A stretch of 64,000 nt of DNA from positions 36,351 to 100,350 of IMG/VR virus record IMGVR_UViG_3300020478_001903. The stretch is one strand, 5' to 3'. How positions within the stretch are numbered: position 1 is the first letter of the stretch; every line of letters starts with the position of its first letter. The position numbers and the translations under genes are program-made. The notes beneath the pieces are model-generated. The model was given only the letters and a program-made list of their open reading frames with translations, was not told the DNA's origin and did not search any database. Shown here one piece after another: positions 1 to 64,000 of this stretch. The DNA comes from a virus.

Positions 1-1263
1 AGATGAGTTATATCCTGTCCACGCTCCGTTTGAAAATCGACCTGAGTAATCCAGCACCGTACTATCGGTGGCTGACTGACCTGTAATCCCTTCGTTGAAC
101 TTAAAGTAAACGCCCAAATCAACATTGGCGGTCTCACTTGTATCTATAAAGGGTGTAGGATCACTGTTAACACCGCCGCCCACTTGGGTAAACCAAAAGC
201 GCCCAATATCTTGCGAAGTTCGTTGAGTCTTCCAATACCTAAATTCGTCCAAGGAGCCAGATAATTTACCAGAGGCGGCGGCTGCAGTCGAACCAGATGG
301 GCTGCCGATGAGAGCGCCGATATAAGCCTGTAAGCTAGTATTTTCAGCGTCGTTTAATCCTGCGGTACCGAGGGTCGTCTCGTTGCTGATGCGCCCATCA
401 ACATAAAAGCGCGTAGTTACGCCGGCAGCTGCAGAGAGCATGGTGACCGCATAATGGTGCCAGCTTCCATCGGCTATCGACGCCGTTGTAACAGAAGCCG
501 GGCAGATGTTTTGACTAAAGAACCCGGTAGAACCAGAGTATGCGGTCAGGCGAAATGGCCCCACTCCATCAGTAGCTCCCGTTAACTCAAGGCGCAGGCG
601 TGTGTAGTCGGCAGATGAAGACACCACACCATTCCACATATCAAAAATAACTTCTTTTTCTGTAGAGCCGGTAATGAACTCATCTTTTTTCAACCAAAAT
701 TCGATTGTTGAGCCACTGGAGGCTAAATCAAACTCAAGGTTAGAACCCCTATTCTTGGTTGGTTCATAGTAATTGGAGCCTGTAAAGGTTAGCGCAAGAG
801 GAGACATGCCGTCAGGATTGACGTTTGGTCCGCCCTTGACATGAATGTATTCGTTATTGGCAGCTGCATTAGGAGCACCGTAGCCATCGGTCAAGGTCGA
901 AGCGCCATAACCGTCTGCTGTTAATATGACATAACCTGTTGTACGCGGATAGCGCTTATCAAAAATATAGAGATCCAAGTAAGTGGACTCATTCATCCAC
1001 TCCAGCTTTTCTCTAAGGGACCCATCATAGGGATAAGTATTATAAATGCGCTCTAAAGATTGCTTGTAGTAAGAAACCGCAGAACCATATCGAGCGAAAT
1101 TTCCGGGCTTGGAAAAATCGACGTGAGGTATAAACCGTTCTTCCTCAATAATATCCTGTTCCTGATATCCAACAGATTCAACTTGATCTGCGATTTCGGC
1201 AGCAGTCTTATTAGAGAGAGACTGAATGTTTTCTGCAATCTCAAAATACTTCTTGATGCTCAT
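1..1263 (-). CDS. LamG-like virion structural protein (partial)
   Basis: The reading frame starts with ATG at 1261-1263 and stays open to the left edge, so at least 421 residues are present and the C-terminus is missing. The first ~130 residues look like a tail-attachment region. From about residue 140 the sequence has the Gly/Ser/Thr-rich beta-sandwich style of concanavalin/LamG domains, with runs such as GSTIEFWLKKDEF, DGSWHHYAVTM and RFYVDGRIS, and a second similar start near FNEGITGQSATDS. In T4-like marine phages such proteins are fibre or baseplate decorations that bind surface glycans. It lies 7 nt downstream of the 514-aa structural gene. Host-binding role is inferred. Confidence 0.8.
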   Translation of the reverse strand, partial: MSIKKYFEIAENIQSLSNKTAAEIADQVESVGYQEQDIIEEERFIPHVDFSKPGNFARYGSAVSYYKQSLERIYNTYPYDGSLREKLEWMNESTYLDLYIFDKRYPRTTGYVILTADGYGASTLTDGYGAPNAAANNEYIHVKGGPNVNPDGMSPLALTFTGSNYYEPTKNRGSNLEFDLASSGSTIEFWLKKDEFITGSTEKEVIFDMWNGVVSSSADYTRLRLELTGATDGVGPFRLTAYSGSTGFFSQNICPASVTTASIADGSWHHYAVTMLSAAAGVTTRFYVDGRISNETTLGTAGLNDAENTSLQAYIGALIGSPSGSTAAAASGKLSGSLDEFRYWKTQRTSQDIGRFWFTQVGGGVNSDPTPFIDTSETANVDLGVYFKFNEGITGQSATDSTVLDYSGRFSNGAWTGYNSS

Positions 1264-1270
1264 ATTCTAA

Positions 1271-2815
1271 TTATTCTTCAACCCTAAATTTAAACGTCTG
1301 AGGTTGTTCCTCCCACGACCCTATACTGTCATTATAATAAGCGAGCTTTATTTCATACATATAATCCGGCGCTAACATTGAAATATCAAGATCAAAATAG
1401 TTGCCCGCGTCGTCATATGAAAGATATGTACTAAGATCAGATCCTGTCCCAAATGGAATAGCTACATAGTTGTCCGTTACGCGTGTAACAGAAAAGGAGG
1501 CGCTTTCCATAATGTCAGTTGGATTATTGGCGGTCGATACAGTATAAACGGTAGGACTCCAATCCTTGTCTCTAATGAAAAACCTAAACCTAGATGTATC
1601 TGTTTGAGAATATTTTTTCTTCAAGTTAGTGCAAGAGGTGATTTTGTTAAAAGTGGGCGCCGAAGCATACGTGGGAAAAAGCTCCGGGTAGAAAGAGCCT
1701 GTGCGGAACTCTACGCCGCCGGAGTGCCAAACGTCATGCATGGCCAGCACACGCGTCGAGGCGGCCGTCAGGGCCACCTCACACTTATATATGCCCGGGC
1801 TTACATAGCTAGCCGTCGCATTAAGGTCGCCCGACGCTGCAACGCCACCGCCGACAGGGAGAACGAGTTTAGAAGCAGTGGGCGCACTGTTTGAGCTAGA
1901 ATAAAAAGAAACCAGTAAGTTATTGGTGCCGACTGCTGGAATGTTCACGAGGCGCCCTCGAACATAATTGTACAAATATAAGGTATTAAGATTGTCCGCA
2001 GCGGGGGCGGCGGAGCTTGAATAATAAATGTTCTCCCTGTTATCCATTATGCGGGAGTCCCACCGAGCTTCAATCAGCGGCCGCTTAAAAAAGAACTCAG
2101 TAGAACGAGCAAAAAACTTCTTAGTATAATAGGATTCTTGGGCCCCCTGGATGTTGTTAATAAGAACTGACGTGTCTTGACCTGTAGAGCTTGAGAAATA
2201 TGCCTCTTGGCTGGCAGTAAGTCGTACGCCAAACCCATAGTTGTTAATGACCCCAATCGCAGGAGTGACTCCCTCAAACTTTAGCCACTCTTCGATTATG
2301 TGACTCACATCAAGCTCTATATCCTCATAGCCTTGCGGAAACGAAACATTATAGTTAGATGCTGTTAGATAATCTCCACCAATGGAGGTCCAAAATGTAG
2401 AATTATCCGACTTACTCCAGTTGGCTGAACCAAAGTCTTGATAGTTGTCCATATCTAAGCCGGTGCCTTCGGCCCAAGACCGTGAGACCGGGGCGATTAC
2501 AAGATTAAATCCTTGTGGTAACGTCCAGGGATGGCGGGCGTTAAACATCCTTAAGTAAAATGAAACGCTTCCTGATGCAGGAATACTACCAGCCGTCCTC
2601 TGGGCTGCTATGGTTGAAACAGGAAACTGAATTAGGACCCGGGACAACTCTTGGGATTGTCCAGTTGTTGAGCCGGAACTCTGCCCATAAATAGAAAAGA
2701 TTTCTAATGAATCGGCATAGCCCATATTAGAGCCGGTGCCCCTCAGGCGCAAGTTGTCTTCAAACGCATTCGTTATTGTTGTATCTGCGCTAGCTGTATA
2801 TCTTACAATGGCCAT
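1271..2815 (-). CDS. Virion structural protein, tail/baseplate-associated (514 aa)
   Basis: A 514-residue protein rich in Ser, Thr, Asn and aromatic residues with predicted all-beta character and no enzyme motif I can see. The N-terminal half (MAIVRYTASADTTITNAF, then alternating short strands up to a DVSHIIEEWL segment) resembles the DNRLRE-type stalk domains found in phage and bacterial surface proteins. The start overlaps the gp6 stop by one base at 2815, so it is translated with the baseplate genes. In T4 the genes after gp6 are gp7 and gp8; I see no clear similarity to either, so only a structural role is claimed. Confidence 0.75.
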   Translation of the reverse strand: MAIVRYTASADTTITNAFEDNLRLRGTGSNMGYADSLEIFSIYGQSSGSTTGQSQELSRVLIQFPVSTIAAQRTAGSIPASGSVSFYLRMFNARHPWTLPQGFNLVIAPVSRSWAEGTGLDMDNYQDFGSANWSKSDNSTFWTSIGGDYLTASNYNVSFPQGYEDIELDVSHIIEEWLKFEGVTPAIGVINNYGFGVRLTASQEAYFSSSTGQDTSVLINNIQGAQESYYTKKFFARSTEFFFKRPLIEARWDSRIMDNRENIYYSSSAAPAADNLNTLYLYNYVRGRLVNIPAVGTNNLLVSFYSSSNSAPTASKLVLPVGGGVAASGDLNATASYVSPGIYKCEVALTAASTRVLAMHDVWHSGGVEFRTGSFYPELFPTYASAPTFNKITSCTNLKKKYSQTDTSRFRFFIRDKDWSPTVYTVSTANNPTDIMESASFSVTRVTDNYVAIPFGTGSDLSTYLSYDDAGNYFDLDISMLAPDYMYEIKLAYYNDSIGSWEEQPQTFKFRVEE

Positions 2816-4614
2816 TATTGGACGGAGCCCCTAATGTCTATGTTTGGAAACTTCATTTCAAAAACACTATTGATATCTGCTTCTATGCGGCGCCCATCTG
2901 CTGTAAGGGCCCCATTAAAATCGAACGAGGAGTTGGCATAGGCGCCGCCTTCCTTGCCCTCTATCTCTAAATCTATTACATCAATAATTCCCGGAACCTT
3001 CTGTAACACTTTATAGAACTCAGTTATCAAGATGGACTCTCCGATCTCGTACTGGTTATTGGCCAGCCATGCACGGAGTGCAGCATTGGCCTTATTAAGC
3101 ACCGTGAATCGATCGGCATTGAGGTCCAAAGCCACGACGTATTTGATTCCAAAGTTAACGATGACTGCATTTAGTATGTCTACGGTATCGTTGATCATTT
3201 TATATTGCAGAAGCCACGTTTTTAAATTATTTTTTAGTGTCTCATTAGGGATAGTTAGCTTTCCGCTAGAATCTTCTGAGATTGTGTAGACATTAATATT
3301 CCTCTTCATGGCGCTGAAGTCTCTTTCTATTGCCACTCGCTTAAGGGAACCAAATTTGCCAGGCATCCCATAACAGATGGCCTGATAGTCCTCTATCGTA
3401 ACGGCCCTGTTTTGAGTTGCATAATAGCCGTACACGCGTTGCCTGATCTCGTCCGAGGATGGAAGAGAAATATCTCCTACGAACTGCTCTTCGTTTGTAA
3501 CCTCTAGAGAGTTACGAATACTGGCACGAGTAGCAGCCGCCAAAGTTGATTGTGCAACAAACTTAAATCTTGTTGATTCTACAGTGTTAATGGTACCAAC
3601 CCCTGCATTAACATCATCTGTAGTATTAACTCGGAATCCCACTCGCACCGTCGTGTTAGCTGGCGCAATACCGAACTTATCGCTATTGATAAGGTTTGTG
3701 GGGTCAAAGTCTTCATCAGTAGTGTAGTCGCGCCCATTCATGTTTAACACTAAACTAGACGGATCAACCACCGAATTGGATAAAAGCTCCGAATCCGAAC
3801 CGTATCCGAACTGTAAATAAGTTGTAGTATCGGAGGGCTCTACCACAAACCGACGAGCGACGGGAATAGCTTTCATAACATTTCTTACTGTGCCATTGGT
3901 AGCGGTGTTGGTATTGCGAATACCTTTGTATATAACGTTTTGAGACAAATGATTTACTTGAATATACTCATGCCCTTCTGAATCAAAGCAGTCGATCACC
4001 TCGGCGACGTTCGTCAGCCCTAAATCTAGTCGACGGAAGCGCTCAAAGGCACCTATAGTAAACTCTTTATAAGATGCGCGGCCGGAAACGGCGCGCCCTT
4101 GCGCTCTGATGACAAAATTAGTAGGATTGCCAGTAGTGGTGTCAACGGTACCAACCACTATCTGATTGCCGGACTGGCCAAAGTCTACATCTTCTAATAA
4201 AGTATAAGAACCGCCGCCGGTGGATCCGAAGATTGCGCCAGCCTGTAAAACCGGTGCGTAGTTAAGATCGGGGCCGGCGGCATTAGAATTGGCAGGGATT
4301 TGGATATAAAAGGTAAGCACCCCATAAGAAGAGGGGCTCCTATTGAGCTTGAAGCCCATTTGGCGGGCAAGGCGAATGACATTATTATACTCAACTGCAG
4401 TTTCTAGAAAGCTCTCGTTGGCCTGGTAATCTACATAGAAAGAGAGAATATCCCCGATGTATGCTACCGTATCAAGCATGAGGGAGCCAAAAGAGGCTTT
4501 ATTAAAGTCTTTATAGGTATTTGGATAATACCTTTTGGCATAATTTTCAAGATCTTGTCGAATCGAATCAAAATCTCTACTTGTATAATCTATGGGGAGT
4601 AATTTCTTAGACAT
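2815..4614 (-). CDS. gp6: Baseplate wedge protein, gp6-like (baseplate J family)
   Basis: A 599-residue protein. The N-terminus (DYTSRDFDSIRQDLENYAKR, followed by MLDTVAYIGDILSFYVDYQANE) is the standard gp6/baseplate-J opening in T4-like phages. The C-terminal half has the conserved block around YYATQNRAVTIEDYQAICYGMPG and a final ITEFYKVLQKVPGIIDVIDLEI. T4 gp6 is 660 aa, so this is close to full length. gp6 dimers form the inner ring of the wedge and join gp25 and gp53 around the hub. It follows gp25 by 16 nt, the same order as in T4. Confidence 0.93.
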   Translation of the reverse strand: MSKKLLPIDYTSRDFDSIRQDLENYAKRYYPNTYKDFNKASFGSLMLDTVAYIGDILSFYVDYQANESFLETAVEYNNVIRLARQMGFKLNRSPSSYGVLTFYIQIPANSNAAGPDLNYAPVLQAGAIFGSTGGGSYTLLEDVDFGQSGNQIVVGTVDTTTGNPTNFVIRAQGRAVSGRASYKEFTIGAFERFRRLDLGLTNVAEVIDCFDSEGHEYIQVNHLSQNVIYKGIRNTNTATNGTVRNVMKAIPVARRFVVEPSDTTTYLQFGYGSDSELLSNSVVDPSSLVLNMNGRDYTTDEDFDPTNLINSDKFGIAPANTTVRVGFRVNTTDDVNAGVGTINTVESTRFKFVAQSTLAAATRASIRNSLEVTNEEQFVGDISLPSSDEIRQRVYGYYATQNRAVTIEDYQAICYGMPGKFGSLKRVAIERDFSAMKRNINVYTISEDSSGKLTIPNETLKNNLKTWLLQYKMINDTVDILNAVIVNFGIKYVVALDLNADRFTVLNKANAALRAWLANNQYEIGESILITEFYKVLQKVPGIIDVIDLEIEGKEGGAYANSSFDFNGALTADGRRIEADINSVFEMKFPNIDIRGSVQ

Positions 4615-4630
4615 AATGGTATCTCGTTAA

Positions 4631-5023
4631 TTAGTTATTTACCTTAATTTCTAATACCGTATTTTGCTGCAAAGGCACAATAGTAAAAGATATAGCTAGG
4701 TTTATGGTGTAGGGATGTAAGTTAGGATTTGATTCGGGTGTTTGGAAATCAATATTGTCAATTCTTATATAGGGCAGATGAATGGCCACCTGTTCCCGGA
4801 TGCGTCCGGCGACATCAGAGTAGGTTACAACCGTATTTGGTTCAAACAAATATTGTTTAAGACCCACTCCAAAAGTCGGATACATAATGCGTTCGCCTGG
4901 TACCGTAAGAATCAGCATCTTAAGGTTTTGTTTGGCCAAAGACTCAAAAGTCCTATTAAGGTCGTAGGGGCCAAAAACGTCATTGGTGCTTAGCGGTAAC
5001 TTAACTGATAATCCTGCAGCCAT
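4631..5023 (-). CDS. gp25: Baseplate wedge protein, gp25-like (GPW/gp25 family)
   Basis: A 130-residue protein, the usual size for the family (T4 gp25 is 132 aa). It has the conserved core NLKMLILTVPGERIMYPTFG with the (V)GL(K)QYLFEP continuation, then an IREQVAIHLPYI helix and a beta-rich end. gp25 is a sheath-initiation wedge component with a lysozyme-inhibitor-like fold. It sits directly before gp6 and directly after the very large 1781-aa gene (2-nt gap), which marks that large protein as part of the tail module. Confidence 0.92.
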   Translation of the reverse strand: MAAGLSVKLPLSTNDVFGPYDLNRTFESLAKQNLKMLILTVPGERIMYPTFGVGLKQYLFEPNTVVTYSDVAGRIREQVAIHLPYIRIDNIDFQTPESNPNLHPYTINLAISFTIVPLQQNTVLEIKVNN

Positions 5024-5025
5024 TT

Positions 5026-8000
5026 TTATTCTTCATCCTCCTCACAACGCGTAGCTTCGCCGCGGCCTGTAAGATCTGCATTTGCGTTTCCGCCAAAACC
5101 AAAGTCAGCAGCCACATTAGCATCTGGGCCTGGAAGCTCGATATTAATTAGTGAGAGTAGCAAATAAATCAGTCCCAAAGGAGTGGGAGGAATCATTAGC
5201 ATGCCACTAATGGTACCTGTGAAGTCAACCCCATCCAGAGAGATGCGTGGAAAGAAGTTGGTGGGAGGATCTGGGGCGCCTTCAGGCTTGGGAAAATCTC
5301 CCATCGCTGCCGCAATCATACACAGGATAATCCCTAGCAAGTCTGAGCCACTCAGGGGACTGTCGGGGAACTGGTCCAGTACCTTGTCTAATTCGGCCGC
5401 TAACGCATTAAAGGCTGCGCCTGTACCAGTTTTAATAATCTTTGTGACCACAACATGAGGATCAATCATCTCAATGACACCCTTAAGAATATTAATAGGA
5501 GTCATGATGAGCATCTTCAAAATATAGTCGCGTGCCATCGTATCGGTATTCGGGGTATCCATACTGAGCGCTGTGTTGCGTGCGGCGCTGCGGCGGATTC
5601 GGGGACGAGTATCAAAATGATCTTGGTTTTGAATGGTTTGCGACAGAATACTTATCACCCTATCCTTGGTGGTCTGCATCGCATCCTCGATATCACTAAA
5701 ATAAAGATTAGTAAGATAAAAATTCTGGATGATTGGTATCAGTGTGATTAATTCCTGGCTGAACACACTACTAAAATAATCTTTATATTCCGGCTGGGCC
5801 AGGATGTGGTCTATCTCTAGAGGGTTGAGCGGTACATCATCGAACATTGCCGAATATGATTTGTCGTGTTGTGCGCCATTATAGTCTCCAGCGCCAGGTA
5901 CGAGCGGCGCTGCAGCGTCCGGTACCCTAAGTGGTTCTGAAATTTCCAACAAAAGGACGGGACCCTTCTGGGTAGCTGTGCCGGCTGTAATATTTTGCCA
6001 AAGTCGGAACTCTACGTCGACCGTACCAGTGTTGTAGGCCACGTGGGTGCGTGTCCAAAATACACGATGAACTGAGCGGTCGGCCGGAGGGTTGAAATAG
6101 GAGGGCTGAGCAGGTCGGGTGAGATCATTTCCAAATGTCCTCACTATTTCTTCAGTTTTTAGTTTGAGTTGTTGTTTCCATCCAATTGTCCCTATAAAAG
6201 CTCGCCGGCGCTTGCCGGTCTGTTTCCCTTCCGGATCGATTGCTGTGATTTGCTGGTCGTTCAGGCCTGCGTACATCTCATCGAAAGATCGCGGTACCGT
6301 GTATGCTTTAAAAGAAGATAAGAAGAGGTCTTCCAGGGTCTTTTCACTCGTCATTGGGGTTGCTTCGGTTAAAGCATTTGAAACAGGACCTGGTGAATCC
6401 AGAGTACCCATAGAAAGTGTAATCCTCTGTTCGGTTAAGAAATCTACAATCTGGTAAAAATCATCATCATTATATCTAAAGAGTGTCCCGGCCGGGAACA
6501 CGATGTTGCCGTCCAGATCTTTAATCCCGGCAGATCCATCGGCCGAGACTCTTTTTACCTTGCGGTTAAAAATGTCTATAATCGCATTTCTAATCTTCTC
6601 AGATTCGGTGTATACCACGGCTTCTTCAAAGCGGCCACGAGTTTTAGGGCAGTCGCCTTCTACAGCTGCAGCAGCTTCTTGCTCTCTGGCATACTTGGCG
6701 GCAGCCCGGGCGTCGACGGAATCAAAATATCTATCGATAGAGCCCCTGATTTGATCTCGCATATAAACAACAATGAATTCTTTACCAAAGAGATCATCGA
6801 GTTTGATCGCTGAAAATACAAAAATGTTTTTTATGATAAACTCGGCTATATGAACTTGTATCAACAGCAAAAACATGCCTATCTTAATCGTGTCCCTCAG
6901 GCGATTGCGCGACGGAATGTCAGAGTCCTGGCACGCAGACTCTAAATATTCGTCTTGCATTTGGTCAAAAATACCCTGGACGTCTAAGAGGTCGGCCACA
7001 TCACCAACTGCACAGTTGAGATTATCATGGAAAAAGTTAACTGCATTTAAAGACGCGGCATCAAAAATACCATTGGCGATAAAATAATCAAATACCTGAT
7101 CAAGGATCTCGGCATAAGTGTAAGGAAAGTATTTTCGTTCTGCCGTGGCAAGACCATTCGCGCCGACTACATCCTTGATCGCATCGACATACGGTACCAA
7201 ACTTAAGTTATTAAAATCTTCTACCACTTCCGATTTAAACTCGTCGATTTGATTGGAGGTGCCCAGAATGTCAGATAAACTCACGGTCAAAGGATCGGCT
7301 ATCACCTTGTCATCTGTTGCATCAACATAGCCCACATAATTCAGCTGAATGCTTTGTTCGGTTCCCCCGGTGCGGCGTGGAAACGAAAAAGTTATCTTCT
7401 CGCGCTCAATCCCGCTGTATAGTCTGTGCTGCGAGTCGAAATATTCCCCAACGAAGTGATTCCTGACTGTATATTTCTGATTGTCATCATCCCATAACCT
7501 TGCCCGTGACATGTCGATATAATTGATAAACTTGTCATAAAACTGGCGCTTAAATACATATTGAGTTGTTACGGGGCCGCCTGGGTTGTTATTTACCGAA
7601 GTTGCTATCTCTGTGACAGCTTCTTGGACCTCATTAAGTTTAGCTTGAAACGAGGGCAAGTCCAGGGCTGCTTGCAGCTGGATCCCGATTGAAGCTGCAG
7701 TTTGTCCTACAAGATCCGGATTTTCAGCGATGCAAGCTTGAAGCATGTCCGCGAACGGGGCGCCGGCGGCGTCAGTGTCTTGAAACATACTAATAACGCC
7801 CTCAAGAAATTCGAGGCTTCCTGAATTTGCTTGCGGAAGTTCTGGCCACTCAGAGGGGTCTATCCCTACTTCGTTATCTTCAAAATCTGTATTCGTAAGA
7901 CCTGAGGTAGGGTTGGCGCTTAAACTAGTATCTAAAAGAATTCGTTTAACAGCGTCTGCCGAATATAAAAACTGCAGCTCCACAAATTCGACCAAGTTAC

Positions 8001-10371
8001 TAAACACTTCAGGAAGCATCCTGGTAACTGTAGGATCATTGACATAGTTGTCCAAGTCGGGACAATCAAAATTAAAAACAGGAGGCGGCAGTCCAAGGCC
8101 CCCGCCAGCAGGATCGCCAGGCGTGCCCGAACCATTGCCATACGGATCCAAACCATTCTCGATCAAATCCAAGAGGTCGTCTATGTTCTTCTGTTCTTCA
8201 ATATCCAAGGACCGAAGATCATCTTCTGTTAAACAAATGTTGTCCTGATTGAGCAGCACAACTGCATTCGCGATTTCGTCGCACAAAGCCAACACTCGCT
8301 TTCGATCTGCTATGGAAGCCAGATACCCAAACAGCTCCAAAATACGCGAAGGAGTAGAAAAGTTATTGGCAATAGCCTCGTTATCCAAAGACTTGTTGTA
8401 CTCGATAATGCGATCCATGAGGTCCTCAGAGATTGCATCGCGGTATAGAAGCAACGTACAAATATCAGTACCACTTAAGATATCCGACAGGCCGTCGAGA
8501 TAATCCATTACCTCTGAAGGACTGAGGCCGTCTGGGCCTGGGGGTATTTGTCCTGCCTCATCTGGACCCCCGCCGGGGGGAAGGCCTGCGCCGCCGGGAG
8601 AGCCCGTGTCTCCTAAATCAAAAGGCGTTCCGCCAATCTTTGGTGCAGCCAAGTTTATGAAATCATTAAGATTGTTGTCTCCATAATTTGTGGCATAAGG
8701 ATTCTTGCGGCGGCATGCTTGTCGCAGCATCTCGGCAAGCTGCAAAATTATAGCCAATATGGTTTTCTGAAGTTCAGAGAGAATTATCTTGAGTATCTCG
8801 CGTCGTAAGTCACCCGTAATGAGGAACATTGAGAACATGCTTGGGTCCATAACGGGGCGCGTATTGCCGCCAGCTGTAAGCTGACACTCTAATGAGGCCT
8901 CTAGCGCCAGCCTAATGCGTGCAATCTCGAAGTCGATGCCGAATCCCAAACACAACATCGCTTCGCGTGCAAGCTGTTTGAGTCCAAAGTTCCTCAATAC
9001 CTGATCCAGATTGCCACTTAAGCCGGCAGCATCTAATAGATCGTCTTGGCCTGCGGCCGCAAACGGAGTAATTTCGGATAAAGGCTTTAGTTTGGCATTA
9101 ATATCAATTCCCGTCTTTAAGGTTCGAGTCACTCCCTTCTCATTTACTTTCTCATAAAGCTCAGCGTTTGCTGATATCTCATTTCTGAGGATGAGTAGTT
9201 CGGAGGCGGTATAAGCTGTGGCCGAGGCTTGAAGACCATTAGTATCTTCTATCTCAATAATGCCTATCTCAATAGCGGCGTTCAACAAATCATTGTTTTC
9301 GCCATTATTCCCAGGTTGGGTTACCTGCGGCTTATACAAAGCGCCGGGATCATAGCCCAATTCATCAAGCATCCGCGGTGCGGTGACCATCAAAAACTCC
9401 CATAATGAAAAGGGCGTTCCTTCTTGGGCCGTTTCGCGCTTTCTCTGCAGCACGCGCTTAGAATTTTGAAGACACTGCAAAGTCAGTTGGTCATTAAAAT
9501 GCTTGTCATACTCAACCAGAGTAAAGTAGCCGACAACCATGAACTCACTAGCGATTGAAAAGTTAACGGATTGAAAAGTTATTTGAGAGAAAGTTAGATC
9601 AGGCACAGGCTTGTCGGCGCCCTTTTGCGCAAAATAAAAGGTAACAGTGTCTCCATCTAAAAATTTGTAGTAAGGATCGCCTGCTCGCAATTCATCCACA
9701 ATCTCTCTAAAGGCGCTGGTAATGAGTGTTTTAACTGACTTGCTTAAAAAGTTAAAGTCAATATCCTTTACCACCGAGGGGATCTGGCCCTTCTTCTGTT
9801 GGTCGGCGAAAGTTTTAATTGTATTAGATAACTCGTTGGTAGTTTGATTCAGCGAAGAAATATTCACCTGACATTGATAGCGGGTGGGACCCACCTCTCG
9901 GGCCGCATTAAAATATTCTAAGTTGGGTAGATATTCAGGAAGCTGGTTTTGGACATCCGGATTTATATACGTGTTACATATTAGCAACTGTCGTATCTCA
10001 AACACAGGTAGTTCAAGTTTAAAAACTACTATACTTTGATTTGGCAGAGCGGTGAAGCTAGAGCCATAATCCTCTATTGTGAGCGCATCCAGAATCTCGG
10101 TTCGGAGGGCTGTATATACCTGATCGTTGCCTCCGTTTTGTACGAACAGATCTGCATCATAAAGACGTATATAAAACTCCGGAAAATAATGAGTAATATA
10201 ACGATCTGCCGCTATGTTCAAGAGATCCGCACTATCTGTTTTAATCGAGGCGTCAGATGTGTATTTTTTGGTCTTAAGCTTCAATCTATAAACGTCAGCA
10301 ATCTCTTCCTTGAAAGGAATATTTACTGGATAAGAGAGATACTCTTTAAAATAGTTGAAGTTGGTTGCCAT
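5026..10371 (-). CDS. Very large virion structural protein (1781 aa)
   Basis: The largest gene in the window. No enzyme motif was recognised. The first ~350 residues are mixed alpha/beta (YFKEYLSYPVNIPFKEE opening). Near residues 580-620 and 730-760 there are Gly/Pro/Asp-rich linkers (GGAGLPPGGGPDEAG, GSGTPGDPAGGG) that divide it into at least three blocks. Several long hydrophobic helices occur near residue 1150 (MFLLLIQVHIAEFIIKN) and at the C-terminus (LMIPPTPLGLIYLLLSLIN), and it ends in a charged CEEDEE tail. The place between the spike-like gene and gp25 suggests a baseplate or tail-tube role. A tape-measure role is less likely because long coiled coils are lacking. Confidence 0.75.
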   Translation of the reverse strand: MATNFNYFKEYLSYPVNIPFKEEIADVYRLKLKTKKYTSDASIKTDSADLLNIAADRYITHYFPEFYIRLYDADLFVQNGGNDQVYTALRTEILDALTIEDYGSSFTALPNQSIVVFKLELPVFEIRQLLICNTYINPDVQNQLPEYLPNLEYFNAAREVGPTRYQCQVNISSLNQTTNELSNTIKTFADQQKKGQIPSVVKDIDFNFLSKSVKTLITSAFREIVDELRAGDPYYKFLDGDTVTFYFAQKGADKPVPDLTFSQITFQSVNFSIASEFMVVGYFTLVEYDKHFNDQLTLQCLQNSKRVLQRKRETAQEGTPFSLWEFLMVTAPRMLDELGYDPGALYKPQVTQPGNNGENNDLLNAAIEIGIIEIEDTNGLQASATAYTASELLILRNEISANAELYEKVNEKGVTRTLKTGIDINAKLKPLSEITPFAAAGQDDLLDAAGLSGNLDQVLRNFGLKQLAREAMLCLGFGIDFEIARIRLALEASLECQLTAGGNTRPVMDPSMFSMFLITGDLRREILKIILSELQKTILAIILQLAEMLRQACRRKNPYATNYGDNNLNDFINLAAPKIGGTPFDLGDTGSPGGAGLPPGGGPDEAGQIPPGPDGLSPSEVMDYLDGLSDILSGTDICTLLLYRDAISEDLMDRIIEYNKSLDNEAIANNFSTPSRILELFGYLASIADRKRVLALCDEIANAVVLLNQDNICLTEDDLRSLDIEEQKNIDDLLDLIENGLDPYGNGSGTPGDPAGGGLGLPPPVFNFDCPDLDNYVNDPTVTRMLPEVFSNLVEFVELQFLYSADAVKRILLDTSLSANPTSGLTNTDFEDNEVGIDPSEWPELPQANSGSLEFLEGVISMFQDTDAAGAPFADMLQACIAENPDLVGQTAASIGIQLQAALDLPSFQAKLNEVQEAVTEIATSVNNNPGGPVTTQYVFKRQFYDKFINYIDMSRARLWDDDNQKYTVRNHFVGEYFDSQHRLYSGIEREKITFSFPRRTGGTEQSIQLNYVGYVDATDDKVIADPLTVSLSDILGTSNQIDEFKSEVVEDFNNLSLVPYVDAIKDVVGANGLATAERKYFPYTYAEILDQVFDYFIANGIFDAASLNAVNFFHDNLNCAVGDVADLLDVQGIFDQMQDEYLESACQDSDIPSRNRLRDTIKIGMFLLLIQVHIAEFIIKNIFVFSAIKLDDLFGKEFIVVYMRDQIRGSIDRYFDSVDARAAAKYAREQEAAAAVEGDCPKTRGRFEEAVVYTESEKIRNAIIDIFNRKVKRVSADGSAGIKDLDGNIVFPAGTLFRYNDDDFYQIVDFLTEQRITLSMGTLDSPGPVSNALTEATPMTSEKTLEDLFLSSFKAYTVPRSFDEMYAGLNDQQITAIDPEGKQTGKRRRAFIGTIGWKQQLKLKTEEIVRTFGNDLTRPAQPSYFNPPADRSVHRVFWTRTHVAYNTGTVDVEFRLWQNITAGTATQKGPVLLLEISEPLRVPDAAAPLVPGAGDYNGAQHDKSYSAMFDDVPLNPLEIDHILAQPEYKDYFSSVFSQELITLIPIIQNFYLTNLYFSDIEDAMQTTKDRVISILSQTIQNQDHFDTRPRIRRSAARNTALSMDTPNTDTMARDYILKMLIMTPINILKGVIEMIDPHVVVTKIIKTGTGAAFNALAAELDKVLDQFPDSPLSGSDLLGIILCMIAAAMGDFPKPEGAPDPPTNFFPRISLDGVDFTGTISGMLMIPPTPLGLIYLLLSLINIELPGPDANVAADFGFGGNANADLTGRGEATRCEEDEE

Positions 10372-10372
10372 A

Positions 10373-11392
10373 TTAGTTGGTAATATTATATTTGCTTAAT
10401 ATAAACTTTCCTTTGCAGCCATCAGCCGCCTCAGAGCCTCCGGGCGTTTCCAAATAATTAAGTTGTACCGAGTTCATTTTTTGCATTTGAGTATTCAGCT
10501 GCAATTCAACATTTGTTAACTTGTTGATCATCGACTCAATACCGTCGGGCATCAGACCCTCAAAGTCGGGTGAGGTTAGTTGGCCGTAGAAAGGGGAGCG
10601 ATGAGTGTGTTTAATCAAGGCCTGAGTTAGGGCCCGATCTTCCACAACAAAGTTCTTAAACAGCTCCCTTAAATCATTGATGTTGTCTATTATCTCTTCC
10701 AAACAATCCTTAAGATTGCCACCCTTCACCATAGGCTGTAAGTCTGAATCATCATTCATAGCCACCAGTTGTATACCATAATCGCCGGTATAAGCGCCCG
10801 TGAGGCTTCCCCCTTGAGAATTCTGGGCGTCGGTTCTGGTTATTAGTTTTATGTTTTCGCGGCCGACGATACGGACCACGTCTGCTTTTAGGGCAACAGC
10901 ACTTTTCGGTGAATCAATCGATGTTGATCGGATGCCTTCGGTTATATCGAGATAATCATCTATATCTGCTTTCTGAGATATATACACTCGCGCGGCGTCG
11001 TGGGTGAAACTGGGATCCACATTTATCTCTTCATTCTTTTTCGTGTGGCTTTTCCCGTACACACCCATTTGTCCTGCAACTAAATCAATTGCCGCAGCAT
11101 GTGTCTGGTTGGTGCCCCCGGTACCGGAATATATATTGTCCTTACGGTCGCGCTGGAGTCTAATAAGACATCCCTGGCCTTCAATCTGCGCGTCGCCCGG
11201 GCGAGAGACGGGTTTAGGCGTATCGTACGGGTGGCCCACTCTCTGACTCGTTCCCAACCCATTGCTCTCGGCCTTTCCTTTCGCATCCTTAGAGTCGTAC
11301 AATTTCTTATCAACATCCGACATAAGGTCAGTGTTAATCGCTTTACCGGTTCCTGCGCTAGATTTTTCGTCTTTTAAATCAATTTCAGACAC
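10373..11392 (-). CDS. Baseplate/tail spike-like structural protein (339 aa)
   Basis: A 339-residue protein. The first ~100 residues are polar and probably flexible (KDEKSSAGTGKAINTDLM). The middle contains a repeated strand pattern, AVALKADVVRIVGRENIKLIT, like the beta-prism that ends gp5-type membrane-puncturing spikes. The C-terminal part has helices (DCLEEIIDNINDLRELFKNF, then NVELQLNTQMQKMNSVQLNYLE). It is 28 nt downstream of the hub-like M15 peptidase gene. One reading is that T4 gp5 (OB-lysozyme-needle) is here split into an OB-peptidase protein and this needle-like protein. That is inference from position and strand pattern. Confidence 0.65.
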   Translation of the reverse strand: MSEIDLKDEKSSAGTGKAINTDLMSDVDKKLYDSKDAKGKAESNGLGTSQRVGHPYDTPKPVSRPGDAQIEGQGCLIRLQRDRKDNIYSGTGGTNQTHAAAIDLVAGQMGVYGKSHTKKNEEINVDPSFTHDAARVYISQKADIDDYLDITEGIRSTSIDSPKSAVALKADVVRIVGRENIKLITRTDAQNSQGGSLTGAYTGDYGIQLVAMNDDSDLQPMVKGGNLKDCLEEIIDNINDLRELFKNFVVEDRALTQALIKHTHRSPFYGQLTSPDFEGLMPDGIESMINKLTNVELQLNTQMQKMNSVQLNYLETPGGSEAADGCKGKFILSKYNITN

Positions 11393-11420
11393 TTACTTTC
11401 TCTCCTTTCTCAACGGGCCC

Positions 11421-12587
11421 TTATACAGTAAAGGTATCCGCCGGTGATGTCCCAGAACGATTGGCCCCGAACCTATGATTGCGGGTATGATCAGTTTCTC
11501 CCACCGACCAATGCCAGTATTCATTTGAAATTCGTCGCAGGCCGGCATCATATAACGCCTGATAAATAGGCCCGTGAGCCAATATATCTGCTCTTTGAGT
11601 TGGGTTCTGGGCGATATCGAGGGCTTGTCCGTGAGTATGATAGCCTTTACACGGATGTGCCAGGTCGCCTGCTTTAACTTGTCCTGGCTGACCCTTTGTC
11701 ATGTAGGCCTGCTTTTGAACTTGATACGAGCGATAAGAATCACCAATGATCAACTCTATGCCTTGTCTTTGCAAATCTAAATACGCAGTTTCAACTTTCC
11801 TAACAAACGACTCTTTTCCTCTAATATAGCCCCCATACGCATTCGGAACAATCGCAGACTTCACAATAGGCTCATTAAGAATCCCCTGAGGCGGATTCAT
11901 ACCGGTTCTAGAGTCGGAGCACCCCTCTGCTGTAGCTGGGACTAGGCGCCCGCGGGAATCAATCTGATCATCCACATTGCTAGAGTCACGGCCTGGGGAA
12001 ACCCACGGAGGGCCAGATGCATGAACCGAGGAAGCGTTTTCTTCATCTTGTGCGAGATCAATTACTTTACCAACTTTAACAATCAGAGGGTTGTGTAAAG
12101 TCTTGAAGTTTTCAAATACGACAGTCACAAGCTGTCCATAACTAAGTTGTTTTGGGCTTTGCTCGGGATGCCGGACAAGCTGATAAGTCTGGATCACGGG
12201 GTCGGTGGGGCTTCTTGGCGCGGGGCGAGGCTCTATCTCTGGAATAAACACATAATATGCCGTCTCATTACCGTCACTTAACATGTTCTTAAAGATATCT
12301 GCCACGCGGCTGAACAGATTCATTTTGGCATAGCTGTCTAGCCAGGTTTCTTTATTGCCCAATACTATACTAGGAACCTCCTTAGATCCTACTACAATCC
12401 CATCATATTGATTAATTTTTTCCAGAGCGCTGGGGCTGACTGTGTGGTATGTGGCGCGGCGCAACCATTCAATATTGGTTGTGCGGCGAACGTCGCCGGC
12501 GCCATCTATGGAGGTGTCGGCCGTATCGTTTAAGGTACCCTGCTTAAGTTTATCTAAGCTTAGTTTGGACCCCGAATCAGCAGACAT
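11421..12587 (-). CDS. Baseplate hub-like protein with M15 D-Ala-D-Ala carboxypeptidase (VanY-type) domain
   Basis: A 388-residue protein. Residues ~135-180 (YQLVRH, QLSYGQLVTVVFENF, KVGKVIDLA) look like the OB-fold of tail hub proteins. Residues ~250-385 are an M15B/VanY peptidase: the YRS motif at 285-287, the H-x-x-G-x-A-x-D motif at 317-324 (zinc ligands H317 and D324) and the EYWH motif at 356-359 (zinc ligand H359). All expected catalytic and zinc residues are present. M15 enzymes cut peptide stems of peptidoglycan, so it probably opens the wall during injection, taking the place of the T4 gp5 lysozyme. Confidence 0.85.
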   Translation of the reverse strand: MSADSGSKLSLDKLKQGTLNDTADTSIDGAGDVRRTTNIEWLRRATYHTVSPSALEKINQYDGIVVGSKEVPSIVLGNKETWLDSYAKMNLFSRVADIFKNMLSDGNETAYYVFIPEIEPRPAPRSPTDPVIQTYQLVRHPEQSPKQLSYGQLVTVVFENFKTLHNPLIVKVGKVIDLAQDEENASSVHASGPPWVSPGRDSSNVDDQIDSRGRLVPATAEGCSDSRTGMNPPQGILNEPIVKSAIVPNAYGGYIRGKESFVRKVETAYLDLQRQGIELIIGDSYRSYQVQKQAYMTKGQPGQVKAGDLAHPCKGYHTHGQALDIAQNPTQRADILAHGPIYQALYDAGLRRISNEYWHWSVGETDHTRNHRFGANRSGTSPADTFTV

Positions 12588-12588
12588 A

Positions 12589-12894
12589 TCAGCCGTCTTC
12601 CTCGGTATTTAATAAATCATAAAGCTGTTCTTTATCATCAGCCGTGAGACCAAACTTAGTGTTTGTCTGTTTTTGAAGCAGCCCGGTAAGCTTAACGAGT
12701 TGTTCGTTGGAACGCTGGAGGTTTTCGACGTATTTGGCTGCTATGGGGCCCAGCTCTTTGCGCGCGGCGTCCGACAGTTTCATGTCGTTGATAGCATCTA
12801 AAAGCAGAGCTTTGGCCATGGCACGGTCCTCGCGTATATTCGTTGTTGTTTCTTCTATGTAATCATCAAGATTTAAATTTCGCCGTTTTCCCAT
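12589..12894 (-). CDS. Conserved small alpha-helical phage protein
   Basis: A 101-residue protein with no recognised function. It is strongly helical and charged (MGKRRNLNLDDYIEE opening, then DRAMAKALLLDAINDMK and a coiled-coil-like NLQRSNEQLVKLTGLLQKQ). It overlaps the end of the gp55-like gene by 22 nt, so the two are probably co-translated. Small helical proteins next to tail-hub genes are common in T4-like phages and may be chaperones or assembly factors; nothing in the sequence proves this. Confidence 0.7.
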   Translation of the reverse strand: MGKRRNLNLDDYIEETTTNIREDRAMAKALLLDAINDMKLSDAARKELGPIAAKYVENLQRSNEQLVKLTGLLQKQTNTKFGLTADDKEQLYDLLNTEEDG

Positions 12895-13568
12895 TTTCCT
12901 TTAAATACCCTATACCTTTTTCTGAGTTTGTTAAGATTATTGACAACCTGCTTAGTGTTTAGTCCTGTGATTTCTCTCAAGTATAAGTAAATAGCTTTTT
13001 TATTAAAAATTTCTATGGTATCGGCTGAGTCCATGAGTATTCGTACAGCCATCAAAACCTTTTTTTCATTTTCTTTTAACATGAAAGAATCCCAGGTGTC
13101 AATTTCTCTGTATAGCGAACTCCAAAACTCGACTTCAGTTCTTTTCTGTTCATATGTGGGGTCCGCAGAAACCAAGTCTTCTTCGAGTTCGTTTAAAACG
13201 TCCTCCATAAAAACCTCTGTCTGGTTCCGTTTTTGAGTTTTTTTAACTTTATGAATAAACCAGTTTTTGGTTACTACTGAAAAGTAGGAAAAGGCTTTTG
13301 ATCCTTTGTCGGGATCATATTTGTTTAGAATAGTGGTGAGCCACACTTTGCAATCGTCTTTTAAATAATCTATGTTAGGCAGACTAGTAAATCTATATGT
13401 ATAGATAATTTTGTCCACCATTTGATCGAAAGCTGGCTGTATATACTCTATATAGAGTTTTGATCTTAACTCAAGATCGTTGCTACCGGCATATTTAACG
13501 ATGGCATCTTCATGAATTTTAGTAAAATAATGATTTTTAGTAGATTTCTTCTTTTTCCGTTGCGCCAT
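12873..13568 (-). CDS. gp55: Late-transcription sigma factor, gp55-like
   Basis: A 231-residue protein (T4 gp55 is 185 aa). The region LYIEYIQPAFDQMVDKIIYTYRF, then a DDCKVWLTTILNKYDPDKGSKAFSYFSVVTKNWFIHKVKK core, matches the sigma region 2-like segment of gp55, including the F/Y/W-rich DNA-melting helix. The C-terminal part forms helices ending in a basic tail. In T4, gp55 binds host RNA polymerase and, with gp33 and the gp45 clamp, directs late transcription. It implies that many minus-strand genes here use a phage-specific late promoter. Neither gp33 nor gp45 is seen in this window. Confidence 0.85.
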   Translation of the reverse strand: MAQRKKKKSTKNHYFTKIHEDAIVKYAGSNDLELRSKLYIEYIQPAFDQMVDKIIYTYRFTSLPNIDYLKDDCKVWLTTILNKYDPDKGSKAFSYFSVVTKNWFIHKVKKTQKRNQTEVFMEDVLNELEEDLVSADPTYEQKRTEVEFWSSLYREIDTWDSFMLKENEKKVLMAVRILMDSADTIEIFNKKAIYLYLREITGLNTKQVVNNLNKLRKRYRVFKGKWENGEI

Positions 13569-13866
13569 CCAGTTCGTCCTCTAGTTCGTTGTCTAATGTA
13601 TATTGAAAAATCTCTCGAAAACCTTCTATCTCGTCTGTCACCTCTCGTGTACGCACAACTAAGTTTTCTATCACAGGCTCGCCGTGGTAGCTGTCCATGC
13701 TGTACATGTCACTAACGAACACTTGAAATGCCTTCGTAGTTAAAAATAGGTCGGACAAGTTTTCAGATATAAAAAGAAACTTTCTTAACAGCTTAATCAC
13801 ATACCATATCAGCAGGCCATTCAAGATAAGAGAGGATGCCATAATAATATAAACCCACATCATCAT
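13537..13866 (-). CDS. Small membrane-anchored protein
   Basis: A 109-residue protein with one N-terminal transmembrane helix (VYIIMASSLILNGLLIWYVI, residues ~5-24) followed by a basic KLLRKF stop-transfer segment and an acidic cytoplasmic tail of ~80 residues. This type is common next to gp55 in T4-like marine phages; the function is unknown. The stop overlaps the start of the gp55-like gene by 32 nt and the start overlaps the zinc-ribbon gene by 4 nt (ATGA). Confidence 0.7.
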   Translation of the reverse strand: MMMWVYIIMASSLILNGLLIWYVIKLLRKFLFISENLSDLFLTTKAFQVFVSDMYSMDSYHGEPVIENLVVRTREVTDEIEGFREIFQYTLDNELEDELDGATEKEEIY

Positions 13867-14111
13867 CGTTCCTCATTTATTTCTTGTTTTTGGCGCGCAA
13901 GATCGCCCCGAGCATCCTGAATAAATTCTTCTGTCAGGTCGCCCACGCGGCGTTTAGCTTCTTTTTTGACATTTGTACTAAACGTCGTTAGCAATTTAAC
14001 GAGCGTGTCTTTTTCGTTACACTGTATGCAATCTGCCGCACTTTCGTGCGACAGATGCTGAATTGTTAATATCTCATTGCAGTGGCCACATTTATATTGG
14101 TAGCGTGGCAC
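13863..14111 (-). CDS. FmdB-type zinc-ribbon protein
   Basis: An 82-residue protein with an N-terminal zinc ribbon: MPRYQYKCGHCNEIL followed by CIQCNEKD at about residues 33-40, giving four Cys in CxxC...CxxC spacing. This matches the FmdB/putative regulatory zinc-ribbon family. The C-terminal half is helical and charged (EFIQDARGDLARQKQE). It is the third member of a tightly overlapping small-gene run that leads into gp55. Nucleic-acid or protein binding is likely, but the target is unknown. Confidence 0.75.
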   Translation of the reverse strand: MPRYQYKCGHCNEILTIQHLSHESAADCIQCNEKDTLVKLLTTFSTNVKKEAKRRVGDLTEEFIQDARGDLARQKQEINEER

Positions 14112-14114
14112 GTG

Positions 14115-14285
14115 CTACCGCTTGGTCTCTAGCTGGACCAATCGCTCGTGAATACTGTTAAGGTGTGCTTCCAGGTCTCGTGCTTGTTGTTGCACAGCCT
14201 CGCGAACCATATCTTCTGCGATTTCGCGAGCGCGGCCTTCGGTCACCGAACGCTTCTCATTCTTTGTAGTTTTTCTAGTCGGCAT
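14115..14285 (-). CDS. Very small charged helical protein (56 aa)
   Basis: A short ORF read directly from the sequence: ATG at 14283-14285 and TAG at 14115-14117. The product starts MPTRKTTKNEKRSVTEG and continues with a heptad-like helix (AEDMVREAVQQQARDLEAHL) to a final QLETKR. It overlaps the end of the upstream gene by 11 nt and fills an otherwise empty gap in a packed operon, with an AGGAGA-type ribosome site 8 nt upstream, all of which support a real gene. Function unknown; a small coiled-coil oligomer is plausible. Confidence 0.65.
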   Translation of the reverse strand: MPTRKTTKNEKRSVTEGRAREIAEDMVREAVQQQARDLEAHLNSIHERLVQLETKR

Positions 14286-14505
14286 CATTATTCTCCTCTC
14301 TCAAAAATTCAACCTCTTCATCAAGAGTTACTCCCTCAAAAGAGACAACCGGCGGATTAGTAACCACCAGTGTGGAGTGACTTTGATCATCAGGGGCAAC
14401 CTGAAAATTCATTTCTTTCAACATTGGAACAATGTCACTCTGCTCCATTAATGACTTCTGAAGGGCCATCATTAGTGCCCCTACGGCTTGATCTGTTAAT
14501 TTCAT
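14275..14505 (-). CDS. Small conserved phage protein (76 aa)
   Basis: A 76-residue protein, MKLTDQAVGALMMALQKSL opening, then a strand-rich acidic end (FEGVTLDEEVEFLREENNDAD). A good AAAGGAGAGG ribosome site sits just upstream of the start. The N-terminal LMMALQKSLMEQSDI pattern is met in small proteins of cyanophage- and vibriophage-like T4 relatives, with no known role. It is the first gene after the glycan cluster and begins the short run toward gp55. Confidence 0.65.
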   Translation of the reverse strand: MKLTDQAVGALMMALQKSLMEQSDIVPMLKEMNFQVAPDDQSHSTLVVTNPPVVSFEGVTLDEEVEFLREENNDAD

Positions 14506-14518
14506 AGTTTCCTCTCCT

Positions 14519-15469
14519 TTACCAATGAAAATTTTCCTTATAATAATCTACAATTGCGCCAATTTCATCATCAAAAATCTTTTGCGGACTCCAACCTAAG
14601 CTTCGAAGTTTTTCATCATTTAATGAATATCTAACGTCTTGGCCCGGTCGGCGGTAGTCTAAGTTGGTAAACTGTTCCAATTCTACCTCTTTCTCAAAGA
14701 AATGTTTAAGGATTTTTTTTACTGTTTCGACGTTTTTTTGTTCAAAACTTCCTGCCACATTGTAAATTTCATTTCGTGCGCCGCTTTCAATAATAGTTGT
14801 TACGGCGGTTGCGGTATCCGAGGCATGAAGCCAGTTCCTCACTGGCTCGCCTCGATCATGAAGACGTATTTTCTTGCCTCGCTGTAGCAACTTAATGCTT
14901 AGCGGAACAAGTTTCTCTGCATGCTGATATACTCCATAATTATTGGTGGGACGTAAAATAATATACTCTAAAGCATATGTTCTAGCCCATGCCTTGATTA
15001 GCATATCGGACGCGGCCTTAGACGCCGAATATGGATTGCTCGGCTTCAGTACGTCTCTCTCAGTATGAGACCCCTCCGCAATATCTCCATACACCTCATC
15101 TGTACTGAAGTGGAAAAAGACCGGGGCCTCACAAACATTTGTAGGCTTATACCTAATGATATCTAATAAATTTTTTACCCCATTCACGTTCGTGTGAAGG
15201 AAGTCGTCACTGTCTATAATACTGTTTCCCACATGTGTTTCTGCGGCAATATTAATAACATAGTCACAATCGGGAAGACTCGTTAGGGTTGCAATGTCCT
15301 CGTTTTTAAAAGTGAAGCGAGGGTGCGCCTCAAAATCGGCCAATAAATGAAGGTTTGCGGCGTAGGTGCACTTATCGATTCCATAAACGCGCCAGCCCTT
15401 GTCCAAGCAAGCGCGAGTCACATAAGACCCGATAAACCCTAAACATCCCGTTATTACGACGAGCTTCAT
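14519..15469 (-). CDS. NAD-dependent dTDP-glucose 4,6-dehydratase-like enzyme (RmlB family)
   Basis: A 316-residue extended SDR. The Rossmann motif GCLGFIGSYV is at residues 8-17, the catalytic triad region is STDEVYGD and YSASK, and the substrate loop reads RPTNNYG. Length and motifs fit RmlB (about 340 aa) and related GDP/UDP-sugar dehydratases. It converts a nucleotide-glucose to its 4-keto-6-deoxy form, the entry step for deoxy and amino sugars; the aminotransferases further upstream in the cluster would act on such products. It abuts the cupin gene with no gap. This is the last gene of the glycan cluster in transcription order. Confidence 0.88.
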   Translation of the reverse strand: MKLVVITGCLGFIGSYVTRACLDKGWRVYGIDKCTYAANLHLLADFEAHPRFTFKNEDIATLTSLPDCDYVINIAAETHVGNSIIDSDDFLHTNVNGVKNLLDIIRYKPTNVCEAPVFFHFSTDEVYGDIAEGSHTERDVLKPSNPYSASKAASDMLIKAWARTYALEYIILRPTNNYGVYQHAEKLVPLSIKLLQRGKKIRLHDRGEPVRNWLHASDTATAVTTIIESGARNEIYNVAGSFEQKNVETVKKILKHFFEKEVELEQFTNLDYRRPGQDVRYSLNDEKLRSLGWSPQKIFDDEIGAIVDYYKENFHW

Positions 15470-15832
15470 CTAATCACCTTTAATAACTCTATGGCTATCG
15501 CTATCGAAATGCTGAGTTGAAAACTCGAACAACTCGGTGTCTTCTAGCGCAATCATCTGGTGCCTAAGGCCGCGTTGAACATGAAAATTGTCTCCGCGAC
15601 TTAACACAATCTCATTAGCGTTGTCCAGATCGTCTTGGTCCGAATATTTAAGCAAGATTTTTCCCGACTGAATGTAAAATACTTCGTCTTTTATCACGTG
15701 ATAATGCCATGAACATCTCTTGCCTTTTACAAAATACAGCAACTTCCCACAATACTCACTGCAATTTACGATCCACTTTTCAAAGCCCCATCCTTTGGGC
15801 ACAAATTTAATCGGTAAAGAACTCATTATCAT
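15470..15832 (-). CDS. Cupin protein, mannose-6-phosphate isomerase/WbuC-type
   Basis: A 120-residue single-domain cupin. The metal-binding motifs are visible as SWHYHVIKDEVFYIQSG (two His and one Glu) and a second motif around FHVQRGLRHQMIALED. Such stand-alone cupins in LPS clusters are sugar-nucleotide isomerases or sensors. The start could be residue 1 or the Met at residue 3 (15826); both overlap the HAD gene. It lies between the dehydratase and the HAD phosphatase. Confidence 0.75.
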   Translation of the reverse strand: MIMSSLPIKFVPKGWGFEKWIVNCSEYCGKLLYFVKGKRCSWHYHVIKDEVFYIQSGKILLKYSDQDDLDNANEIVLSRGDNFHVQRGLRHQMIALEDTELFEFSTQHFDSDSHRVIKGD

Positions 15833-16127
15833 TTATTCCTTTATCGTCAACATACACATCTCCGGACGGCTTGCCCAAAAATAGGGAATGGTACTTGACA
15901 CCCCATTCTGCTAGCTGCTTCTGTGTCACATCAAAGAACTTAGCATACGCGTAAGCTTCGGAGTTGCCGCTGCGTCCCATGCCTCGTGCCGTTTGAAATA
16001 TAATTGTGTGCCCCTCGTCATAAAGTTGGTTAACCTTTTCGATCCTGTCAGTCAAAGGGGTAGAGTTCTCGTAGTCGCTGTTGGCATTATCACAGATTGT
16101 GCCGTCAATATCAAATACATATACCAT
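15807..16127 (-). CDS. HAD-superfamily phosphatase, capsule/LPS type
   Basis: A 106-residue minimal HAD protein. Motif I is FDIDGTICDN (D5 nucleophile, D7 acid), motif II is the Thr in IIFQTARG, and motif III/IV is VYVDDKG. No cap domain is present. Small HADs of this kind occur in sugar-nucleotide clusters where they remove a phosphate between the kinase and nucleotidyltransferase steps, as GmhB does in the ADP-heptose pathway. Its neighbours are a HldE-C-type transferase (TAATG overlap) and, two genes on, a HldE-N-type kinase, which supports this role. Confidence 0.78.
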   Translation of the reverse strand: MVYVFDIDGTICDNANSDYENSTPLTDRIEKVNQLYDEGHTIIFQTARGMGRSGNSEAYAYAKFFDVTQKQLAEWGVKYHSLFLGKPSGDVYVDDKGINDNEFFTD

Positions 16128-16516
16128 TACATGGTCTCCAAAATGCGCGTGGTAGAATATCCCTCAACAAACTGAAATATCCTCACCGATGCTAGGTCGC
16201 TCCCAACCACTTGATCTGCTGTATAATCGCCACCTTTGACTATTATATCAGGTTCCACTTGCTTTATTAACTCGTACGGAGTATTCTCGTCGAACACCTC
16301 TACTCTGTCCACATAGCGACAGCCTTCAAGCATTACCTTACGGTCTTCAACATTGAAGAAGGGTCGACTGGGGCCTTTAAGTCTTCGGACGCTGTCGTCA
16401 CTATTTAAACCCACAACTACAGTCCCCAGTGATTTGCAATATTTAAGCAACTCCATGTGTCCTCGGTGCAATATATCAAAACACCCATTCGTAAAGATTA
16501 GTTTAGTAGTTGGCAT
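16127..16516 (-). CDS. Cytidylyltransferase-fold nucleotidyltransferase, HldE C-domain type
   Basis: A 129-residue protein. It has the signature FTNGCFDILHRGHMELL with the HxGH-class motif (HRGH) and the second ISTTR-like loop as GYSTTRIL near the C-terminus. This is the RfaE domain-II arrangement, which activates heptose 1-phosphate with ATP or a similar sugar phosphate. The kinase domain normally fused to it is encoded separately at 17711-18439, so HldE is split here. It overlaps the epimerase gene by 14 nt. Confidence 0.83.
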   Translation of the reverse strand: MPTTKLIFTNGCFDILHRGHMELLKYCKSLGTVVVGLNSDDSVRRLKGPSRPFFNVEDRKVMLEGCRYVDRVEVFDENTPYELIKQVEPDIIVKGGDYTADQVVGSDLASVRIFQFVEGYSTTRILETM

Positions 16517-17429
16517 ACCAGGGGCTCTCGATAATAGAATAGGTCGTTATCAGCTGTTTGATACCGTCATCCAAATCAAAAGCACAAGTATATCCCCTCG
16601 AATAAATCTTCTCACTACTCACAATATAATCACGAGTATCAGGATCGCTAGTAAATTCCGCGCGAATTATTTCAAGTGGAAGGTGCTTCTGAATTGTCTC
16701 GGCGAGCTGCAACTTATTCATATTCAAAACATCATTGCCTACATTAAAGGTTTCCCCGGTACATGCATCCCAGTTATCGAGCACAAATTTGAACGCATTG
16801 CATACGTCATGAATATGCACATAATTCCTCATAAATTCGCACTCATAGAGCACCAGTACACGGTCTCGTAAAGTTCGTAACACAAAGTTATTAACGAGCA
16901 AATCGGTGCGCATGCGAGAAGATGGGCCGTAAACAGTCGCCAAACGGAACGTTACGCAGTTCACAGCGCTCCTGTAGGCGTTTTCAGCGTCAACCTTGGT
17001 TCTACCATACAGAGACACGGGATTGAGCGGAGATTCCTCTGTGCGGACTGTACCGTCTTCGCTGGTGCCATACCCTGAGTTGGTGCATGGATAGATCACC
17101 TTTTGCTCCGGAAGCTTGTTGTCGGCGATCCACTGATTAATCTCGTAGTTAATTTCTACAGCTGCCCGGGGATCCCGGTCGCAAAGTGGGAACCCAACCA
17201 ATGCGGCCAAAGGAATGATGACATCGCAACCTTCCATGAGCTTTCCCAATAGCTCTCTATCACGGACGTCACCGCGCACAAAAGTAAAGTTGGGACTATT
17301 AGCGTACCTTAGTAAAGACGTGGCATCGTACATTAAGTTATCGATTACCACCACTTCGTGATCATCAATAAAATAGTTCACCAATTCGCTACCAATATAG
17401 CCGGCTCCTCCAGTAATTAATATCTTCAT
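16503..17429 (-). CDS. NAD-dependent sugar-nucleotide epimerase/dehydratase (extended SDR)
   Basis: A 308-residue protein with GGAGYIGSEL at residues 7-16, the NSGYGTSEDG loop and an intact YGRTK (YxxxK) catalytic pair, then RLATVYGPS. All extended-SDR motifs are intact. It may be the 6-epimerase or 4-epimerase acting on the activated heptose or hexose made by the flanking kinase and transferase. HldD itself is NADP-dependent with another signature, so the exact substrate is open. Confidence 0.83.
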   Translation of the reverse strand: MKILITGGAGYIGSELVNYFIDDHEVVVIDNLMYDATSLLRYANSPNFTFVRGDVRDRELLGKLMEGCDVIIPLAALVGFPLCDRDPRAAVEINYEINQWIADNKLPEQKVIYPCTNSGYGTSEDGTVRTEESPLNPVSLYGRTKVDAENAYRSAVNCVTFRLATVYGPSSRMRTDLLVNNFVLRTLRDRVLVLYECEFMRNYVHIHDVCNAFKFVLDNWDACTGETFNVGNDVLNMNKLQLAETIQKHLPLEIIRAEFTSDPDTRDYIVSSEKIYSRGYTCAFDLDDGIKQLITTYSIIESPWYANY

Positions 17430-17430
17430 T

Positions 17431-17721
17431 TTACCACTCCAACTTTCCGGTTAATATATCTTTGAGCATTACCCAGTCGCATGCTTTTGCCCACAAAGGC
17501 TTAGAAAATGCGGCCGGCTCGTTCTTTTCAAAAAAGAAGTGTCCTGACCATGCGAACGGATAAACCACAAAAGGTGTCAGCAACAAAAGCGGCCATGATT
17601 TAAAAATGATTGCTGCAACCAAAGTTAATAGTGTAACGCACTGGCCCACTACATGCAATCGCCTACAAATAGGGTTTTGATGTAAAGTCAGATAATACTC
17701 GTAGTATTCTTTAAACGACAC
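17431..17721 (-). CDS. Mpo1/DUF962-family membrane protein
   Basis: About 96 residues from a GTG start at 17719-17721, chosen because it follows a strong AAAGGAGG site and gives the family N-terminus (SFKEYYEYYLTLHQNPICRRLHVVG). A longer frame to 17772 would overlap the kinase by 62 nt. The family signature HxNP...RRLHxxG and the later WSGHFFFEKNEPAAF are clear, with two transmembrane helices between them. Yeast Mpo1 is an Fe-dependent dioxygenase for alpha-oxidation of 2-hydroxy fatty acids; bacterial members are uncharacterised. A lipid-modifying role in a phage glycan cluster would be unusual. Confidence 0.8.
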   Translation of the reverse strand: MSFKEYYEYYLTLHQNPICRRLHVVGQCVTLLTLVAAIIFKSWPLLLLTPFVVYPFAWSGHFFFEKNEPAAFSKPLWAKACDWVMLKDILTGKLEW

Positions 17722-18439
17722 CGACGCCCCTCCTTTGGACCACCTCTGTGGCACACTCGTTTGCAAAGACAATCGCTTGACGAATATCTTGGGTTTCCAT
17801 ATACTTGGCTACCAGGCCGGCCAAAAAAGTATCTCCTGCTCCTGACATATCTTTCACCTCTACGTTTTCCACCGGGAACCTCTCGCCCTGGTATTCACAC
17901 CCTTTCTCTCTCAAAGTAATAATCATGTTATCAGTGTTGTCAACCGTATGTTTCGTACGATTGAACTCATATTCATTAATTTTGATAAACTTGGCGCCGG
18001 TCGACCAGGGCCCTAGGATCTTTTTTGTGTCCATGAAAACAGTAGAATGATTTTGGCAAATAAAAGCAATATCCTCTTCGATCAAAAAGCCCTTATTATA
18101 GTCGGATATAACAATAGCATCATATTTTGAAAGAAGTTCTTTCGTTAAGCCCTCAACGCGCCGAACATCTTCCTCGCCCGTGTCAACGCGTAAAAACATG
18201 TAATTGGTTTGCTGGTCCACATACCTAGTTTTTTCGGTTTTCTCAGCGTTACTCATTAAATCACAGGCGGTCCCGAGTTGTTGGAGATTAGCTGCTACAT
18301 TTGCCGCCATTCCTCCGTTGCTGCAGGTTTTCTTGGGAACGAAAACTGGTGCTGGGACGTCCGGACAAAGGCGCGTACACTCACCATATACAAATACATC
18401 AGTACATGCGTCCCCTATAACCAGCGTCTTGCTACTCAT
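17711..18439 (-). CDS. PfkB-family sugar kinase, HldE N-domain type
   Basis: A 242-residue ribokinase-fold protein. It opens TLVIGDACTDVFVYGECTRL, has the GGMAANVAANL loop near residue 42, and the C-terminal PfkB signature DMSGAGDTFLAGLVAKY (catalytic Asp in GAGD). This matches domain I of RfaE/HldE, which phosphorylates heptose 7-phosphate at C1, although at 242 aa it is shorter than the usual ~310. It is followed by the Mpo1-like gene and two genes later by the matching nucleotidyltransferase. Confidence 0.83.
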   Translation of the reverse strand: MSSKTLVIGDACTDVFVYGECTRLCPDVPAPVFVPKKTCSNGGMAANVAANLQQLGTACDLMSNAEKTEKTRYVDQQTNYMFLRVDTGEEDVRRVEGLTKELLSKYDAIVISDYNKGFLIEEDIAFICQNHSTVFMDTKKILGPWSTGAKFIKINEYEFNRTKHTVDNTDNMIITLREKGCEYQGERFPVENVEVKDMSGAGDTFLAGLVAKYMETQDIRQAIVFANECATEVVQRRGVGVV

Positions 18440-18842
18440 CTTTCCAGCTAACTTCCCAATCCTTAAAATCGGCAGCTAAGCAGTCTATCTTATAGTCCTT
18501 TCTGCCGCCAACTATCTCTTGAATTTTATTTTTGGCAACGTTGCGGATACCATTTAGCCCATGGGTCAACTCTAGATTGTTGCCGTCTTTGATTCCTTTG
18601 CGGTAATTAGATTCATTGTGCCAAATATGAAGGTTCATTTGTGATAACACAACAATAGCACGAATAGTTTCGCCCGTAATGTTTTCGGAAGAATCCAATA
18701 TCAATTGAACATCATGAACAATGTCCTTGATTTCCTGGGAATATTCCTCTTTGTGCTCGGGAATGAAAACTTCTTTAAGCTGTGCGATAGAAAGTCTATC
18801 AATCAGCTCTGCTAATGTGGGCAAATATTTTCTTTGACTCAT
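18432..18842 (-). CDS. Helical protein of glycan clusters, DUF4254-like
   Basis: A 136-residue, mostly helical protein. The opening LPTLAELIDRLSIAQLKEV, the MNLHIWHNESNYR core and the LELTHGLNGIRNVAKNKI helix resemble the DUF4254-type proteins that accompany glycosyltransferases in LPS regions. I am not sure of the family. It overlaps the kinase start by 8 nt and lies 9 nt after the aminotransferase. The function is unknown; a helper in heptose or hexose transfer is a guess from context. Confidence 0.55.
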   Translation of the reverse strand: MSQRKYLPTLAELIDRLSIAQLKEVFIPEHKEEYSQEIKDIVHDVQLILDSSENITGETIRAIVVLSQMNLHIWHNESNYRKGIKDGNNLELTHGLNGIRNVAKNKIQEIVGGRKDYKIDCLAADFKDWEVSWKDE

Positions 18843-18851
18843 AATCTACCT

Positions 18852-19997
18852 TCACCTAGGGGCACTACAGTTGGCTAAACCTTCTTTCAACGCAACAATG
18901 ATTCGGGCGACGTCGTCGTCGCTCAAATACTGATGGCAGCCGATATGAACACCGTTGTCTCCCACCCATTCAGATTCAGGAAAATCACCCAATGAGTGAC
19001 CCATGTCTGCAAAAGCCGCATGTTGTGTAGGAATACACCCAAAATTTCTCTTGTGATGAATATTGTGATGATCTAAGGCAGCCTTGATATGTTCAATATC
19101 TCCTTCTGTCTTGCACGTCACACTAAATCCATGAGGACAGTTTACATTTCCCTCGTCTTCCTCGGAAAACCACGCAACGTCTTCAAACCCCACAACGCCA
19201 GCGCGCATTTCTTTCATGAAACGATGACGTGTCCAAAATGTATCCCAGAACACACTAAGTGCTTCGAGGCCGATAGATGCTTCTAGATCGTTCATCTTAG
19301 AGTTCAGCCCAGTTCTCAGATGATCAAAATAAATAGAATTGTGTGGGCGGCCGTGTGAGCGTGTAGAGGTCAGAAGATTGCCGATTTCTTCACTATTAGC
19401 CGACACCATACCTCCTTCGCCACAGCACACCAGGTGAGCAATGTAGAAACTGTAAACCGACATGTCGCCCCACTGGCCGACGAGCTTGCCTTTATATCTT
19501 GCGCCATGAGCTTCGCACGCATCTTCAATGACGAGAAGATTGTGTCGAGACGCGATATCACAGATAACATCCATTTCCGCCATGCGGCCCATCGTGTGCA
19601 CCGGCATAATAGCTACCGTATTTTCGTTAATAGCCTCTTCAATTTTCGACTCATCAATATTCAAAGTTTCTCTTTTGACGTCAACAAACTTCGGTACCAG
19701 GCCTGCAGCGCGGACTGCATTAGAGGTAGCAATAAACGACAACGCTGGGACGATCACTTCACTAACATTTCTTTTGGCGCCCTTCAGATCATACAAAGCC
19801 AAGCAAGAGTTTAGTACACCATCCGTACCTGAACTTACAGCAACACTTTGGGTATATTCAAATAACTCGTTCCACTGCTTTTCTAAAGCCTTTACTTTCG
19901 GACCTCCGGATGCCCAGTTGGTATCGCAAACATCCATAAGATGCTCCCGAGCCAAATCGCCGATTACTAGTTCACCAAATTCAATTCTTTTTTTCAT
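18852..19997 (-). CDS. DegT/DnrJ/EryC1-family PLP aminotransferase
   Basis: A 381-residue protein, full length for the family. It has the N-terminal DTNWASGGPKVKALEKQW, the cofactor-side VSSGTDGVLN, the EDACEAHGARYKG motif and the SFYIAHLVCCGEGGM region. The last block normally carries the PLP lysine (SFxxxKxxxxGEGG). Here the expected Lys position reads His (FYIAHLVCCGEGG). Loss of the Schiff-base lysine is known in ColD and GDP-perosamine relatives, where a His makes the enzyme a 3-dehydratase. This could therefore be a ColD-type sugar 3-dehydratase rather than an aminotransferase. Confidence 0.85.
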   Translation of the reverse strand: MKKRIEFGELVIGDLAREHLMDVCDTNWASGGPKVKALEKQWNELFEYTQSVAVSSGTDGVLNSCLALYDLKGAKRNVSEVIVPALSFIATSNAVRAAGLVPKFVDVKRETLNIDESKIEEAINENTVAIMPVHTMGRMAEMDVICDIASRHNLLVIEDACEAHGARYKGKLVGQWGDMSVYSFYIAHLVCCGEGGMVSANSEEIGNLLTSTRSHGRPHNSIYFDHLRTGLNSKMNDLEASIGLEALSVFWDTFWTRHRFMKEMRAGVVGFEDVAWFSEEDEGNVNCPHGFSVTCKTEGDIEHIKAALDHHNIHHKRNFGCIPTQHAAFADMGHSLGDFPESEWVGDNGVHIGCHQYLSDDDVARIIVALKEGLANCSAPR

Positions 19998-20518
19998 CTG
20001 TATAAATCTCCATGTTCAATTATTAAAGTAGATCGATCGCTGTTTAAAGCTCTCTCGTACGCAGGCACCACCTCAGGTCCGTACAGCAACTCAACTACAT
20101 CAATATTGGTACAAGCGCTCCTGAAGCACTCTGTATAGTCCGCTTTATGTTGGTGACCCGGGTCGAGGGGGTACTGTGATCCCACAACAGCCTTCATGAT
20201 AACCTTCGGCTTACTCTGACCCACAGACATGGCCTCCCACTTGTCTAGGTGATTTACGATTTGGTTCATTGCTAAAATGATGAAGTTCATTCTGGGATAA
20301 ACAGAAACCGGAATGTATCCCTCGATGGCTAGACCTAGGGCGACTCCCGCTTGAAATTCTTCTGCAACTGGTAGTTCAAGAAGCTTCTCTGGAGGGAAAT
20401 GCTTCACCTGATGAGTAAGGGCGGTTCCCTTATATTCTACGGCCTGTCCAATAAAAATTGTTTTGGGATGCTGATTTAGCAATTCCATTCCTTTATACAC
20501 TTCTTCTTTATAGTTCAT
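19994..20518 (-). CDS. Thiamine-diphosphate enzyme, E1-beta-like subunit
   Basis: About 174 residues from the ATG at 20516-20518, chosen for its GGAG site and because a longer frame would run into the upstream gene. It opens MNYKEEVYKGMELLNQHPK and contains the transketolase-like pyrimidine-binding block (PVAEEFQAGVALGLAIEGYIPV), where the Glu of the EE pair activates ThDP. It lacks the C-terminal transketolase domain (usual E1-beta is ~325 aa). It lies 1 nt after the alpha subunit; together they form a split ThDP enzyme. Confidence 0.8.
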   Translation of the reverse strand: MNYKEEVYKGMELLNQHPKTIFIGQAVEYKGTALTHQVKHFPPEKLLELPVAEEFQAGVALGLAIEGYIPVSVYPRMNFIILAMNQIVNHLDKWEAMSVGQSKPKVIMKAVVGSQYPLDPGHQHKADYTECFRSACTNIDVVELLYGPEVVPAYERALNSDRSTLIIEHGDLYR

Positions 20519-20519
20519 C

Positions 20520-21152
20520 CTAAAACTCCACAAATACGCCCGTACCCGAATGGGGATAAGACATCTCATACGTATAATAAACAAGATCTGTACTAGTATC
20601 CGCAGACATAGTTTTATAGATCTGGTATAAAGACTCCGTGGGAACGGAGCCCCAGCACTCTTCAGTGATGGTCCCCACCGACTTGCCGTTGTCTTCGATT
20701 ATGAAGGTGATTGGGAGGTCGTGGGATATTGCGTAAACAATAGATTCATGGGATATGCCTGTTCGAAAGCTCATATCTCCAAGAAAGCAGAATACACGAT
20801 TAAGCTTATTCTGTTTCTTAAGCGCCAACGCGGTGCCGGTTGCAATCGGGGAGATTCCTCCAACGATAGCAGAACTATAGAAATTATAATCCGGGTAATG
20901 CAGGGTAATAGACCTTCCCTCTAAAATATCTTGCTTCACTCTTTCAGGAGGAACTCCCTGTAAAAGAGCGTGTAAATGGCTAGCCCAAGTTGAATAAACA
21001 TAATGTTCATTGGAAATCTGAAGGTTTTTAAAGATGTCGACAAGTATCTGCTCATTACCATCTCGTAAATGCACAGGAGCGGTAATGTGGCCGGCTTCGT
21101 AGATGGCGGCGATATCTTTTTCAAACTCGATCAAATCACTGGCTTGTAACAT
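20520..21152 (-). CDS. Thiamine-diphosphate enzyme, E1-alpha-like subunit
   Basis: A 210-residue protein with the ThDP-binding motif starting at GDMSF and ending IIEDN about 26 residues later, the GDG-x(~26)-NN pattern of E1-alpha and transketolase N-domains. Preceding it is GISPIATGTALALKK. It is shorter than pyruvate dehydrogenase E1-alpha (~330-380 aa). No E2 or E3 gene is nearby, so this is not a pyruvate dehydrogenase complex. Such pairs in LPS or capsule regions probably transfer two-carbon units to keto sugars or decarboxylate keto acids. Confidence 0.8.
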   Translation of the reverse strand: MLQASDLIEFEKDIAAIYEAGHITAPVHLRDGNEQILVDIFKNLQISNEHYVYSTWASHLHALLQGVPPERVKQDILEGRSITLHYPDYNFYSSAIVGGISPIATGTALALKKQNKLNRVFCFLGDMSFRTGISHESIVYAISHDLPITFIIEDNGKSVGTITEECWGSVPTESLYQIYKTMSADTSTDLVYYTYEMSYPHSGTGVFVEF

Positions 21153-21645
21153 TCTTTTTTAGCTCCTTTAAAGATTGTGAACGGCGATCCCTCTCTGAGA
21201 CTATTTGACACAATGAGTCGTCCCATTCGGGCGATATATCAGAATCATCATAGTGAACACTCCATTGGTCTTCCGGTGCTGTATAGTACTCGCTCCATTT
21301 ATAATAGAAAATGCAAGTTGTACTCAAGCACTGATGCGCGTTTAACGTGCGTGGCGGCACTAGAACCGAAGTAGATTCAAGCGAATCACCATCTAGAATA
21401 TAAACCTTTTTTTCGTCTGTGTCAATGTTATACGTAACTAATTTTATCTTTCCGTGTAAACAAGAGATAAGCTTCCACGTCTTATCGTCGCCATGAAATC
21501 CCCTAATCACTCCTTGGTTAGATTTTGAAACCTTATCTTGAACAAACGTACAATCTACTGGGATTTTTCTTTCATCATAAATCGTATAGATATTACCGCG
21601 GGGCTCAAAATGCTTCTGATCCACCAACGTAATATCATTGTACAT
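21136..21645 (-). CDS. RmlC-like cupin, sugar-nucleotide 3,5-epimerase or isomerase type
   Basis: A 169-residue protein with the RmlC-style opening (ITLVDQKHFEPRGNIYTIYDE) and the block QGVIRGFHGDDKTWKLISCLHGKIKLV, where RGFH carries the conserved RmlC histidine. Later it reads VLVPPRTLNAHQCLS. The family epimerises C3 and C5 of 4-keto-6-deoxy sugars, or isomerises 3-keto to 4-keto (FdtA type). It overlaps the E1-alpha gene by 17 nt and the upstream SDR by 11 nt. Confidence 0.8.
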   Translation of the reverse strand: MYNDITLVDQKHFEPRGNIYTIYDERKIPVDCTFVQDKVSKSNQGVIRGFHGDDKTWKLISCLHGKIKLVTYNIDTDEKKVYILDGDSLESTSVLVPPRTLNAHQCLSTTCIFYYKWSEYYTAPEDQWSVHYDDSDISPEWDDSLCQIVSERDRRSQSLKELKKNVTSQ

Positions 21646-22591
21646 GGTTTTTATACCATTCGCAAGTCTTCCTCAAACCTTCCTCAATACTGGTGCTTAC
21701 GGTCCATCCGAGATCTCGCTCGGCTTTATCGCAATTAAGTATAACAGTCGTAGGAATGTCCGGCTTGGTAAGGTCGAACTGAAGATCTAGCTCCTTGTCG
21801 TTTAGCTTCATGATTGTTTCGGCCAACTGAAGAATGGGATAAGCTTGTCCTCCTCCGCAATTGTATAGCTCATACATTCCCTTTTGGTTGTCGATGCACT
21901 TATGAATAAAATCAACCAAATCGTCAATGTAAATGATGTCTCGCGAGGCTTTACCTTCTCCCCAAATCTCTAACGTATCTTCCGCATTGATAATCTTATT
22001 TACAAAAGCGGGAACTACATGGCACTTGTCCAAGTCAAACTTGTCATAGGGTCCGTAAACATTAGAGTGACGGAAAGCCGTGAATTTCGTCGTACCAATA
22101 CGTGAATAAAAGTCGCACATATTCTCATTAAAAACCTTCATATGGCCTACGCCAAAATATGCACTGTATAACTCATCGCTGGCGCTCCAATCAGCCTCAG
22201 ACTGAGGATGGTCTTTGGGCTGATACATTACCGTGCAACTGGGGAAGAGCACATGACCTACACCAGCCGTCATTGCTTCTCGGAAGATCCAAGCATTCAT
22301 GACCACATTGTCAGTCACATGAACATATGGCCTCTCTACCACGTCCTTTGCGCCGGTGGTGGTGGCAGCAGCCTGCAGTACCACATCAAAATGCTTGCTA
22401 GCAAACAGCCCCTTAACCTCGGATTCGTTGCGCAAGTCGATCGAAACATAGTCAACCCCTTCCACTCGGCCACGCTGAGGTTCTGTCTTATTAAATAACG
22501 TCGCCGTTATATCATAGCTGTCTTTAAAGTGGTCCAAACATGTTTTGCCGATCAACCCATCAGCTCCACAAATCAGCATAGTCTTCGTCAT
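21635..22591 (-). CDS. GDP-fucose-synthase-like SDR with altered catalytic motif
   Basis: A 318-residue extended SDR with GADGLIGKTC at residues 8-17 and the RHSNVYGPYDKFD and GEGKASRDIIYIDDLV blocks typical of GDP-L-fucose synthase and colitose-type enzymes. The expected YxxxK pair is not clean: aligned with its neighbour at 23243, the place reads FGVGH, so both the Tyr and the Lys seem replaced. Either the alignment shifts to the Tyr just before, or the enzyme is inactive or works differently. It overlaps the cupin gene and the methyltransferase gene (ATGA). Confidence 0.8.
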   Translation of the reverse strand: MTKTMLICGADGLIGKTCLDHFKDSYDITATLFNKTEPQRGRVEGVDYVSIDLRNESEVKGLFASKHFDVVLQAAATTTGAKDVVERPYVHVTDNVVMNAWIFREAMTAGVGHVLFPSCTVMYQPKDHPQSEADWSASDELYSAYFGVGHMKVFNENMCDFYSRIGTTKFTAFRHSNVYGPYDKFDLDKCHVVPAFVNKIINAEDTLEIWGEGKASRDIIYIDDLVDFIHKCIDNQKGMYELYNCGGGQAYPILQLAETIMKLNDKELDLQFDLTKPDIPTTVILNCDKAERDLGWTVSTSIEEGLRKTCEWYKNHVQ

Positions 22592-23250
22592 TCTGCTGTC
22601 TCCTTTATCAGATATGCGATCCCCACCTCCTTGGAGTGGGAAATAAATTGCCAGTTATAGTCGGTTTCTCGCAGAACTCGCGGAGTTCCGTACCTGTCTC
22701 CCTCAAAATTTGCATCATGAAGAGCCACGATTCCGCCGGCCTTAACCTTAGGATAATAGTTTTCCAAATCCTTTTTAACATACTCATAAGAGTGATTACC
22801 ATCGATGAAGACAGCATCGTATTCTTTGTCGAGCGTCGCATGTAGGACCGTAGAATCCCCCTCTAAAATCGTCTCTAAAGTAGAATCCATTTCGGGCTTG
22901 TAGCGCTCAATAAACTGTGGGTCGTACTCAATCGTCGTGATATGATCCAGGAGCAGACTCAGTACAAAATGTGTAGAGGCCCAGTGGCCCAGCCCAATCT
23001 GTAGCATATCTTTAACATCGTTTTTTAACAATAATTTCAAGAAGTCCACCAACTCTGCTCTGACCTGTTGGGTTACCTGTGGGTGACTATTAACAATGTC
23101 TACATCTGGATTAATGTACAAATCTTTGTACCAATCGTTTTGTGCTAAGATGTTCCGTGAACGTTGTTCCGAGAGAGACAAAACTAAATCTATTTTTGGG
23201 AGCAACTCCTGGTTATGGATATACTGTTTTATAAATTGCTTATTAATCAT
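22588..23250 (-). CDS. Class I SAM-dependent methyltransferase
   Basis: About 220 residues from the ATG at 23248-23250, which overlaps the upstream stop by 8 nt; a longer frame lacks support. The core has KDMLQIGLGHWASTHFVL (motif I, GxG), TIEYDPQFIE (acidic end of beta 2), then YDAVFIDGNHSYEYVKKDLE and GGIVALHDANF, the Methyltransf_24 pattern. Enzymes of this subfamily methylate sugars or other small acceptors. In this cluster it probably O-methylates the glycan, a common way to cap chains or escape recognition. Confidence 0.85.
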   Translation of the reverse strand: MINKQFIKQYIHNQELLPKIDLVLSLSEQRSRNILAQNDWYKDLYINPDVDIVNSHPQVTQQVRAELVDFLKLLLKNDVKDMLQIGLGHWASTHFVLSLLLDHITTIEYDPQFIERYKPEMDSTLETILEGDSTVLHATLDKEYDAVFIDGNHSYEYVKKDLENYYPKVKAGGIVALHDANFEGDRYGTPRVLRETDYNWQFISHSKEVGIAYLIKETAE

Positions 23251-24235
23251 TGCTATTCTCCTCCACCTGAAAGGGGTTAAACCTACCAGTCGTCGGACCA
23301 TTTGCCAGATACCACTCCATAGTCTCCTTCAGGCCTTCCTCTAAGCTCACAGAGGGCTGGAATCCATATCCGTTAAGGCGCTCTGTGTTGGGTACCCTAA
23401 ACTGATCTCCGGTAGGCTTACTAAGATCGTGGGTAATGGCTAGATCTTTTCCGGACACGGCCACTAGGGTCTCGATGACCTCCTTAATAGTAAAGGTCCT
23501 TCCATGACCAACATTTAGGGGTTTCGTAATTTGATTTTCTACGGCAAAGATAGCGGCGCCAGCAATATCGCGGGCATGAATAATATCCCTACCGGCAGAA
23601 CCATCACCCCAAATCTCAACGGAAGTCTCAGCCTCAGCCACCTTACGAACCAACGAAGGAATAAGCGTCGAAGTACGCAAATCAAAATTATCAAATTTAC
23701 CATAGATGTTGGCAGGCTTAATAATAGACATCTTCTTTTCCTCATACTGCTCGTCATAAGCATTAACCTGAACTTCGCCCATACGCTTCGCCCAGCCGGC
23801 AAACCAATCATTGGGGGAGGGGTTCTGAGTCCACAAATCGTCCTCCTTAAAGGTCCGAGCAGGACCATATGTGCCAATGGTGCTGGTATAAAGCCCCCAC
23901 TTCACTGAGGGAGTGTTGTAGATGGCGTCGAGTATGTTGGTGTTCATCATGATAAAGTCTCTAAATATTTGATATTGAAAGGTTTTCATAACAACAGGGG
24001 AACCTTTAACTCCGGCAATATGGAAAACATAATCCATACCTTCACACAACTCATAACAGTTGGTCTTCGACCGCAAATCTTTCTTGACATACGTAGCGCC
24101 CCATGCAGGATCAAGATTGTTCTCGTCCAAAGATACGGACGTAACGACGGCTCCCTTCTTAACCAGCAGTTCTACTAGTTCACGACCTACAAGACCCGTG
24201 CCGCCAGTAACCAAGACTTTTTTATTCTCAAGCAT
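23243..24235 (-). CDS. NAD-dependent sugar-nucleotide epimerase-like SDR with the catalytic Tyr missing
   Basis: A 330-residue extended SDR with GGTGLVGREL at residues 11-20, TSTIGTYGPA and KPANIYGKFDNFD. In close relatives the active site reads YGWAKRMGE; here it reads AGWAKRMGE, so the Lys is kept but the catalytic Tyr is Ala. It is similar in layout to the 21635 gene (both have the IWGxGxAxRDIIxxxD block), which suggests duplication. It overlaps the glycosyltransferase gene by 8 nt. Confidence 0.8.
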   Translation of the reverse strand: MLENKKVLVTGGTGLVGRELVELLVKKGAVVTSVSLDENNLDPAWGATYVKKDLRSKTNCYELCEGMDYVFHIAGVKGSPVVMKTFQYQIFRDFIMMNTNILDAIYNTPSVKWGLYTSTIGTYGPARTFKEDDLWTQNPSPNDWFAGWAKRMGEVQVNAYDEQYEEKKMSIIKPANIYGKFDNFDLRTSTLIPSLVRKVAEAETSVEIWGDGSAGRDIIHARDIAGAAIFAVENQITKPLNVGHGRTFTIKEVIETLVAVSGKDLAITHDLSKPTGDQFRVPNTERLNGYGFQPSVSLEEGLKETMEWYLANGPTTGRFNPFQVEENSND

Positions 24236-25181
24236 GTTTGTTCCTCCAAGTTATTAATGATTGATCGTCTGTTTGGATATAACGATAGATTTTCTCTACA
24301 GTATACTCTTGGCTTTTAAGATACGCTGCTTCAATTATATCCTGATATTTTTCAAAGTTGGTTGACACGTCGTGGATGATATCTCTCAACTCTTCGAAGT
24401 TTTCAAAGTAAAGAAACTCTGTACCGGGCTCATAAAAGTCTTCCACCAAGTCCCAGGGGTCCTTCTTAACCAGCATCAATGACTTTGAACTGGTAATCTC
24501 GTGGGTTCTTACTTTAAACTGTGGCATAATGCCCTCATCAAACCTCTCGAATGCCTTGAACTTATTCTTAACTGAGGATGGGCTCATGTAAATCATGTTG
24601 AAGCTCAACGAAGACCGACAGCGACTTAGCTCGATCAGCTTCTGGTCGCCCGGGAGCATAACGTGAGTACACTTCGCGAACTCATATGGGTGCCTCATCC
24701 ATGTATTCCTCTGGGATGTCATGAATTTATAGTTAAACTGCATGAGGGTTTCAACTGCAGATATATGGTCTTGTCCATGAATAGAGCCCATCCATGAGCA
24801 ATCAGCATCATAGTTCCCGAATTCGGTCACCGTATAGTTGGTGAAAGGATAGGGGATGTATTTAAACTTCTCATACCCATAGTGATCGTTCATAAACTCA
24901 CACGTAAAAGGACAAACACAATAGACCTCAGTGAAAAAATCAAAATGATCAAAATGATAATAGTCGGCCTTAGCGGTGAACTCGCACGGACTCCATAACG
25001 CCAGCAAACAGCGGCGTTCATAGTCGCGATATGGCTCCTTTATTCCATGATCATAAATCCAATGCGCGCCGTTCATCAAGACCGCGTTGGAGGTGTCGTC
25101 GTTGAAGGGCTCTAGGCTCTTATGCATGTAGGGTACAACCCCCCACAAGCAATCGCCCTGCCAATTACATACTATTTTCAT
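24228..25181 (-). CDS. Glycosyltransferase, CgeB-like GT-B
   Basis: A 317-residue protein. The C-terminal third (ITSSKSLMLVKKDPWDLVEDF, TEFLYFENFEELRDIIHDV and the final helix before IYRYIQ) matches the Glyco_trans_1_2/CgeB C-domain, in which the sugar-nucleotide site lies around a H-E-x-x-x-x motif (here THEITSSKS). The N-domain is a Rossmann-like half opening MKIVCNWQGD. It abuts the 25182 gene with no gap. The donor and acceptor cannot be told. Confidence 0.75.
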   Translation of the reverse strand: MKIVCNWQGDCLWGVVPYMHKSLEPFNDDTSNAVLMNGAHWIYDHGIKEPYRDYERRCLLALWSPCEFTAKADYYHFDHFDFFTEVYCVCPFTCEFMNDHYGYEKFKYIPYPFTNYTVTEFGNYDADCSWMGSIHGQDHISAVETLMQFNYKFMTSQRNTWMRHPYEFAKCTHVMLPGDQKLIELSRCRSSLSFNMIYMSPSSVKNKFKAFERFDEGIMPQFKVRTHEITSSKSLMLVKKDPWDLVEDFYEPGTEFLYFENFEELRDIIHDVSTNFEKYQDIIEAAYLKSQEYTVEKIYRYIQTDDQSLITWRNKHA

Positions 25182-25895
25182 TTAACGGTATCCCCTTGTT
25201 TTATAGTTTATATCATATTCTCGGAACATTTCAAACATTTCATCATAATATTCGGCAATATTCCACAATCCCTTGGTCACAGCAGTCGCAATACAGGGGT
25301 AAATGGTCGAATCGTAATGAAATATTCCTCTTTTCGGAGAGCCCGAGTAGTATTGGAGGCCCTTGAGGCCCAATTGGCGGCACAAGCTAGACCCTTGTGG
25401 TTCTTGCTGCATGCGTGTATTTCCCTCCGGTGCGGCTTCAAAAATGCTCTCAAAGGCGCGAGTATCCCACAAACTTGCCTGTTGTGCGAAAAAGTTAGGA
25501 TCTTCTGGGTCGATAATATAGAGATTATCTCGATAAGGCGTTGTAGCTTCGGGCCCCTTAATAAATTTGCAAAAGCTGTATTCTGTTTCGTCCAACAGTC
25601 GTGTCAACTCTTCTATTTTAGCCTGCTGGATGTCTGCGTAAAGAATATAGTCTTCGCTCGTATACAAAATATATTTTTCTTCGACTTGATTTATGCAAGA
25701 AAGAAACTGATCCCGGTAAGCTGCCTCGTTATCATAAAGAATAGGAACAATATCGTCCGGAAGACCATCGGCAGTGTCCGTGAACGCGTACTTTTTGATC
25801 CCCTTCGCATGGCGGGAGAGGCGGCCAAAACAAGGAGCCCATACATCTGAATAGTTTGAGTTAGTATCTACAATTAAAGCTAGATTATCAGCCAT
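25182..25895 (-). CDS. Putative GT-A-like glycosyltransferase of the glycan cluster
   Basis: About 237 residues from the ATG at 25893-25895 (MADNLALIVDTNSNYSDVW), which overlaps the upstream stop by 8 nt. It has the layout of a small GT-A enzyme: an early NLALIVDTN strand, a middle EEKYILYTSEDYILYADIQ in which SEDY takes the DxD place, and a late CRQLGLKGLQYYSGSPKRG. No exact family is recognised. Context between two glycosyltransferase/aminotransferase genes supports a sugar-transfer role. Confidence 0.6.
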   Translation of the reverse strand: MADNLALIVDTNSNYSDVWAPCFGRLSRHAKGIKKYAFTDTADGLPDDIVPILYDNEAAYRDQFLSCINQVEEKYILYTSEDYILYADIQQAKIEELTRLLDETEYSFCKFIKGPEATTPYRDNLYIIDPEDPNFFAQQASLWDTRAFESIFEAAPEGNTRMQQEPQGSSLCRQLGLKGLQYYSGSPKRGIFHYDSTIYPCIATAVTKGLWNIAEYYDEMFEMFREYDINYKTRGYR

Positions 25896-26517
25896 GAGGA
25901 CGAACCTCCACATCCTTAAAAATATCAAATTCAGTAAGATCTCGATACGGAGGATTCTCAGGAATATCCGGCACGTTTTGCGGGTAATTCTGCATCAATG
26001 TCAAGCCCCTGGCGGCTTGCTCTGGTGTCATATACATATTCCAGCCCTCCTCATCAATGTTGTCCTCGTGGTATTTCATGCCGGCAGTACGCCCCTCATA
26101 GCGTCGAGCCTTGAACCATTCAGCTGCCTCTGGATTATCTGTGAGTATCATTCCACCTTTACCAATCTTAAGATGTTTTTTGATATGAAAGCTTAAGCAC
26201 ATAAACGTGCCCGGAATATACATATTGGAAGTAAACCTCTTGGCTGCGTCATAAACCGGAAAAGGCTTAAGCTGATATATTCCCTCCCACGGGCGGTCAT
26301 CAAATATCAGTTTGCCACCAGCTTGACGAACGGACTGTGGCGGAGATAAGTAGGTGCGCTTTGGTATTATAACTTCTTTGTCTTTGACTCCCACCCATTT
26401 ACAAGCGAGAAACAGGGCATTCGTGCAACTATTCAGCGAGACCGCGCAAGGAGCGCCAGTATAGTGGGCCACTTCCTCTTCAAACATTTGAACTACTTTA
26501 TAGGGACTATGTAGCAC
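25888..26517 (-). CDS. Short DegT-like PLP enzyme (N-terminal domain only)
   Basis: About 209 residues from a GTG at 26515-26517 that overlaps the upstream TAG (TAGTG). The DegT large domain is recognisable: EEEVAHYTGAPCAVSLNSCTNALFLACK, EVIIPKRTYLSPPQSV, VYDAAKRFTSNMY and SFHIKKHLKIGKGGMILTD, where IKK offers the PLP lysine. The C-terminal small domain (about 130 residues) is missing. It could be a minimal active form, as in some phage and island genes, or a decayed copy. Confidence 0.75.
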   Translation of the reverse strand: MLHSPYKVVQMFEEEVAHYTGAPCAVSLNSCTNALFLACKWVGVKDKEVIIPKRTYLSPPQSVRQAGGKLIFDDRPWEGIYQLKPFPVYDAAKRFTSNMYIPGTFMCLSFHIKKHLKIGKGGMILTDNPEAAEWFKARRYEGRTAGMKYHEDNIDEEGWNMYMTPEQAARGLTLMQNYPQNVPDIPENPPYRDLTEFDIFKDVEVRPHG

Positions 26518-26897
26518 TATTTCTCCAATAAATAATATTTCTTTGTAAAGCCACAACTCTCAAACAAACGCACGCTAGCTTCGTTTTCAATTTTAACCTT
26601 CGCAACCCCATCAGGATGACGCTTCATCAACTCATTAATCATGAACTTTGCCACGCCTCTTTTCTGAAAGTCTGGATGTGTTGCAACACGAATATCATTA
26701 TCAATAGCGCCCACAAAACCAGCAGGTTGACCCTCCACCAAACAAATATAGTACATCTTACCATACTTCTTCATGTATGTCACGTGATTATTAAAACTTA
26801 TTTCACCTTGTTGGATAAACCCCTGTTTGACATCTTCGTGGGTTCGCAACAATCGAATAAACTCCCAATATTCTTTTTCATTCTCTACTAATTCCAT
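26517..26897 (-). CDS. GNAT-family N-acetyltransferase
   Basis: A 126-residue GNAT protein. It contains ISFNNHVTYMKKYGKMYYICLVEGQPAGFVGAI and the acetyl-CoA loop region ATHPDFQKRGVAKFMINELM (Q/RxxGxG/A). The end (KIENEASVRLFESCGFTKKYYLLEK) is the standard C-terminal lobe. This resembles UDP-4-amino-sugar acetyltransferases (PseH-type), which act right after a DegT aminotransferase such as the next gene. Together the pair could make an N-acetylated amino sugar. Confidence 0.85.
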   Translation of the reverse strand: MELVENEKEYWEFIRLLRTHEDVKQGFIQQGEISFNNHVTYMKKYGKMYYICLVEGQPAGFVGAIDNDIRVATHPDFQKRGVAKFMINELMKRHPDGVAKVKIENEASVRLFESCGFTKKYYLLEK

Positions 26898-27685
26898 CGA
26901 TCTACCTGATGTTGAAATGGGCTTCTTGAGTTAAGCCAATATCCGGTGAGATATCCTCGCGTGTGCTTCCATCCTTCTAGGCCGAGCAACGGATTGAGGC
27001 AACTCCCGATATCTAAAAAGGTATTGTTAGGATTTGATTTAAACCCTTCATAAATCACATAGTTGCTCAAAGTTGCAGCAGAACACAAAACAACACTATT
27101 CTCTAGTTTGTTCTCTTCAATATAGTCTGCAACTTTCTGAGCAGTGTCATAGTTGTTAACCTGACAGTTGGATCCCACCAAGAACGCCTTTTTAATCTCA
27201 AAGGGCAGCAGCGAAAGATCGGCCAATTCATTGACCACATACAGCAAATCGCGGTCAGCAAGAACAGGCACCATTTCTTCTACAAATCTAGAATAATTTG
27301 CGTTGATAAGTAGATTGGCAAATGTAAGATTTTCATGGTCACCGCCATGGAAGTCTATCATCCAGTTAAAGTTGTCGCGACCGACGTGACCATCGGTTGC
27401 TGTACAGATACCCTTATAATAATGGTCTTGATTATGTTTATAACATTCGATAAGCTTGTCGCGATATTTTTGATGTTTCTCTGGATGAAACTCTTTGTGT
27501 TCTTCCTGGGTATATCTGTTGGGGCCCTTTATATCGCCGGTGACGTAATGGTTGTCGGCTAAGACAACCGTCTTGTTTTGTAACATAAACAACTCGCCAT
27601 CAGAAAATCTAGTAAAGGCAAAGTTCTCTACTTTCTTTAATTTATCCAATACAAAATCAAAGTCTTTTGTGAAATCCTTGAACAT
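26888..27685 (-). CDS. GT-D-fold glycosyltransferase (DUF1792-like)
   Basis: A 265-residue protein. The motif FTRFSDGELFML near residue 25 corresponds to the F(S/T)RFGDGE signature of the GT-D family, in which the DxE pair binds metal and UDP-sugar. The C-terminal NNTFLDIGSCLNPL matches the conserved DxG(S/H) block. DUF1792 enzymes add glucose to Ser-rich-repeat glycoproteins in streptococci and occur in LPS clusters of aquatic bacteria. It overlaps the GNAT gene by 10 nt and abuts the WecB gene. Confidence 0.78.
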   Translation of the reverse strand: MFKDFTKDFDFVLDKLKKVENFAFTRFSDGELFMLQNKTVVLADNHYVTGDIKGPNRYTQEEHKEFHPEKHQKYRDKLIECYKHNQDHYYKGICTATDGHVGRDNFNWMIDFHGGDHENLTFANLLINANYSRFVEEMVPVLADRDLLYVVNELADLSLLPFEIKKAFLVGSNCQVNNYDTAQKVADYIEENKLENSVVLCSAATLSNYVIYEGFKSNPNNTFLDIGSCLNPLLGLEGWKHTRGYLTGYWLNSRSPFQHQVDRWN

Positions 27686-28690
27686 TTACTTTTCCGACAA
27701 AATAGAAGCTATCCGTTGAGAGGATGCCCCATCGCCGTAAGGACAAACTTCGTCGGGTGCAACTTTAAACTTTTTATCAGCCTCCAGCCAATTGACTAAA
27801 TCTAGTAACTCCGCCGGATGAGGACACATAAAGGAAAAAACTCCCATTCCTTCAACTCGTTCTGTAATCTGCCGACACACAACGCACTTCTTCCCCAAGA
27901 ACGATGCCTCTTCCTGTATCCCTCCACTATCGGTAATGATGAACCTACAATTAGCAATCATCCGTATGAACTCTTCATGACCTACCGGCTCTATCACTTT
28001 AACTGTTTTTAGTATATGTTTATATTGTTGCACATTAGGATTTGGATGGAGCGGTATAATAAACTCATACTGCGAATAGAGCGATGCAATCTTTTCCAAC
28101 TCATTAAACCATTTATCCATTAGGGCGTGGTTTTCACGGCGATGCATGGTTATCAAGATAGTATTTCCATATCTGGTCTTTATGTCTTTTAGGTTGTCCA
28201 ACACAGTGTTCCCCACGACGTACACATTTGAGGTGATATTTTCGCGACGCAGATTGCAAGCCGACAGGTCCGTGGGACACAGGTGAATATTGGCCATTCG
28301 AGCAATGGCTTGACGATTAAACTCTTCAGGATAGGGATGCATCAAATCGCCAGTACGTAGGCCAGCTTCCAAGTGAATAATCTTTAACTTACGATGGAAC
28401 GCGGCAAGGGCTACAGCGAAGGCTGAGGTTGTGTCTCCCTGAACCATAACGCTTGTTACATTATTGAAAACATGATCACTGTTCATAATAGATGCAACAA
28501 TAGAATCTAGTCGATTGGGCCCGTCTTTAATTTCCAACTGACGTACATCAGTGGTAGCTACCACATCTTTTAGAAGACTCGTGTGTTGGCCAGTAAACAA
28601 AAGAGCATACGGTATCTTTCCATCAAACTCTTTTAATAAAGGTTTAATCTTAATATACTCGGGTCGCGTTCCGAAAGAAATCAATATCAT
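27686..28690 (-). CDS. wecB: UDP-N-acetylglucosamine 2-epimerase (WecB family)
   Basis: A 334-residue protein (usual length 350-380 aa). It shows the family hallmarks FGTRPEYIKIKPL at residues 6-18, VQGDTTSAFAVALAAF, HLEAGLRTGD, and the C-terminal TDSGGIQEEASFLGKK. The reaction gives UDP-ManNAc, a precursor of enterobacterial common antigen, capsule and many O-antigens. It overlaps the GT fusion gene by 4 nt (ATGA). Confidence 0.92.
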   Translation of the reverse strand: MILISFGTRPEYIKIKPLLKEFDGKIPYALLFTGQHTSLLKDVVATTDVRQLEIKDGPNRLDSIVASIMNSDHVFNNVTSVMVQGDTTSAFAVALAAFHRKLKIIHLEAGLRTGDLMHPYPEEFNRQAIARMANIHLCPTDLSACNLRRENITSNVYVVGNTVLDNLKDIKTRYGNTILITMHRRENHALMDKWFNELEKIASLYSQYEFIIPLHPNPNVQQYKHILKTVKVIEPVGHEEFIRMIANCRFIITDSGGIQEEASFLGKKCVVCRQITERVEGMGVFSFMCPHPAELLDLVNWLEADKKFKVAPDEVCPYGDGASSQRIASILSEK

Positions 28691-30303
28691 GATTTAGTAA
28701 CTCCCCGTACGGTTTGCCATCCCTTGTCCAGGCCGGCCCTAACGCACTCGTCTCTCTCGCTAAAAAATTGTTTGTGCGAAACTGCTTGATTAGTTGATGT
28801 AGCTTTAGCATCTATACCAAGTTCGTTTCCTAAGATGGAACCATGAAGTTCGCGGTCCTCTGGCGGGTGTGCGGGACAATATGTTGGAATATTGCCGTGA
28901 ATTTTACTCATGAAGGCAAATTGAATATCTTCACCATTATCCCATGTGGTCGGCTTTTCTTGCCACAAATATCGTAGCCATTCGCGTTTAAAAAACCAAC
29001 CATGGCCGACCAGGTCGACCTCTTTGACTTCAGCATTTTGTGTGGGCCACCCACAGCGATCATGTTGCACATACCGATCGCCTTTAAGGATAACCCCAGC
29101 TGTACCCAAAATGCCTTCATGAGTTTTCATTGTTTCTAAACAGTTATGATGCCATTTTTTCCCTGGAACTGTGTCGTCGTCATACATCGCGACGTACTCT
29201 GTGTCGGCCAAAAGCGCAGCTGCAAAGCGGCCGTAAAACTTCCAGTTATAATCATTTTTAAAGATGCGATCGACGCCGAGGGACTCAAAATCATAGCCCG
29301 CATTATCTTCGTGAGCGTTAACCCACAGCCAGATCTGTTTTGGGGGATGGGTTTGAGCACGAATGGCCTCAATCTGCATGGAGAGGTTATACGGCCGCCT
29401 GTAGGCGTTTAGAATAACCGTAATGTCTTGAGGAGTTTCCCGAGTTGGTTCCCGAGTAATAGAGTCGGCTACCTTTTGAGCTACATTCACCCGCTCTGTG
29501 CGTGCAAAATCAATAAGCTCTTGTCCTTTCAGGTCTTTAAACCATGGCTCAGAAATACAGCCATTAAAATTATTGGTCACAACCCGACAATTCAGCATTC
29601 GCGCCTCTATAAGCATTCGATTAAAGGTCTCCAACACCGCTGGAAAGAAAACGAGCTTTTCACATTTACTCAACTGTTCCATAAAAGTAGCATAGCTGGG
29701 AGATCCTATCCTCGTATAGGACAGGCCTTTGCTCTCGCAGAACTCAACATTCCTAAACGTGTTCTTGGTCGGATTACGACTGTCCAAAACGCCGTGGGTA
29801 AATGTTTTCTCTGTATCTACCAAAGCTTCTATTATATCCAGATGTTCATCGGACCAGAGGCTCATCCCCAGATTCACTACATTGGCGCTGTTCAGGTTCT
29901 TTTTTATGACCTCGGCATGAAGCGCCGATTGCGCAAACACGTTCTTTGCATTAACGTAGAAACTCTGATTTCTCAGATCATTCTTCGAAACTAAAAAATT
30001 AGGGTATCTTGATGGATCCCGAGCTTTAATGTACTTATGATCGTGCTCCATGATGGAGTACACAGCGGGATTCTCTACAAACCATGATTTGGCTGGCGCG
30101 CCCAGTTGTATAAAATTGGAAACCAGAAAATGAAAACCAAAGTTTTTATACATCTCAAGATGTTTGGGACCAACTTCATGGGCCTTGAACCTAACAATCT
30201 TGTGGCCAGCGCTTTCCAGCAACGACAGAAGAACACTGTCGCACAGTTCGGCGCCCCCAGCAACCTCTCCAGCAAAAAAATCAGATATGTAGAATAACTG
30301 CAC
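28687..30303 (-). CDS. Two-domain glycosyltransferase (GT-B-like N-domain fused to GT-A/GT2-like C-domain)
   Basis: A 538-residue protein. Residues ~1-280 look like a GT-B enzyme (MQLFYISDFFAGEVAGGAELC opening with a Gly-rich loop, SKCEKLVFFPAVLETFNRMLIEARMLNCRVV with the donor-site Glu). Residues ~290-520 are a GT2-like GT-A domain: DITVILNAYRRPYNL, EYVAMYDDDTVPG with an Asp-rich DxD motif, and a VDLVGHGWFFKREWL acceptor segment. Two transferases in one chain suggest the synthesis of a disaccharide unit. It follows a GT-B gene by 1 nt. Confidence 0.83.
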   Translation of the reverse strand: MQLFYISDFFAGEVAGGAELCDSVLLSLLESAGHKIVRFKAHEVGPKHLEMYKNFGFHFLVSNFIQLGAPAKSWFVENPAVYSIMEHDHKYIKARDPSRYPNFLVSKNDLRNQSFYVNAKNVFAQSALHAEVIKKNLNSANVVNLGMSLWSDEHLDIIEALVDTEKTFTHGVLDSRNPTKNTFRNVEFCESKGLSYTRIGSPSYATFMEQLSKCEKLVFFPAVLETFNRMLIEARMLNCRVVTNNFNGCISEPWFKDLKGQELIDFARTERVNVAQKVADSITREPTRETPQDITVILNAYRRPYNLSMQIEAIRAQTHPPKQIWLWVNAHEDNAGYDFESLGVDRIFKNDYNWKFYGRFAAALLADTEYVAMYDDDTVPGKKWHHNCLETMKTHEGILGTAGVILKGDRYVQHDRCGWPTQNAEVKEVDLVGHGWFFKREWLRYLWQEKPTTWDNGEDIQFAFMSKIHGNIPTYCPAHPPEDRELHGSILGNELGIDAKATSTNQAVSHKQFFSERDECVRAGLDKGWQTVRGVTKS

Positions 30304-30304
30304 T

Positions 30305-31570
30305 TTAAAACTCTAGGACAGCATCCCCGTCTACAGGAGGCGCCGACACGCCTCCACACGCTTCCAGTACCGAATCGGCAAACTGTTTGTACATCTTCTC
30401 GGGAGTAAATTTATCGAGCACATGCTTTTGAAGTGCCTGCGCTTCGTTTCGGTAATGGCCCTGCTTATCAATTGCTTCACGCAAAGCGCGCTTATAAGAA
30501 GCCTCCTTAGGATAAGCCCACTGGGAGCCCTCCACGAGCATTTGCGGCACGCGGGCATATGGCTGAATCTCAGCCAGTTCGTAGTCAACCTTAATAACCC
30601 TAGGAACATCCTTGCCCTTCTTGTTGGGCTTGCAAATAAAGTCCATCTGGCCGCTCCATGTTACAGTAAGAAGAGGGAGACCATTACAGGCTGCCTCGAA
30701 GAGGGGGAGACCCCAGCCTTCTCCATGGCCGATGTTCACTAAGGCCTGCATTGTGGGGTGCAAATATAACCACGATAGATGATTCGGAGTCAGTTCCCCG
30801 TGCAAAAAATACACCTTACACTTACGATCGGGAATATCTAAACTATTCAGCACATGGTTGATGCGATGTGTAGTAAATTCTCGATCCATAATGCTATCTG
30901 CGGCAGTATTTGTCTTCAGTACTAAGCCGACATCTTCATCATCCTTAAATGTTTCCACAAACCATTTAAGAGTGTTTTCTACGTTTTTTCTGGGCGCCCA
31001 TTGAGACATTACTAAAAAGTTTTTAGAGGTTGTAAACTCAACATCCAGTGGCTCAGGAGGCACGACTCCTCGAACGCAGTAGTTCACTACGTCGATAGGG
31101 ACCTTTACGCTCCAGTCATCAAGAACTTCTCCGGTCTCTTCATTCGTCGCCTGATAAACGGTATTTTCAAATACTGACTTGGCATGATTAGAGACGACAA
31201 TGACCCGCTCCATTGTCTCGTTCACTTTTCCGATCCACTCCGGGGCAACTTTCGTCGTTTCTATCCCGGCGGTGTACCCAATATTTACGGGGGTGATTCG
31301 TTCGAACTGATTCGGGACTGTAATTTGGAGCGATGCGTCAAACTGGCCGCCGGCTTGCATGAAGTGGTGGGTTTTTTGAAGCAGAAACTCAATCTCCGCT
31401 CTTTCGGGGGAACTCTCGGCGATGTTTTTCGTGGAGCCCCATGAAGTATTAATGACATAAACATCAAACAAATCCCGATGAGACTGCATCGCTCTAAGAG
31501 CGAAGCGTGACTGTTCGCCATAGCCAGATCGAGAGAGAAGGGGCCCTCTCATTAAAAGTTTTTTCTGCAT
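30305..31570 (-). CDS. Glycosyltransferase family 4-like (GT-B)
   Basis: A 421-residue GT-B protein. It opens with GPLLSRSGYGEQSRFALRAM (acceptor-side Gly-rich loop), then NFLVMSQWAPRKNVENTLKWF at the start of the C-domain and NIGHGEGWGLPLFEAACNGLPLL, the E-x7-E donor motif. The VEGSQWAYPKEA region ends the domain. Likely attaches a hexose in building the same glycan as the adjacent transferase, which lies 1 nt upstream in the operon. Confidence 0.88.
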   Translation of the reverse strand: MQKKLLMRGPLLSRSGYGEQSRFALRAMQSHRDLFDVYVINTSWGSTKNIAESSPERAEIEFLLQKTHHFMQAGGQFDASLQITVPNQFERITPVNIGYTAGIETTKVAPEWIGKVNETMERVIVVSNHAKSVFENTVYQATNEETGEVLDDWSVKVPIDVVNYCVRGVVPPEPLDVEFTTSKNFLVMSQWAPRKNVENTLKWFVETFKDDEDVGLVLKTNTAADSIMDREFTTHRINHVLNSLDIPDRKCKVYFLHGELTPNHLSWLYLHPTMQALVNIGHGEGWGLPLFEAACNGLPLLTVTWSGQMDFICKPNKKGKDVPRVIKVDYELAEIQPYARVPQMLVEGSQWAYPKEASYKRALREAIDKQGHYRNEAQALQKHVLDKFTPEKMYKQFADSVLEACGGVSAPPVDGDAVLEF

Positions 31571-31571
31571 T

Positions 31572-32825
31572 TTAGAGTACCCTCATTTCATATGGTGTAT
31601 ATCCCGTGCGGTTATCCCATGATCCGCAATCTTCATTCAATTGCGTAAAAAGATCATCCCAAGATTGCACGAAGTCGTCAAAGTTAAACTGCTTTAAAGT
31701 CCACTCACGAGCCTTAGCTCCCAGTTCAGTGCGTTCTTCGGCTGTCATATTGTATACCTTAAGCAGCGCATTTACAAAGTCTTCCTTTGAGATTCGATCT
31801 TCATAAATATAAGGAACAGACTGAGATCCAATGATAGATTTTGAGGTCGGTTCAATACCAACTCCAAAGCACGTTTCGCCATCCGAGATCTGGTCTTTAA
31901 GACCTCCGGTCAGTGTCACTATGATAGGCGTCCCGCAAGATAGGGACTCCAACGTAGAAAGGCCGAAGCCTTCTGCATCAGATATATTTACAGTACAGTC
32001 GGCGACGTTATAAATCCCGGCCAGGTCGCGAGAATCCACCTTTTCACGTGAGAAAAGCACCTCTCCTGAGGTGAGTCCCAGTTCGTGAATAATGGCTTCC
32101 AGGTCTTGACCATGAACATCCTTAACATCTGTGTGCATGATCAAGGTTGCCTTATCATGGCCCACTTGGTCCAAGAATTCTTTAAACCACCAAATCAAAG
32201 TACCAGACTGCTTTCGTCTTGCGTTTCTATTATTCCAGAAACAGACAAACTTATCTGTCAGGCCTTTCTGGTGACGATACTGTGCAATTTCGCCCGGAGG
32301 CATTGGCTTAAAGATGTCACCGTCCACAGCATGTGGAATATAACTGCTTGGTGTCTCGGGCGCAACTGTTTGAAGAATATCGTGAGTTAGCCGCGAGATG
32401 CAAGCCACATGATCATTTGAAAGATAAAAGGGTCGATTAAATTTAGGATGAGGATAGTTGTCCCATACGTGATAATACACCATCGGCACATGGGGTCGAA
32501 TCTCATGCTCGATCTCCCAAAGCCACCCATAAAAACGAGGGTCGGTCATAAACCACAAAATATCAGGCTTTTGCTGATATATCATAGCTCTCACCATTTC
32601 TTGTGTACCATAGCCATCCACGGGCCAAATGATCCAGTCTTCTCCCCACTGCTCTGTATGTTGGGGGTCGTGACGGGGGTGTTTTATAGCCCCCCCAAAA
32701 GAGACAAACTGATATTTACCGGTTTTAAGCATCCCTTCGATAATATACTTTGTCTGAGTTCCAACCCCAGAGGGGGAAAGTGGATGATCTCCGATAGTAA
32801 AAATCTTAATTTTATTATTAGACAT
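31572..32825 (-). CDS. Glycosyltransferase family 4-like (GT-B)
   Basis: A 417-residue GT-B enzyme. Signals are FTIGDHPLSPSGVGTQTKYIIEGML (acceptor loop), KFVCFWNNRNARRKQSGTLIWWF (C-domain start) and NISDAEGFGLSTLESLSCGTPIIV (E-x7-E motif with both Glu). It is the first gene of the glycan cluster in transcription order. The layout is shared with the 30305 gene, and they may be old paralogs. Confidence 0.88.
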   Translation of the reverse strand: MSNNKIKIFTIGDHPLSPSGVGTQTKYIIEGMLKTGKYQFVSFGGAIKHPRHDPQHTEQWGEDWIIWPVDGYGTQEMVRAMIYQQKPDILWFMTDPRFYGWLWEIEHEIRPHVPMVYYHVWDNYPHPKFNRPFYLSNDHVACISRLTHDILQTVAPETPSSYIPHAVDGDIFKPMPPGEIAQYRHQKGLTDKFVCFWNNRNARRKQSGTLIWWFKEFLDQVGHDKATLIMHTDVKDVHGQDLEAIIHELGLTSGEVLFSREKVDSRDLAGIYNVADCTVNISDAEGFGLSTLESLSCGTPIIVTLTGGLKDQISDGETCFGVGIEPTSKSIIGSQSVPYIYEDRISKEDFVNALLKVYNMTAEERTELGAKAREWTLKQFNFDDFVQSWDDLFTQLNEDCGSWDNRTGYTPYEMRVL

Positions 32826-32837
32826 TAATGTGTTCCT

Positions 32838-33617
32838 TTACGGGCAATGTTCCGTTTTATACAATCTGCAACGATACGGCTTTAAACAACTCAAACGATT
32901 TTTAATCGTACGCCCCTGTAGAATATTATAGATTGCTTGGTATAGAAGTTTAAGAGCGTTTTCCGTTTTTTTGAGGCCGCTCGTTACCCTAAATAGTTCA
33001 ACCCTGTTTTTACTGGCTGTTCTTTTAAGCAACGCGAAGTGAGTTTCTACCTTGGAAGGGTCGATTTTGTGCTTCTGGCAAAAGAAATGTTTATACAATG
33101 TTAGCTGATATGTCACAAGCTTTTCAGACTTCTTGCGAGAATCCCATCCCCACGAACACGTCTTCCAATCAAACAGGTGATAGGTGTCCCCTACTTTAAT
33201 AACAGCGTCAACAAACCCTTTGAAATAAACATTAAAATTCTCAATAGGAACATACAACATTTCCTCTGAGGAAAAGACTTCATATTCTCCGAAGTATTCC
33301 TCAAGGGCCTTGTCGACCTCGGCCAGGATCTCGGGCCCCGCGGTACGCATTTGTTCTACGTTTTTGTCATTTACTTCAATATTCTTTTCTAACAATTCCT
33401 GCAGACGCTTATTGAAACCTATTTGGAATACCTCTGCCTCATCTATTTGTTCCTTGAGGAGCTTTTTTTCACAAACGTCATGAACTGCGCTGCCAAAGGC
33501 TGTGTATTCATTTCCTTCGAATGGGCTTACCTTTTCAACCCATGATTTTTGATGATAGTGTGGGCAAAAAGCCCAATCTTTAAGTTCAGAATAAGATATG
33601 TGTTCACGCTTGCTCAT
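32838..33617 (-). CDS. Cas4/RecB-type PD-(D/E)XK nuclease with probable Fe-S cluster
   Basis: A 259-residue protein. The PD-(D/E)XK core reads FKGFVDAVIK (Asp), HLFDWKTCSWG (D-x-K) and TYQLTLYKHFF (QxxxY). A Cys in the N-terminal WAFCPHYHQ and three Cys at the C-terminus (SCLKPYRCRLYKTEHC) match the one-plus-three layout that binds 4Fe-4S in Cas4 and AddB. No CRISPR locus is near, so it is a stand-alone phage nuclease for recombination or host DNA breakdown. It overlaps the next gene by 14 nt and lies 3 genes from PhoH. Confidence 0.85.
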   Translation of the reverse strand: MSKREHISYSELKDWAFCPHYHQKSWVEKVSPFEGNEYTAFGSAVHDVCEKKLLKEQIDEAEVFQIGFNKRLQELLEKNIEVNDKNVEQMRTAGPEILAEVDKALEEYFGEYEVFSSEEMLYVPIENFNVYFKGFVDAVIKVGDTYHLFDWKTCSWGWDSRKKSEKLVTYQLTLYKHFFCQKHKIDPSKVETHFALLKRTASKNRVELFRVTSGLKKTENALKLLYQAIYNILQGRTIKNRLSCLKPYRCRLYKTEHCP

Positions 33618-34230
33618 TTATTATTTCTTCAATCTTTTTGTGTAAAAGTGGGCTTATGTCTTTAACTGTTTTTGGGCTATCGAGAAAGTATTTCTCAAAA
33701 CCATTTGCAAAATATTCCTGCAGCGACGTGGCACCATAAGGAGATACAAACAATCCCATGGTTAAAGACAGCAAAGTGGGATACCCGACTTCATCGGCAA
33801 GAAATTTATCAAACTTAGGATTATACTCTATTTGAGCATAAGCCTTGGGATTGATGTGGTATCCTTCTGCTTCAAGTATGTGTTTCAGTCGCGACCTTTT
33901 GCCCCTAAATTCGTCGACCAAATCCTTGTTATAAATTTGGCCGCCTAGGCGATCCTCCAAAGAGTGGGCTGTTTCATGTATAAAGTCTTCCATCAAATCG
34001 AAATTCGTTGGCTCTTGAGAAGAGATATATATAGCTCCATTTCTATATGTGGCATTACGGCCCTGTAGTTCTTTAAAGTCGCCAATATAAACCACATCCA
34101 AATCATGCAATAGACTTTGCGGGAGAATCTCTTCTACCTCTTCGCAAAAGGCTGGTATATCCACGCTTTCTTCGGGGGTGTTAAGCACAAAAAGCGGAAT
34201 ATTATAAATATAATATTCGTAATGGGTCAC
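33604..34230 (-). CDS. HExxH zinc metallopeptidase, anthrax-lethal-factor-like (ATLF) domain
   Basis: A 208-residue protein with HETAH at residues 85-89 in the context EDFIHETAHSLEDRLG and a downstream Glu in LQEYFANGFEKYF (about residue 172). The spacing of ~85 residues and the EYFANGFE style match the ATLF/Pro-Pro endopeptidase-like domain (M34 relatives). It has no signal peptide, so it would act in the host cytoplasm unless released at lysis. It overlaps the neighbours by 4 and 14 nt. Confidence 0.72.
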   Translation of the reverse strand: MTHYEYYIYNIPLFVLNTPEESVDIPAFCEEVEEILPQSLLHDLDVVYIGDFKELQGRNATYRNGAIYISSQEPTNFDLMEDFIHETAHSLEDRLGGQIYNKDLVDEFRGKRSRLKHILEAEGYHINPKAYAQIEYNPKFDKFLADEVGYPTLLSLTMGLFVSPYGATSLQEYFANGFEKYFLDSPKTVKDISPLLHKKIEEIINEQA

Positions 34231-34460
34231 TGCTGGGTGCTTTCAACATCTAAAAGTGCCTGCTCATAACCGCGTAAGAAGTTTTCTTCGGCAACAGCCA
34301 TCAAAAACTCCGGGAATTCTGCAGCAAATACCTGCACGGCCATGTCCACCGTCACGGCTTCCTCAGCCTCAAGTCGTTCGCCTATATAATTAACGACGAG
34401 TTCTTGTAGGCCCGTGTTGGTCTCGACAGCCTTTTCTAAATCGGGATTTTCATTTTCCAT
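34227..34460 (-). CDS. Small acidic helical protein
   Basis: A 77-residue protein from the ATG at 34458-34460 (MENENPDLEKAVETN); a longer frame would overlap the end of PhoH. It is acidic and helical (EAEEAVTVDMAVQVFAAEFPEFLMAVAEENF). No known domain. It lies 7 nt downstream of PhoH and shares an ATGA junction with the metallopeptidase gene, so an inhibitor or partner of one of them is possible but unproven. Confidence 0.65.
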   Translation of the reverse strand: MENENPDLEKAVETNTGLQELVVNYIGERLEAEEAVTVDMAVQVFAAEFPEFLMAVAEENFLRGYEQALLDVESTQQ

Positions 34461-34467
34461 TATGGTC

Positions 34468-35784
34468 TCACAAATTCTGTGCAGCGAAGGTCGCAACTTT
34501 CGATCTCTCACCCTTGTGTAGGGTGACATGAGATGCCAGCTCAAACTTCTTGAACTTTTCGACGGCATGCGTCAACCCATTGGAGGTAGCATCGATATAT
34601 ACATTATCAATCTGTTCTACGTCTCCGGTCAACACAATTTTGGTTCCTTCGCCCACTCTAGTTATTATAGTCTTTAATTCGTGGCTTGTCAAGTTTTGAG
34701 CTTCATCAATGATGATAAAGGCATTTGAAATCGATCGACCACGAATATAAGTCAATGCTTCTATCTCTATTGTACCCTTTTGCATGTAAATGTCAAGGGT
34801 TACTTTATCATTTCCCATTAAAAATTGAAGATTATCCTGAATTGGCATCAACCAGGGTGTCATTTTCTCTTCCATAGTTCCGGGGAGGAACCCAATGTCC
34901 TTTCCTAGGGGCTGTACGGGCCGTGAGACGATTACGCGGGTGTATTGTTGTGTCATCTCGTCTATGGTCTGTTCAAGGCCTGCAGCGATGGCACAGATCG
35001 TCTTACCACTACCTGCTTTTCCGATCACACTCACGATTTGAATCCCGGGATCCATTAAGGCATCCATTAAAAACTGTTGTTCTTTGTTTCGAGGCTTAAT
35101 TCCCCAAATCTTCTGACTTTTTAGTAACTGACGAATTGGCATGGCGTGGTGAACAAATCGTCCTAAAGCTGTCTTTTTTTCATTTGCATTTGAAACCAAC
35201 ATCACATATTGATTGGGATGAAGGGATTTATCATCTAAATACACGCTTTGCTTTTCATAAAACCTGTCGATTATCTGATCGTCTACCAATACAGTGGTAT
35301 ACCCTTCGTAAATGCTTTCGCTATTATCAACAACTTGATTATTTTGAAAATCTTCTGACGTAAGACCAACTGCATCCGCGATAACACGCATGTTGATATC
35401 CCGGGATACTAAGATTACTTTACGAGAACTTTCTCTTTGTGCCTTGAGGGCAGTCGCAATAATGAGATGATCTGGGATTTTTATATCTAGGTCGCGAGGA
35501 AGATCTTCGGGCTCGATACCAGATGCACTAATCGATTTAACAAGGCCTAGGCCCTTCCGGATTCGCACACCCTTGTCAATGGATCCTTTTGCTCGGAGGT
35601 CATCCCAAATACGAATAATTTTACGTGCCTGAGCACCTACGGCATCTTGACGTTTTTTGTGCTTGTCGATTTCCTCGAAGACCTTTAAAGGCACGTGGAT
35701 ATCGTTGTTCTCGAAAGCGTATATACACTCAGCATTTGTCAAATAAACACTAGTGTCTAATACGTACGTTTTTTTACGACTCAT
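34468..35784 (-). CDS. phoH: PhoH-like ATPase with N-terminal PIN domain
   Basis: A 438-residue protein. Residues 1-~130 form a PIN RNase domain (TYVLDTSVYLTN with its acidic residue, then VPLKVFEEIDKHKK and ILVSRDINMR). The PhoH ATPase follows: Walker A GKAGSGKT near residue 255, Walker B IIDEAQNL, and the sensor LTGDVEQIDN. PIN-PhoH (PhoH2) fusions act as RNA helicase-RNases in mycobacteria. Phage phoH genes are very common in marine phages. A spaced start with an AAGGG site marks it as a transcript head. Confidence 0.92.
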   Translation of the reverse strand: MSRKKTYVLDTSVYLTNAECIYAFENNDIHVPLKVFEEIDKHKKRQDAVGAQARKIIRIWDDLRAKGSIDKGVRIRKGLGLVKSISASGIEPEDLPRDLDIKIPDHLIIATALKAQRESSRKVILVSRDINMRVIADAVGLTSEDFQNNQVVDNSESIYEGYTTVLVDDQIIDRFYEKQSVYLDDKSLHPNQYVMLVSNANEKKTALGRFVHHAMPIRQLLKSQKIWGIKPRNKEQQFLMDALMDPGIQIVSVIGKAGSGKTICAIAAGLEQTIDEMTQQYTRVIVSRPVQPLGKDIGFLPGTMEEKMTPWLMPIQDNLQFLMGNDKVTLDIYMQKGTIEIEALTYIRGRSISNAFIIIDEAQNLTSHELKTIITRVGEGTKIVLTGDVEQIDNVYIDATSNGLTHAVEKFKKFELASHVTLHKGERSKVATFAAQNL

Positions 35785-35819
35785 AAAGACCCTTGGCTTT
35801 AAATAAATAGAGAGCGCGG

Positions 35820-36347
35820 CTAATATTCTCCTTTCTTAGACACATCTCCGCCAGAGACTACTTCTACGCGGCTTGGAGTAATATCTACTCCATCTATTTC
35901 TGTTTCACTTTCCTTGATCATCCCTGATGAGTTAACTAAATCGGAAGAGCTTTGGATTTTACCTCCGCCAACGCTCCATAAAAGTTCTATACCCAAAGTC
36001 TGGCACAAATCCATTTCGGGAGTGTTGTTGACTTTACGGTCTCCTCCGTTAGCAAAGAAATCTGGTTTTATTCTTTCTAGGGCTTCGCATACCGTTCCGT
36101 CCGTGTCATCCACCTGAACAGTGTCGTGGACTGCAGCAAAACCACGCAAAATTTCACACCTCTCTTCGAAAGGCATAAAGATGTATCCTTTTTTTCTCAT
36201 CAACCATTCATCTGAATTAACGATGACAACAACATTGCCGTATTCTGCGGCAGCGCGGATCATGCGCAAGTGACCTACGTGCACAGGGTCAAACCCTCCC
36301 GAAACACAAACAGTAGTGTAAGGAGTGCTTTCCGTGTTAGTCTTCAT
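35820..36347 (-). CDS. Cytidylyltransferase-like nucleotidyltransferase (PPAT/HldE-C fold)
   Basis: A 175-residue protein with CVSGGFDPVHVGHLRMIRAA (HVGH motif) at about residues 14-33 and VIVNSDEWLMRKKGYIFMPFEERCEIL, the RfaE domain-II pattern. The C-terminal ~50 residues (IDGVDITPSRVEVVSGG) are an extra polar tail. It is the third enzyme of this fold in the window. It lies outside the glycan cluster, next to PhoH, so its substrate may be different. It overlaps the following gene by 11 nt. Confidence 0.8.
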   Translation of the reverse strand: MKTNTESTPYTTVCVSGGFDPVHVGHLRMIRAAAEYGNVVVIVNSDEWLMRKKGYIFMPFEERCEILRGFAAVHDTVQVDDTDGTVCEALERIKPDFFANGGDRKVNNTPEMDLCQTLGIELLWSVGGGKIQSSSDLVNSSGMIKESETEIDGVDITPSRVEVVSGGDVSKKGEY

Positions 36348-36585
36348 TGTCCGTGGTCCCGGGTCGCGATCGTACCAAAAGACGGTCTAATGCTTCCATT
36401 GACCGCTCGGCTTGCGCCAACTTTGCAGCTGCAGTGCAAACCTCAGTAACAACAGCCGGGTGATCAGCAACTCCAGTTACAGCATTTACATATAACTGAA
36501 TCGTGGTCAGAGCCTCCTGTCGGTCGGCCTCAAGGCGCGCCAACGTGGCGCGGACAATTTGACTTCCTAATGCATTATTTTCCAT
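36337..36585 (-). CDS. Small helical protein (82 aa)
   Basis: An 82-residue, entirely helical protein: ATLARLEADRQEALTTIQLYVNAV in the first half and ICTAAAKLAQAERSMEALDRLLV-like repeats in the second. No known domain. It has a good AAAGGAGAT site 6 nt before the ATG and overlaps the nucleotidyltransferase by 11 nt. A coiled-coil dimer seems likely. Confidence 0.65.
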   Translation of the reverse strand: MENNALGSQIVRATLARLEADRQEALTTIQLYVNAVTGVADHPAVVTEVCTAAAKLAQAERSMEALDRLLVRSRPGTTDNED

Positions 36586-36627
36586 TTCTTATCTCCTTTC
36601 GTTATGGTGGCTGCGGCAGACGCCGCA

Positions 36628-36882
36628 TTATTCTTCTTGCAAGTATACTACATTTCCATCTCGTTTAAAGCTCTTTCTTTCTTCCGTCTCAATATCCTCT
36701 ACCTCCCAAGGGAGCGGGAGAAGATCATGATGAACCATCACCATCTCTAGATAATTTAGACGATTATATAAAGTTATAATTCTCATTTTATGAGTTTTTA
36801 ATACAGTACTAAATGCCCATAAATTTAAAACACTAGTTACCGCACCCACAATGAGTGCAAATATGGTCAATTCTAGTGTCAT
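36628..36882 (-). CDS. Small membrane protein (84 aa)
   Basis: An 84-residue protein with one N-terminal transmembrane helix (LTIFALIVGAVTSVLNLWAF, residues 4-23), a basic stop-transfer stretch and a soluble acidic tail (WEVEDIETEERKSF). The topology resembles small phage accessory membrane proteins. Function unknown. It lies 7 nt after the 36890 gene. Confidence 0.6.
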   Translation of the reverse strand: MTLELTIFALIVGAVTSVLNLWAFSTVLKTHKMRIITLYNRLNYLEMVMVHHDLLPLPWEVEDIETEERKSFKRDGNVVYLQEE

Positions 36883-36889
36883 TTTGTCC

Positions 36890-37153
36890 TTATGTCAAGT
36901 TGGGATCATACAAGGATGCCTCTTTAGTTATCTCAGGCAACCCGTCTTCGCTGTCTCGATTATATAATACAACAGTATAAAGACCATTCCAAGTACCTGG
37001 CACTTTTTTTCTCATGAGCCGAGCATTTGAGTGTGTTTCGGCATGTATGTGAAGAGTTGGGCCTAAAGTACTGTGTTTGACTGTATAGGTACAGTCAGGC
37101 CCGAACTCTATGGCTGCCTGCAGTATAAGTGAGTCTCTGTTGTCGGGGTGCAC
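36890..37153 (-). CDS. Small conserved hypothetical protein (87 aa)
   Basis: An 87-residue protein with mixed strands and helices, opening MHPDNRDSLILQAAIEFGPDC and carrying RLMRKKVPGTWNGLYTVVLYNRD. No domain is recognised. It abuts the 37154 gene, and belongs to a run of seven small genes between the metallopeptidase and nucleotidyltransferase genes. Confidence 0.6.
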   Translation of the reverse strand: MHPDNRDSLILQAAIEFGPDCTYTVKHSTLGPTLHIHAETHSNARLMRKKVPGTWNGLYTVVLYNRDSEDGLPEITKEASLYDPNLT

Positions 37154-37342
37154 TTATTTCTTCTTTCGTCGTGTTTTCTTGTGGAGTTTTTCAAATAATA
37201 ACTTTTTCCACAATGTGCCTTCCACCTCTTCTTTCGGCATGTTTAAAGAATACAGACCTGCAAGAATGAGTCGTATTTCCCTGTTCGATAAGTAAACCGT
37301 TTTTAAAAAAGGTGGCAGCTTCTTTTGTTCTTGATCAGACAT
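37154..37342 (-). CDS. Small basic protein (62 aa)
   Basis: A 62-residue protein with a helical centre (LSNREIRLILAGLYSLNMPKEEV) and a strongly basic end (FEKLHKKTRRKKK), which suggests nucleic-acid or ribosome binding. A clear AAGGAG site stands upstream of the ATG. It abuts the following gene. No known family. Confidence 0.6.
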   Translation of the reverse strand: MSDQEQKKLPPFLKTVYLSNREIRLILAGLYSLNMPKEEVEGTLWKKLLFEKLHKKTRRKKK

Positions 37343-37401
37343 CTCTAAAGCGAACTCCTTGTCGTCGTGTTATTAATAACTAGTTCATTTTCGACTTCTT
37401 C

Positions 37402-37644
37402 TCACAGAGTTTCGGGAAGCTTGTGTAATACAAGCCAATGAGGATCTTTCTTTCCGCCACGTTTAATAACCTTGGCTTCAAGTAGCTGTTTATTAACACT
37501 CACTGGTTCTTCTTTTATGTGGTCGATTGCGGCGGCGCGACTGTCAAACCGATATTGCAAATATAAGACCCAGCCATCTGGGAGACTTTTTGCTACTTCG
37601 CGGTTTTGTAAAAGCGTAAGTTTGGTTGGAGACGTTTTGGCCAC
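37402..37644 (-). CDS. Small hypothetical protein (80 aa), paired with the next gene
   Basis: An 80-residue alpha/beta protein. Its core PDGWVLYLQYRFDSRAAAIDHI resembles the neighbour at 37644 (PAWTIVGRFPTFDAADQKRL): in both, a W-x-x-x-x-x-F/Y strand is followed by an aromatic, D/S, A-A helix. The two could be diverged copies of one small fold. It shares a one-base overlap with the upstream gene at 37644. Function unknown. Confidence 0.6.
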   Translation of the reverse strand: MAKTSPTKLTLLQNREVAKSLPDGWVLYLQYRFDSRAAAIDHIKEEPVSVNKQLLEAKVIKRGGKKDPHWLVLHKLPETL

Positions 37645-37925
37645 TACTTCTTTCTCCTCTTTTTGTTGAGTTTGGCTTTACGGCGTTTCTTTTCGGCACG
37701 TCTTGCTGCTGCCTCTTCTTCGAGTGCAATTGCGGGGTCAAGGCGCGTCTTTACGGCATAATAACGATTGTTAACTTTTCCCTGCCAATGAACTTTAACT
37801 TGAAGATTTTCCTCCATTGCTAGCTCCAAACGTTTTTGATCGGCCGCATCAAACGTAGGAAATCTCCCTACGATCGTCCACGCTGGGCCGTCTTGGTGAA
37901 CTTTTTCTACTTCTTCAGTACTCAT
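37644..37925 (-). CDS. Small protein with basic tail (93 aa)
   Basis: A 93-residue protein: a small alpha/beta head (residues 1-60, WTIVGRFPTFDAADQKRLE then VKVHWQGKVNNRYYAVKTR) followed by a highly basic helix (EEAAARRAEKKRRKAKLNKKRRKK). The tail suggests RNA or DNA binding. It overlaps the 37915 gene by 11 nt. Confidence 0.62.
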   Translation of the reverse strand: MSTEEVEKVHQDGPAWTIVGRFPTFDAADQKRLELAMEENLQVKVHWQGKVNNRYYAVKTRLDPAIALEEEAAARRAEKKRRKAKLNKKRRKK

Positions 37926-38148
37926 TTGTTTCCTTCCATAGATAAGTTGCTGTCATGGGCCAGTAGATCTCTTCACCACTGTCCACTACTTGTATTCTAT
38001 AGACTGTAATAGATTTGTCAAGTACTAATCCAATAAATTTTCGATTATGCCCGTGCTCATTCACGCGCGCTGAATCAACACAAATGACCAAATCGCCTAT
38101 GGTCGCTTGTTTTCGAGGCCGCTCTTGTCCCAACCACCCTGTGTCCAT
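37915..38148 (-). CDS. Small SH3-like 'GDLV' protein
   Basis: A 77-residue protein. The core IGDLVICVDSARVNE, FIGLVLDKSITVYRIQVV and a final EEIYWPMTATYLW form the short beta-barrel pattern (GDLV...G(I/L)V...V.W) also seen at 58625 and in the right-end cluster. The first 15 residues lie inside the end of the metallopeptidase gene (52-nt overlap), so the true start may be further downstream; no better ATG exists. Confidence 0.6.
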   Translation of the reverse strand: MDTGWLGQERPRKQATIGDLVICVDSARVNEHGHNRKFIGLVLDKSITVYRIQVVDSGEEIYWPMTATYLWKETNEY

Positions 38149-38693
38149 TTCTCATTCATTAAATGATTAAGTTTATTAAAATGCAAAAATCCCAAAGCAT
38201 GACCTATCTCATGTTCCAAGACTGTATCTCTAACCTCGGGCTTCATGTATATGATTGCCCACTCAATTTCATTATGGTCATTATCTACATAAAAGTGAGT
38301 TTCAGCTAAATCTTCCTCATCCATTCGAATATCTTGATGGACCAGGCGTACTACAATATATCCCACCGGTGTCTTGCTTTTACACTTGTCTAAAGGATCA
38401 TATTTATATTGAGTAGTAAAAAACCTATAGTTTAAATCTTTCCAAAAGCGTACAGCATTTTTTACACGCTCTTCACTAACCGGGGCATAATCACAAACAA
38501 TTACCGTTGGAGTTCTTTTCCACGTGGCTACTTGAGGTGGGCGATCTTGAATCGCTGGAATTCGTTCGAAATTTGAGACATAATCACTAGCAGTTGCAGT
38601 TACAGCACCAAGGACCATTAAACTTGATAAAGCCAATATAAGGGCCCCATAATAAAAAAATGAAACCAGTTTTGCTTGGGATTTCGTTTTCAT
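38097..38693 (-). CDS. Secreted matrixin/metzincin-like zinc metallopeptidase
   Basis: A 198-residue protein. An N-terminal hydrophobic segment (FFYYGALILALSSLMVLGA, residues 12-30) with an ATA-S cut site near 35 looks like a signal peptide. The metzincin motif HEIGHALGFLH is complete at 161-171, with a Met-turn Met at 179 (HLMNEKW). It is a small matrixin-type domain without a propeptide Cys switch that I can see. Export to the periplasm or outside suggests action on host surface or extracellular proteins. Confidence 0.85.
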   Translation of the reverse strand: MKTKSQAKLVSFFYYGALILALSSLMVLGAVTATASDYVSNFERIPAIQDRPPQVATWKRTPTVIVCDYAPVSEERVKNAVRFWKDLNYRFFTTQYKYDPLDKCKSKTPVGYIVVRLVHQDIRMDEEDLAETHFYVDNDHNEIEWAIIYMKPEVRDTVLEHEIGHALGFLHFNKLNHLMNEKWTQGGWDKSGLENKRP

Positions 38694-38705
38694 GCTTTAT
38701 AATAT

Positions 38706-39221
38706 TTAGTCAGAAGAAAGTATTTTATAGTAAACTGTTGATTTTACTAACGTTCCATACTCTGCGTTTTCAACGATTAATGTAATCATTTTATGAGAGG
38801 CGTCTTCGGGGCGCCAAATCATTTGAAGCCAGCCCTTCTCTTCGTCCCAGTTCCAATCAAACTGGTTTTCTTTTTCTTTATCTTCTGTAATGTGCAAACA
38901 ATTATAAGAATCTGTAGTCAAAAGGCTTACTAGGTTATCATAGATCTCCAGGCCTGAATTTAGCGTTAGATCGCGCCCACAAAAATATAGGCTGTCTGCA
39001 TGCTCTAGTTCTAGAAAAACAAGCCCTGAGAGCGTATCGGTTTCTACATCGCCGCCGCATCGCCACACTGCTTCTCGGCCGGGTGGAGGTGGCCATGGGT
39101 CGACCCAGGTACATTCAAGTTCGAAATAAGGGTCTCCGATTTCTAGAAGTTCCGGAGCGGGACAATCACTTAAACAACCATTCATTAATATTAATAAAAC
39201 AACTAAATATAACTTATACAT
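38706..39221 (-). CDS. Putative outer-surface lipoprotein (171 aa)
   Basis: A 171-residue protein. It has a short signal (MYKLYLVVLLILMNGC) with Cys16 as the lipidation site, a lipobox-like LMNGC. Mature part: Cys-rich start (CLSDCPAPE, FELECTW, VWRCGGD), a Pro-rich PWPPPPG, then beta-rich. The four to five Cys may pair as disulfides. Phage lipoproteins often block superinfection; no family was recognised. It is the first gene downstream of the tmRNA. Confidence 0.65.
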   Translation of the reverse strand: MYKLYLVVLLILMNGCLSDCPAPELLEIGDPYFELECTWVDPWPPPPGREAVWRCGGDVETDTLSGLVFLELEHADSLYFCGRDLTLNSGLEIYDNLVSLLTTDSYNCLHITEDKEKENQFDWNWDEEKGWLQMIWRPEDASHKMITLIVENAEYGTLVKSTVYYKILSSD

Positions 39222-39281
39222 CCTTATATTAATTATATTATAATAATATTAATTGTAGGATACAAACAAAAAGTAGATTTT

Positions 39282-39593
39282 TGGTGGAGGTGGCGGGGCT
39301 CGAACCCGCGTCCAAAGCAGTTACTACTTCAAGTCATTCACAAGTTTAGTCAGTTTTTCTAAACAGACAAAATAGTCAATTTATTTCGATCCGCTGTATT
39401 GACAAAAGCGTACTCACTTGTTATGCTCTTCTTGAACACCTGGCGAAGAGCAACCAGGGATTAAGCAGCTAAGGCTAAATCGTAATCTGCGTCATTGGCA
39501 GTTAAGTGTTCCGGAAAAAGATTAACGTGATAATTCCAGCTTGCACGACTTGCACTATCCATCTTCCCTACTCTGTCGATACCATTCACCCCC
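39282..39593 (-). ncRNA. ssrA: Phage-encoded tmRNA (ssrA), one-piece form
   Basis: A complete 312-nt gene. The 5' end GGGGGUG (39587-39593) pairs with CACCUCC just before the encoded 3' ACCA (7 bp, one G-U), making the alanine-tRNA-like acceptor stem. The T arm is seen as GGACGCGGGUUCGAGCCCCGCC. The tag reading frame lies inside. The size is close to the shortest one-piece tmRNAs (bacterial ones are about 350-400 nt). It would rescue stalled ribosomes and tag proteins for ClpXP-type proteolysis, using host SmpB, since no smpB gene is in the window. Confidence 0.93.
39461..39499 (-). other. tmRNA tag-peptide frame (ANDADYDLALAA)
   Basis: Read on the minus strand from the GCC resume codon at 39497-39499, the frame gives ANDADYDLALAA followed by TAA at 39461-39463. 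The ALAA end is the ClpXP degradation signal; the AND start is the common proteobacterial one. The two extra residues and the acidic DADYD middle differ from the E. coli tag (ANDENYALAA), so the gene is not a recent copy of an enterobacterial ssrA. Confidence 0.9.
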
Positions 39594-39624
39594 ATATTTT
39601 TCTTGACAACTATTCTAGAATCAG

Positions 39625-39984
39625 TTATTCTATATCAGTGTCGTATTCTTCTCTTATGTTATATTTTCTTTTCAAAGATTTAAATGTGTATTCATTTATT
39701 CCTAGTACCCTTGCAGCCTCTTTGTTGGTGCTAGTAATACTGATAACAGCATTATATAGTGCTTCTTTCGTGATGTCCACTATATTCGACCATAAATTTA
39801 AACCATACAGTCGCCCATTGCTGAGGCGACTGGCACATTCAAGCTTGAGGCCCAGTACTTCTTCCAGTGTTAGTGCAGAAAGCATTATTTCAAATGCTTC
39901 ATTAGATTTACCATCTTTTCTCAGTTTATTTGAAAACGATAGATCATTGCAGAAACCCTGGGTATCAGATTTCTTTCGTATCAT
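39625..39984 (-). CDS. Fis-type helix-turn-helix DNA-binding protein
   Basis: A 119-residue protein. The C-terminal ~45 residues (KEALYNAVISITSTNKEAARVLGINEYTFKSLKRKYNI) match the Fis-family HTH: a helix, then NKEAARVLGI as the first HTH helix and a recognition helix. The N-terminal ~70 residues are helical and probably oligomerise (EAFEIMLSALTLEEVLGLKLE). It lies immediately upstream of the tmRNA and 1 nt downstream of the acidic gene. It could regulate this phage region; no target site is known. Confidence 0.75.
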   Translation of the reverse strand: MIRKKSDTQGFCNDLSFSNKLRKDGKSNEAFEIMLSALTLEEVLGLKLECASRLSNGRLYGLNLWSNIVDITKEALYNAVISITSTNKEAARVLGINEYTFKSLKRKYNIREEYDTDIE

Positions 39985-40863
39985 TTATAATAAGTTTTTT
40001 ATAATGTCATCAAGGTCTAAGTGTTGCAACACTTCTTGGAGTTCGAACTCAGGAGCTTCAGTTTCTTCTCCTTCGAGATCTTCGGTTTCTTCCCCCTCAA
40101 GGTCTGCTTGCAGGGGATCGGGCTCGGCATCTGCAGCTTCGAGGGGCGCTTCGGGCTCGTCGTCGAGTTCATTTTCGTACTTTTCAAAATATAAAGCCAA
40201 GTTCTTAATGAGGTATTCTTCGAACATTGCCAGGTCTTCGGGGTTATCCAGGTCGTCAAAAGCAGTTAAGATATCTTTCTCAATCTTGCCAAAGTCTGTG
40301 AAGGCCCTATTACGTCCAGTTTTGTCTTCCCCGCTTAGGCCAAATTCTTCCTTCTCATCGACTTCTACCTCTTCTACCTCTTCTTCAGCGACATTGATAA
40401 AATCCGGATCATCTTCAGGCTTATCAGCGATATCGATGTCAATATCTTCAGTGATTTCAACATCTTCGCCGGCTTCCTTCCTTGATTCTTCTGGGGCAAG
40501 AGATTTTTTCACTGCGCTAAGAATATGGTTCTCATACGATCTGCGCTGCTTCGTCTGTCCCGTTGGAGGGTCTTCCTTTGTTCTAGTGGTTAAGGACTTA
40601 TATCCTGTTTCAATAACAAACAAAACATTGGAATTCCTTAAAAGATCTTCAAGTGCGTTAATCCCAGTACTATCGTGTCGTGCTACAGACGCAACCGCGG
40701 ACTGCCCTTCGCTCAAAAGATCTCGTATGATCTCTCGGAGTTGCAACTCATTCTTCTTCTCTTCGGACAGCAGAGCATTCTTTCGCCGCTTAACAATTTT
40801 AATTGCGCTTCTTATGTGCTCTCTGAGGATCAGCTCTTGTCTTAATTCATCACGATCAATCAT
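39985..40863 (-). CDS. Acidic repeat-containing protein (292 aa)
   Basis: A 292-residue, very acidic protein. Residues 1-60 are helical and basic (LREHIRSAIKIVKRRKNALL). From about 125 there are acidic low-complexity stretches (EEEVEEVEVDEKEE) and near the end a direct repeat of DLEGEETE with short variation. In T4-like phages such acidic proteins occur as head-core/scaffold or DNA mimics. Since the next upstream genes carry capsid-targeting leaders, a scaffold or packaged role is plausible; its own leader motif (ILRE near residue 14) is weak. Confidence 0.62.
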   Translation of the reverse strand: MIDRDELRQELILREHIRSAIKIVKRRKNALLSEEKKNELQLREIIRDLLSEGQSAVASVARHDSTGINALEDLLRNSNVLFVIETGYKSLTTRTKEDPPTGQTKQRRSYENHILSAVKKSLAPEESRKEAGEDVEITEDIDIDIADKPEDDPDFINVAEEEVEEVEVDEKEEFGLSGEDKTGRNRAFTDFGKIEKDILTAFDDLDNPEDLAMFEEYLIKNLALYFEKYENELDDEPEAPLEAADAEPDPLQADLEGEETEDLEGEETEAPEFELQEVLQHLDLDDIIKNLL

Positions 40864-40865
40864 TT

Positions 40866-43019
40866 CTAGCCCACCGTTATACCTAGTAAATAGTCAACTA
40901 CTTCGTTAACTAGCTCATCTTCTTCTTGGAGCGGTTTTTTCTTACGACGTCTCTTTTTCTTTTCAGAACCAGTAACTTCGGGCGCCCTTCCTGAATATCC
41001 CCATCCGGTTCCGCCCATTCCCGCAGCTGTGGAGAATTCATTGATATTCATAGCGCTTGGTAATATTGATTTTACATCATCCACATCAACGTTTTCAGGT
41101 AAATGTAAACTTAATAGTTCATCGTTGTTTTCGCGTGCAGCTTTTCGCATCACAGATGCGCTTAAGTCAATCCCGTCAGCGCTTTCTACCGGGCAAGGAT
41201 CCAGCACTCCCACTTTTACATTAAGAGGGTTCTTGTCGGGATTATTGGCAAACCAGTTTGCAAAATCCACAGCCCGCTGTGCGTCGGAGGGGCCCTTGGC
41301 GCCTACTTTCTGGCTACACCCCAGCACAAAGACGGCATCATCGCTGAATTGTGAGACAAACTCTTTATTTCCTAGCAACTCGAACGCGGCCCTCATCGGC
41401 TGGTTATGTTCGACGAAACGAATCTTAGGATCAAGACCTCCATACAGGTCAAATAATCGTTGAGACATCTCTTGCGTGACTCCCTCACGTGCCTTAGGAC
41501 CGTTCAGTACCACAACGTTTTCCACATCTGGGTTATCTGCATAATAGTTGAGCATCGCATAGTGACCTTTATGAGGGGGCTTAAAGCCTCCAGGTATAAG
41601 AACCACGTGTCCGCTTTGTTGTTCGTTAAGAGCCCAATTTACAGCCTCTGCTAAAGCAATTTTCACGCTAGCTGCATTTTTAATAAGAGAAGTAACTGGT
41701 ACGCCGGCGCGCAAGCTTTCGTACAACATATGATTTTTGTTTGTCGTTGCGGGAAGATTTTTTGACCACTCCAGAAGTGATTTAGTCACCGAAAAACCAT
41801 CCATGCCCCAATATACTGTGAGGCTTTCGGCTTGTTGAAACTTTGAGCCCTTATCAACAGCGAAGTTTGCCTTGCTAAACTCTAGGCGATCAACAAATTT
41901 TACACCATTTCCAGCGTGGTCAACAGCCACATACCCCTCAGGATTGCTGGCCACTAAGTCACCAGATCCATCATCGATAAAGTGCTTTGTATTATAAACA
42001 GCATTGTTATATTTGCTGATAAAGATATTCTTGGCCTCGAACAAGAGCCGCGAGACTTCAAAGAGACTTAAAATATCTGGTCTTTTTTCATCAAAAGCCC
42101 GGACCATTTCTTCCCCTTTTTGGGTAGCTCTCATTCTGCCCTTTTCGGACTTTAAAGAATCAATCCTTTTTTCAAGCCGCGTAAGATACCAGGTTTTAAA
42201 GCCCTCAAAGGACTGTTCTGGATTTTCCAAAAACTTGCCACCCTTAATCTCACTATTGATATAAATGTTGAGAAGATCCATCGGCAGATCATCATAGTTA
42301 ATTTTTTCATTTACTCCATCGGCCGCCGCAACCAGTTCCTTTACTTTCGCTTCTTCAGCAACTGTAAGGGTAACAGTACCGGTATCATCGGTGAAAAAGG
42401 CGTCATCGAACCAGACTCCAGGTACCTGATTCAGGCCACTAACATCGGCGCCGAACGAGGCTCCGCTGTCTAAGCCATCATAAGTGGTATGAAAAACAAT
42501 ACCAAATTTTGATTCACCAACTTCTTTGCCCAACTTAGAGTCCACCGGCACAGCATATGTAATTGTGTTTGGCTTAAACGTATAATGTGGCTCTCCATCA
42601 AGTTCGACCACATTTAACATTTCATCATCAAACATAAAGTCGCCTTGAAGAATTTTTTCAATCCCCAAAGAGGGCAAAAACCTTAATGCTTTAGTTAGCT
42701 TATCAACCAAACCCGGCGCGTGTCCATGATTTCTCTGAACATCTTCGGGACTATAGTTTATTTTGGGAATCTTGTTAAAGATGGATTTAGTTCCAACGAA
42801 GAATTTCCCATTTTCAGGGTTGACCCCTGCAAAGATAGCAGGCGCCCCGTCCCACTTAACAGAGGTTTGAACTTTTGATTTAGAGTTTCCTTTAAGTTCT
42901 TCTAGTAACTCTAGCAAAAAAGCCCTAGCCATTCCATAGCCCTTAGGACCTTGCGTTAAAACAAGCTCTTCAAGGTGTGTAAGATGGGTATTCGCCTTTC
43001 CCTCGTTCAAAAGAGACAT
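40866..43019 (-). CDS. Ligase-like and nucleotidyltransferase fusion protein (717 aa) with capsid-targeting-like leader
   Basis: A 717-residue protein. It opens MSLLNEGKAN, so a (L)xE cut after Glu6 is possible. Residues 55-60 read KWDGAP, a KxDG motif of the covalent nucleotidyltransferase (ligase/capping) superfamily; GKFFVGTKSIF, ILQGDFMF and a later GVKFVDRLEF fit further motifs. From about residue 470, PGGFKPPHKGHYAML is a cytidylyltransferase HxGH motif. Related two-part proteins occur in T4-like marine phages without known function. It could seal or repair RNA or NAD; activity is unproven. Confidence 0.75.
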   Translation of the reverse strand: MSLLNEGKANTHLTHLEELVLTQGPKGYGMARAFLLELLEELKGNSKSKVQTSVKWDGAPAIFAGVNPENGKFFVGTKSIFNKIPKINYSPEDVQRNHGHAPGLVDKLTKALRFLPSLGIEKILQGDFMFDDEMLNVVELDGEPHYTFKPNTITYAVPVDSKLGKEVGESKFGIVFHTTYDGLDSGASFGADVSGLNQVPGVWFDDAFFTDDTGTVTLTVAEEAKVKELVAAADGVNEKINYDDLPMDLLNIYINSEIKGGKFLENPEQSFEGFKTWYLTRLEKRIDSLKSEKGRMRATQKGEEMVRAFDEKRPDILSLFEVSRLLFEAKNIFISKYNNAVYNTKHFIDDGSGDLVASNPEGYVAVDHAGNGVKFVDRLEFSKANFAVDKGSKFQQAESLTVYWGMDGFSVTKSLLEWSKNLPATTNKNHMLYESLRAGVPVTSLIKNAASVKIALAEAVNWALNEQQSGHVVLIPGGFKPPHKGHYAMLNYYADNPDVENVVVLNGPKAREGVTQEMSQRLFDLYGGLDPKIRFVEHNQPMRAAFELLGNKEFVSQFSDDAVFVLGCSQKVGAKGPSDAQRAVDFANWFANNPDKNPLNVKVGVLDPCPVESADGIDLSASVMRKAARENNDELLSLHLPENVDVDDVKSILPSAMNINEFSTAAGMGGTGWGYSGRAPEVTGSEKKKRRRKKKPLQEEDELVNEVVDYLLGITVG

Positions 43020-43026
43020 GGGATGA

Positions 43027-43275
43027 TTATTCCTTCTTAGATTCTTCTAGAATTTGGACCTGTTCCTCAAGCAGAGTGACCCGCTCTCGAAGGCGTCTAG
43101 TTTGTCTTCGAACTTCTGTCAGATTAGCTGTTGCAACTTCAATCCGGCGCTCGTCTCTCCTAGAACGAGGGACGATAGATTGTAAAACTTCGCCGATAGA
43201 TTGAATATAACTATCTAAACTTGGTTTTTTACTTTCACCCAGCATGAACTCGCGAGTGAGTCGCCGGAAGTCCAT
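43027..43275 (-). CDS. Coiled-coil protein with capsid-targeting-like leader
   Basis: An 82-residue protein opening MDFRRLTREFMLGESKK, with an LGE cut site after residue 14. Residues ~30-82 are a coiled coil (RRDERRIEVATANLTEVRRQ then LRERVTLLEEQVQILEESK). After cleavage a ~68-residue coiled-coil rod would remain. It lies between the large ligase-like gene and the Ala-rich gene. Confidence 0.65.
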   Translation of the reverse strand: MDFRRLTREFMLGESKKPSLDSYIQSIGEVLQSIVPRSRRDERRIEVATANLTEVRRQTRRLRERVTLLEEQVQILEESKKE

Positions 43276-43279
43276 TAGC

Positions 43280-43480
43280 TTACTTATCCGAAGCTGCAGA
43301 TTTACGACTTGACTTTTTCGCCTTGCGTGCGGCCTTTTCTGCCGCGGCAGCTCGTGCAGCCTCTAACGCTTGCGCTTCCGCAGCTTCTGCGGCTTGCGCT
43401 GCTTGTGCAGCCCCCGCCTCAGCTGCCGCTGCTTCATCAATCGCCGCTTGGCGACGTCTTTTAATCCATGGTGCAACCAT
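43280..43480 (-). CDS. Ala-rich basic helical protein
   Basis: A 66-residue protein, about half Ala with Glu/Lys/Arg: MVAPWIKRRRQAAIDEAAAAE then a long Ala-rich helix and a basic SRKSAASDK end. An IDE cut site at residues 14-16 follows a basic leader. The histone-like composition suggests DNA contact; ejected DNA-binding internal proteins of T4 (IPI-III) are similarly small and basic. It abuts the metallopeptidase gene (1-nt gap). Confidence 0.6.
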   Translation of the reverse strand: MVAPWIKRRRQAAIDEAAAAEAGAAQAAQAAEAAEAQALEAARAAAAEKAARKAKKSSRKSAASDK

Positions 43481-43481
43481 T

Positions 43482-44693
43482 TTACTTGGCCTCCTTTTTA
43501 ATTCTCTCTACAATCCGGCGCGTGATTTCTTTCGCTTCCCGAACTGAGATTTTGCGTGGAAGTTGTTGAGTTTCTCCCAGTTTAGCTTGGGCCGCCTCTC
43601 TTACCTTGACAGGTCGAACCTTTGTAGTTGTCCTCGATAGATCTCTGCCTGAAACGCGTACTCCCACCGGCGGCGGCGCATCTTCTGCGGCATCCTCTCC
43701 AGCCTCTTCACCAGCAAGTTCCCAATCAGCCTTCTTGATGGCCTCAGCCTCGCCGGTATCATCGTCATCATCGCGCCAGCCCCAACCTTCTTCGATTTCC
43801 CCTCTACGTCGTTTCGCCGCCAGAAACTTCTTTGCCGCAGCGATTTCTTCGGGGGTGCTTGGTTCGTAAGCTTTATCTCCCAATTCTAGGCCTCCAGTAC
43901 TCGGAGCAACCGTATGACCTTTGACGCTACTGTGGTGTCGTGGTCTTGTGGCCGTTCCCCCTTGGGCGATACGTTCCCAGGACCTCTTAGTTTCTTCCAG
44001 ATCTTCGGCTTCTTGTCCTTCCCTGAAGTGGGTTCCTTCCTCGCCGTAGTCATAGGTTTCTTCACCCTCAGTCTTCTCATTAAGCTTTTCCTCTTCCGAC
44101 TCCTGCTGCAGTTCGACACATTCGCCATCCTGCCACTCAAATCCTTCTTTGCATTCGCTGCCCTTGTCTTCCTTAAGAAGTCCCCACTTTTTCATCAAGA
44201 GCGTATTCAGCTCATTATTTTTCCACTCGTTTAGTGACATGTTTGGTTCTCCTGAATCCGAGAAATCAATCTCGATGTTAATTTTTCCTGTCTTAATTAG
44301 GTCCTCAAAGTCTCTAAAGATTAAATTACCTTTAGTATATGCTTCGCGCTCCATTTTACGCATGTGAGGATCCGTTTGTGCATAGCCCGGACCGGTCTCC
44401 TTATCTCCTAGGTCACCGCGACAATTTTGAGCATGATGAACAAGCTCATGCGACAAGGACCGTAGGATATCTTTAGGATGGCGCCCATCAACGTATAACA
44501 CAATCTCTAGAGCCACAGGATCATAAAACGCTGTTTTTCCAAGCATTTTTGTAGCATTTTGCTCATCGCTTTGAAAAATAATAGATATGGGTTTATTAAA
44601 TTGGAGAGCTTTTTGTGAATAAGGGAAAAAATTATCCACCATTTGCTCCAAATGGCCCAGGTCTCCGTGAGATTTATTTATACACTTATGCAT
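43482..44693 (-). CDS. HExxH zinc metallopeptidase with low-complexity tail (403 aa)
   Basis: A 403-residue protein. Residues 82-86 are HELVH in the context LRSLSHELVHHAQN, with a likely third ligand Glu at 115 or 117 (KMEREAYTK). Residues ~165-330 are acidic low complexity (EEEKLNEKTEGEE) and the C-terminal ~70 residues are basic, ending REAKEITRRIVERIKKEAK. The acidic part holds several xLxE sites (LKE, LNE), so the chain may be cut by the prohead protease. The C-terminal helix looks like the leader of its neighbours but placed at the end. Confidence 0.78.
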   Translation of the reverse strand: MHKCINKSHGDLGHLEQMVDNFFPYSQKALQFNKPISIIFQSDEQNATKMLGKTAFYDPVALEIVLYVDGRHPKDILRSLSHELVHHAQNCRGDLGDKETGPGYAQTDPHMRKMEREAYTKGNLIFRDFEDLIKTGKINIEIDFSDSGEPNMSLNEWKNNELNTLLMKKWGLLKEDKGSECKEGFEWQDGECVELQQESEEEKLNEKTEGEETYDYGEEGTHFREGQEAEDLEETKRSWERIAQGGTATRPRHHSSVKGHTVAPSTGGLELGDKAYEPSTPEEIAAAKKFLAAKRRRGEIEEGWGWRDDDDDTGEAEAIKKADWELAGEEAGEDAAEDAPPPVGVRVSGRDLSRTTTKVRPVKVREAAQAKLGETQQLPRKISVREAKEITRRIVERIKKEAK

Positions 44694-44702
44694 TATTCTT
44701 AC

Positions 44703-45020
44703 TTAAATAGTTGTAAACAGAAGAAAGAGCAGTCCCCATAGGTGGTAAACAAAAACAGAAATGTAGATGAAGTTGAGTACCAATAAGGCCCTGAAAATAA
44801 CCTTTGTAAATCGCTTGCGAAAAAAATATAAAATCCAAATCCCTGCGGCACTGAGCCCTAACTTGGCCAAGACAAAAAGAAGGGGACTTACGTCCAAGAA
44901 AAACGCCATAATCGGGTTGGCTTCTTGGCCCAAGTCGTAAGCAACCCAACATATAGTAGCGGTAAGATCAATAAGAATAAAGATTGCCAGGATATATGCT
45001 AACCGGACAATTTTCTTCAT
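44703..45020 (-). CDS. DUF5658-like small membrane protein
   Basis: A 105-residue protein with three transmembrane helices (LAYILAIFILIDLTATICWVAY; SPLLFVLAKLGLSAAGIWILYF; LLVLNFIYISVFVYHLWGLLFLL). The D-x-x-x-T...W-x-x...EANPIMAFF loop matches DUF5658. It lies inside the run of leader-bearing genes, but has no such leader. It could be a membrane pore or a linker in injection. The role is unknown. Confidence 0.75.
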   Translation of the reverse strand: MKKIVRLAYILAIFILIDLTATICWVAYDLGQEANPIMAFFLDVSPLLFVLAKLGLSAAGIWILYFFRKRFTKVIFRALLVLNFIYISVFVYHLWGLLFLLFTTI

Positions 45021-45037
45021 TCATTAATCTCCTTGTT

Positions 45038-45343
45038 CTACCGTCGCGAGTTATCCATTTCTACAGCCTTGAAAATTTCTTCAAACTCTTTAGCAAGTCG
45101 ATTAATTGCGGCTACTGTTTTATCTTCCAGCTGATCTTTGGAAGTATCATGTTTTCCGGCAGTTACTATTTGAAATAGAGTTTCTGCTTGCCGCGATAAA
45201 TGATGTAAAGCCTGTGCAGTAAGATCGACAGGTTCTTCATATTCTGAGTCGTCTTCCCGATAGGGCATTTCCAACAGAACAGAACGTGAATTCTTGATTT
45301 CTTCGTTGATGAGGTCTTTAAGGCTTTGTCGAGTAATCTTCAT
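45038..45343 (-). CDS. Helical protein with capsid-targeting-like leader (101 aa)
   Basis: A 101-residue protein opening MKITRQSLKDLINEEIKNS: a basic amphipathic helix with an INE cut site after residue 14. The rest is acidic and helical (LTAQALHHLSRQAETLFQIV, ending FEEIFKAVEMDNSRR). No known domain. It lies 3 nt before the 45347 gene with which it is likely co-translated. Confidence 0.65.
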   Translation of the reverse strand: MKITRQSLKDLINEEIKNSRSVLLEMPYREDDSEYEEPVDLTAQALHHLSRQAETLFQIVTAGKHDTSKDQLEDKTVAAINRLAKEFEEIFKAVEMDNSRR

Positions 45344-45346
45344 TAT

Positions 45347-46186
45347 TTAACCCTTCTTCTTTTTCTCTAAGTTGCGCACGATTGTATTGGCTATAGCTTT
45401 ATCGCTAGGGACATTTAGCTTTCCAAATATAGAAGCTAGCGCATCTCGCAACTTAAGTGGTTGAACTCCCGGCGCGCCTAGTACGGTGAGCAATTGTTGT
45501 TCAATAGCCTCGGGAGTTTGAATCTCTGAGCTTGTCCCGGCCACCGCAATTCGTTTGGCGCGTGTGGATGCAGGATCCTGTTCTTCTGACACTTGCATGC
45601 TCATTGCATCCAACACGATTTCTTTATCGTCGCCGTCTAATGCCGCCATGGCTTGAAGAGCCTTTTGAACCTCCGCTACGTTTTTTACGCCGCGTGCTTT
45701 AAGTGCTGCATCGTCTGGAATACCTTCTTGAAACATTCCCACTGCATCGCCCATGGGCATTGCAAAGCCACCCATGCCACCGGTATAATTACCCGCCGCA
45801 GCACCGGCCGCATTATACTGCTGTTGGTCACGAGGAGGTGCCACAACGCGTTGGTCCGGCATTGGATGGGCGCCCATGTCGATAATACCATTCAAAACAT
45901 TTCGCATGCATGCTGATGCTTTAAATGCATCTTCATAGATTTCATCGTAAACCGGGTCATCCAGCTCTACGATGAGTTTTTCAACGGCCTCACGAGCAGC
46001 TAGCGCAACCTCATAAAGTGCGTTGGCCTCGGGATCTCCCATATCCTGTTCTTTGTCCGAGGTATCGGCCGCGGGCATTCGATGAGGAACCCCTGCAGGC
46101 GCCGACGGTACCATCATTCCTCCGGGTCCATCATGTGCGAGAGCGCCTTCGACAAAAAGTTTAAGTTGTTTGTAATCTATAGTCAT
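45347..46186 (-). CDS. Hypothetical protein with capsid-targeting-like leader (279 aa)
   Basis: A 279-residue protein from ATG at 46184-46186, which lies 2 nt past the upstream stop; the ribosome site AGGAAAAGG is in the upstream gene. It opens MTIDYKQLKLFVEGALAHDG with an FVE cut site after residue 13. Middle: a Gly/Ala/Met-rich stretch (GAAAGNYTGGMGGFAMPMG). The C-terminal part is helical (PLKLRDALASIFGKLN). No known domain. Confidence 0.65.
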   Translation of the reverse strand: MTIDYKQLKLFVEGALAHDGPGGMMVPSAPAGVPHRMPAADTSDKEQDMGDPEANALYEVALAAREAVEKLIVELDDPVYDEIYEDAFKASACMRNVLNGIIDMGAHPMPDQRVVAPPRDQQQYNAAGAAAGNYTGGMGGFAMPMGDAVGMFQEGIPDDAALKARGVKNVAEVQKALQAMAALDGDDKEIVLDAMSMQVSEEQDPASTRAKRIAVAGTSSEIQTPEAIEQQLLTVLGAPGVQPLKLRDALASIFGKLNVPSDKAIANTIVRNLEKKKKG

Positions 46187-46187
46187 T

Positions 46188-47222
46188 TTAGCCTTTTCCT
46201 GGTTTAGCTGAGGCGGGAGTTGTTTCAATCCCCGGAAACTTCTTCTTTACAGCGCTATGCACTCTTTTAACTAGGCTTTCTAGGCTTCCATCATACCAAC
46301 TCGGGGCCGAGGAATACTGATTGGCGCGTGAAAGGGCGTTTCTTCCGTGTGATTCATCAGGGATGGGAAATTTCCGTTCTTTCGGAAAGATAAAACTACT
46401 AGACGACATATCTTTTCGCTCCTTAGAAGAGAGTTTTTTCTCATCTAGTTGAGTTTCTTCCATCATCTCGTCCAACAAAGCGGACATGTCGAGATCAAAC
46501 ATTTCTTCTGCTTCTTCATTGGTCAAGACAACTTCAACCTCTTCTTTAATAATTCGATAAATATCAGCTACTTTAATTTTCATTTCTTCTAGTTCCTCTT
46601 CTGCGGGCTTTTCTCTTTGCCCAATTTTACTCTTTAAACTTAGCTTCCAATTCTCCCAATCTTGAAAATGCGCGTCTTTGGGAAACCCTTGCTTTTGAAG
46701 CGAATGCAAAACAAACCGAGATAGGCCATAATCATCAATCCATGTGAAGATGGGAGCTATCCACTCCCACATAACAGAAGCATCTACAGGGCTGGCGACA
46801 TATAAGGCTGCCGTCAAAACCTTTAGCTTTAAATCAAGCGGCATTTTTGTCGACTTGTCTTTATCAATGGCAGCAAAATATGCGGCCGCAAGTTCGTCCC
46901 CGGCCGGAATGCCAGCCGTAATCGCACCGACGCCTGCACGGGCTCGTGCTGCTCCTCTGCTACCTTCGGGGGGAAGCTCACTTCCAGGCCCACTACGCCA
47001 TTGCGACAAGAGGGGATCCTCTTCTTCGGTAAGCTGGCGCTTCATCAAAGCATGCAAGAGTTTATCGTTTTCGGAGCCCGGTGTTCCCCCCGCCATTTGG
47101 TTTACAGCTGCTAGAATTTTTTTAGCATGCGGTTTTAGAAGTTTGTCTATTATTTCTGGTTGAGTATCTCGTTCATGAAGAACTGAATAAACTTCTTTTG
47201 CAATAATGTGGGCAAGATTCAT
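46188..47222 (-). CDS. Hypothetical protein with capsid-targeting-like leader (344 aa)
   Basis: A 344-residue protein, MNLAHIIAKEVYSVLHERDTQ opening with an LHE cut site after residue 17. Three helical blocks: residues 20-60, a central DLKLKVLTAALYVASPVDASVMWEWIAP with hydrophobic helices, and an acidic EEEVEVVLTNEEAEEMF. The end is basic and Ser-rich (VHSAVKKKFPGIETTPASAKPGKG). No enzyme motif was found. Another internal site (EETQLDE) may be cut. Confidence 0.62.
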   Translation of the reverse strand: MNLAHIIAKEVYSVLHERDTQPEIIDKLLKPHAKKILAAVNQMAGGTPGSENDKLLHALMKRQLTEEEDPLLSQWRSGPGSELPPEGSRGAARARAGVGAITAGIPAGDELAAAYFAAIDKDKSTKMPLDLKLKVLTAALYVASPVDASVMWEWIAPIFTWIDDYGLSRFVLHSLQKQGFPKDAHFQDWENWKLSLKSKIGQREKPAEEELEEMKIKVADIYRIIKEEVEVVLTNEEAEEMFDLDMSALLDEMMEETQLDEKKLSSKERKDMSSSSFIFPKERKFPIPDESHGRNALSRANQYSSAPSWYDGSLESLVKRVHSAVKKKFPGIETTPASAKPGKG

Positions 47223-47270
47223 ATGACGCGACTCCAGAGTCTTTTTAATTAGTTCTTTATCGAGTGTTTC

Positions 47271-48194
47271 TCAATTTTCTTCTGGCGTTATATAGACAGG
47301 CACTTGGCGTAATCCAAGTTTTTTGGCAGCCTCTAAACGATGGTGACCATTCATTACATGGTAAAAAGGCTCAGGAACACCCGATTTTGGCGCGCGCCCA
47401 ACTTTTTCTGCCTGCGTTCTGTAAGTTTTAACTGGTTTTTGATTGCACACTTCTATGGGTTTAAACTCGCCCTTCTTGATATCTATCATTTTTCTTTTTA
47501 TGATGTTATCACATTCCGAACTCGGGCAATTGTGATCTTTGCCGTGCCCCAACTCTTCTGTGGGCAAGACATTATCTATGTTTACATACAAGACCTTCTT
47601 GCTTTCCGATAAATCTTCTGAATTCTTTTCGGCACTTAAACAGTTAATCCACTTATTTCGTAAGAGTTCAGTCTCTTCACCGGGCACTGGGACATGCTCC
47701 CCTGCGATCCCAGAACCTTCAAGAGCCGCAAGCTCTTCTAGGTCGTCATCCCAATGTTTGGTGACTCCAAGCTTTTTTAGCATCTCTACTTTAAAATCTC
47801 CGCTCGTGTATTCAACGATCTCTATAGGCAGATCTAGTGCGGCAATAAGCTCTTCTGGTGTGGGAGCGTCATCCCATGGTTTTTTAGGACCTTCAAGTTT
47901 GCACCGCGATGTAACGATTACAACCTGGTGGCCTTCATCTGCCAATTGACGCACAATGTTGATGTATTTTTCATGTGGTCCAAGATACTCCACATCTCCA
48001 TCTTCTAAAGTTTTATACCGGATAAGCGTGTTGTCAAAGTCAAACGAATAAGTGTTTTGTTCTAGGTTGTCTTCGTCTTCCACGACGATCGTACGTTTTT
48101 TATACCATGGTGAGTCATCCGGGGGTACTCCCTCTCCAAATCCTCGTCCTTCGTTAAGGAACCTCCGCCATTCTTTTAATATTTCTTTCATCAT
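47271..48194 (-). CDS. HAD-like and ParB-like domain fusion with capsid-targeting-like leader
   Basis: A 307-residue protein opening MMKEILKEWRRFLNEGRGFG; the FLNE-G site follows residue 15. Residues ~48-160 are a HAD domain: SFDFDNTLIRY (motif I), VIVTSRCK (motif II) and HWDDDLEE (motif IV). Residues ~205-300 resemble a ParB/sulfiredoxin-type domain: GEFKPIEV then PFYHVMNGHHRLEAAKKLGLRQVPVYI, in which GHHR takes the place of the (G/D)(G/N)H(H/R)R nucleotide motif. A phosphatase or nucleotide-acting protein is expected. An extended sigma-70 promoter lies just upstream. Confidence 0.75.
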   Translation of the reverse strand: MMKEILKEWRRFLNEGRGFGEGVPPDDSPWYKKRTIVVEDEDNLEQNTYSFDFDNTLIRYKTLEDGDVEYLGPHEKYINIVRQLADEGHQVVIVTSRCKLEGPKKPWDDAPTPEELIAALDLPIEIVEYTSGDFKVEMLKKLGVTKHWDDDLEELAALEGSGIAGEHVPVPGEETELLRNKWINCLSAEKNSEDLSESKKVLYVNIDNVLPTEELGHGKDHNCPSSECDNIIKRKMIDIKKGEFKPIEVCNQKPVKTYRTQAEKVGRAPKSGVPEPFYHVMNGHHRLEAAKKLGLRQVPVYITPEEN

Positions 48195-48221
48195 TATAAA
48201 TATACCTTTTCATTCATTTAT

Positions 48222-48249
48222 AGTATAGCAGCCCCGAAAATGATGTCAA
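48222..48249 (-). promoter_or_regulatory. Sigma-70 promoter with extended -10 before the HAD-ParB gene
   Basis: On the minus strand: TTGACA at 48244-48249, 16-bp spacer and TATACT at 48222-48227, preceded by TGC (extended -10). The -35 overlaps the stop of the small gene at 48246. Transcription would start about 20 nt before the 47271-48194 start codon, giving a host-polymerase entry point inside the leader-gene run. Confidence 0.7.
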
Positions 48250-48464
48250 GGATTATTTTTGTTGCGATGGACCATTCGCTCCAATAGTGGTAGTTTGCTG
48301 GACACTGCGGTAGTAAACATAAATGGCATAAAAGAGTGAACAAGACACTTAAGTGTCAAAATCTTAAACATGTACACCAACTTCCATGCAGCGAACATAT
48401 GCTCAAAATAGCCTTCATTTTGGTCATCCAGGTGCTTCCGCCAATTTTCAAGCAGTAGTTTCAT
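48246..48464 (-). CDS. Small protein with LLLENWRK capsid-targeting-like leader (72 aa)
   Basis: A 72-residue protein opening MKLLLENWRKHLDDQNEGYF. The leader matches those of the 48464 and 49108 genes nearly exactly. The remaining part is hydrophobic and may cross or bind membranes (MFAAWKLVYMFKILTLKCLV, then LVHSFMPFMFTTAV). TAATG overlap with the upstream gene. It could be a short ejected membrane-active protein. Confidence 0.65.
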   Translation of the reverse strand: MKLLLENWRKHLDDQNEGYFEHMFAAWKLVYMFKILTLKCLVHSFMPFMFTTAVSSKLPLLERMVHRNKNNP

Positions 48465-49108
48465 TATTTTTGCTGTGCCTTTTGTAAAAACGCTTCATAA
48501 GTCAGAGACCATTCCAAAGGAAGAATGTTTTTCCCATCCTCGGTTTGATCCCATTCGACAGAATAGGCGCTGTCGCCCTGCCCAAAAATGGCGCCCGAAT
48601 CTTTACCAACTAGTTGCTTCTTTAATAAATCGACAGAGTTGGTTTTTACCGCTTCGCGAAAGTTACCGGCGTTCTTATAAGGAGAATTCGGCCCTAAGTC
48701 GGCCGAATCGGGAATATTGCCAGGCTGGACATAAACAAAGCCTGCCTTCACTCCGGCAGGTGCAGGGGTTAGGGGATAATCTTGAATATCTTGCATGGTA
48801 ACATAGGTGCCCGCGGTGGCATCCTGAGTTTGTGCGGCCACGTCTTGGTCGTAGTCTTGCCAAGCTTTTTGGGTCTGCGCGGTGGCGCCAGCAACACCGC
48901 CAGTCGCAACGCTTAAGGCAACAGCAAGGGGAAGTGCTTTTTGTGTGACTTGCTTGCGAACCCAGGCCGCCTTTTTTGGCCCAACGAGATCAACAATTCG
49001 ATCCCACAGCTCGCCCTCAGTAAGTTGTCCGGACTCATAAAGCACACAAATATCCTGTGCTTCGACTAAAAGTTGGTACCTTCTCCAGTTTTCAAGTAGG
49101 AGCTTCAT
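48464..49108 (-). CDS. Hypothetical protein with LLLENWRR capsid-targeting-like leader (214 aa)
   Basis: A 214-residue protein from ATG at 49106-49108 (TAATG overlap with the upstream stop); the longer frame is not needed. It opens MKLLLENWRRYQLLVEAQD with an LVE cut site after residue 16. There is a hydrophobic Ala/Gly-rich segment (ALPLAVALSVATGGVAGATA, ~residues 59-78), like a transmembrane or signal region, and an all-polar C-terminal half. No domain recognised. Confidence 0.65.
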   Translation of the reverse strand: MKLLLENWRRYQLLVEAQDICVLYESGQLTEGELWDRIVDLVGPKKAAWVRKQVTQKALPLAVALSVATGGVAGATAQTQKAWQDYDQDVAAQTQDATAGTYVTMQDIQDYPLTPAPAGVKAGFVYVQPGNIPDSADLGPNSPYKNAGNFREAVKTNSVDLLKKQLVGKDSGAIFGQGDSAYSVEWDQTEDGKNILPLEWSLTYEAFLQKAQQK

Positions 49109-50538
49109 TAAACGTTCCACCCATGTAAATAATTGGTCCATTTTTCCCAGATTGCTTGCATTACTGGCTGCAGTTCGCTTGTGTTATATCCACGCTCTAT
49201 CGCATCGTTAAATATGAGATTAATTTTATTCGCCACAATCCGTTCGATATCTCCCCCAGTCCGTCGGGCCCTTCCGCGAGCACCAGCAAGATGTCCCCGA
49301 GTTTCTGCCTCGGATGCAAAGTGTTTATAAATGTTCTCTAGACTATCCCACTTTTCTTCACCCTCGGGAATATCACCTGTCAGCATATCTGTAGGATCAC
49401 AGCTATGTTGTAGTTCGTGTGATAGGGCATCTTCCAACTCCTCTGTCAACCACTCTTCAAATGTCTCTATCTCCTCATATCCGCGCGGAATATTGAGGGT
49501 GATCACTAGGTTTGATTGTGACCGATCTTCAGGGACGCAAAGGTAAAAGGCCTTAATGCTGGCCTCGCCACGATCGTTTATCGCCACGCCCAGATGGACT
49601 TCATTAATTGTTTCATAGTTCGCGAAAAGGGCGCCTGTGTCCAATATAGTGATTGCTTCACCACCGGCCGTTTGTTGGTTTAAGTGCTCAATGGATTCCG
49701 GGCGCAAAAGAAGAGAAGATATCATCTGATTCAGCTCTTCGCTAAACTTGATGAGATCGGGCTCAGTATCGGCAGCCTCACTGATACCTTCTTTTAAATC
49801 ATCGTCCTCGTCCCATTTTGAACTGAACACGGATGAATCGATAATCTTGAAGTTATAATCGTCGTCATGACCAATGTTGGAGCGGTTGATCTCATATTTG
49901 TCGATTTCGAATTCATGCATTGCCTTGCTGAGTTCTTGGTACGCTGCGCCCGCAACAGGAGCAATTATTTTTTGAAGTTCTAGGGCCTTTCTGTCTGCAT
50001 CGCTGGGGTCGTCAGATACATTGCCGAGCGCAATCTCGCGATCGGCACGAAAAGAGTCCATGAGGCGCCCCATAATGTGAAAGGGATCTGCCGGATTAAA
50101 CTGCTCCCCCAGCTCATCTGCGACTTTTAATAAAGCCTCCTGCTCTTTGGGGAAAGATTGATCCAAAACTTTCTGCATTTGACTTGGCCAGCTGATTGGG
50201 CGAGTCTTTTCCATTACAATCCAAGAAAAATCATCCGCATGTGCATATGCTTTGGGAAAGATGAATGGGTAACGCTTTGCTGTCTCAAAGTCGTCCTTGT
50301 TCATCTGCATTTTATAGTCGTCAGAGTCATGAATAACTTTGATGACATATTCAGGGTCTCCAACGGGCTTGTACACGCTGCGAAAAGAGCCCCTTCCGAT
50401 CCTTATGAAACGATCAGATTCTACGATGGCTTGGATTTCTTTTAAATCATCCGTCGCTTGGATTTCTTTGAGCCACGGGAAATGCTGGGCTTCGCCTTCT
50501 GTGAGATACTTCCGCCAGTTTTCAAGTAGGAGTTTCAC
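49088..50538 (-). repeat. Repeated leader-coding DNA (three copies)
   Basis: Three genes begin with almost the same DNA. The copies start at 48464, 49108 and 50538 on the minus strand. The block CTCCTACTTGAAAACTGG is identical in the last two, and the first differs at a few third positions. Together they encode MKLLLENWR(K/R). The downstream sequences are unrelated, so the short segment has moved between genes. Confidence 0.8.
49108..50538 (-). CDS. Protein-kinase-like and HExxH metallopeptidase fusion with capsid-targeting-like leader (476 aa)
   Basis: A 476-residue protein from a GTG at 50536-50538. The leader MKLLLENWRKYLTEGEA has an LTE cut site after residue 14. Residues ~45-240 look like a protein-kinase fold: glycine loop IGRGSFRSVYK (47-57), Lys67 in YVIKVI, an INRSNIG catalytic-loop-like stretch (N221) and KIIDSS with D234 for the DFG Asp. 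In the HRDxxxxN register the Asp reads Glu216, so activity is uncertain. Residues ~370-410 hold HELQH (374-378) and Glu410 (ASEAE), a zinc peptidase site. Confidence 0.75.
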   Translation of the reverse strand: MKLLLENWRKYLTEGEAQHFPWLKEIQATDDLKEIQAIVESDRFIRIGRGSFRSVYKPVGDPEYVIKVIHDSDDYKMQMNKDDFETAKRYPFIFPKAYAHADDFSWIVMEKTRPISWPSQMQKVLDQSFPKEQEALLKVADELGEQFNPADPFHIMGRLMDSFRADREIALGNVSDDPSDADRKALELQKIIAPVAGAAYQELSKAMHEFEIDKYEINRSNIGHDDDYNFKIIDSSVFSSKWDEDDDLKEGISEAADTEPDLIKFSEELNQMISSLLLRPESIEHLNQQTAGGEAITILDTGALFANYETINEVHLGVAINDRGEASIKAFYLCVPEDRSQSNLVITLNIPRGYEEIETFEEWLTEELEDALSHELQHSCDPTDMLTGDIPEGEEKWDSLENIYKHFASEAETRGHLAGARGRARRTGGDIERIVANKINLIFNDAIERGYNTSELQPVMQAIWEKWTNYLHGWNV

Positions 50539-51172
50539 AAAGAAGCTCCAAATCAGAATTAAAAGCTGCCTCTATTTCAGCTAACCCGCCAAACTCTTCC
50601 CAGTCGCCCCAGTAGGCGGCGGGTTTTAAGGTATCCTTGTGATAGGCCACAAATTTCTTTACCATTTCGGCCACATCTTGAAGATCTCCGAACAATTCTT
50701 TAATAGCCTCTGCTACTTGGCCCCCTCGAAGCATTGTGAGAATCTGTTGAATTTTTTCTATTATCTCCGGGGTCTTTGCCACCTTATCTAGAACATAGCC
50801 ACCAGTTAGCTTAAACAATGCTGTTAATATCATTACGCCAAGCTCTATGTGTTTGCGCGTCATTAAAAGTCTTACGGCAGCGATTTCATTGCGAACCTGG
50901 TGTTTCCCAATTAGCCTCTTTTGTCGAAGCTTATTAAACAAATCAACCAACTTAGTGCCTAATGATTTAACGAACTTTTGGGCGTATTCAATTCCCTTAT
51001 CTTTCATCTGGGTCATTTTGGCTTTGGTATAATCCCAAAGATCCCCTAAGCCTTCATGAAGGTCTTCATTTAAGAAGTCCAAAATCTCTTGTTCACTAAT
51101 CGTAATGGTTGCAGGATCGTTATAGGCTTCTGTAAGAAACTGATCCCACTTAATGGAAGTGAAATTTGACAT
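50522..51172 (-). CDS. Helical protein with capsid-targeting-like leader (216 aa)
   Basis: A 216-residue protein opening MSNFTSIKWDQFLTEAYND; the FLTE-A site follows residue 15, and further LNE and LHE sites follow at ~37 and ~41. The rest is helical: IEYAQKFVKSLGTKLVDLF, MTRKHIELGVMILTALFKLT (hydrophobic) and IEKIQQILTMLRGGQVAEAI. It starts the leader-gene run. A CTATTTATAG element lies directly upstream of the ATG. Function unknown. Confidence 0.67.
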   Translation of the reverse strand: MSNFTSIKWDQFLTEAYNDPATITISEQEILDFLNEDLHEGLGDLWDYTKAKMTQMKDKGIEYAQKFVKSLGTKLVDLFNKLRQKRLIGKHQVRNEIAAVRLLMTRKHIELGVMILTALFKLTGGYVLDKVAKTPEIIEKIQQILTMLRGGQVAEAIKELFGDLQDVAEMVKKFVAYHKDTLKPAAYWGDWEEFGGLAEIEAAFNSDLELLCETPT

Positions 51173-51187
51173 ACACTATAAATAGTA

Positions 51188-51850
51188 TTATAGCGTCAAT
51201 AACCAATCAATTGAGTGTAATATCTCAGCAGGATTATATCCTCGATCAATATCGCGCAGAACCATTTCGCCATCAATATAATAAAACGTTGGCCAACCTG
51301 AAAGAGCCCAAGTACCGCCTCCACTTTGCAAAATTGCCCTACTTGCAGCGACCACCGGAGAATCAGTAAGGTTATACTCATTCGCCCAGGCGGCAACATC
51401 TGCTTGCGTTGGGACTGACCCGTTGGCTGTTTCTATCAAGACGGTCACATAGATAAGTCCAGAGTCCCGGTAAAGATCTTGAACTTCTTGCGCATGGGCC
51501 GCCGCGGCTCTACAAGGCCCACACCAGCCCGTAGAGAAGTCTAGAACGATCGGGCGCCCATAGTTTGCATAAAGCCCGAAAGTGTCTCCATTTTGATCAG
51601 GGCCCATGAGATTGCATGGGTGGTCTCCCTCCTCTCCCGAACAAGTATCCCAAGTGATGGGGCTTGGCGGCAGAGTATCCCACGGGTCCACATCGTGGAT
51701 CCCTTCTAATGTGGAAAGAAATAGGTCGTCTTCCACGTCCGCTGGTGAAAGATCCTTTTGATTGTCGTCGAGGTCATCAGAAACTGTGGTTTGAGGCGCT
51801 TGGCAGGCGCCAACTAACAGACAAAATATTACTAAAATCATTCGTAACAT
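51188..51850 (-). CDS. Thioredoxin-like (TlpA/redoxin) lipoprotein
   Basis: A 220-residue protein. Signal and lipobox: MLRMILVIFCLLVGAC with Cys16 lipidated. After an acidic linker there is a redoxin domain with RPIVLDFSTGWCGPCRAAAAHA; the active-site WCGPC is at 109-113. The downstream GWPTFYYIDG carries the cis-Pro (WPT). It would sit on the periplasmic face of a membrane and reduce or shuffle disulfides, for example in a host envelope or phage lysis protein. Three added Cys (CSGEEGDHPC) lie before the domain. Confidence 0.85.
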   Translation of the reverse strand: MLRMILVIFCLLVGACQAPQTTVSDDLDDNQKDLSPADVEDDLFLSTLEGIHDVDPWDTLPPSPITWDTCSGEEGDHPCNLMGPDQNGDTFGLYANYGRPIVLDFSTGWCGPCRAAAAHAQEVQDLYRDSGLIYVTVLIETANGSVPTQADVAAWANEYNLTDSPVVAASRAILQSGGGTWALSGWPTFYYIDGEMVLRDIDRGYNPAEILHSIDWLLTL

Positions 51851-51859
51851 AATAAAATA

Positions 51860-51881
51860 CCTCCTATTTTTAACTAGGAGG
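51860..51881 (-). promoter_or_regulatory. Hairpin that buries the ribosome-binding site of the thioredoxin gene
   Basis: On the minus strand CCTCCTA (51875-51881) and TAGGAGG (51860-51866) are exact complements with an 8-nt loop. The second arm is a near-perfect Shine-Dalgarno 9 nt before the ATG at 51850. Folding would hide it, so it may act as a translational switch or RNA thermometer. The T-rich stretch after the hairpin also permits weak termination. Confidence 0.6.
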
Positions 51882-51907
51882 CATTTTAGTTAACTTAAAA
51901 TAAGTTG

Positions 51908-52273
51908 TTATATTTTATATTTAATCCAACCCCATCGCTTACGAACTGCGAGTGCGTCTTCGTTGTCATCCAACTCATATGCTTCTTGCTCAAATGGATT
52001 TTGATGATAGGCCTTCTTTCCATCTCTATATTTGGCAAATCCAATCAACCAGCATAATCCATAGCATATCCACTGCAATAAAAACAACATTTCTAATTGT
52101 TGTTGATAATGGATGGCCTCGTGCCGTCGTGTTCGATCACTCATTTCTCCACGACAAAATACCCAAAACGCAAAGCTAAATGCCCAGACGTTTATTGGGG
52201 CAATTTTCGATAGCCAAACAGGCAATTTGCTATTTTCGAAATACCACGGCTCCAATAGTTTCATCGGTTTCAT
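51908..52273 (-). CDS. Membrane-bound HExxH putative zinc peptidase (121 aa)
   Basis: A 121-residue protein with HEAIH at residues 51-55 in the context DRTRRHEAIHYQQQLEM, a Glu-rich NPFEQEAYE near 94-100 that can supply the third ligand, and hydrophobic segments either side (VWAFSFAFWVFC; LFLLQWICYGLCWLIGFA). Proteins like this are found in T4-like marine phages, but have no known role. An intact HExxH suggests an active metalloprotein, possibly acting in the inner membrane. Confidence 0.68.
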   Translation of the reverse strand: MKPMKLLEPWYFENSKLPVWLSKIAPINVWAFSFAFWVFCRGEMSDRTRRHEAIHYQQQLEMLFLLQWICYGLCWLIGFAKYRDGKKAYHQNPFEQEAYELDDNEDALAVRKRWGWIKYKI

Positions 52274-52327
52274 AGTTTGTCTCCTAAAGCTTAAATAGGG
52301 ACACGATGCGCCAAACTCACCTGGCGC

Positions 52328-52744
52328 TTAAGTGAAATCTTTAGGGTTGCGATACTTGAGCCGAACGCGCTCAGAAATAGGGATTGCCTCTCCATCTCCA
52401 TCGATTCTTACAAAAGTCATTTTAGTACAAACCACGACTCTTTGAGTGCCATTATAAACAGAATGTCTCCGAGCCTCCATGCTTAGTGTAAGTGAAGTTT
52501 TTCCTATTTTTTCGACCTCGCCGTAAATCTTAATAATTTGTCCCGGCCGAACCGGTCGCTCAAACGTCAGGCCTGAAATATGTTTGGTGACCATACGGGG
52601 CGTATCGGCAGCTTGGGCGGCGTATGCTGCAGCAGCTTCATCAAGCCACGCCAACATAACACCACCAAAAAGGTTTCCGTGGTACCCTACATCACTTTTC
52701 TTGACAAAGTGTGTCGAGATGAGTTCCATCGATTTTGCTTTCAT
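52328..52744 (-). CDS. Acyl-CoA thioesterase-like hotdog protein
   Basis: About 138 residues from the ATG at 52742-52744 (MKAKSMELISTHFV); a shorter start at 52729 is possible. It has the hotdog signature GYHGNLFGGVMLAWLDEAAAAYAA (N-x-x-G-x...D-E) typical of YciA/BFIT-type acyl-CoA thioesterases, followed by TFERPVRPGQIIKIYGEVEKIGKTSL. Members hydrolyse acyl-CoA in lipid turnover. It overlaps the coiled-coil gene, and lies outside the glycan cluster. Confidence 0.8.
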   Translation of the reverse strand: MKAKSMELISTHFVKKSDVGYHGNLFGGVMLAWLDEAAAAYAAQAADTPRMVTKHISGLTFERPVRPGQIIKIYGEVEKIGKTSLTLSMEARRHSVYNGTQRVVVCTKMTFVRIDGDGEAIPISERVRLKYRNPKDFT

Positions 52745-52901
52745 TTTTAGACAACATTTTTTCATGAACTGCTTTAATCTGGGAGCATTGTCCCGTACTT
52801 TCGCACAGTTCGTTAACTTTCGCCTGAAGGGTTTCAATTTTTTGGCTGAGTACTTCTACAACCGATGTAATATCATCTAGAATTTGTTTATTAGAGTCCA
52901 T
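52692..52901 (-). CDS. Small coiled-coil protein (69 aa)
   Basis: A 69-residue protein from ATG at 52899-52901, inside the end of the amidase gene. Residues 1-35 form a coiled coil (ILDDITSVVEVLSQKIETLQAKVNEL), then two Cys (ELCESTGQC) and a polar tail. It overlaps the thioesterase by ~50 nt. No family is recognised. Next to an endolysin gene, a lysis-timing or antiholin-like function is possible, but there is no transmembrane helix. Confidence 0.5.
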   Translation of the reverse strand: MDSNKQILDDITSVVEVLSQKIETLQAKVNELCESTGQCSQIKAVHEKMLSKNESKIDGTHLDTLCQEK

Positions 52902-53511
52902 TTTGTTCAATTTCCATAATCATCATAAAGTGAGCTTCAGCGATTTTCTGTCGCATGCTAGGACACATTAAGGCCTTTGCATCACTTAAGTTAGTCATAA
53001 ATCCATTTTCTGAGAGGATAGCGGGCATGTGGGTCTTTCTAAGCACATAGAAGTTGGCCCAATTCTCGTTGGCCTTGACTCCACGATCTTTCATACCCGT
53101 AAGGGTTGCCAAATGTGGCCTGAGCGTTTCAGCTAGCATTTTTCCGCCTTTTGAGCGATAATGATGAAAAATAGAGACTCCATTAGCAGAATTAAACTCT
53201 TTTCCATTTCCAAAAGCATTTGCATGAACAGATACATAAATACTGTTTCTATTTTCTTTATGTAACAGGTTCGCCTTAGTCACACGATGTCGAAGCGACA
53301 GGTCTTCCTGTGTATCGACTAAGTTTACCACATTTACTCCCGCATCTATACAAAGATTAATTATTCGTGACACAACATCTCGATTAAAGACACCCTCATA
53401 TAAAATGGACCCATCTTCAAAAAACGGTGATCGTTTTCCGGCAGTTTGATAAACGCCATCGATAAGACCCCCGTGTCCTGGATCCAATAGCCAAGTATAT
53501 CGACTCATCAT
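52891..53511 (-). CDS. N-acetylmuramoyl-L-alanine amidase (Amidase_3), endolysin
   Basis: A 206-residue protein. Zinc and catalytic residues are visible: WLLDPGHGG (His13), the LYEGVFN Glu39, SVHANAF (His near 95) and the PAILSENGF Glu near 168. This is the complete AmiC-type set. There is no signal peptide or wall-binding domain, so export needs a holin, which I did not find nearby. It would cleave the amide bond between MurNAc and the stem peptide at lysis. Confidence 0.88.
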   Translation of the reverse strand: MMSRYTWLLDPGHGGLIDGVYQTAGKRSPFFEDGSILYEGVFNRDVVSRIINLCIDAGVNVVNLVDTQEDLSLRHRVTKANLLHKENRNSIYVSVHANAFGNGKEFNSANGVSIFHHYRSKGGKMLAETLRPHLATLTGMKDRGVKANENWANFYVLRKTHMPAILSENGFMTNLSDAKALMCPSMRQKIAEAHFMMIMEIEQNGL

Positions 53512-53542
53512 AGATTCCTCATCTATAACTAGAATGAGCGCC

Positions 53543-54052
53543 TTATAAGTACTCTTTCCAAGATAAATTAGCTGTTTTAGCTATTCCGATGCGTTTTTGG
53601 ATGATCGACCGGTAAGAAGGCTTCTTTGGGCGCCGAATTAGTGAAACTGGAGCATTTTCGACCAAATAATCACGTTTTTTTTGATTACAAGGCTTGCAAG
53701 CGGCCACAACGTTGTCCCACGATGATAATCCGCCTTTTGACTTCGGAATGACGTGATCTAGGGTTAAATCGGGCCCCCGAAAGTGTTTTGCGCAATATTG
53801 GCATCGATTTTCGTCTCGAATAAGAACATTCTTGCGTGTACAGGGCAAAGTGAAGAATTTTTCGTCAATATACTTGAATAAAACGATAACAGAAGGAATT
53901 TCGAAGGCTTTTGTGGATGAATGGACCCATTTTCCCGAATATTCGGCCGCCCAGGCCTTATTTAGCCACGTAAGTAGGAAAGCTTCCTCCCATGGAATAA
54001 TTTCAATGGGTCTGAACGAAGAATCGAGTTTCAAGACAGAAAGATTGTCCAT
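53543..54052 (-). CDS. HNH endonuclease
   Basis: A 169-residue protein. The HNH core is NRCQYCAKHFRGPDLTLDHVIPKSKGG (CxxC zinc half, then His-Val) and SWDNVVAACKPCNQKKRD (Asn and second CxxC). The N-terminal ~60 residues are a small added domain (VLKLDSSFRPIEIIPWEEAFLL), typical of the HNH subfamily also found in cyanobacteria and T4-like cyanophages. It stands alone upstream of the divergent yeaH promoter and could be a homing or packaging-type nuclease. Confidence 0.85.
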   Translation of the reverse strand: MDNLSVLKLDSSFRPIEIIPWEEAFLLTWLNKAWAAEYSGKWVHSSTKAFEIPSVIVLFKYIDEKFFTLPCTRKNVLIRDENRCQYCAKHFRGPDLTLDHVIPKSKGGLSSWDNVVAACKPCNQKKRDYLVENAPVSLIRRPKKPSYRSIIQKRIGIAKTANLSWKEYL

Positions 54053-54079
54053 TTTTATCCTTTTTAAGTGATTTCGGTG

Positions 54080-54108
54080 TTGACACTAACGTATATATGA
54101 ATTATAAT
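54080..54108 (+). promoter_or_regulatory. Perfect consensus sigma-70 promoter for the yeaH-spoVR-prkA operon
   Basis: TTGACA at 54080-54085, a 17-bp spacer and TATAAT at 54103-54108, exactly the consensus for host housekeeping sigma. Transcription would start about 25 nt before the yeaH ATG (54142). The element lies in the 89-bp gap between the divergent HNH and yeaH genes. It predicts host-polymerase, early expression. Confidence 0.9.
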
Positions 54109-54141
54109 AGTTAATAGTTCCCCTCTTAAGATAATTAGTAC

Positions 54142-55386
54142 ATGAGCGTCTTCCGTAAACACAAATCCATCGTCGATCGCGCTGCAAGTGATCGAACGAG
54201 ACACAAAAAGAAGATTGAGAAAGCAATTAAAGAGTCTATCAAGGACGTTATAGCCGAAGAATCGATTATTGGCCAAAATGGAAAGAAAAAAATCCGAGTA
54301 CCGGTCCGTGGCCTTAAAGAATACCGATTTATTTACGGATCTAATGAAAATAACAAAACTGTAGGCTCCGGAGGCGACCATTCACTCAAAAGAGGTCAAA
54401 AAATCGGCAGAAAGCGCGCTGAGAAGGGGAAAGGACAAGGAACCGGCAAAGCAAGTAATGAAAAGGGCGATGAATACTACGACGTAGAGGTCAGCTTGGA
54501 AGAATTAGCCGAATATCTCTTCAATGATCTCGAATTACCAGATTTAGAGAAGAAACAGTTCCGATTTGTCTCTCAAAAGACCATAAAACGCAAAGGATAT
54601 CGCTTTAAAGGCATCCGACCGCGTCTTTCCAAGAAAGAAACACTAAAAAGGAAGATTCGAAGACGCAAAATGGCCGAAAAAATCGGCACATACGATCCCG
54701 AATCGGATGAACGCTTTCCATTTCACAAAGATGACCTAAAATATCATCATATTAAGCCAAAAATAAAGGAAAACAGCTCCGCGGTAATCTTTTTCCTGAT
54801 GGATGTCTCCGGATCGATGTCCCAGGAGCGCAAATACCTCGCCAGAAGCTTCTTTTTCCTTCTATATCAGTTTTTATACCACAGATACGAGAAAGTTGAC
54901 GTAGTTTTCGTCTCACATTCGACCCATGCCGAGCGTGTAACAGAAGAAGACTTCTTTAAAGTTGGAACATTTGGTGGCACCATTGTTTCGAGTGCCTTGG
55001 AGCTGGAATTAGAGATTGTAGATAAGGAATATCACCCAAATAGTTGGAATATTTACACTTTTTACTGCGGCGACGGCGAAAATTGGCACTCTGATAACGA
55101 AAAATGCATAGATTTGTTCAAACAGATTAAAGAGATAAGCCAACTTACAGCATATTGTGAGATAAATGAGGCATATCAGGGGCTAGCCGACGAAGTTGAT
55201 AAAGATGACCCCTTTCACGGCACCCCATGGGGCACTTTTTCTGCATGGAAAAATGAAGAATCCGACAATTTATGGGCAAAACTTACTCCTATTTGTGAAA
55301 ATAAGTTTAAAAAAATAATGATCGGCGAGTCATCTCATATCTGGCGCGCTTTTCATGCATTATTTGGAGGAAAATTCAAGAAATGA
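54142..55386 (+). CDS. yeaH: YeaH/YhbH-family protein (DUF444, VWA-like)
   Basis: A 414-residue protein (E. coli YeaH is 427). The N-terminal half is basic and flexible (RHKKKIEKAIKESIKDVI; GQKIGRKRAEKGKGQG), then a VWA-type domain opening VIFFLMDVSGSMSQERK, whose MIDAS DxSxS is intact at 221-227 (DVSGSMS). The VFVSHSTHAERVTEEDFF and FGGTIVSSAL segments are conserved in DUF444. In bacteria it is co-transcribed with the kinase YeaG/PrkA. Its stop overlaps the spoVR start (ATGA). No clear ribosome site. Confidence 0.93.
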   Translation: MSVFRKHKSIVDRAASDRTRHKKKIEKAIKESIKDVIAEESIIGQNGKKKIRVPVRGLKEYRFIYGSNENNKTVGSGGDHSLKRGQKIGRKRAEKGKGQGTGKASNEKGDEYYDVEVSLEELAEYLFNDLELPDLEKKQFRFVSQKTIKRKGYRFKGIRPRLSKKETLKRKIRRRKMAEKIGTYDPESDERFPFHKDDLKYHHIKPKIKENSSAVIFFLMDVSGSMSQERKYLARSFFFLLYQFLYHRYEKVDVVFVSHSTHAERVTEEDFFKVGTFGGTIVSSALELELEIVDKEYHPNSWNIYTFYCGDGENWHSDNEKCIDLFKQIKEISQLTAYCEINEAYQGLADEVDKDDPFHGTPWGTFSAWKNEESDNLWAKLTPICENKFKKIMIGESSHIWRAFHALFGGKFKK

Positions 55387-56690
55387 GCACCTGGACAGAG
55401 GCCGATTTGGTTCATTGGGATGAAAAAATCATCCGAGTAGCAGAAGATTTAAACTTAGATTGGTATCCAATCGATTATGAGATCATTGACTATCAAGAAA
55501 TGTTGGGCGCCATGGCCTATGTAGGTCTTCCTACGCACTATAGACACTGGTCTTATGGTAAGGAATACGAACGAACCCACACATTGTACAATATGGGACA
55601 AACAGGCCTTCCTTATGAGATGATTATCAACTCAAACCCAAGTATAGCCTATCTCATGCGGGAAAATGCTCTCTATATTCATATACTTACGATGGCACAT
55701 TGTGTAGGTCACAGTGATTTTTTCAAAAATAATCGCATGTTTGCTGATACTAACCCAAATCACATCATCGATAAGTTTAAAGCCGCGGCAAAATATGTAC
55801 GTAAGCTAATAGAGGACCCCTCGATTGGTATCGATAACGTTGAGAATATCTTAGATGCCGCCCACTCAATAAAATACCAAGTGCCACGATTCCCAGGGAT
55901 TACTTATCGCAGTCATGAGGAGATTTTAGCCTCAGAAAAGCTTAGAATGGAGGAAGATCCCGCATATCTGCCGGATTTAAACCGAATTCCACTAGAACCA
56001 GAGTATAATGTGTTGAAATTCATTGCTGAACACAGCAAACACCTTGAAGAATGGGAGAGGCACCTATTATTAATCGTTGAGGAAAGCTCAAAATACTTCA
56101 TCCCCCAGGCACTCACTAAAATTATGAATGAGGGCTGGGCTTGTACCATCCATTATAAGATTATTAATGAACTCAACTTGCCAGACTCTCTTCATCTCCC
56201 ATTTGTAAAATTACACAACCAAGTTGTCCGACCACATCTGGGAACATTAAACCCCTATCACCTGGGGTTTAAGCTTTTTGAGAGGATTATCGAAGAGAAG
56301 GGAATGGAAGAAGCGATGCATATAAGAGAAATCCATAATGATATTACCTTTTTACGATTCTATTTAGATCAGGCCTTTATGGAAGAGATGAATTACTTCA
56401 GTTATTCCTTTAAAAAAGATAAAAAGGGGAATACAATTGATGATGTGTCAGACACTCAGGGCTGGGAAGCTGTGCGTGATGATTTGATCAGCAATGTAGC
56501 TCTTAATCGTATTCCTACTGTATTTGTGCAAGAGCTGGAAAAAGATAATACGCTTTCTCTAGTTCATGAACATGACGGCAGGGATTTAGATTTAGCATAT
56601 GCCCAAAAGGTGTATGAGAACCTTCAAAGATTGTGGGGTGATAATGTACGCCTCACTACCACGGTGGAAAATGAAATATGGGAGTTTTAA
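55383..56690 (+). CDS. spoVR: SpoVR family protein
   Basis: A 435-residue protein, near the length of B. subtilis SpoVR (468) and YcgB (510). Conserved stretches are LDWYPIDYEIIDYQEMLGAMAYVGLPTHYRHWSYGK, then the SDFFKNNRMFADTNPN block, and the long helix WERHLLLIVEESSKYFIPQALTKIMNEGWA with the HY-K triad further on. The Bacillus protein acts in spore cortex formation; in proteobacteria it belongs to the YeaG/YeaH regulon. It is 5 nt upstream of prkA. Confidence 0.93.
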   Translation: MSTWTEADLVHWDEKIIRVAEDLNLDWYPIDYEIIDYQEMLGAMAYVGLPTHYRHWSYGKEYERTHTLYNMGQTGLPYEMIINSNPSIAYLMRENALYIHILTMAHCVGHSDFFKNNRMFADTNPNHIIDKFKAAAKYVRKLIEDPSIGIDNVENILDAAHSIKYQVPRFPGITYRSHEEILASEKLRMEEDPAYLPDLNRIPLEPEYNVLKFIAEHSKHLEEWERHLLLIVEESSKYFIPQALTKIMNEGWACTIHYKIINELNLPDSLHLPFVKLHNQVVRPHLGTLNPYHLGFKLFERIIEEKGMEEAMHIREIHNDITFLRFYLDQAFMEEMNYFSYSFKKDKKGNTIDDVSDTQGWEAVRDDLISNVALNRIPTVFVQELEKDNTLSLVHEHDGRDLDLAYAQKVYENLQRLWGDNVRLTTTVENEIWEF

Positions 56691-56695
56691 AAAGC

Positions 56696-58630
56696 ATGAG
56701 TACCACAGATAAATTTTTAGAAAATATTAAGCGTCACCAAGAAAGCAAAGAAGACACTCGATTTTCAGGTGTTTTAAAAGATTATTTGCTTCTTTTAGAA
56801 AATAATAAAGATATTGCCTCTTTGGCCCACAAGCGATTATATAGTCGCATCATAGAAGAGGGGATGGTCACCCTTGATGAAACTGACGATCGATGCAATA
56901 AGCTTTTTGACGGAGAACCGGTAAAAGTTTACAACTATTTCAAAAGCCAATTCTTTGGTATGGAGCGGGCCCTAGAAAAGGTTATGCGTTTTCTTCATTC
57001 TGCCTCTATGAAAGGCGAGGAAAGCCGCCAAGTACTCCTTCTGCTGGGCCCAGTGGGCGCTGGTAAGTCCGCATTGGTCGAACACATAAAACACGCCCTA
57101 GAGATGTGCGAGCCGGCTTATAGTCTGGAGGGCTGCCCGATCCGCGAGGAGCCATTGCATCTAATCCCTCGTTCTTTGAGAGCAGACTTTGCAGAAGAAT
57201 ACGGCATCTCTATTGAGGGCGATTTATGTCCCGTTTGCCGTCATCGCCTTTTAAATGAATACGATAGTGATTTTACCCAATTTCCCATTACCCAAACATC
57301 ATTTTCGATTCGTGGGCGCAAGGGAGTCGGCGTGGTTCCACCAATGGATCCCAATACGCAAGACTCTAGCCTCTTGATCGGCTCCGAGGATATCTCTAAG
57401 CTTGATCTTTATCCAGAAGACGATCCCCGGGTCCTCAGCCTCAATGGCGCCTTCAATGTAGGCAATCGCGGCATTGTAGAATTTGTTGAGGTTTTCAAAA
57501 ATGAAATCGAATTTCTTCACACTATGATTACTGCCACCCAGGAGAAGAATGTACCCTCTCCAGGAAAGCAAGCAATGATTTATTTTGATGGAGTCATTCT
57601 CGCTCACTGCAACGAGGCAGAATGGAACAAGTTTAAGGCTGAGCACACTAACGAAGCTATTCTAGATCGTATTGTTCGTGTTAACGTACCCTACTGCTTA
57701 GAGTATGAACAGGAGGTAAAGATTTACGAAAAACTCATAGGTCGATCTGACTACAAATGTCACATCGCCCCTCATACTCTAGAGGTGGCGGCCATGTTTG
57801 CTGTTCTTTCACGTTTAAAGAATTCCAATAAAGCCGACCCGCTCACCAAGATGAAAATCTACAATGGAGAGGAAATCGTCGAAAAGGGTCTTATCAAAAA
57901 GATCGATATTAAAGATCTCCGCGAAGAGGTTGAAGACGAGGGCATGACAGGCATCTCGACGCGCTTTATTATGAAGGCCATCGATGCAGCATTAGCTGAT
58001 TCAACTAAGAGTATGATCACTCCTATCTCAATTCGTGATTCGTTGATTAAGCAGGTTAAAGAACAAATCGTAAATCCAGACGAACGCGCACATTGCCTTC
58101 AGTTTCTCCAGAAGACACTTCATGAAGAATACCTGTCTATTTTAGAAAAAGAAATTACAAAAGCATTTGTCACAGCTTATGAAGAACAGGCTGAGTCCTT
58201 GTTCAACAACTACCTGGACCATGCAGAAGCCTATGTTAATAATACAAAGGTGAAGGACCGAGTGACCAATGAAGATATGGAGCCAGATGAAAAGTTCCTG
58301 CAATCGATTGAAGAACAGATAGGAATCAAGGGAAGCTCCAAGAATAACTTCCGGGCTGATATTACTTCTTACATGTTTGCCAAGTTACGACGTAAGGAGG
58401 TCATTGACTGGCGCTCCTACGGCCCATTAAGAGAAGCAATCGAAACAAAGCTTGTGGCATCGGTTCGAGACATCTCAAGAATCGTCACTAAAAGCAAGAG
58501 CCGCGATGTGAAACAGCAAAAGAAGTTTAACAGTATGGTACAAACTCTAATAGACGATTATGGTTATAATGAGGATTCCGCTGAAGAAGTAATTAAGTTT
58601 GCTTCGAATAACCTATGGCGCGACTCATAA
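56696..58630 (+). CDS. prkA: PrkA/YeaG-family serine protein kinase
   Basis: About 644 residues from the ATG at 56696 (MSTTDKFLENIKRHQ); the upstream ATG at 56678 is inside spoVR. Usual length is ~640. The AAA-like N-domain has Walker A GPVGAGKS at 118-125, the SLEGCPIREEPLHLIP insert and the KQAMIYFDGVILAHCNEAEW block. The C-domain is kinase-like. E. coli YeaG is a Ser/Thr kinase induced by nitrogen starvation and stress, with substrates including metabolic enzymes. All expected parts are present, so it is probably active. Confidence 0.93.
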   Translation: MSTTDKFLENIKRHQESKEDTRFSGVLKDYLLLLENNKDIASLAHKRLYSRIIEEGMVTLDETDDRCNKLFDGEPVKVYNYFKSQFFGMERALEKVMRFLHSASMKGEESRQVLLLLGPVGAGKSALVEHIKHALEMCEPAYSLEGCPIREEPLHLIPRSLRADFAEEYGISIEGDLCPVCRHRLLNEYDSDFTQFPITQTSFSIRGRKGVGVVPPMDPNTQDSSLLIGSEDISKLDLYPEDDPRVLSLNGAFNVGNRGIVEFVEVFKNEIEFLHTMITATQEKNVPSPGKQAMIYFDGVILAHCNEAEWNKFKAEHTNEAILDRIVRVNVPYCLEYEQEVKIYEKLIGRSDYKCHIAPHTLEVAAMFAVLSRLKNSNKADPLTKMKIYNGEEIVEKGLIKKIDIKDLREEVEDEGMTGISTRFIMKAIDAALADSTKSMITPISIRDSLIKQVKEQIVNPDERAHCLQFLQKTLHEEYLSILEKEITKAFVTAYEEQAESLFNNYLDHAEAYVNNTKVKDRVTNEDMEPDEKFLQSIEEQIGIKGSSKNNFRADITSYMFAKLRRKEVIDWRSYGPLREAIETKLVASVRDISRIVTKSKSRDVKQQKKFNSMVQTLIDDYGYNEDSAEEVIKFASNNLWRDS

Positions 58631-58852
58631 ACTCCCACTTTTGTTGAGGGCGCCAGAAAGAGGAGAACTTAGGTTCTCCTCTTTTTTTGTAGTAGGGATA
58701 AGGCCGTCTAGTTTGCACCATTGATAGGTTTGAACAGGGTGAGTAAACAACACTCGAACCCATGGGTTACTTTTGTTTAAATCATCAAATATTTCGACAA
58801 CAATGCCCATTTGTCCATATCGTGTGGATTTAACTAAGTCACCAAGTTTCAT
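58625..58852 (-). CDS. Small SH3-like 'GDLV' protein (75 aa)
   Basis: A 75-residue protein with KLGDLVKSTRYGQMGIVVEIF, WVRVLFTHPVQTYQW and then the polar KKEENLSSPLSGALNKSGSL. The GDLV...G(I/V)V pattern and aromatic end fit a KOW/SH3 barrel. Its last ~20 residues are encoded by the terminator hairpin region and the tail overlaps prkA by 6 nt, so the C-terminus may be recent extension. A CTATTTAATG element lies 13 nt upstream. Confidence 0.65.
   Translation of the reverse strand: MKLGDLVKSTRYGQMGIVVEIFDDLNKSNPWVRVLFTHPVQTYQWCKLDGLIPTTKKEENLSSPLSGALNKSGSL
58657..58688 (+). terminator. Intrinsic terminator after prkA
   Basis: A 12-bp stem, AAAGAGGAGAAC and GTTCTCCTCTTT around a TTAG loop (58657-58684), is followed by more T (58685-58688). 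It closes the plus-strand operon. On the minus strand the same hairpin lies within the C-terminal codons of the 58625 gene. Confidence 0.9.
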
Positions 58853-58873
58853 ACGCCATTAAATAGTTCCACG

Positions 58874-59371
58874 TTAATGGAATGTGCTGTCGTCAGTCTT
58901 GCCAAATTTAGTCATAGCCAAAGGATCCCCACTAGCCAGATCATGATTAAGAGAGAGTATCAGCTCTTCAGTAGTGGGATCCACATAGAGAGAGACATAT
59001 TCTTCTTCGACATTTTCGAAATCTGATAAGTTAAGTCGCATGGTACCTGACTTCCCGATCAACACGGTTATAAGAGACGAAAGCAACGGCGCAGCCCCAA
59101 GCTCAGGGATAGAGCCCTTGGGATAGCCGGGCGAATTTATGAGGGACATGAAAGTATTATCCTCCGACCCGTCGCCAAAAATTTGTTGTGTTTTTTCGAG
59201 CAAAATTTTGTTTTTAGCAACTTCTTGCTTTACATTGGTCATCAACCTTTCTAGTTGATCATAAATAAGTTTATTAACTTCACGTACTTGGTAGTTACGG
59301 TAGGCTTGATAGCCGACCCACACCAGGGCCAGCAGCAATACAGCCGAAAGAATAATATTTAAAGTTAGCAT
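58874..59371 (-). CDS. Membrane-anchored protein (165 aa)
   Basis: A 165-residue protein from ATG at 59369-59371, preceded by AAAGGGG. One N-terminal transmembrane helix (IILSAVLLLALVWVGYQAY, residues 4-23) and a coiled-coil-like periplasmic or cytoplasmic section (NKLIYDQLERLMTNVKQEVAKNK), then a beta-rich end with YVSLYVDPTTEELILSL. No family recognised. It may be a small structural or accessory membrane protein. Confidence 0.65.
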   Translation of the reverse strand: MLTLNIILSAVLLLALVWVGYQAYRNYQVREVNKLIYDQLERLMTNVKQEVAKNKILLEKTQQIFGDGSEDNTFMSLINSPGYPKGSIPELGAAPLLSSLITVLIGKSGTMRLNLSDFENVEEEYVSLYVDPTTEELILSLNHDLASGDPLAMTKFGKTDDSTFH

Positions 59372-59387
59372 AATAAGATGCCCCTTT

Positions 59388-59397
59388 CTATAAATAG
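59388..59397 (-). promoter_or_regulatory. CTATTTATAG element upstream of the membrane-protein gene
   Basis: On the minus strand CTATTTATAG (59388-59397) lies about 17 nt before the start codon. The same or a similar element precedes several minus-strand genes (see the findings). It may be a phage promoter element, perhaps late, but no test is possible here. Confidence 0.35.
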
Positions 59398-59463
59398 TCA
59401 AAAATCCGCGATTTTTTTGGCGTAATTTTTTTCTCCTTCTCTCTTAGGGGCAACGCAGGCACA

Positions 59464-59685
59464 TTAACGGAAGATATGTCTATATCGTACCCCCGCACCT
59501 ACTTCAAAAAACACGAGAAATATAGACAACTCTATAAACCAAGGATACCATTTGTTGTGGCCTACTTGCAGGTGAAGCCCTAAGATCTTTTCGTGGATAC
59601 GGTTGAAGCGGAGAAAAGGGATAAGCACTATATATGAAATAGTATCCAGGTGATCGAACCTACAATTGTAGCCGAGCAGATCCAA
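59464..59685 (-). CDS. Doubtful small ORF (73 aa)
   Basis: A possible 73-residue protein rich in aromatic and hydrophobic residues (IVLIPFLRFNRIHEKILGLHLQVGHNKWYPWFIELSIFLVFF). No ribosome site, no known family and unusual composition, so it may not be real. The stretch from 59402 to 59808 has no other clear gene; its AT-rich DNA may hold promoters. Confidence 0.3.
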   Translation of the reverse strand: MDLLGYNCRFDHLDTISYIVLIPFLRFNRIHEKILGLHLQVGHNKWYPWFIELSIFLVFFEVGAGVRYRHIFR

Positions 59686-59808
59686 AAGATGGCAGCCGTA
59701 ATATCAGGATTTTCTTTAAAAAAGGTGCGCATCATAGACGTAAATAGGCGAGAATACACCAGAAAGTATTAATAAGGTGTGAAAATACTATGCATTTAAT
59801 GTGCCAAC

Positions 59809-60069
59809 CTAAGGTGTGTCATCCTGGTTACGTCTGAACTTGCGTGTTCTACGTGCACGTTCCAATTGCGCGCGCCGGGACTTGAGACGCAAAGATTCAG
59901 GGGGATACATTTCCTCAAAGGCGTTGCGTGCTTGCTCTATAACACTAGTAGGTTTCTGAGAATCCTTTTTGCACCTTTTAGCAGCGCGCCACCCCAAGTA
60001 AACGAGTAGGCCACCAGGTATAACGATCGCGCATATAAGCACTATGGCATGTACAAGAGGGTGGCCCAT
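59809..60069 (-). CDS. Small membrane protein with basic tail (86 aa)
   Basis: An 86-residue protein with one N-terminal transmembrane helix (IVLICAIVIPGGLLVYLGWRA, residues 9-29), followed by AAKRCKK and a basic, Arg-rich end (KSRRAQLERARRTRKFRRNQD). It is 6 nt downstream of the next small membrane gene, so they may be a pair. The basic tail could contact nucleic acid or lipid. Confidence 0.6.
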   Translation of the reverse strand: MGHPLVHAIVLICAIVIPGGLLVYLGWRAAKRCKKDSQKPTSVIEQARNAFEEMYPPESLRLKSRRAQLERARRTRKFRRNQDDTP

Positions 60070-60075
60070 TGCGTC

Positions 60076-60258
60076 TCACTGCTTAAGCCTACTAGTTATT
60101 GCTTCAAGAAGAGGCGCGCCGAATGTGTCCCACAATGCATGCAGTATTCCTACTGCGCAAAAGACCCATAGCAGCGCTGTGCCAGTAAGTCCTCCTACAA
60201 TGAGGATGTCTCGCAAGATCTCCATGTCCATGTCGTCATCTCCCCTGCGCATGCGCAA
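60076..60258 (-). CDS. Very small membrane protein (60 aa)
   Basis: A 60-residue protein: acidic head (RRGDDDMDME), then a transmembrane helix ILRDILIVGGLTGTALLWVFCAVGILHALW. Holin-sized, but there is no second helix and no clear dual start. The start may be the Met at residue 10. The lysis role is only a possibility. Confidence 0.5.
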   Translation of the reverse strand: MRMRRGDDDMDMEILRDILIVGGLTGTALLWVFCAVGILHALWDTFGAPLLEAITSRLKQ

Positions 60259-60278
60259 TGCTAGCGAGAGAGTTCGCG

Positions 60279-60467
60279 CTAGCGGTCGAAGGCTTGCTGT
60301 CTGCTTTGTACAGTTGTGGGATCGCCGTATTCGTCGCTAAGCAGAGCTGCGACGTAGTCTAGTGAGACGTCGATCTTCTCTAGAGCGCGGACAACGCGAC
60401 GGAGCGCGTCATCGACCAGTCTTTCTAGGAATTCTTCGGTTATTTCTTCTTTTATGAGATTTTGCAT
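60279..60467 (-). CDS. Small acidic helical protein (62 aa)
   Basis: A 62-residue protein from ATG at 60465-60467 (MQNLIKEEITEEFLERLVDDALRRV), helical throughout with a C-terminal basic tail (TTVQSRQQAFDR). The longer frame lacks a ribosome site and uses rare composition. It precedes a 300-nt stretch up to 60767 with no gene. A small regulator is possible. Confidence 0.5.
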   Translation of the reverse strand: MQNLIKEEITEEFLERLVDDALRRVVRALEKIDVSLDYVAALLSDEYGDPTTVQSRQQAFDR

Positions 60468-60595
60468 AATGGCCGCCTTCTCAATAACTAGTGTTTTTCG
60501 CAGCTTAAATGCAAAAAGTCTCAAAATTAGCCTGCGCGTTGAAAACGTACTTAGTTTGTTCAATCGAAGCGGGTACTTGCATAGCACATACATTC

Positions 60596-60620
60596 GGGGC
60601 ATACCGGGGGGGGAGGGGGG
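60596..60620 (+). other. G-rich run with G-quadruplex potential
   Basis: GGGG (60596-60599) and then CCGGGGGGGGAGGGGGG (60604-60620) make an almost pure G block of 14 plus the earlier four. Enough separate G-tracts are present for an intramolecular G-quadruplex on the plus strand. It lies in the gap after the 60279 gene, outside any gene, and no similar run is seen elsewhere in the window. Confidence 0.5.
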
Positions 60621-60708
60621 TACCATATACTATTTTTAGCTATTTTCTAAGTGGCTGTTTTTACTATGTTTTTATTAGGTTCCCACGCTAAGCAGCTAAA
60701 AACAACAA

Positions 60709-60737
60709 AGCCCCGGCCAACTTAATGACCAGGGCTT
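60709..60737 (-). terminator. Intrinsic terminator after the 60768 gene
   Basis: On the minus strand AGCCCTGG (60730-60737) pairs with CCGGGGCT (60709-60716) with one mismatch around a 13-nt loop, followed by TTGTTGTTTTT (60698-60708). The T-rich end follows directly, which fits a factor-independent terminator closing the early gene at 60768-61226. Confidence 0.65.
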
Positions 60738-60767
60738 GATTGCAACGCTAGCAGCGTTGGAAATTAA

Positions 60768-61226
60768 CTAGGAACGCTTGTTGTGCTTGCGCTTGTGCAA
60801 TGGAAGCACGGCAAGGTCAAAGGTTACAACGTCGCTAGCCTCGGAACCGTCAAGGTCGGCTTGCAACTCTAGGACACGAGCGCGAAGGTTGGAAACCTTT
60901 GCAACGTTGTCGGGGTCAATACCAACCAACTCGCAGGCTTGCAGGGCACCGTCCAACTTAGACTGTGCATCGGAAACCAACTTAGCACCGGTTGCATCGG
61001 TTGCGGTAAAACGCAGGACTCGGTTGGTAAAGTTGCGTTCCTTGACAACTTTATTAGTAGCCGGAACCAACCCGCTAGCGGTTTCCAACATAAGCGCGGA
61101 ACCTTCCGCGTTCAAGTCGCCGTGGGAATCGCGCACGAATTCCAATGCACTGCCAACGTTGGAGAATGCAACCGGGCGCTCGTCATTAGAGTTGGTTACG
61201 AGAAAAATGTTAGTGTTGTTTGCCAT
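60768..61226 (-). CDS. Small acidic early-region protein (152 aa)
   Basis: A 152-residue protein from ATG at 61224-61226 (MANNTNIFLVTNSND). It has helical ALEFVRDSHGDLNAEGSALML and KLVSDAQSKLDGALQACELVG parts, and it ends in a basic HKRKHNKRS tail. No domain recognised. It stands alone between a promoter/operator region and a terminator and is therefore a single-gene transcript, as expected for a strongly expressed early protein. Confidence 0.7.
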   Translation of the reverse strand: MANNTNIFLVTNSNDERPVAFSNVGSALEFVRDSHGDLNAEGSALMLETASGLVPATNKVVKERNFTNRVLRFTATDATGAKLVSDAQSKLDGALQACELVGIDPDNVAKVSNLRARVLELQADLDGSEASDVVTFDLAVLPLHKRKHNKRS

Positions 61227-61283
61227 AGTATTGGGTCCAATCCAATTTAGTGTTTTGTGGGGCACCGCGCCCCAACTGTTTAT

Positions 61284-61311
61284 ATAATAGCATAATGCAC
61301 GGAGAAGTCAA
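61284..61311 (-). promoter_or_regulatory. Sigma-70 promoter upstream of the 60768 gene
   Basis: On the minus strand TTGACT (61306-61311), a 16-bp spacer and TATTAT (61284-61289), preceded by TGC (extended -10). Start would be ~50 nt before the ATG at 61226. Two further TTGACA boxes occur 15 and 37 bp upstream. Confidence 0.7.
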
Positions 61312-61396
61312 GCATTACTTTGTCAAAGGTTTGCAAACTGTTTGTCAAGCCCTTGTCGCTGTTGTTGTCGCTGTTTCCCGTGCTGTTCATAGTAAT

Positions 61397-61443
61397 AATA
61401 TAGCACACTGAGCGGAAAAGTATCGGGCATAATTGTGCCCGAT
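61397..61443 (-). promoter_or_regulatory. Extended -10 promoter with overlapping inverted repeat (operator candidate)
   Basis: On the minus strand TGCTATATT (61397-61405) forms an extended -10. At the -35 position the DNA has an exact inverted repeat, ATCGGGCA (61422-61429) and TGCCCGAT (61436-61443), with a 6-bp centre. Such a palindrome at the -35 is the expected place for a dimeric repressor or activator. Confidence 0.6.
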
Positions 61444-61771
61444 CGAATTGTGATTCTCGATGCTTGCATGCCGCAAGGGAATGCTTGCGTGTGCGCAGCT
61501 TCTGGCTTATCTTTTGTTGTTTGTTGTCTCGCGCAATTGGCGACATTGCGCTAGCGCCGCGAACATTAGTTGTGGGCTGCATGCAACTCACGATGTTACG
61601 CTTGCAGCACACAAGCAACTCACGGCATGCCGGGAATACTCACAAACTCACGCCTTGACTTGTGCCAGTTGTGCCTGTACTATATCAGAGCATTCGCATA
61701 CCCACCATTTCCCACAATGATAGCATGATGATAACAATGTAAGGTACTAAATACATTTCCATTCATTCCCC

Positions 61772-62563
61772 CTAAACCGCTTTCGCCCATTCGACAGGCC
61801 GGGACAACACCTTGAAGCGCATGATCTCGCGACAGTCATCTGCATAGTGATTGGTAAAGGGCATTTCCCATTCGTGGATGTTACTCGTGTTGGCAGTCCA
61901 GTCTACACTCACCTTACCAAACTGATCGACTTTCGTTACAATCCCCAGGACGCTTCCCGTGTAATCAGTCGTTACCTTTCTAAGTTTCAATAGCTCGACT
62001 GTGACCAAATCTCCTGGCAAGATTTCTGCAACGATTTTTTGCAACTTTTTCTGAGAAGATTTCTTCTGTGGTTTTCTCTGAGGATTTCTCTGAGGATTTC
62101 TCGCTGCCTTTTTGACAGTGCTCGCTGTGATTTTTTTCTGTGGCTTTTTCTTCTTTGTTGTCGCTGCCTTTTTCTTGCCTGCCCATGCGGTCCAACACGC
62201 ATTGGCGCAAACCACGTTGCCGCTCTTTGCTGTAAACTTCTTCGCCTTGCAGTGCTTGCAATTCTTTACAAACTTTTCTGCTGCTTCCTGTGCTTTGATT
62301 GTCTTGACAAGTCCGGTGTTGGTCGTGAAGATTTCTGTGGTTATCTCGCGCCAACTCTTCTGACGATTTACATAGCAGAGTTTTACTCCCACCTTGCCAA
62401 CGATTTTTCCTGTCTTGCTGTCAATGCCGGAATCCACAACCACGCGCACAAACTTTGCGCTGGGATGCTTGCGGCTATAAATGATGCTTGTGCCCTTTGC
62501 GTTCTTCTTGTGGGGGAAGAAGCCTTCGGCTTTGAGGATTGCTTTTCGCTGTACGACTGTCAT
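61772..62563 (-). CDS. Lys-rich protein with zinc-finger-like and SH3-like parts (263 aa)
   Basis: A 263-residue protein. Residues 1-100 are an alpha/beta head (KAILKAEGFFPHKKN, VRVVVDSGIDSKTGKIVGKVG). There are zinc-finger-type Cys (NCKHCKAKKF, VVCANACW) near 110-135. A strongly basic linker follows (KKKKPQKK; RNPQRNPQRKPQKKSS repeats). The end (PGDLVTVELL, GSVLGIVTKVDQFGKVSVDW) is the SH3-like barrel shared by the neighbours. A host-directed nucleic-acid binder seems likely; no family is recognised. Confidence 0.68.
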   Translation of the reverse strand: MTVVQRKAILKAEGFFPHKKNAKGTSIIYSRKHPSAKFVRVVVDSGIDSKTGKIVGKVGVKLCYVNRQKSWREITTEIFTTNTGLVKTIKAQEAAEKFVKNCKHCKAKKFTAKSGNVVCANACWTAWAGKKKAATTKKKKPQKKITASTVKKAARNPQRNPQRKPQKKSSQKKLQKIVAEILPGDLVTVELLKLRKVTTDYTGSVLGIVTKVDQFGKVSVDWTANTSNIHEWEMPFTNHYADDCREIMRFKVLSRPVEWAKAV

Positions 62564-62781
62564 TTTATTTCTCCTGTTGAAAGTAGCTCAACGTCTGTTA
62601 CTTTTTCCCAACCTGCGCCGATGCCGTAATCCTTCGGGAAGGCAGTCCAATGAACAAAAATTTCCCGCGATTCGCCGCGCAAGCGGGCTCCAACTGTCTG
62701 GGTGCGAGATTGTGTGATGATGCCGCAAAGACCGGGATAATTGGTCTGATCGCGCCATTGAACGAAATCACCGACTTTCAT
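62560..62781 (-). CDS. SH3-like 'VGDFV' protein (73 aa)
   Basis: A 73-residue protein from ATG at 62779-62781. MKVGDFVQWRDQ, PGLCGIITQSRT and EIFVHWTAF form a KOW/SH3-like barrel, as in the neighbours. It overlaps the previous and next genes by 4 nt each (ATGA), so the row is one operon. No function known. Confidence 0.7.
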   Translation of the reverse strand: MKVGDFVQWRDQTNYPGLCGIITQSRTQTVGARLRGESREIFVHWTAFPKDYGIGAGWEKVTDVELLSTGEIK

Positions 62782-62939
62782 CTTATTGCCTTCCTGAGAT
62801 TGCAAAGTGGTTCCCAAGACTTTGTGGTGTCGGTGTATTGAACAAAAGCGAACTCGGCCTTATGGTCAATTTCCACAACAACGCCAATCTTGCGATGGAA
62901 ATAAAAGCCATGCACCAAATCGCCAATTTGAATGTTCAT
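62778..62939 (-). CDS. SH3-like 'IGDLV' protein (53 aa)
   Basis: A short gene read from the sequence: ATG at 62937-62939, TGA at 62778-62780. The product starts MNIQIGDLVHGFYFHRKIGVV and continues VEIDHKAEFAFVQYTD to WEPLCNLRKAIR. Same barrel pattern (GDLV, G(V)VVEI, F.QY/W) as its neighbours. ATGA overlaps on both sides support it. Confidence 0.7.
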   Translation of the reverse strand: MNIQIGDLVHGFYFHRKIGVVVEIDHKAEFAFVQYTDTTKSWEPLCNLRKAIR

Positions 62940-63145
62940 GCCTCGCTCACAAGGTGAAGTTCTGTGATATATTCTTCTGTGGTCGCGGAATTATTCCATG
63001 TGAACCATTGGACTGCGACAACGTAAGGTCCGTTTGCGTTCACTTGAACAATTTTGACCACGGTGCCTTTATCGATGCGTAGCGAGTCGTCCACAATGTC
63101 CCCAACTTGTAGAAGTGGCTTTCCCCATGCGTCTGATTTTCTCAT
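62936..63145 (-). CDS. SH3-like 'VGDIV' protein (69 aa)
   Basis: A 69-residue protein from ATG at 63143-63145. LQVGDIVDDSLRIDKGTVVKIVQVN and YVVAVQWFTW form the same short barrel. It overlaps the 63142 gene and the 62778 gene by 4 nt each. Confidence 0.7.
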   Translation of the reverse strand: MRKSDAWGKPLLQVGDIVDDSLRIDKGTVVKIVQVNANGPYVVAVQWFTWNNSATTEEYITELHLVSEA

Positions 63146-63429
63146 GGGTAGCGATTCCCGCCTTCTTTGCGGTCCCACACATCTTCTGAAAACTGTTTGG
63201 CAAAACGAAGGCCAGTGCCATCGGTGGCGGCGTCTTCGTTCTCGACTTCTGCCTTTACCTTCGTTGCGAAGGTGCGAAGCATCTTGATGAACTCAATTTT
63301 GCCGAAAGTGCGCTTCTGCGCTTCTCTGAGTCGATGGCCCATGTATTGCGCGGCAAGCTGGTCAACGATTTTGATGGTGTTTGCCATCCCCTCGCGATCT
63401 TCGGTATCAAAAACGATAACCATCTTCAT
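63142..63429 (-). CDS. Small early-region protein (95 aa)
   Basis: A 95-residue protein: VIVFDTEDREGMANTIKIVDQLA, then helix-rich KIEFIKMLRTFATKVKAEVENEDAATDG and a C-terminal RFAKQFSEDVWDRKEGGNRYP. The VIVFDTED opening faintly resembles a nucleotide-binding strand, but no motif is complete. It is 1 nt after the 63431 gene. Confidence 0.65.
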   Translation of the reverse strand: MKMVIVFDTEDREGMANTIKIVDQLAAQYMGHRLREAQKRTFGKIEFIKMLRTFATKVKAEVENEDAATDGTGLRFAKQFSEDVWDRKEGGNRYP

Positions 63430-63430
63430 T

Positions 63431-63895
63431 TTAGTTGCCTCCGAAAGCGGTGATGAGATCGGCTTCGGTCAAGCCGAGTTCTGCCATCGCGGCTTCCCGT
63501 CGAAGCTGCTTCTGAGACTTCGCTTGCACCTTCGGTGCTGCTTTTGCCTTCTTTGGCTTTGGCTTCGGTTCCGGCTTGTCGAGGAAGGAAGGAATGTGGC
63601 CGGTGAATACTGCGGCCTTGCGCTGCTTTGCGCGAAGACGGGCAAAGCGCATTCGGCGCTCTGCGCCTGGAATTCCGTTGCGGAACTCCTCATCTTTGGC
63701 GTTTGCGCGTGCGTGGTTGTTTGCACCACCGTGACGCTCACAACGCCATCGGCCTTCGTGCTCTTTTGAAATGTTGGGGTCGAACACACGGCAGCCACCT
63801 GCAAAAGCGCAGGTGACTCCGTGCGTCGAATCGGCAGCTAGGCGGGAACCGTGTGCGAGGGCGAAAGCATTGTTTCCTTTGGGTGTGCGGGCCAT
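63431..63895 (-). CDS. Basic early-region protein with His/Cys cluster (154 aa)
   Basis: A 154-residue protein. Residues ~28-70 hold Cys/His positions (VTCAFAGGCRVFD, WRCERHGGANNHARANAKD) like a zinc-binding site, then a basic region (MRFARLRAKQRKAAVF, PKPKPKKAKAAPKVQAKSQ) and a C-terminal helix (AMAELGLTEADLITAFG). It is first in the right-end operon, behind a strong promoter, so is likely an early host-takeover protein. Ribosome site CAGGAGAG. Confidence 0.68.
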   Translation of the reverse strand: MARTPKGNNAFALAHGSRLAADSTHGVTCAFAGGCRVFDPNISKEHEGRWRCERHGGANNHARANAKDEEFRNGIPGAERRMRFARLRAKQRKAAVFTGHIPSFLDKPEPKPKPKKAKAAPKVQAKSQKQLRREAAMAELGLTEADLITAFGGN

Positions 63896-63945
63896 TTTGA
63901 ACTCTCCTGGCTCGTGTGGGCTTCATCGCCCCCCACTGTCTTTCT

Positions 63946-63974
63946 AATATAGCACGCTCGCATGCTGCTGTCAA
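63946..63974 (-). promoter_or_regulatory. Strong sigma-70 promoter with extended -10 for the right-end operon
   Basis: On the minus strand TTGACA (63969-63974), a 17-bp spacer ending in TGC and TATATT (63946-63951). This is a near-consensus, extended -10 promoter, 51 nt before the first start codon at 63895. It serves the row 63895-61772. Confidence 0.85.
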
Positions 63975-64000
63975 GCAAAAAATTACCGCGAATCTGCGCT

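Follow-up and report, generated by a model that had tools for sequence, protein, structure and literature searches.

The internal head proteins IPI, IPII and IPIII of bacteriophage T4, together with Alt, carry a capsid-targeting sequence, a short N-terminal leader that ends in (I/L)xE, stands before unrelated mature proteins and is cut by the S77 protease gp21. IPI is shortened from 95 to 76 aa, which places the cut after STITE; positions 4 and 7 of the T4 leader have been reported as important for targeting, and positions 8 and 10 for processing. In the account given in PMC9026906, the IPIII leader is sufficient for packaging and the protein is injected; in phiKZ-like phages and SPN3US, many head proteins are cut after Glu by a gp21-related protease, and proteins are ejected into the host, the phiKZ-like motif being a different one, S/A-X-E. 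For phage P1, PMC9024508 describes an N-terminal stretch of DarB as enough to carry a reporter into the head and gives no consensus for the Dar N-termini. Polyvalent proteins of phages and conjugative elements, presented in PMC5512222 as multi-domain, predicted co-injected effectors, are defined by domain fusion, whereas the proteins analysed here are defined by their leader.

The window, a stretch of 64,000 nucleotides from a marine bacterial virus (IMG/VR record IMGVR_UViG_3300020478_001903, positions 36,351 to 100,350), contains two recurrent leader classes, which are also found in many relatives of the virus. The class B consensus is MKLL(L/F)ENWRxx(L/I)xE; that of class A, MKITxxxLxxIIxEE, is frequently followed by a further LxE downstream. 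With the Glu as anchor, the pattern aromatic-x-x-aromatic-(I/L)-x-E is common to class B (MKLLLENWRKYLxE) and T4 IPIII (MKTYQEFIAE), and its defined residues fall on the T4 positions listed above for targeting and processing. Unlike T4, the virus and its relatives have two other leader families, 9–22 tagged genes per record as counted by profile, enzymatic and fused cargo, and conservation of class B at the DNA level. We consider it likely that the leaders are T4-type capsid-targeting sequences and that their cargo is packaged, cut by a gp21-type protease and probably injected; class A looks like an equivalent signal to class B. For packaging, docking, cleavage and injection in this virus we infer the following course: in head assembly, each protein would be docked on the scaffold core by its leader; cleavage by the gp21-type protease behind (I/L/V)xE would then leave only the mature part inside the head, and from there it would pass into the host together with the DNA. 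Since the leader resembles the T4 head-loading tag, the virus probably delivers tagged enzymes into the bacterium with its DNA.

The leaders are genuine and clearly exceed what chance would give. Among 154 class B leaders, position 14 is Glu in 81% and position 12 is Leu, Ile or Val in ~91%. Outside the search pattern, the column information reaches 2.89 bits at position 11 (Y/F), 2.41 at position 12 (L/I/V) and 2.86 at position 14 (E), and it falls directly past this Glu to 0.77, 0.40 and then ~0.2 bits. The class A site is weaker (E22 in 38% of 150 leaders). At ≥8 bits the B profile matched 49 of 1447 N-terminal pieces against 0 of 5101 internal pieces, and the A profile 31 against 7; without G000, a repeat of the longer record G001 described below, the N-terminal matches are 45 (B) and 27 (A) of 1339. 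With G000 also left out, [YW]xx[FY][ILV]xE lies in the first 30 residues of 42 of 1293 proteins, compared with 14 of 10,020 internal pieces. The internal Glu of the class B leader (LLE) is another conceivable cut point.

The sequence-only reading had named ten ORFs with such leaders, and all ten are present as described. Profiles or homologues bear out seven of the examples (47271, 48464, 49108, 50522, 45038, 45347 and 43027), while 46188 stands for an internal unit only, 40866 is ambiguous and 43280 is not upheld. All the genes of 40866–51172 described here lie on the minus strand. Gene 49108..50538 has a GTG start and a class B leader at 50497–50538 (MKLLLENWRKYLTE-G; B profile 36.3 bits), followed by a kinase-like domain and a C-terminal domain with HELQH, the two halves matching separate leader-tagged genes in contigs L171 and L236. 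Kinase and peptidase are motif readings here, because no Pfam match was obtained; a search of 50,697 phage records also gave no match, and an AlphaFold2 model was set aside (mean pLDDT 54.8, pTM 0.37). In 47271..48194 the class B leader at 48150–48194 (MMKEILKEWRRFLNE-G; 9.0 bits) precedes HAD-like and ParB-like domains (matches to phrog_1238/415 and ParB-like PHROGs); the ParB-like half is preceded by LSE-S in the sequence, and in L111 and L383 it follows a leader on its own. Gene 48464..49108 starts at ORF residue 12 with a class B leader at 49061–49108 (MKLLLENWRRYQLLVE-A; 27.9 bits). Its mature part has no assigned function. The gene is a homologue of the G001 leader gene that lies between portal and protease, and it is 85% identical over residues 12–84 to the copy in L213; a 191-bp repeat was also found. 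The small hydrophobic protein of 48246..48464, absent from the earlier list, has a class B leader (31.2 bits) without the LxE site at position 14, and the homologues listed for it have no leader (e.g. MKNIFTKH...). The divergent leader of 50522..51172, at 51128–51172 (MSNFTSIKWDQFLTE-A), gave no leader-profile match at 5 bits and precedes a protein without assigned function; its homologue in L092 starts MKLLMENWRDYQ.

Class A is represented by the small protein of 45038..45343, with the leader MKITRQSLKDLINE-E, a second site VLLE-M and a weak match to the A profile (6.2 bits); the L171 homologue reads MKISKSQLKGLIME. The protein of 45347..46186, which has no assigned function, starts at ORF residue 15 with a class-A-like leader at 46148–46186 (MTIDYKQLKLFVE), and two homologues share this starting residue and have [LV]xE leaders, MTIDYKQLKTLVLQE and MSIDYKQLESMVREA. 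In 46188..47222 the N-terminal MNLAHIIAKEVYSVLHE is covered by no homologue; from about residue 214 there is an internal class A unit (IIKEEVEVVLTNEE) with DUF6582 (PF20223), which forms the N-terminus of the separate genes L171:2163 and L342:2475. The 82-aa protein of 43027..43275 has the leader MDFRRLTREFMLGE-S and 27 matches in the ORF set, and all ten of those listed keep [ILF]xE at the leader site (e.g. MKIDFRKLTRNFLLGE and MSLNSDWRDFLTE). In 40866..43019 a short optional leader, MSLLNE-G, precedes DUF6267 and a cytidylyltransferase-like C-terminus (PF19782, E 1.3e-95; phrog_455 and, weakly, phrog_395). Of its ten listed homologues, the two in L171 and L175 have a short xE leader, the other eight beginning at the mature block; among relatives, HTVC008M and DLP6 have an xE leader and S-PM2 has none. 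The metallopeptidase-like 43482..44693, with HELVH read in the sequence and an internal MSLNEWKNNELN unit, has no Pfam match; no N-terminal leader was seen, and its homologues align from near their start.

Comparison of the leaders across related phages, which had been suggested as a check, shows one leader on many unrelated proteins, with conservation falling after the Glu. In a set of pattern-fetched viral contigs plus seven phage records, 433 mature parts behind leaders A or B form 245 blastp clusters, 92 of them with B. The cargo includes kinases, a zeta-toxin-like kinase, SET, NUDIX, exonuclease, phosphoesterase and HAD proteins. One clear exchange was found, in which two phages have homologous cargo, one behind A and the other behind B, the homology beginning directly past the Glu; the other two of three mixed A/B clusters gave no clear exchange. 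The units fused in 47271, 49108 and 46188 also occur as separate genes. At the junctions of fused cargo, [ILVFM]xE is present in 38 of 57 cases against 15.1 expected (a first pass, 46 of 70 against 17.3, had included 13 over-long ORFs, since removed), and fused cargo may be cleaved at such internal sites.

The record that holds the window is a fragment that stops before the protease gene, and PF03420 found no match in it; G001, a longer record, represents this virus too (1 mismatch over 100,350 bp). There, the gp21-type protease that the sequence-only reading proposed to look for, and whose absence would have spoken against it, was found as a Peptidase_S77 (PF03420, E 1.7e-32); it shares 29% identity with T4 gp21, and their GExxHP and SSRG blocks align. 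In addition, G001 has a class B gene near the protease and encodes a gp23 capsid protein in which an LxE is conserved. The matching sites sought in head proteins were found as well: the major capsid protein (MCP) has a candidate site LL(R/K)E before A, S or N in 6/6 sequences, which would be its cut position, and the protease has [LV]LTE in 6/6. Of 12 records, 9 encode a gp21-type protease, among them every one of the 7 that reach 165 kb or more. A leader gene lies ≤2.5 kb from gp21 in 13 of 29 portal loci; in the other 16, among them that of the virus itself (5.2 bits), none was found nearby at 6 bits. Class A resembles the N-termini of genes adjoining the protease.

Published virion mass spectrometry (MS) of the T4-like cyanophage S-CREM2, which reports the presence of proteins only, detected all five genes with a T4-like leader, compared with 52 of 219 overall (P 6.5e-4), the pattern being partly post hoc, as it was widened after the N-termini of this phage had been seen. 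Enzymes detected in these virions carry the T4-like form of the leader. Among gp1–199, minus gp62 and 17 structural proteins, [ILVF]xE alone is present in 13/26 detected and 48/155 undetected proteins (P 0.049), [FYW][ILVF]xE in 5/26 and 4/155 (P 0.0036), and [YWFLI]xx[FYLI][ILV]xE in 4/26 and 7/155, which is not significant (P 0.055). The leader is not required for detection, since 21 of these 26 detected proteins are without [FYW][ILVF]xE, and the authors of that study leave open that enzymes detected in virions were perhaps not separated from them. The S-CREM2 kinase gave E 0.19 with 49108, and the cytidylyltransferase of this phage E 5e-4 with 40866 over 29 residues. In a second phage, S-SCSM1, one of two annotated leader genes has a virion label, in addition to one unannotated 19-codon match. 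Together with the protease, the candidate sites and the spread of one leader over many unrelated proteins, the S-CREM2 data support the capsid-targeting interpretation put forward from the letters alone.

Glu-rich N-termini in a Glu-rich proteome could give such motifs by chance, an explanation that we regard as very improbable for the set as a whole and that is already contradicted for classes A and B by the leader profiles, the column information and the occurrence on at least 119 contig stretches; the species-genome collection held 2 exact DNA matches, neither reading into a leader gene. The bare [ILVF]xE motif is nevertheless common, and the profiles are the stronger test: in residues 3–22 it occurs in 41 of 165 other genes of the virus against 9 of 12 cluster genes (Fisher 7e-4; 48246 is counted solely for the LLE inside its leader), and in residues 7–22 in 38 of 165 against 8 of 12 (P 0.0026). 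Chance probably explains 43280..43480, an Ala/Lys-rich 66-aa ORF whose sole match in the homologue search is itself; it may also account for 40866 and for the N-terminus of 46188.

Two other readings can be set beside the capsid-targeting one. The class B leader might act chiefly at the DNA level, as a recombination anchor or a translation-start signal spreading between genes, with the peptide incidental. ATGAAACTCCTACTTGAAAATTGGCG is indeed conserved as DNA, with codon entropies of 1.58, 1.12 and 0.21 bits at Leu3–5, against 2.03 at Leu12 of the leader and 2.17 and 2.33 for two leucines of the portal, and both 11-codon remnants and one gene with a leader but no site exist. Conservation as DNA covers the first 26 nt of class B, so part of it may not concern the peptide. 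We still think this reading unlikely, since conservation in class B extends to positions 11, 12 and 14, which the search pattern does not cover, codon use in class A is near baseline at Leu8 (2.09) although some other class A codons show bias, the peptide agrees in its pattern with T4 and with the protease motif, and one A/B exchange involves homologous cargo. This reading and that of a peptide signal are not exclusive; class B DNA could serve cassette exchange too. The leaders might instead address proteins to the tail, a membrane or a host compartment, or mark them for another protease, in line with the distance of most window leader genes from head genes and with the presence of class A on 240–290 kb contigs too. 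The proximity to gp21 in 13 of 29 loci, the agreement of leader sites with candidate sites in the MCP and protease, and the leader proteins in S-CREM2 virions make this quite improbable and favour head targeting.

A wider picture is possible, which we put forward tentatively: marine T4-like phages may share an address-label system in which two exchangeable leaders load 9–22 proteins per genome into the head, part of them polyproteins split by the head protease at internal LxE sites, with class B DNA as the seam for cassette swaps. Uncultured marine phages have many genes to which no role has been assigned, and a readable leader would pick out the first host-entering proteins from sequence alone. 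If the leader reading is true, a large set of unassigned genes becomes testable early effectors, and there is a reason for enzymes in cyanophage virion proteomes such as that of S-CREM2.

A tblastn search of isolates with leader queries of 20 and 22 residues, perhaps too short for tblastn, gave no match. The T4-like late promoter TATAAATA occurs 6 times in the window against 3.3 expected (at least 6 in 13 of 100 shuffles), none seen placed as a leader-gene promoter, and the promoter idea was therefore dropped. PADLOC on 92 representatives returned nine PD-T4-6 models, mad6, DEDDh, PDC-S07 and PDC-S48. Elsewhere in the window, 18852–19997 is aminotransferase-like.

The sequence-only reading had proposed a comparison of leaders across relatives, and this gave a sharp boundary in one of two leader classes. 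DNA patterns for MKLL(L/F)ENWR (class B) and MKITxxxLxxIIxEE (class A) retrieved at least 119 and at least 120 stretches of viral contigs, with 196 translated matches and 175 translations, respectively. In 154 non-redundant class B sequences, columns outside the search pattern are also constrained, with Y/F at position 11, L/I/V at 12 and E at 14, and conservation falls right after this glutamate, from 2.86 bits at position 14 to 0.77 and 0.40 at the next two columns and about 0.2 bits beyond. Class A contains a second, weaker L-x-E at positions 20–22 (E22 in 38% of 150 sequences). At 8 bits or more, the class B profile matched 49 of 1447 N-terminal and 0 of 5101 internal pieces from seven records, and the class A profile 31 and 7; leaving out G000, which repeats G001, the counts were 45 (B) and 27 (A) of 1339 N-terminal pieces. 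Tagged genes per virus record at 5 bits number 9 (G000), 11 (G001), 13 (G002), 22 (G004), 14 (G005), 13 (G008) and 9 (G009). In addition, 11-codon ORFs reading MKLLLENWRG[ILM] and then a stop, found in fetched contigs (L118:3537, L162:4780, L176:13104 in minus-strand count, L110:2167 and L112:5885), are cargo-less leader remnants. MKLLLENW was found in no open-licence PMC paper (preprints excluded), and searches of these papers on capsid targeting and virion proteomes listed no title or abstract start that describes either class.

In T4, gp21 cleaves after L/I-X-E, and incorporation of IPIII needs just its first ten residues, with residues 4 and 7 serving targeting and 8 and 10 processing, according to sections of PMC9026906. 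IPIII begins with MKTYQEFIAEA and IPI with MKTFKEFTSTTTPVSTITEA; the annotated IPI gene encodes 95 aa and the mature form has 76 aa according to PMC3012670, which places the cut after STITE. When aligned with IPIII on the Glu, class B W8 and Y/F11 fall on the targeting positions and L/I12 and E14 on the processing positions, W8 having belonged to the search pattern and the other three not.

Virion proteins of two other phages carry leaders of the T4 form, neither A nor B. The sections of PMC10665884 covering the T4-like cyanophage S-CREM2 list 52 proteins detected by mass spectrometry (MS), including a SAM hydrolase, an APH/ChoK-like kinase and a cytidylyltransferase, and state that such enzymes were possibly unseparated from virions. 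These three begin with MKDFDSFLEE, (V)KRFDAFLTE and MKNFSSFLTE, and ORF13 (MKDLHSFLTE) and ORF136 (MQTFSMFFSE) are also among the proteins listed there. The pattern M[KQRN]x[FYLW]xxF[ILVFM]xE occurs five times in the whole genome from any ATG, GTG or TTG, each time at the start of a protein detected in that list (52 of 219 detected; P = 6.5e-4, an optimistic value because the pattern was widened once the N-termini were known). The terms targeting, cleavage, leader, N-terminal and propeptide are all absent from the text of the S-CREM2 paper (PMC10665884). For S-SCSM1, detection of the NMNAT, reported in an excerpt of PMC9602691, was known when the pattern was set and its sequence was not yet. 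The pattern matches two annotated genes and one 19-codon frame: the NMNAT (MKSFLQFLKE), labelled as a virion protein, and ORF30 (MKTFKQFMSE), which has no virion label.

The gp21-type protease proposed as a check was found in G001, a 165,065-bp record (also fetched as L076) that belongs to the same virus, since it holds the entire 100,350-bp record, of which the window is positions 36351–100350, with one mismatch. The shorter record breaks off inside the third gene after the portal, which G001 shows to be a class B leader gene (MSEMKLMMEGWRKYQLLTEAQD..., profile score 5.2 bits), followed by two other genes and then the protease. The latter is 29% identical to T4 gp21 and aligns with its GExxHP and SSRG blocks, which we take to be the sites of the catalytic His and Ser. 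Peptidase_S77 was matched in 9 of 12 records tested, including each of the seven that reach 165 kb or more, and was unmatched in those of 74,015, 97,459 and 84,701 bases; of 10 records searched for a gp23-type capsid protein, 8 gave a match, the exceptions being the window's own record and G007. A conserved LL(R/K)E stands ahead of A, S or N in the capsid proteins of six genomes, whose proteases have an [LV]LTE near their starts. Among 80 fetched portal loci, the protease was recognised in 29, and 13 of these have a leader gene (at least 6 bits) within 2.5 kb of it; in several, a class A gene begins no more than a few bases from the end of the protease gene. The other 16 lack one at that threshold and distance, including the locus of the window's virus, whose leader gene scores 5.2 bits. 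A 191-bp near repeat (92.7%) between window 48898–49088, in gene 48464, and G001:C1:54677–54867, in the leader gene near the protease, is a partial duplication of a head-operon gene. Separately, a large ORF beyond the window contains a 70-bp direct-repeat pair (98.6%) at G000:C1:20150–20291.

The first 26 nt of class B, from the ATG, are conserved as DNA beyond the peptide requirement, with codon entropies at Leu3–5 of 1.58, 1.12 and 0.21 bits; two leucines of the portal, for comparison, have 2.17 and 2.33. Class A has 2.09 at Leu8, though with bias in some other codons. The class B pattern would be compatible with gene conversion or cassette exchange along the leader. A species-genome collection gave two exact matches to the class B DNA pattern, about one being expected by chance, in a Bacteroidetes MAG and a Kordiimonadaceae MAG (L405 and L406); neither reads into a leader gene, with stops soon after.

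The cargo is diverse. Mature parts 40 aa or longer, 433 in all, fall into 245 blastp clusters, in line with the earlier claim of unrelated mature parts behind common leaders; 92 clusters have class B and 3 have both classes. A clear A/B exchange at the cut is seen in only one of these three, a 2H-phosphoesterase-like protein in which ...AVLGE precedes GGVAYSGVVLDE with leader A and ...YTLTE precedes AIAYSGVVLDE with leader B. HADs are found with differing leaders or none, as is DUF6267 among relatives, and the ParB-like half of 47271 lies behind leaders in contigs L111 and L383. Of 57 junctions between fused cargo units, 38 have [ILVFM]xE nearby, against 15.1 expected when positions are drawn at random within those proteins; by family the figures are 20.6 of 29 against 8.0, the filter against over-long ORFs being imperfect. 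Pfam searches of one class B representative per cluster (92) matched 19 families, among them guanylate kinase, zeta toxin, SET, NUDIX, RNase_T exonuclease, tRNA-ligase CPD (2H) and HAD_SAK, with one member each except protein kinase (two), so the majority match nothing.

In the window, all ten proposed leader ORFs are present; seven of the leaders are backed, the N-terminal one of 46188 is half backed, that of 40866 is ambiguous and that of 43280 unsupported. The original observation thus holds for the most part, and confidence in the mechanism does not hinge on the grading of 46188. By comparison with homologues, the true starts of 48464 and 45347 are probably residues 12 and 15 of their longest ORFs. 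ORF 40866 contains DUF6267 and a C-terminal end that is weakly cytidylyltransferase-like, 47271 a HAD and a ParB-like domain, and 46188 DUF6582; the putative kinase (49108) and HExxH (43482) assignments are motif readings, with no database match behind either. The packaging reading of the leaders is the best-supported interpretation: the virus would use the T4 capsid-targeting principle and differ from T4 in its two further families of leaders, its larger number of tagged genes and its detachable cargo. For this virus, we infer that the leaders are cleaved and the proteins packaged and injected.

Close to the leader cluster there is a tmRNA gene with the tag ANDADYDLALAA (39282–39593, minus strand). 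An HExxH protein (38097–38693, minus strand) near one side of the cluster and a thioredoxin-like protein (51188–51850, minus strand) near the other both appear, as read from sequence, to have signal-like hydrophobic N-termini. Farther away, a long run of genes (14519–31572, minus strand) resembles sugar or surface-glycan enzymes; 18852, the single gene of this run that was searched, matches aminotransferases.
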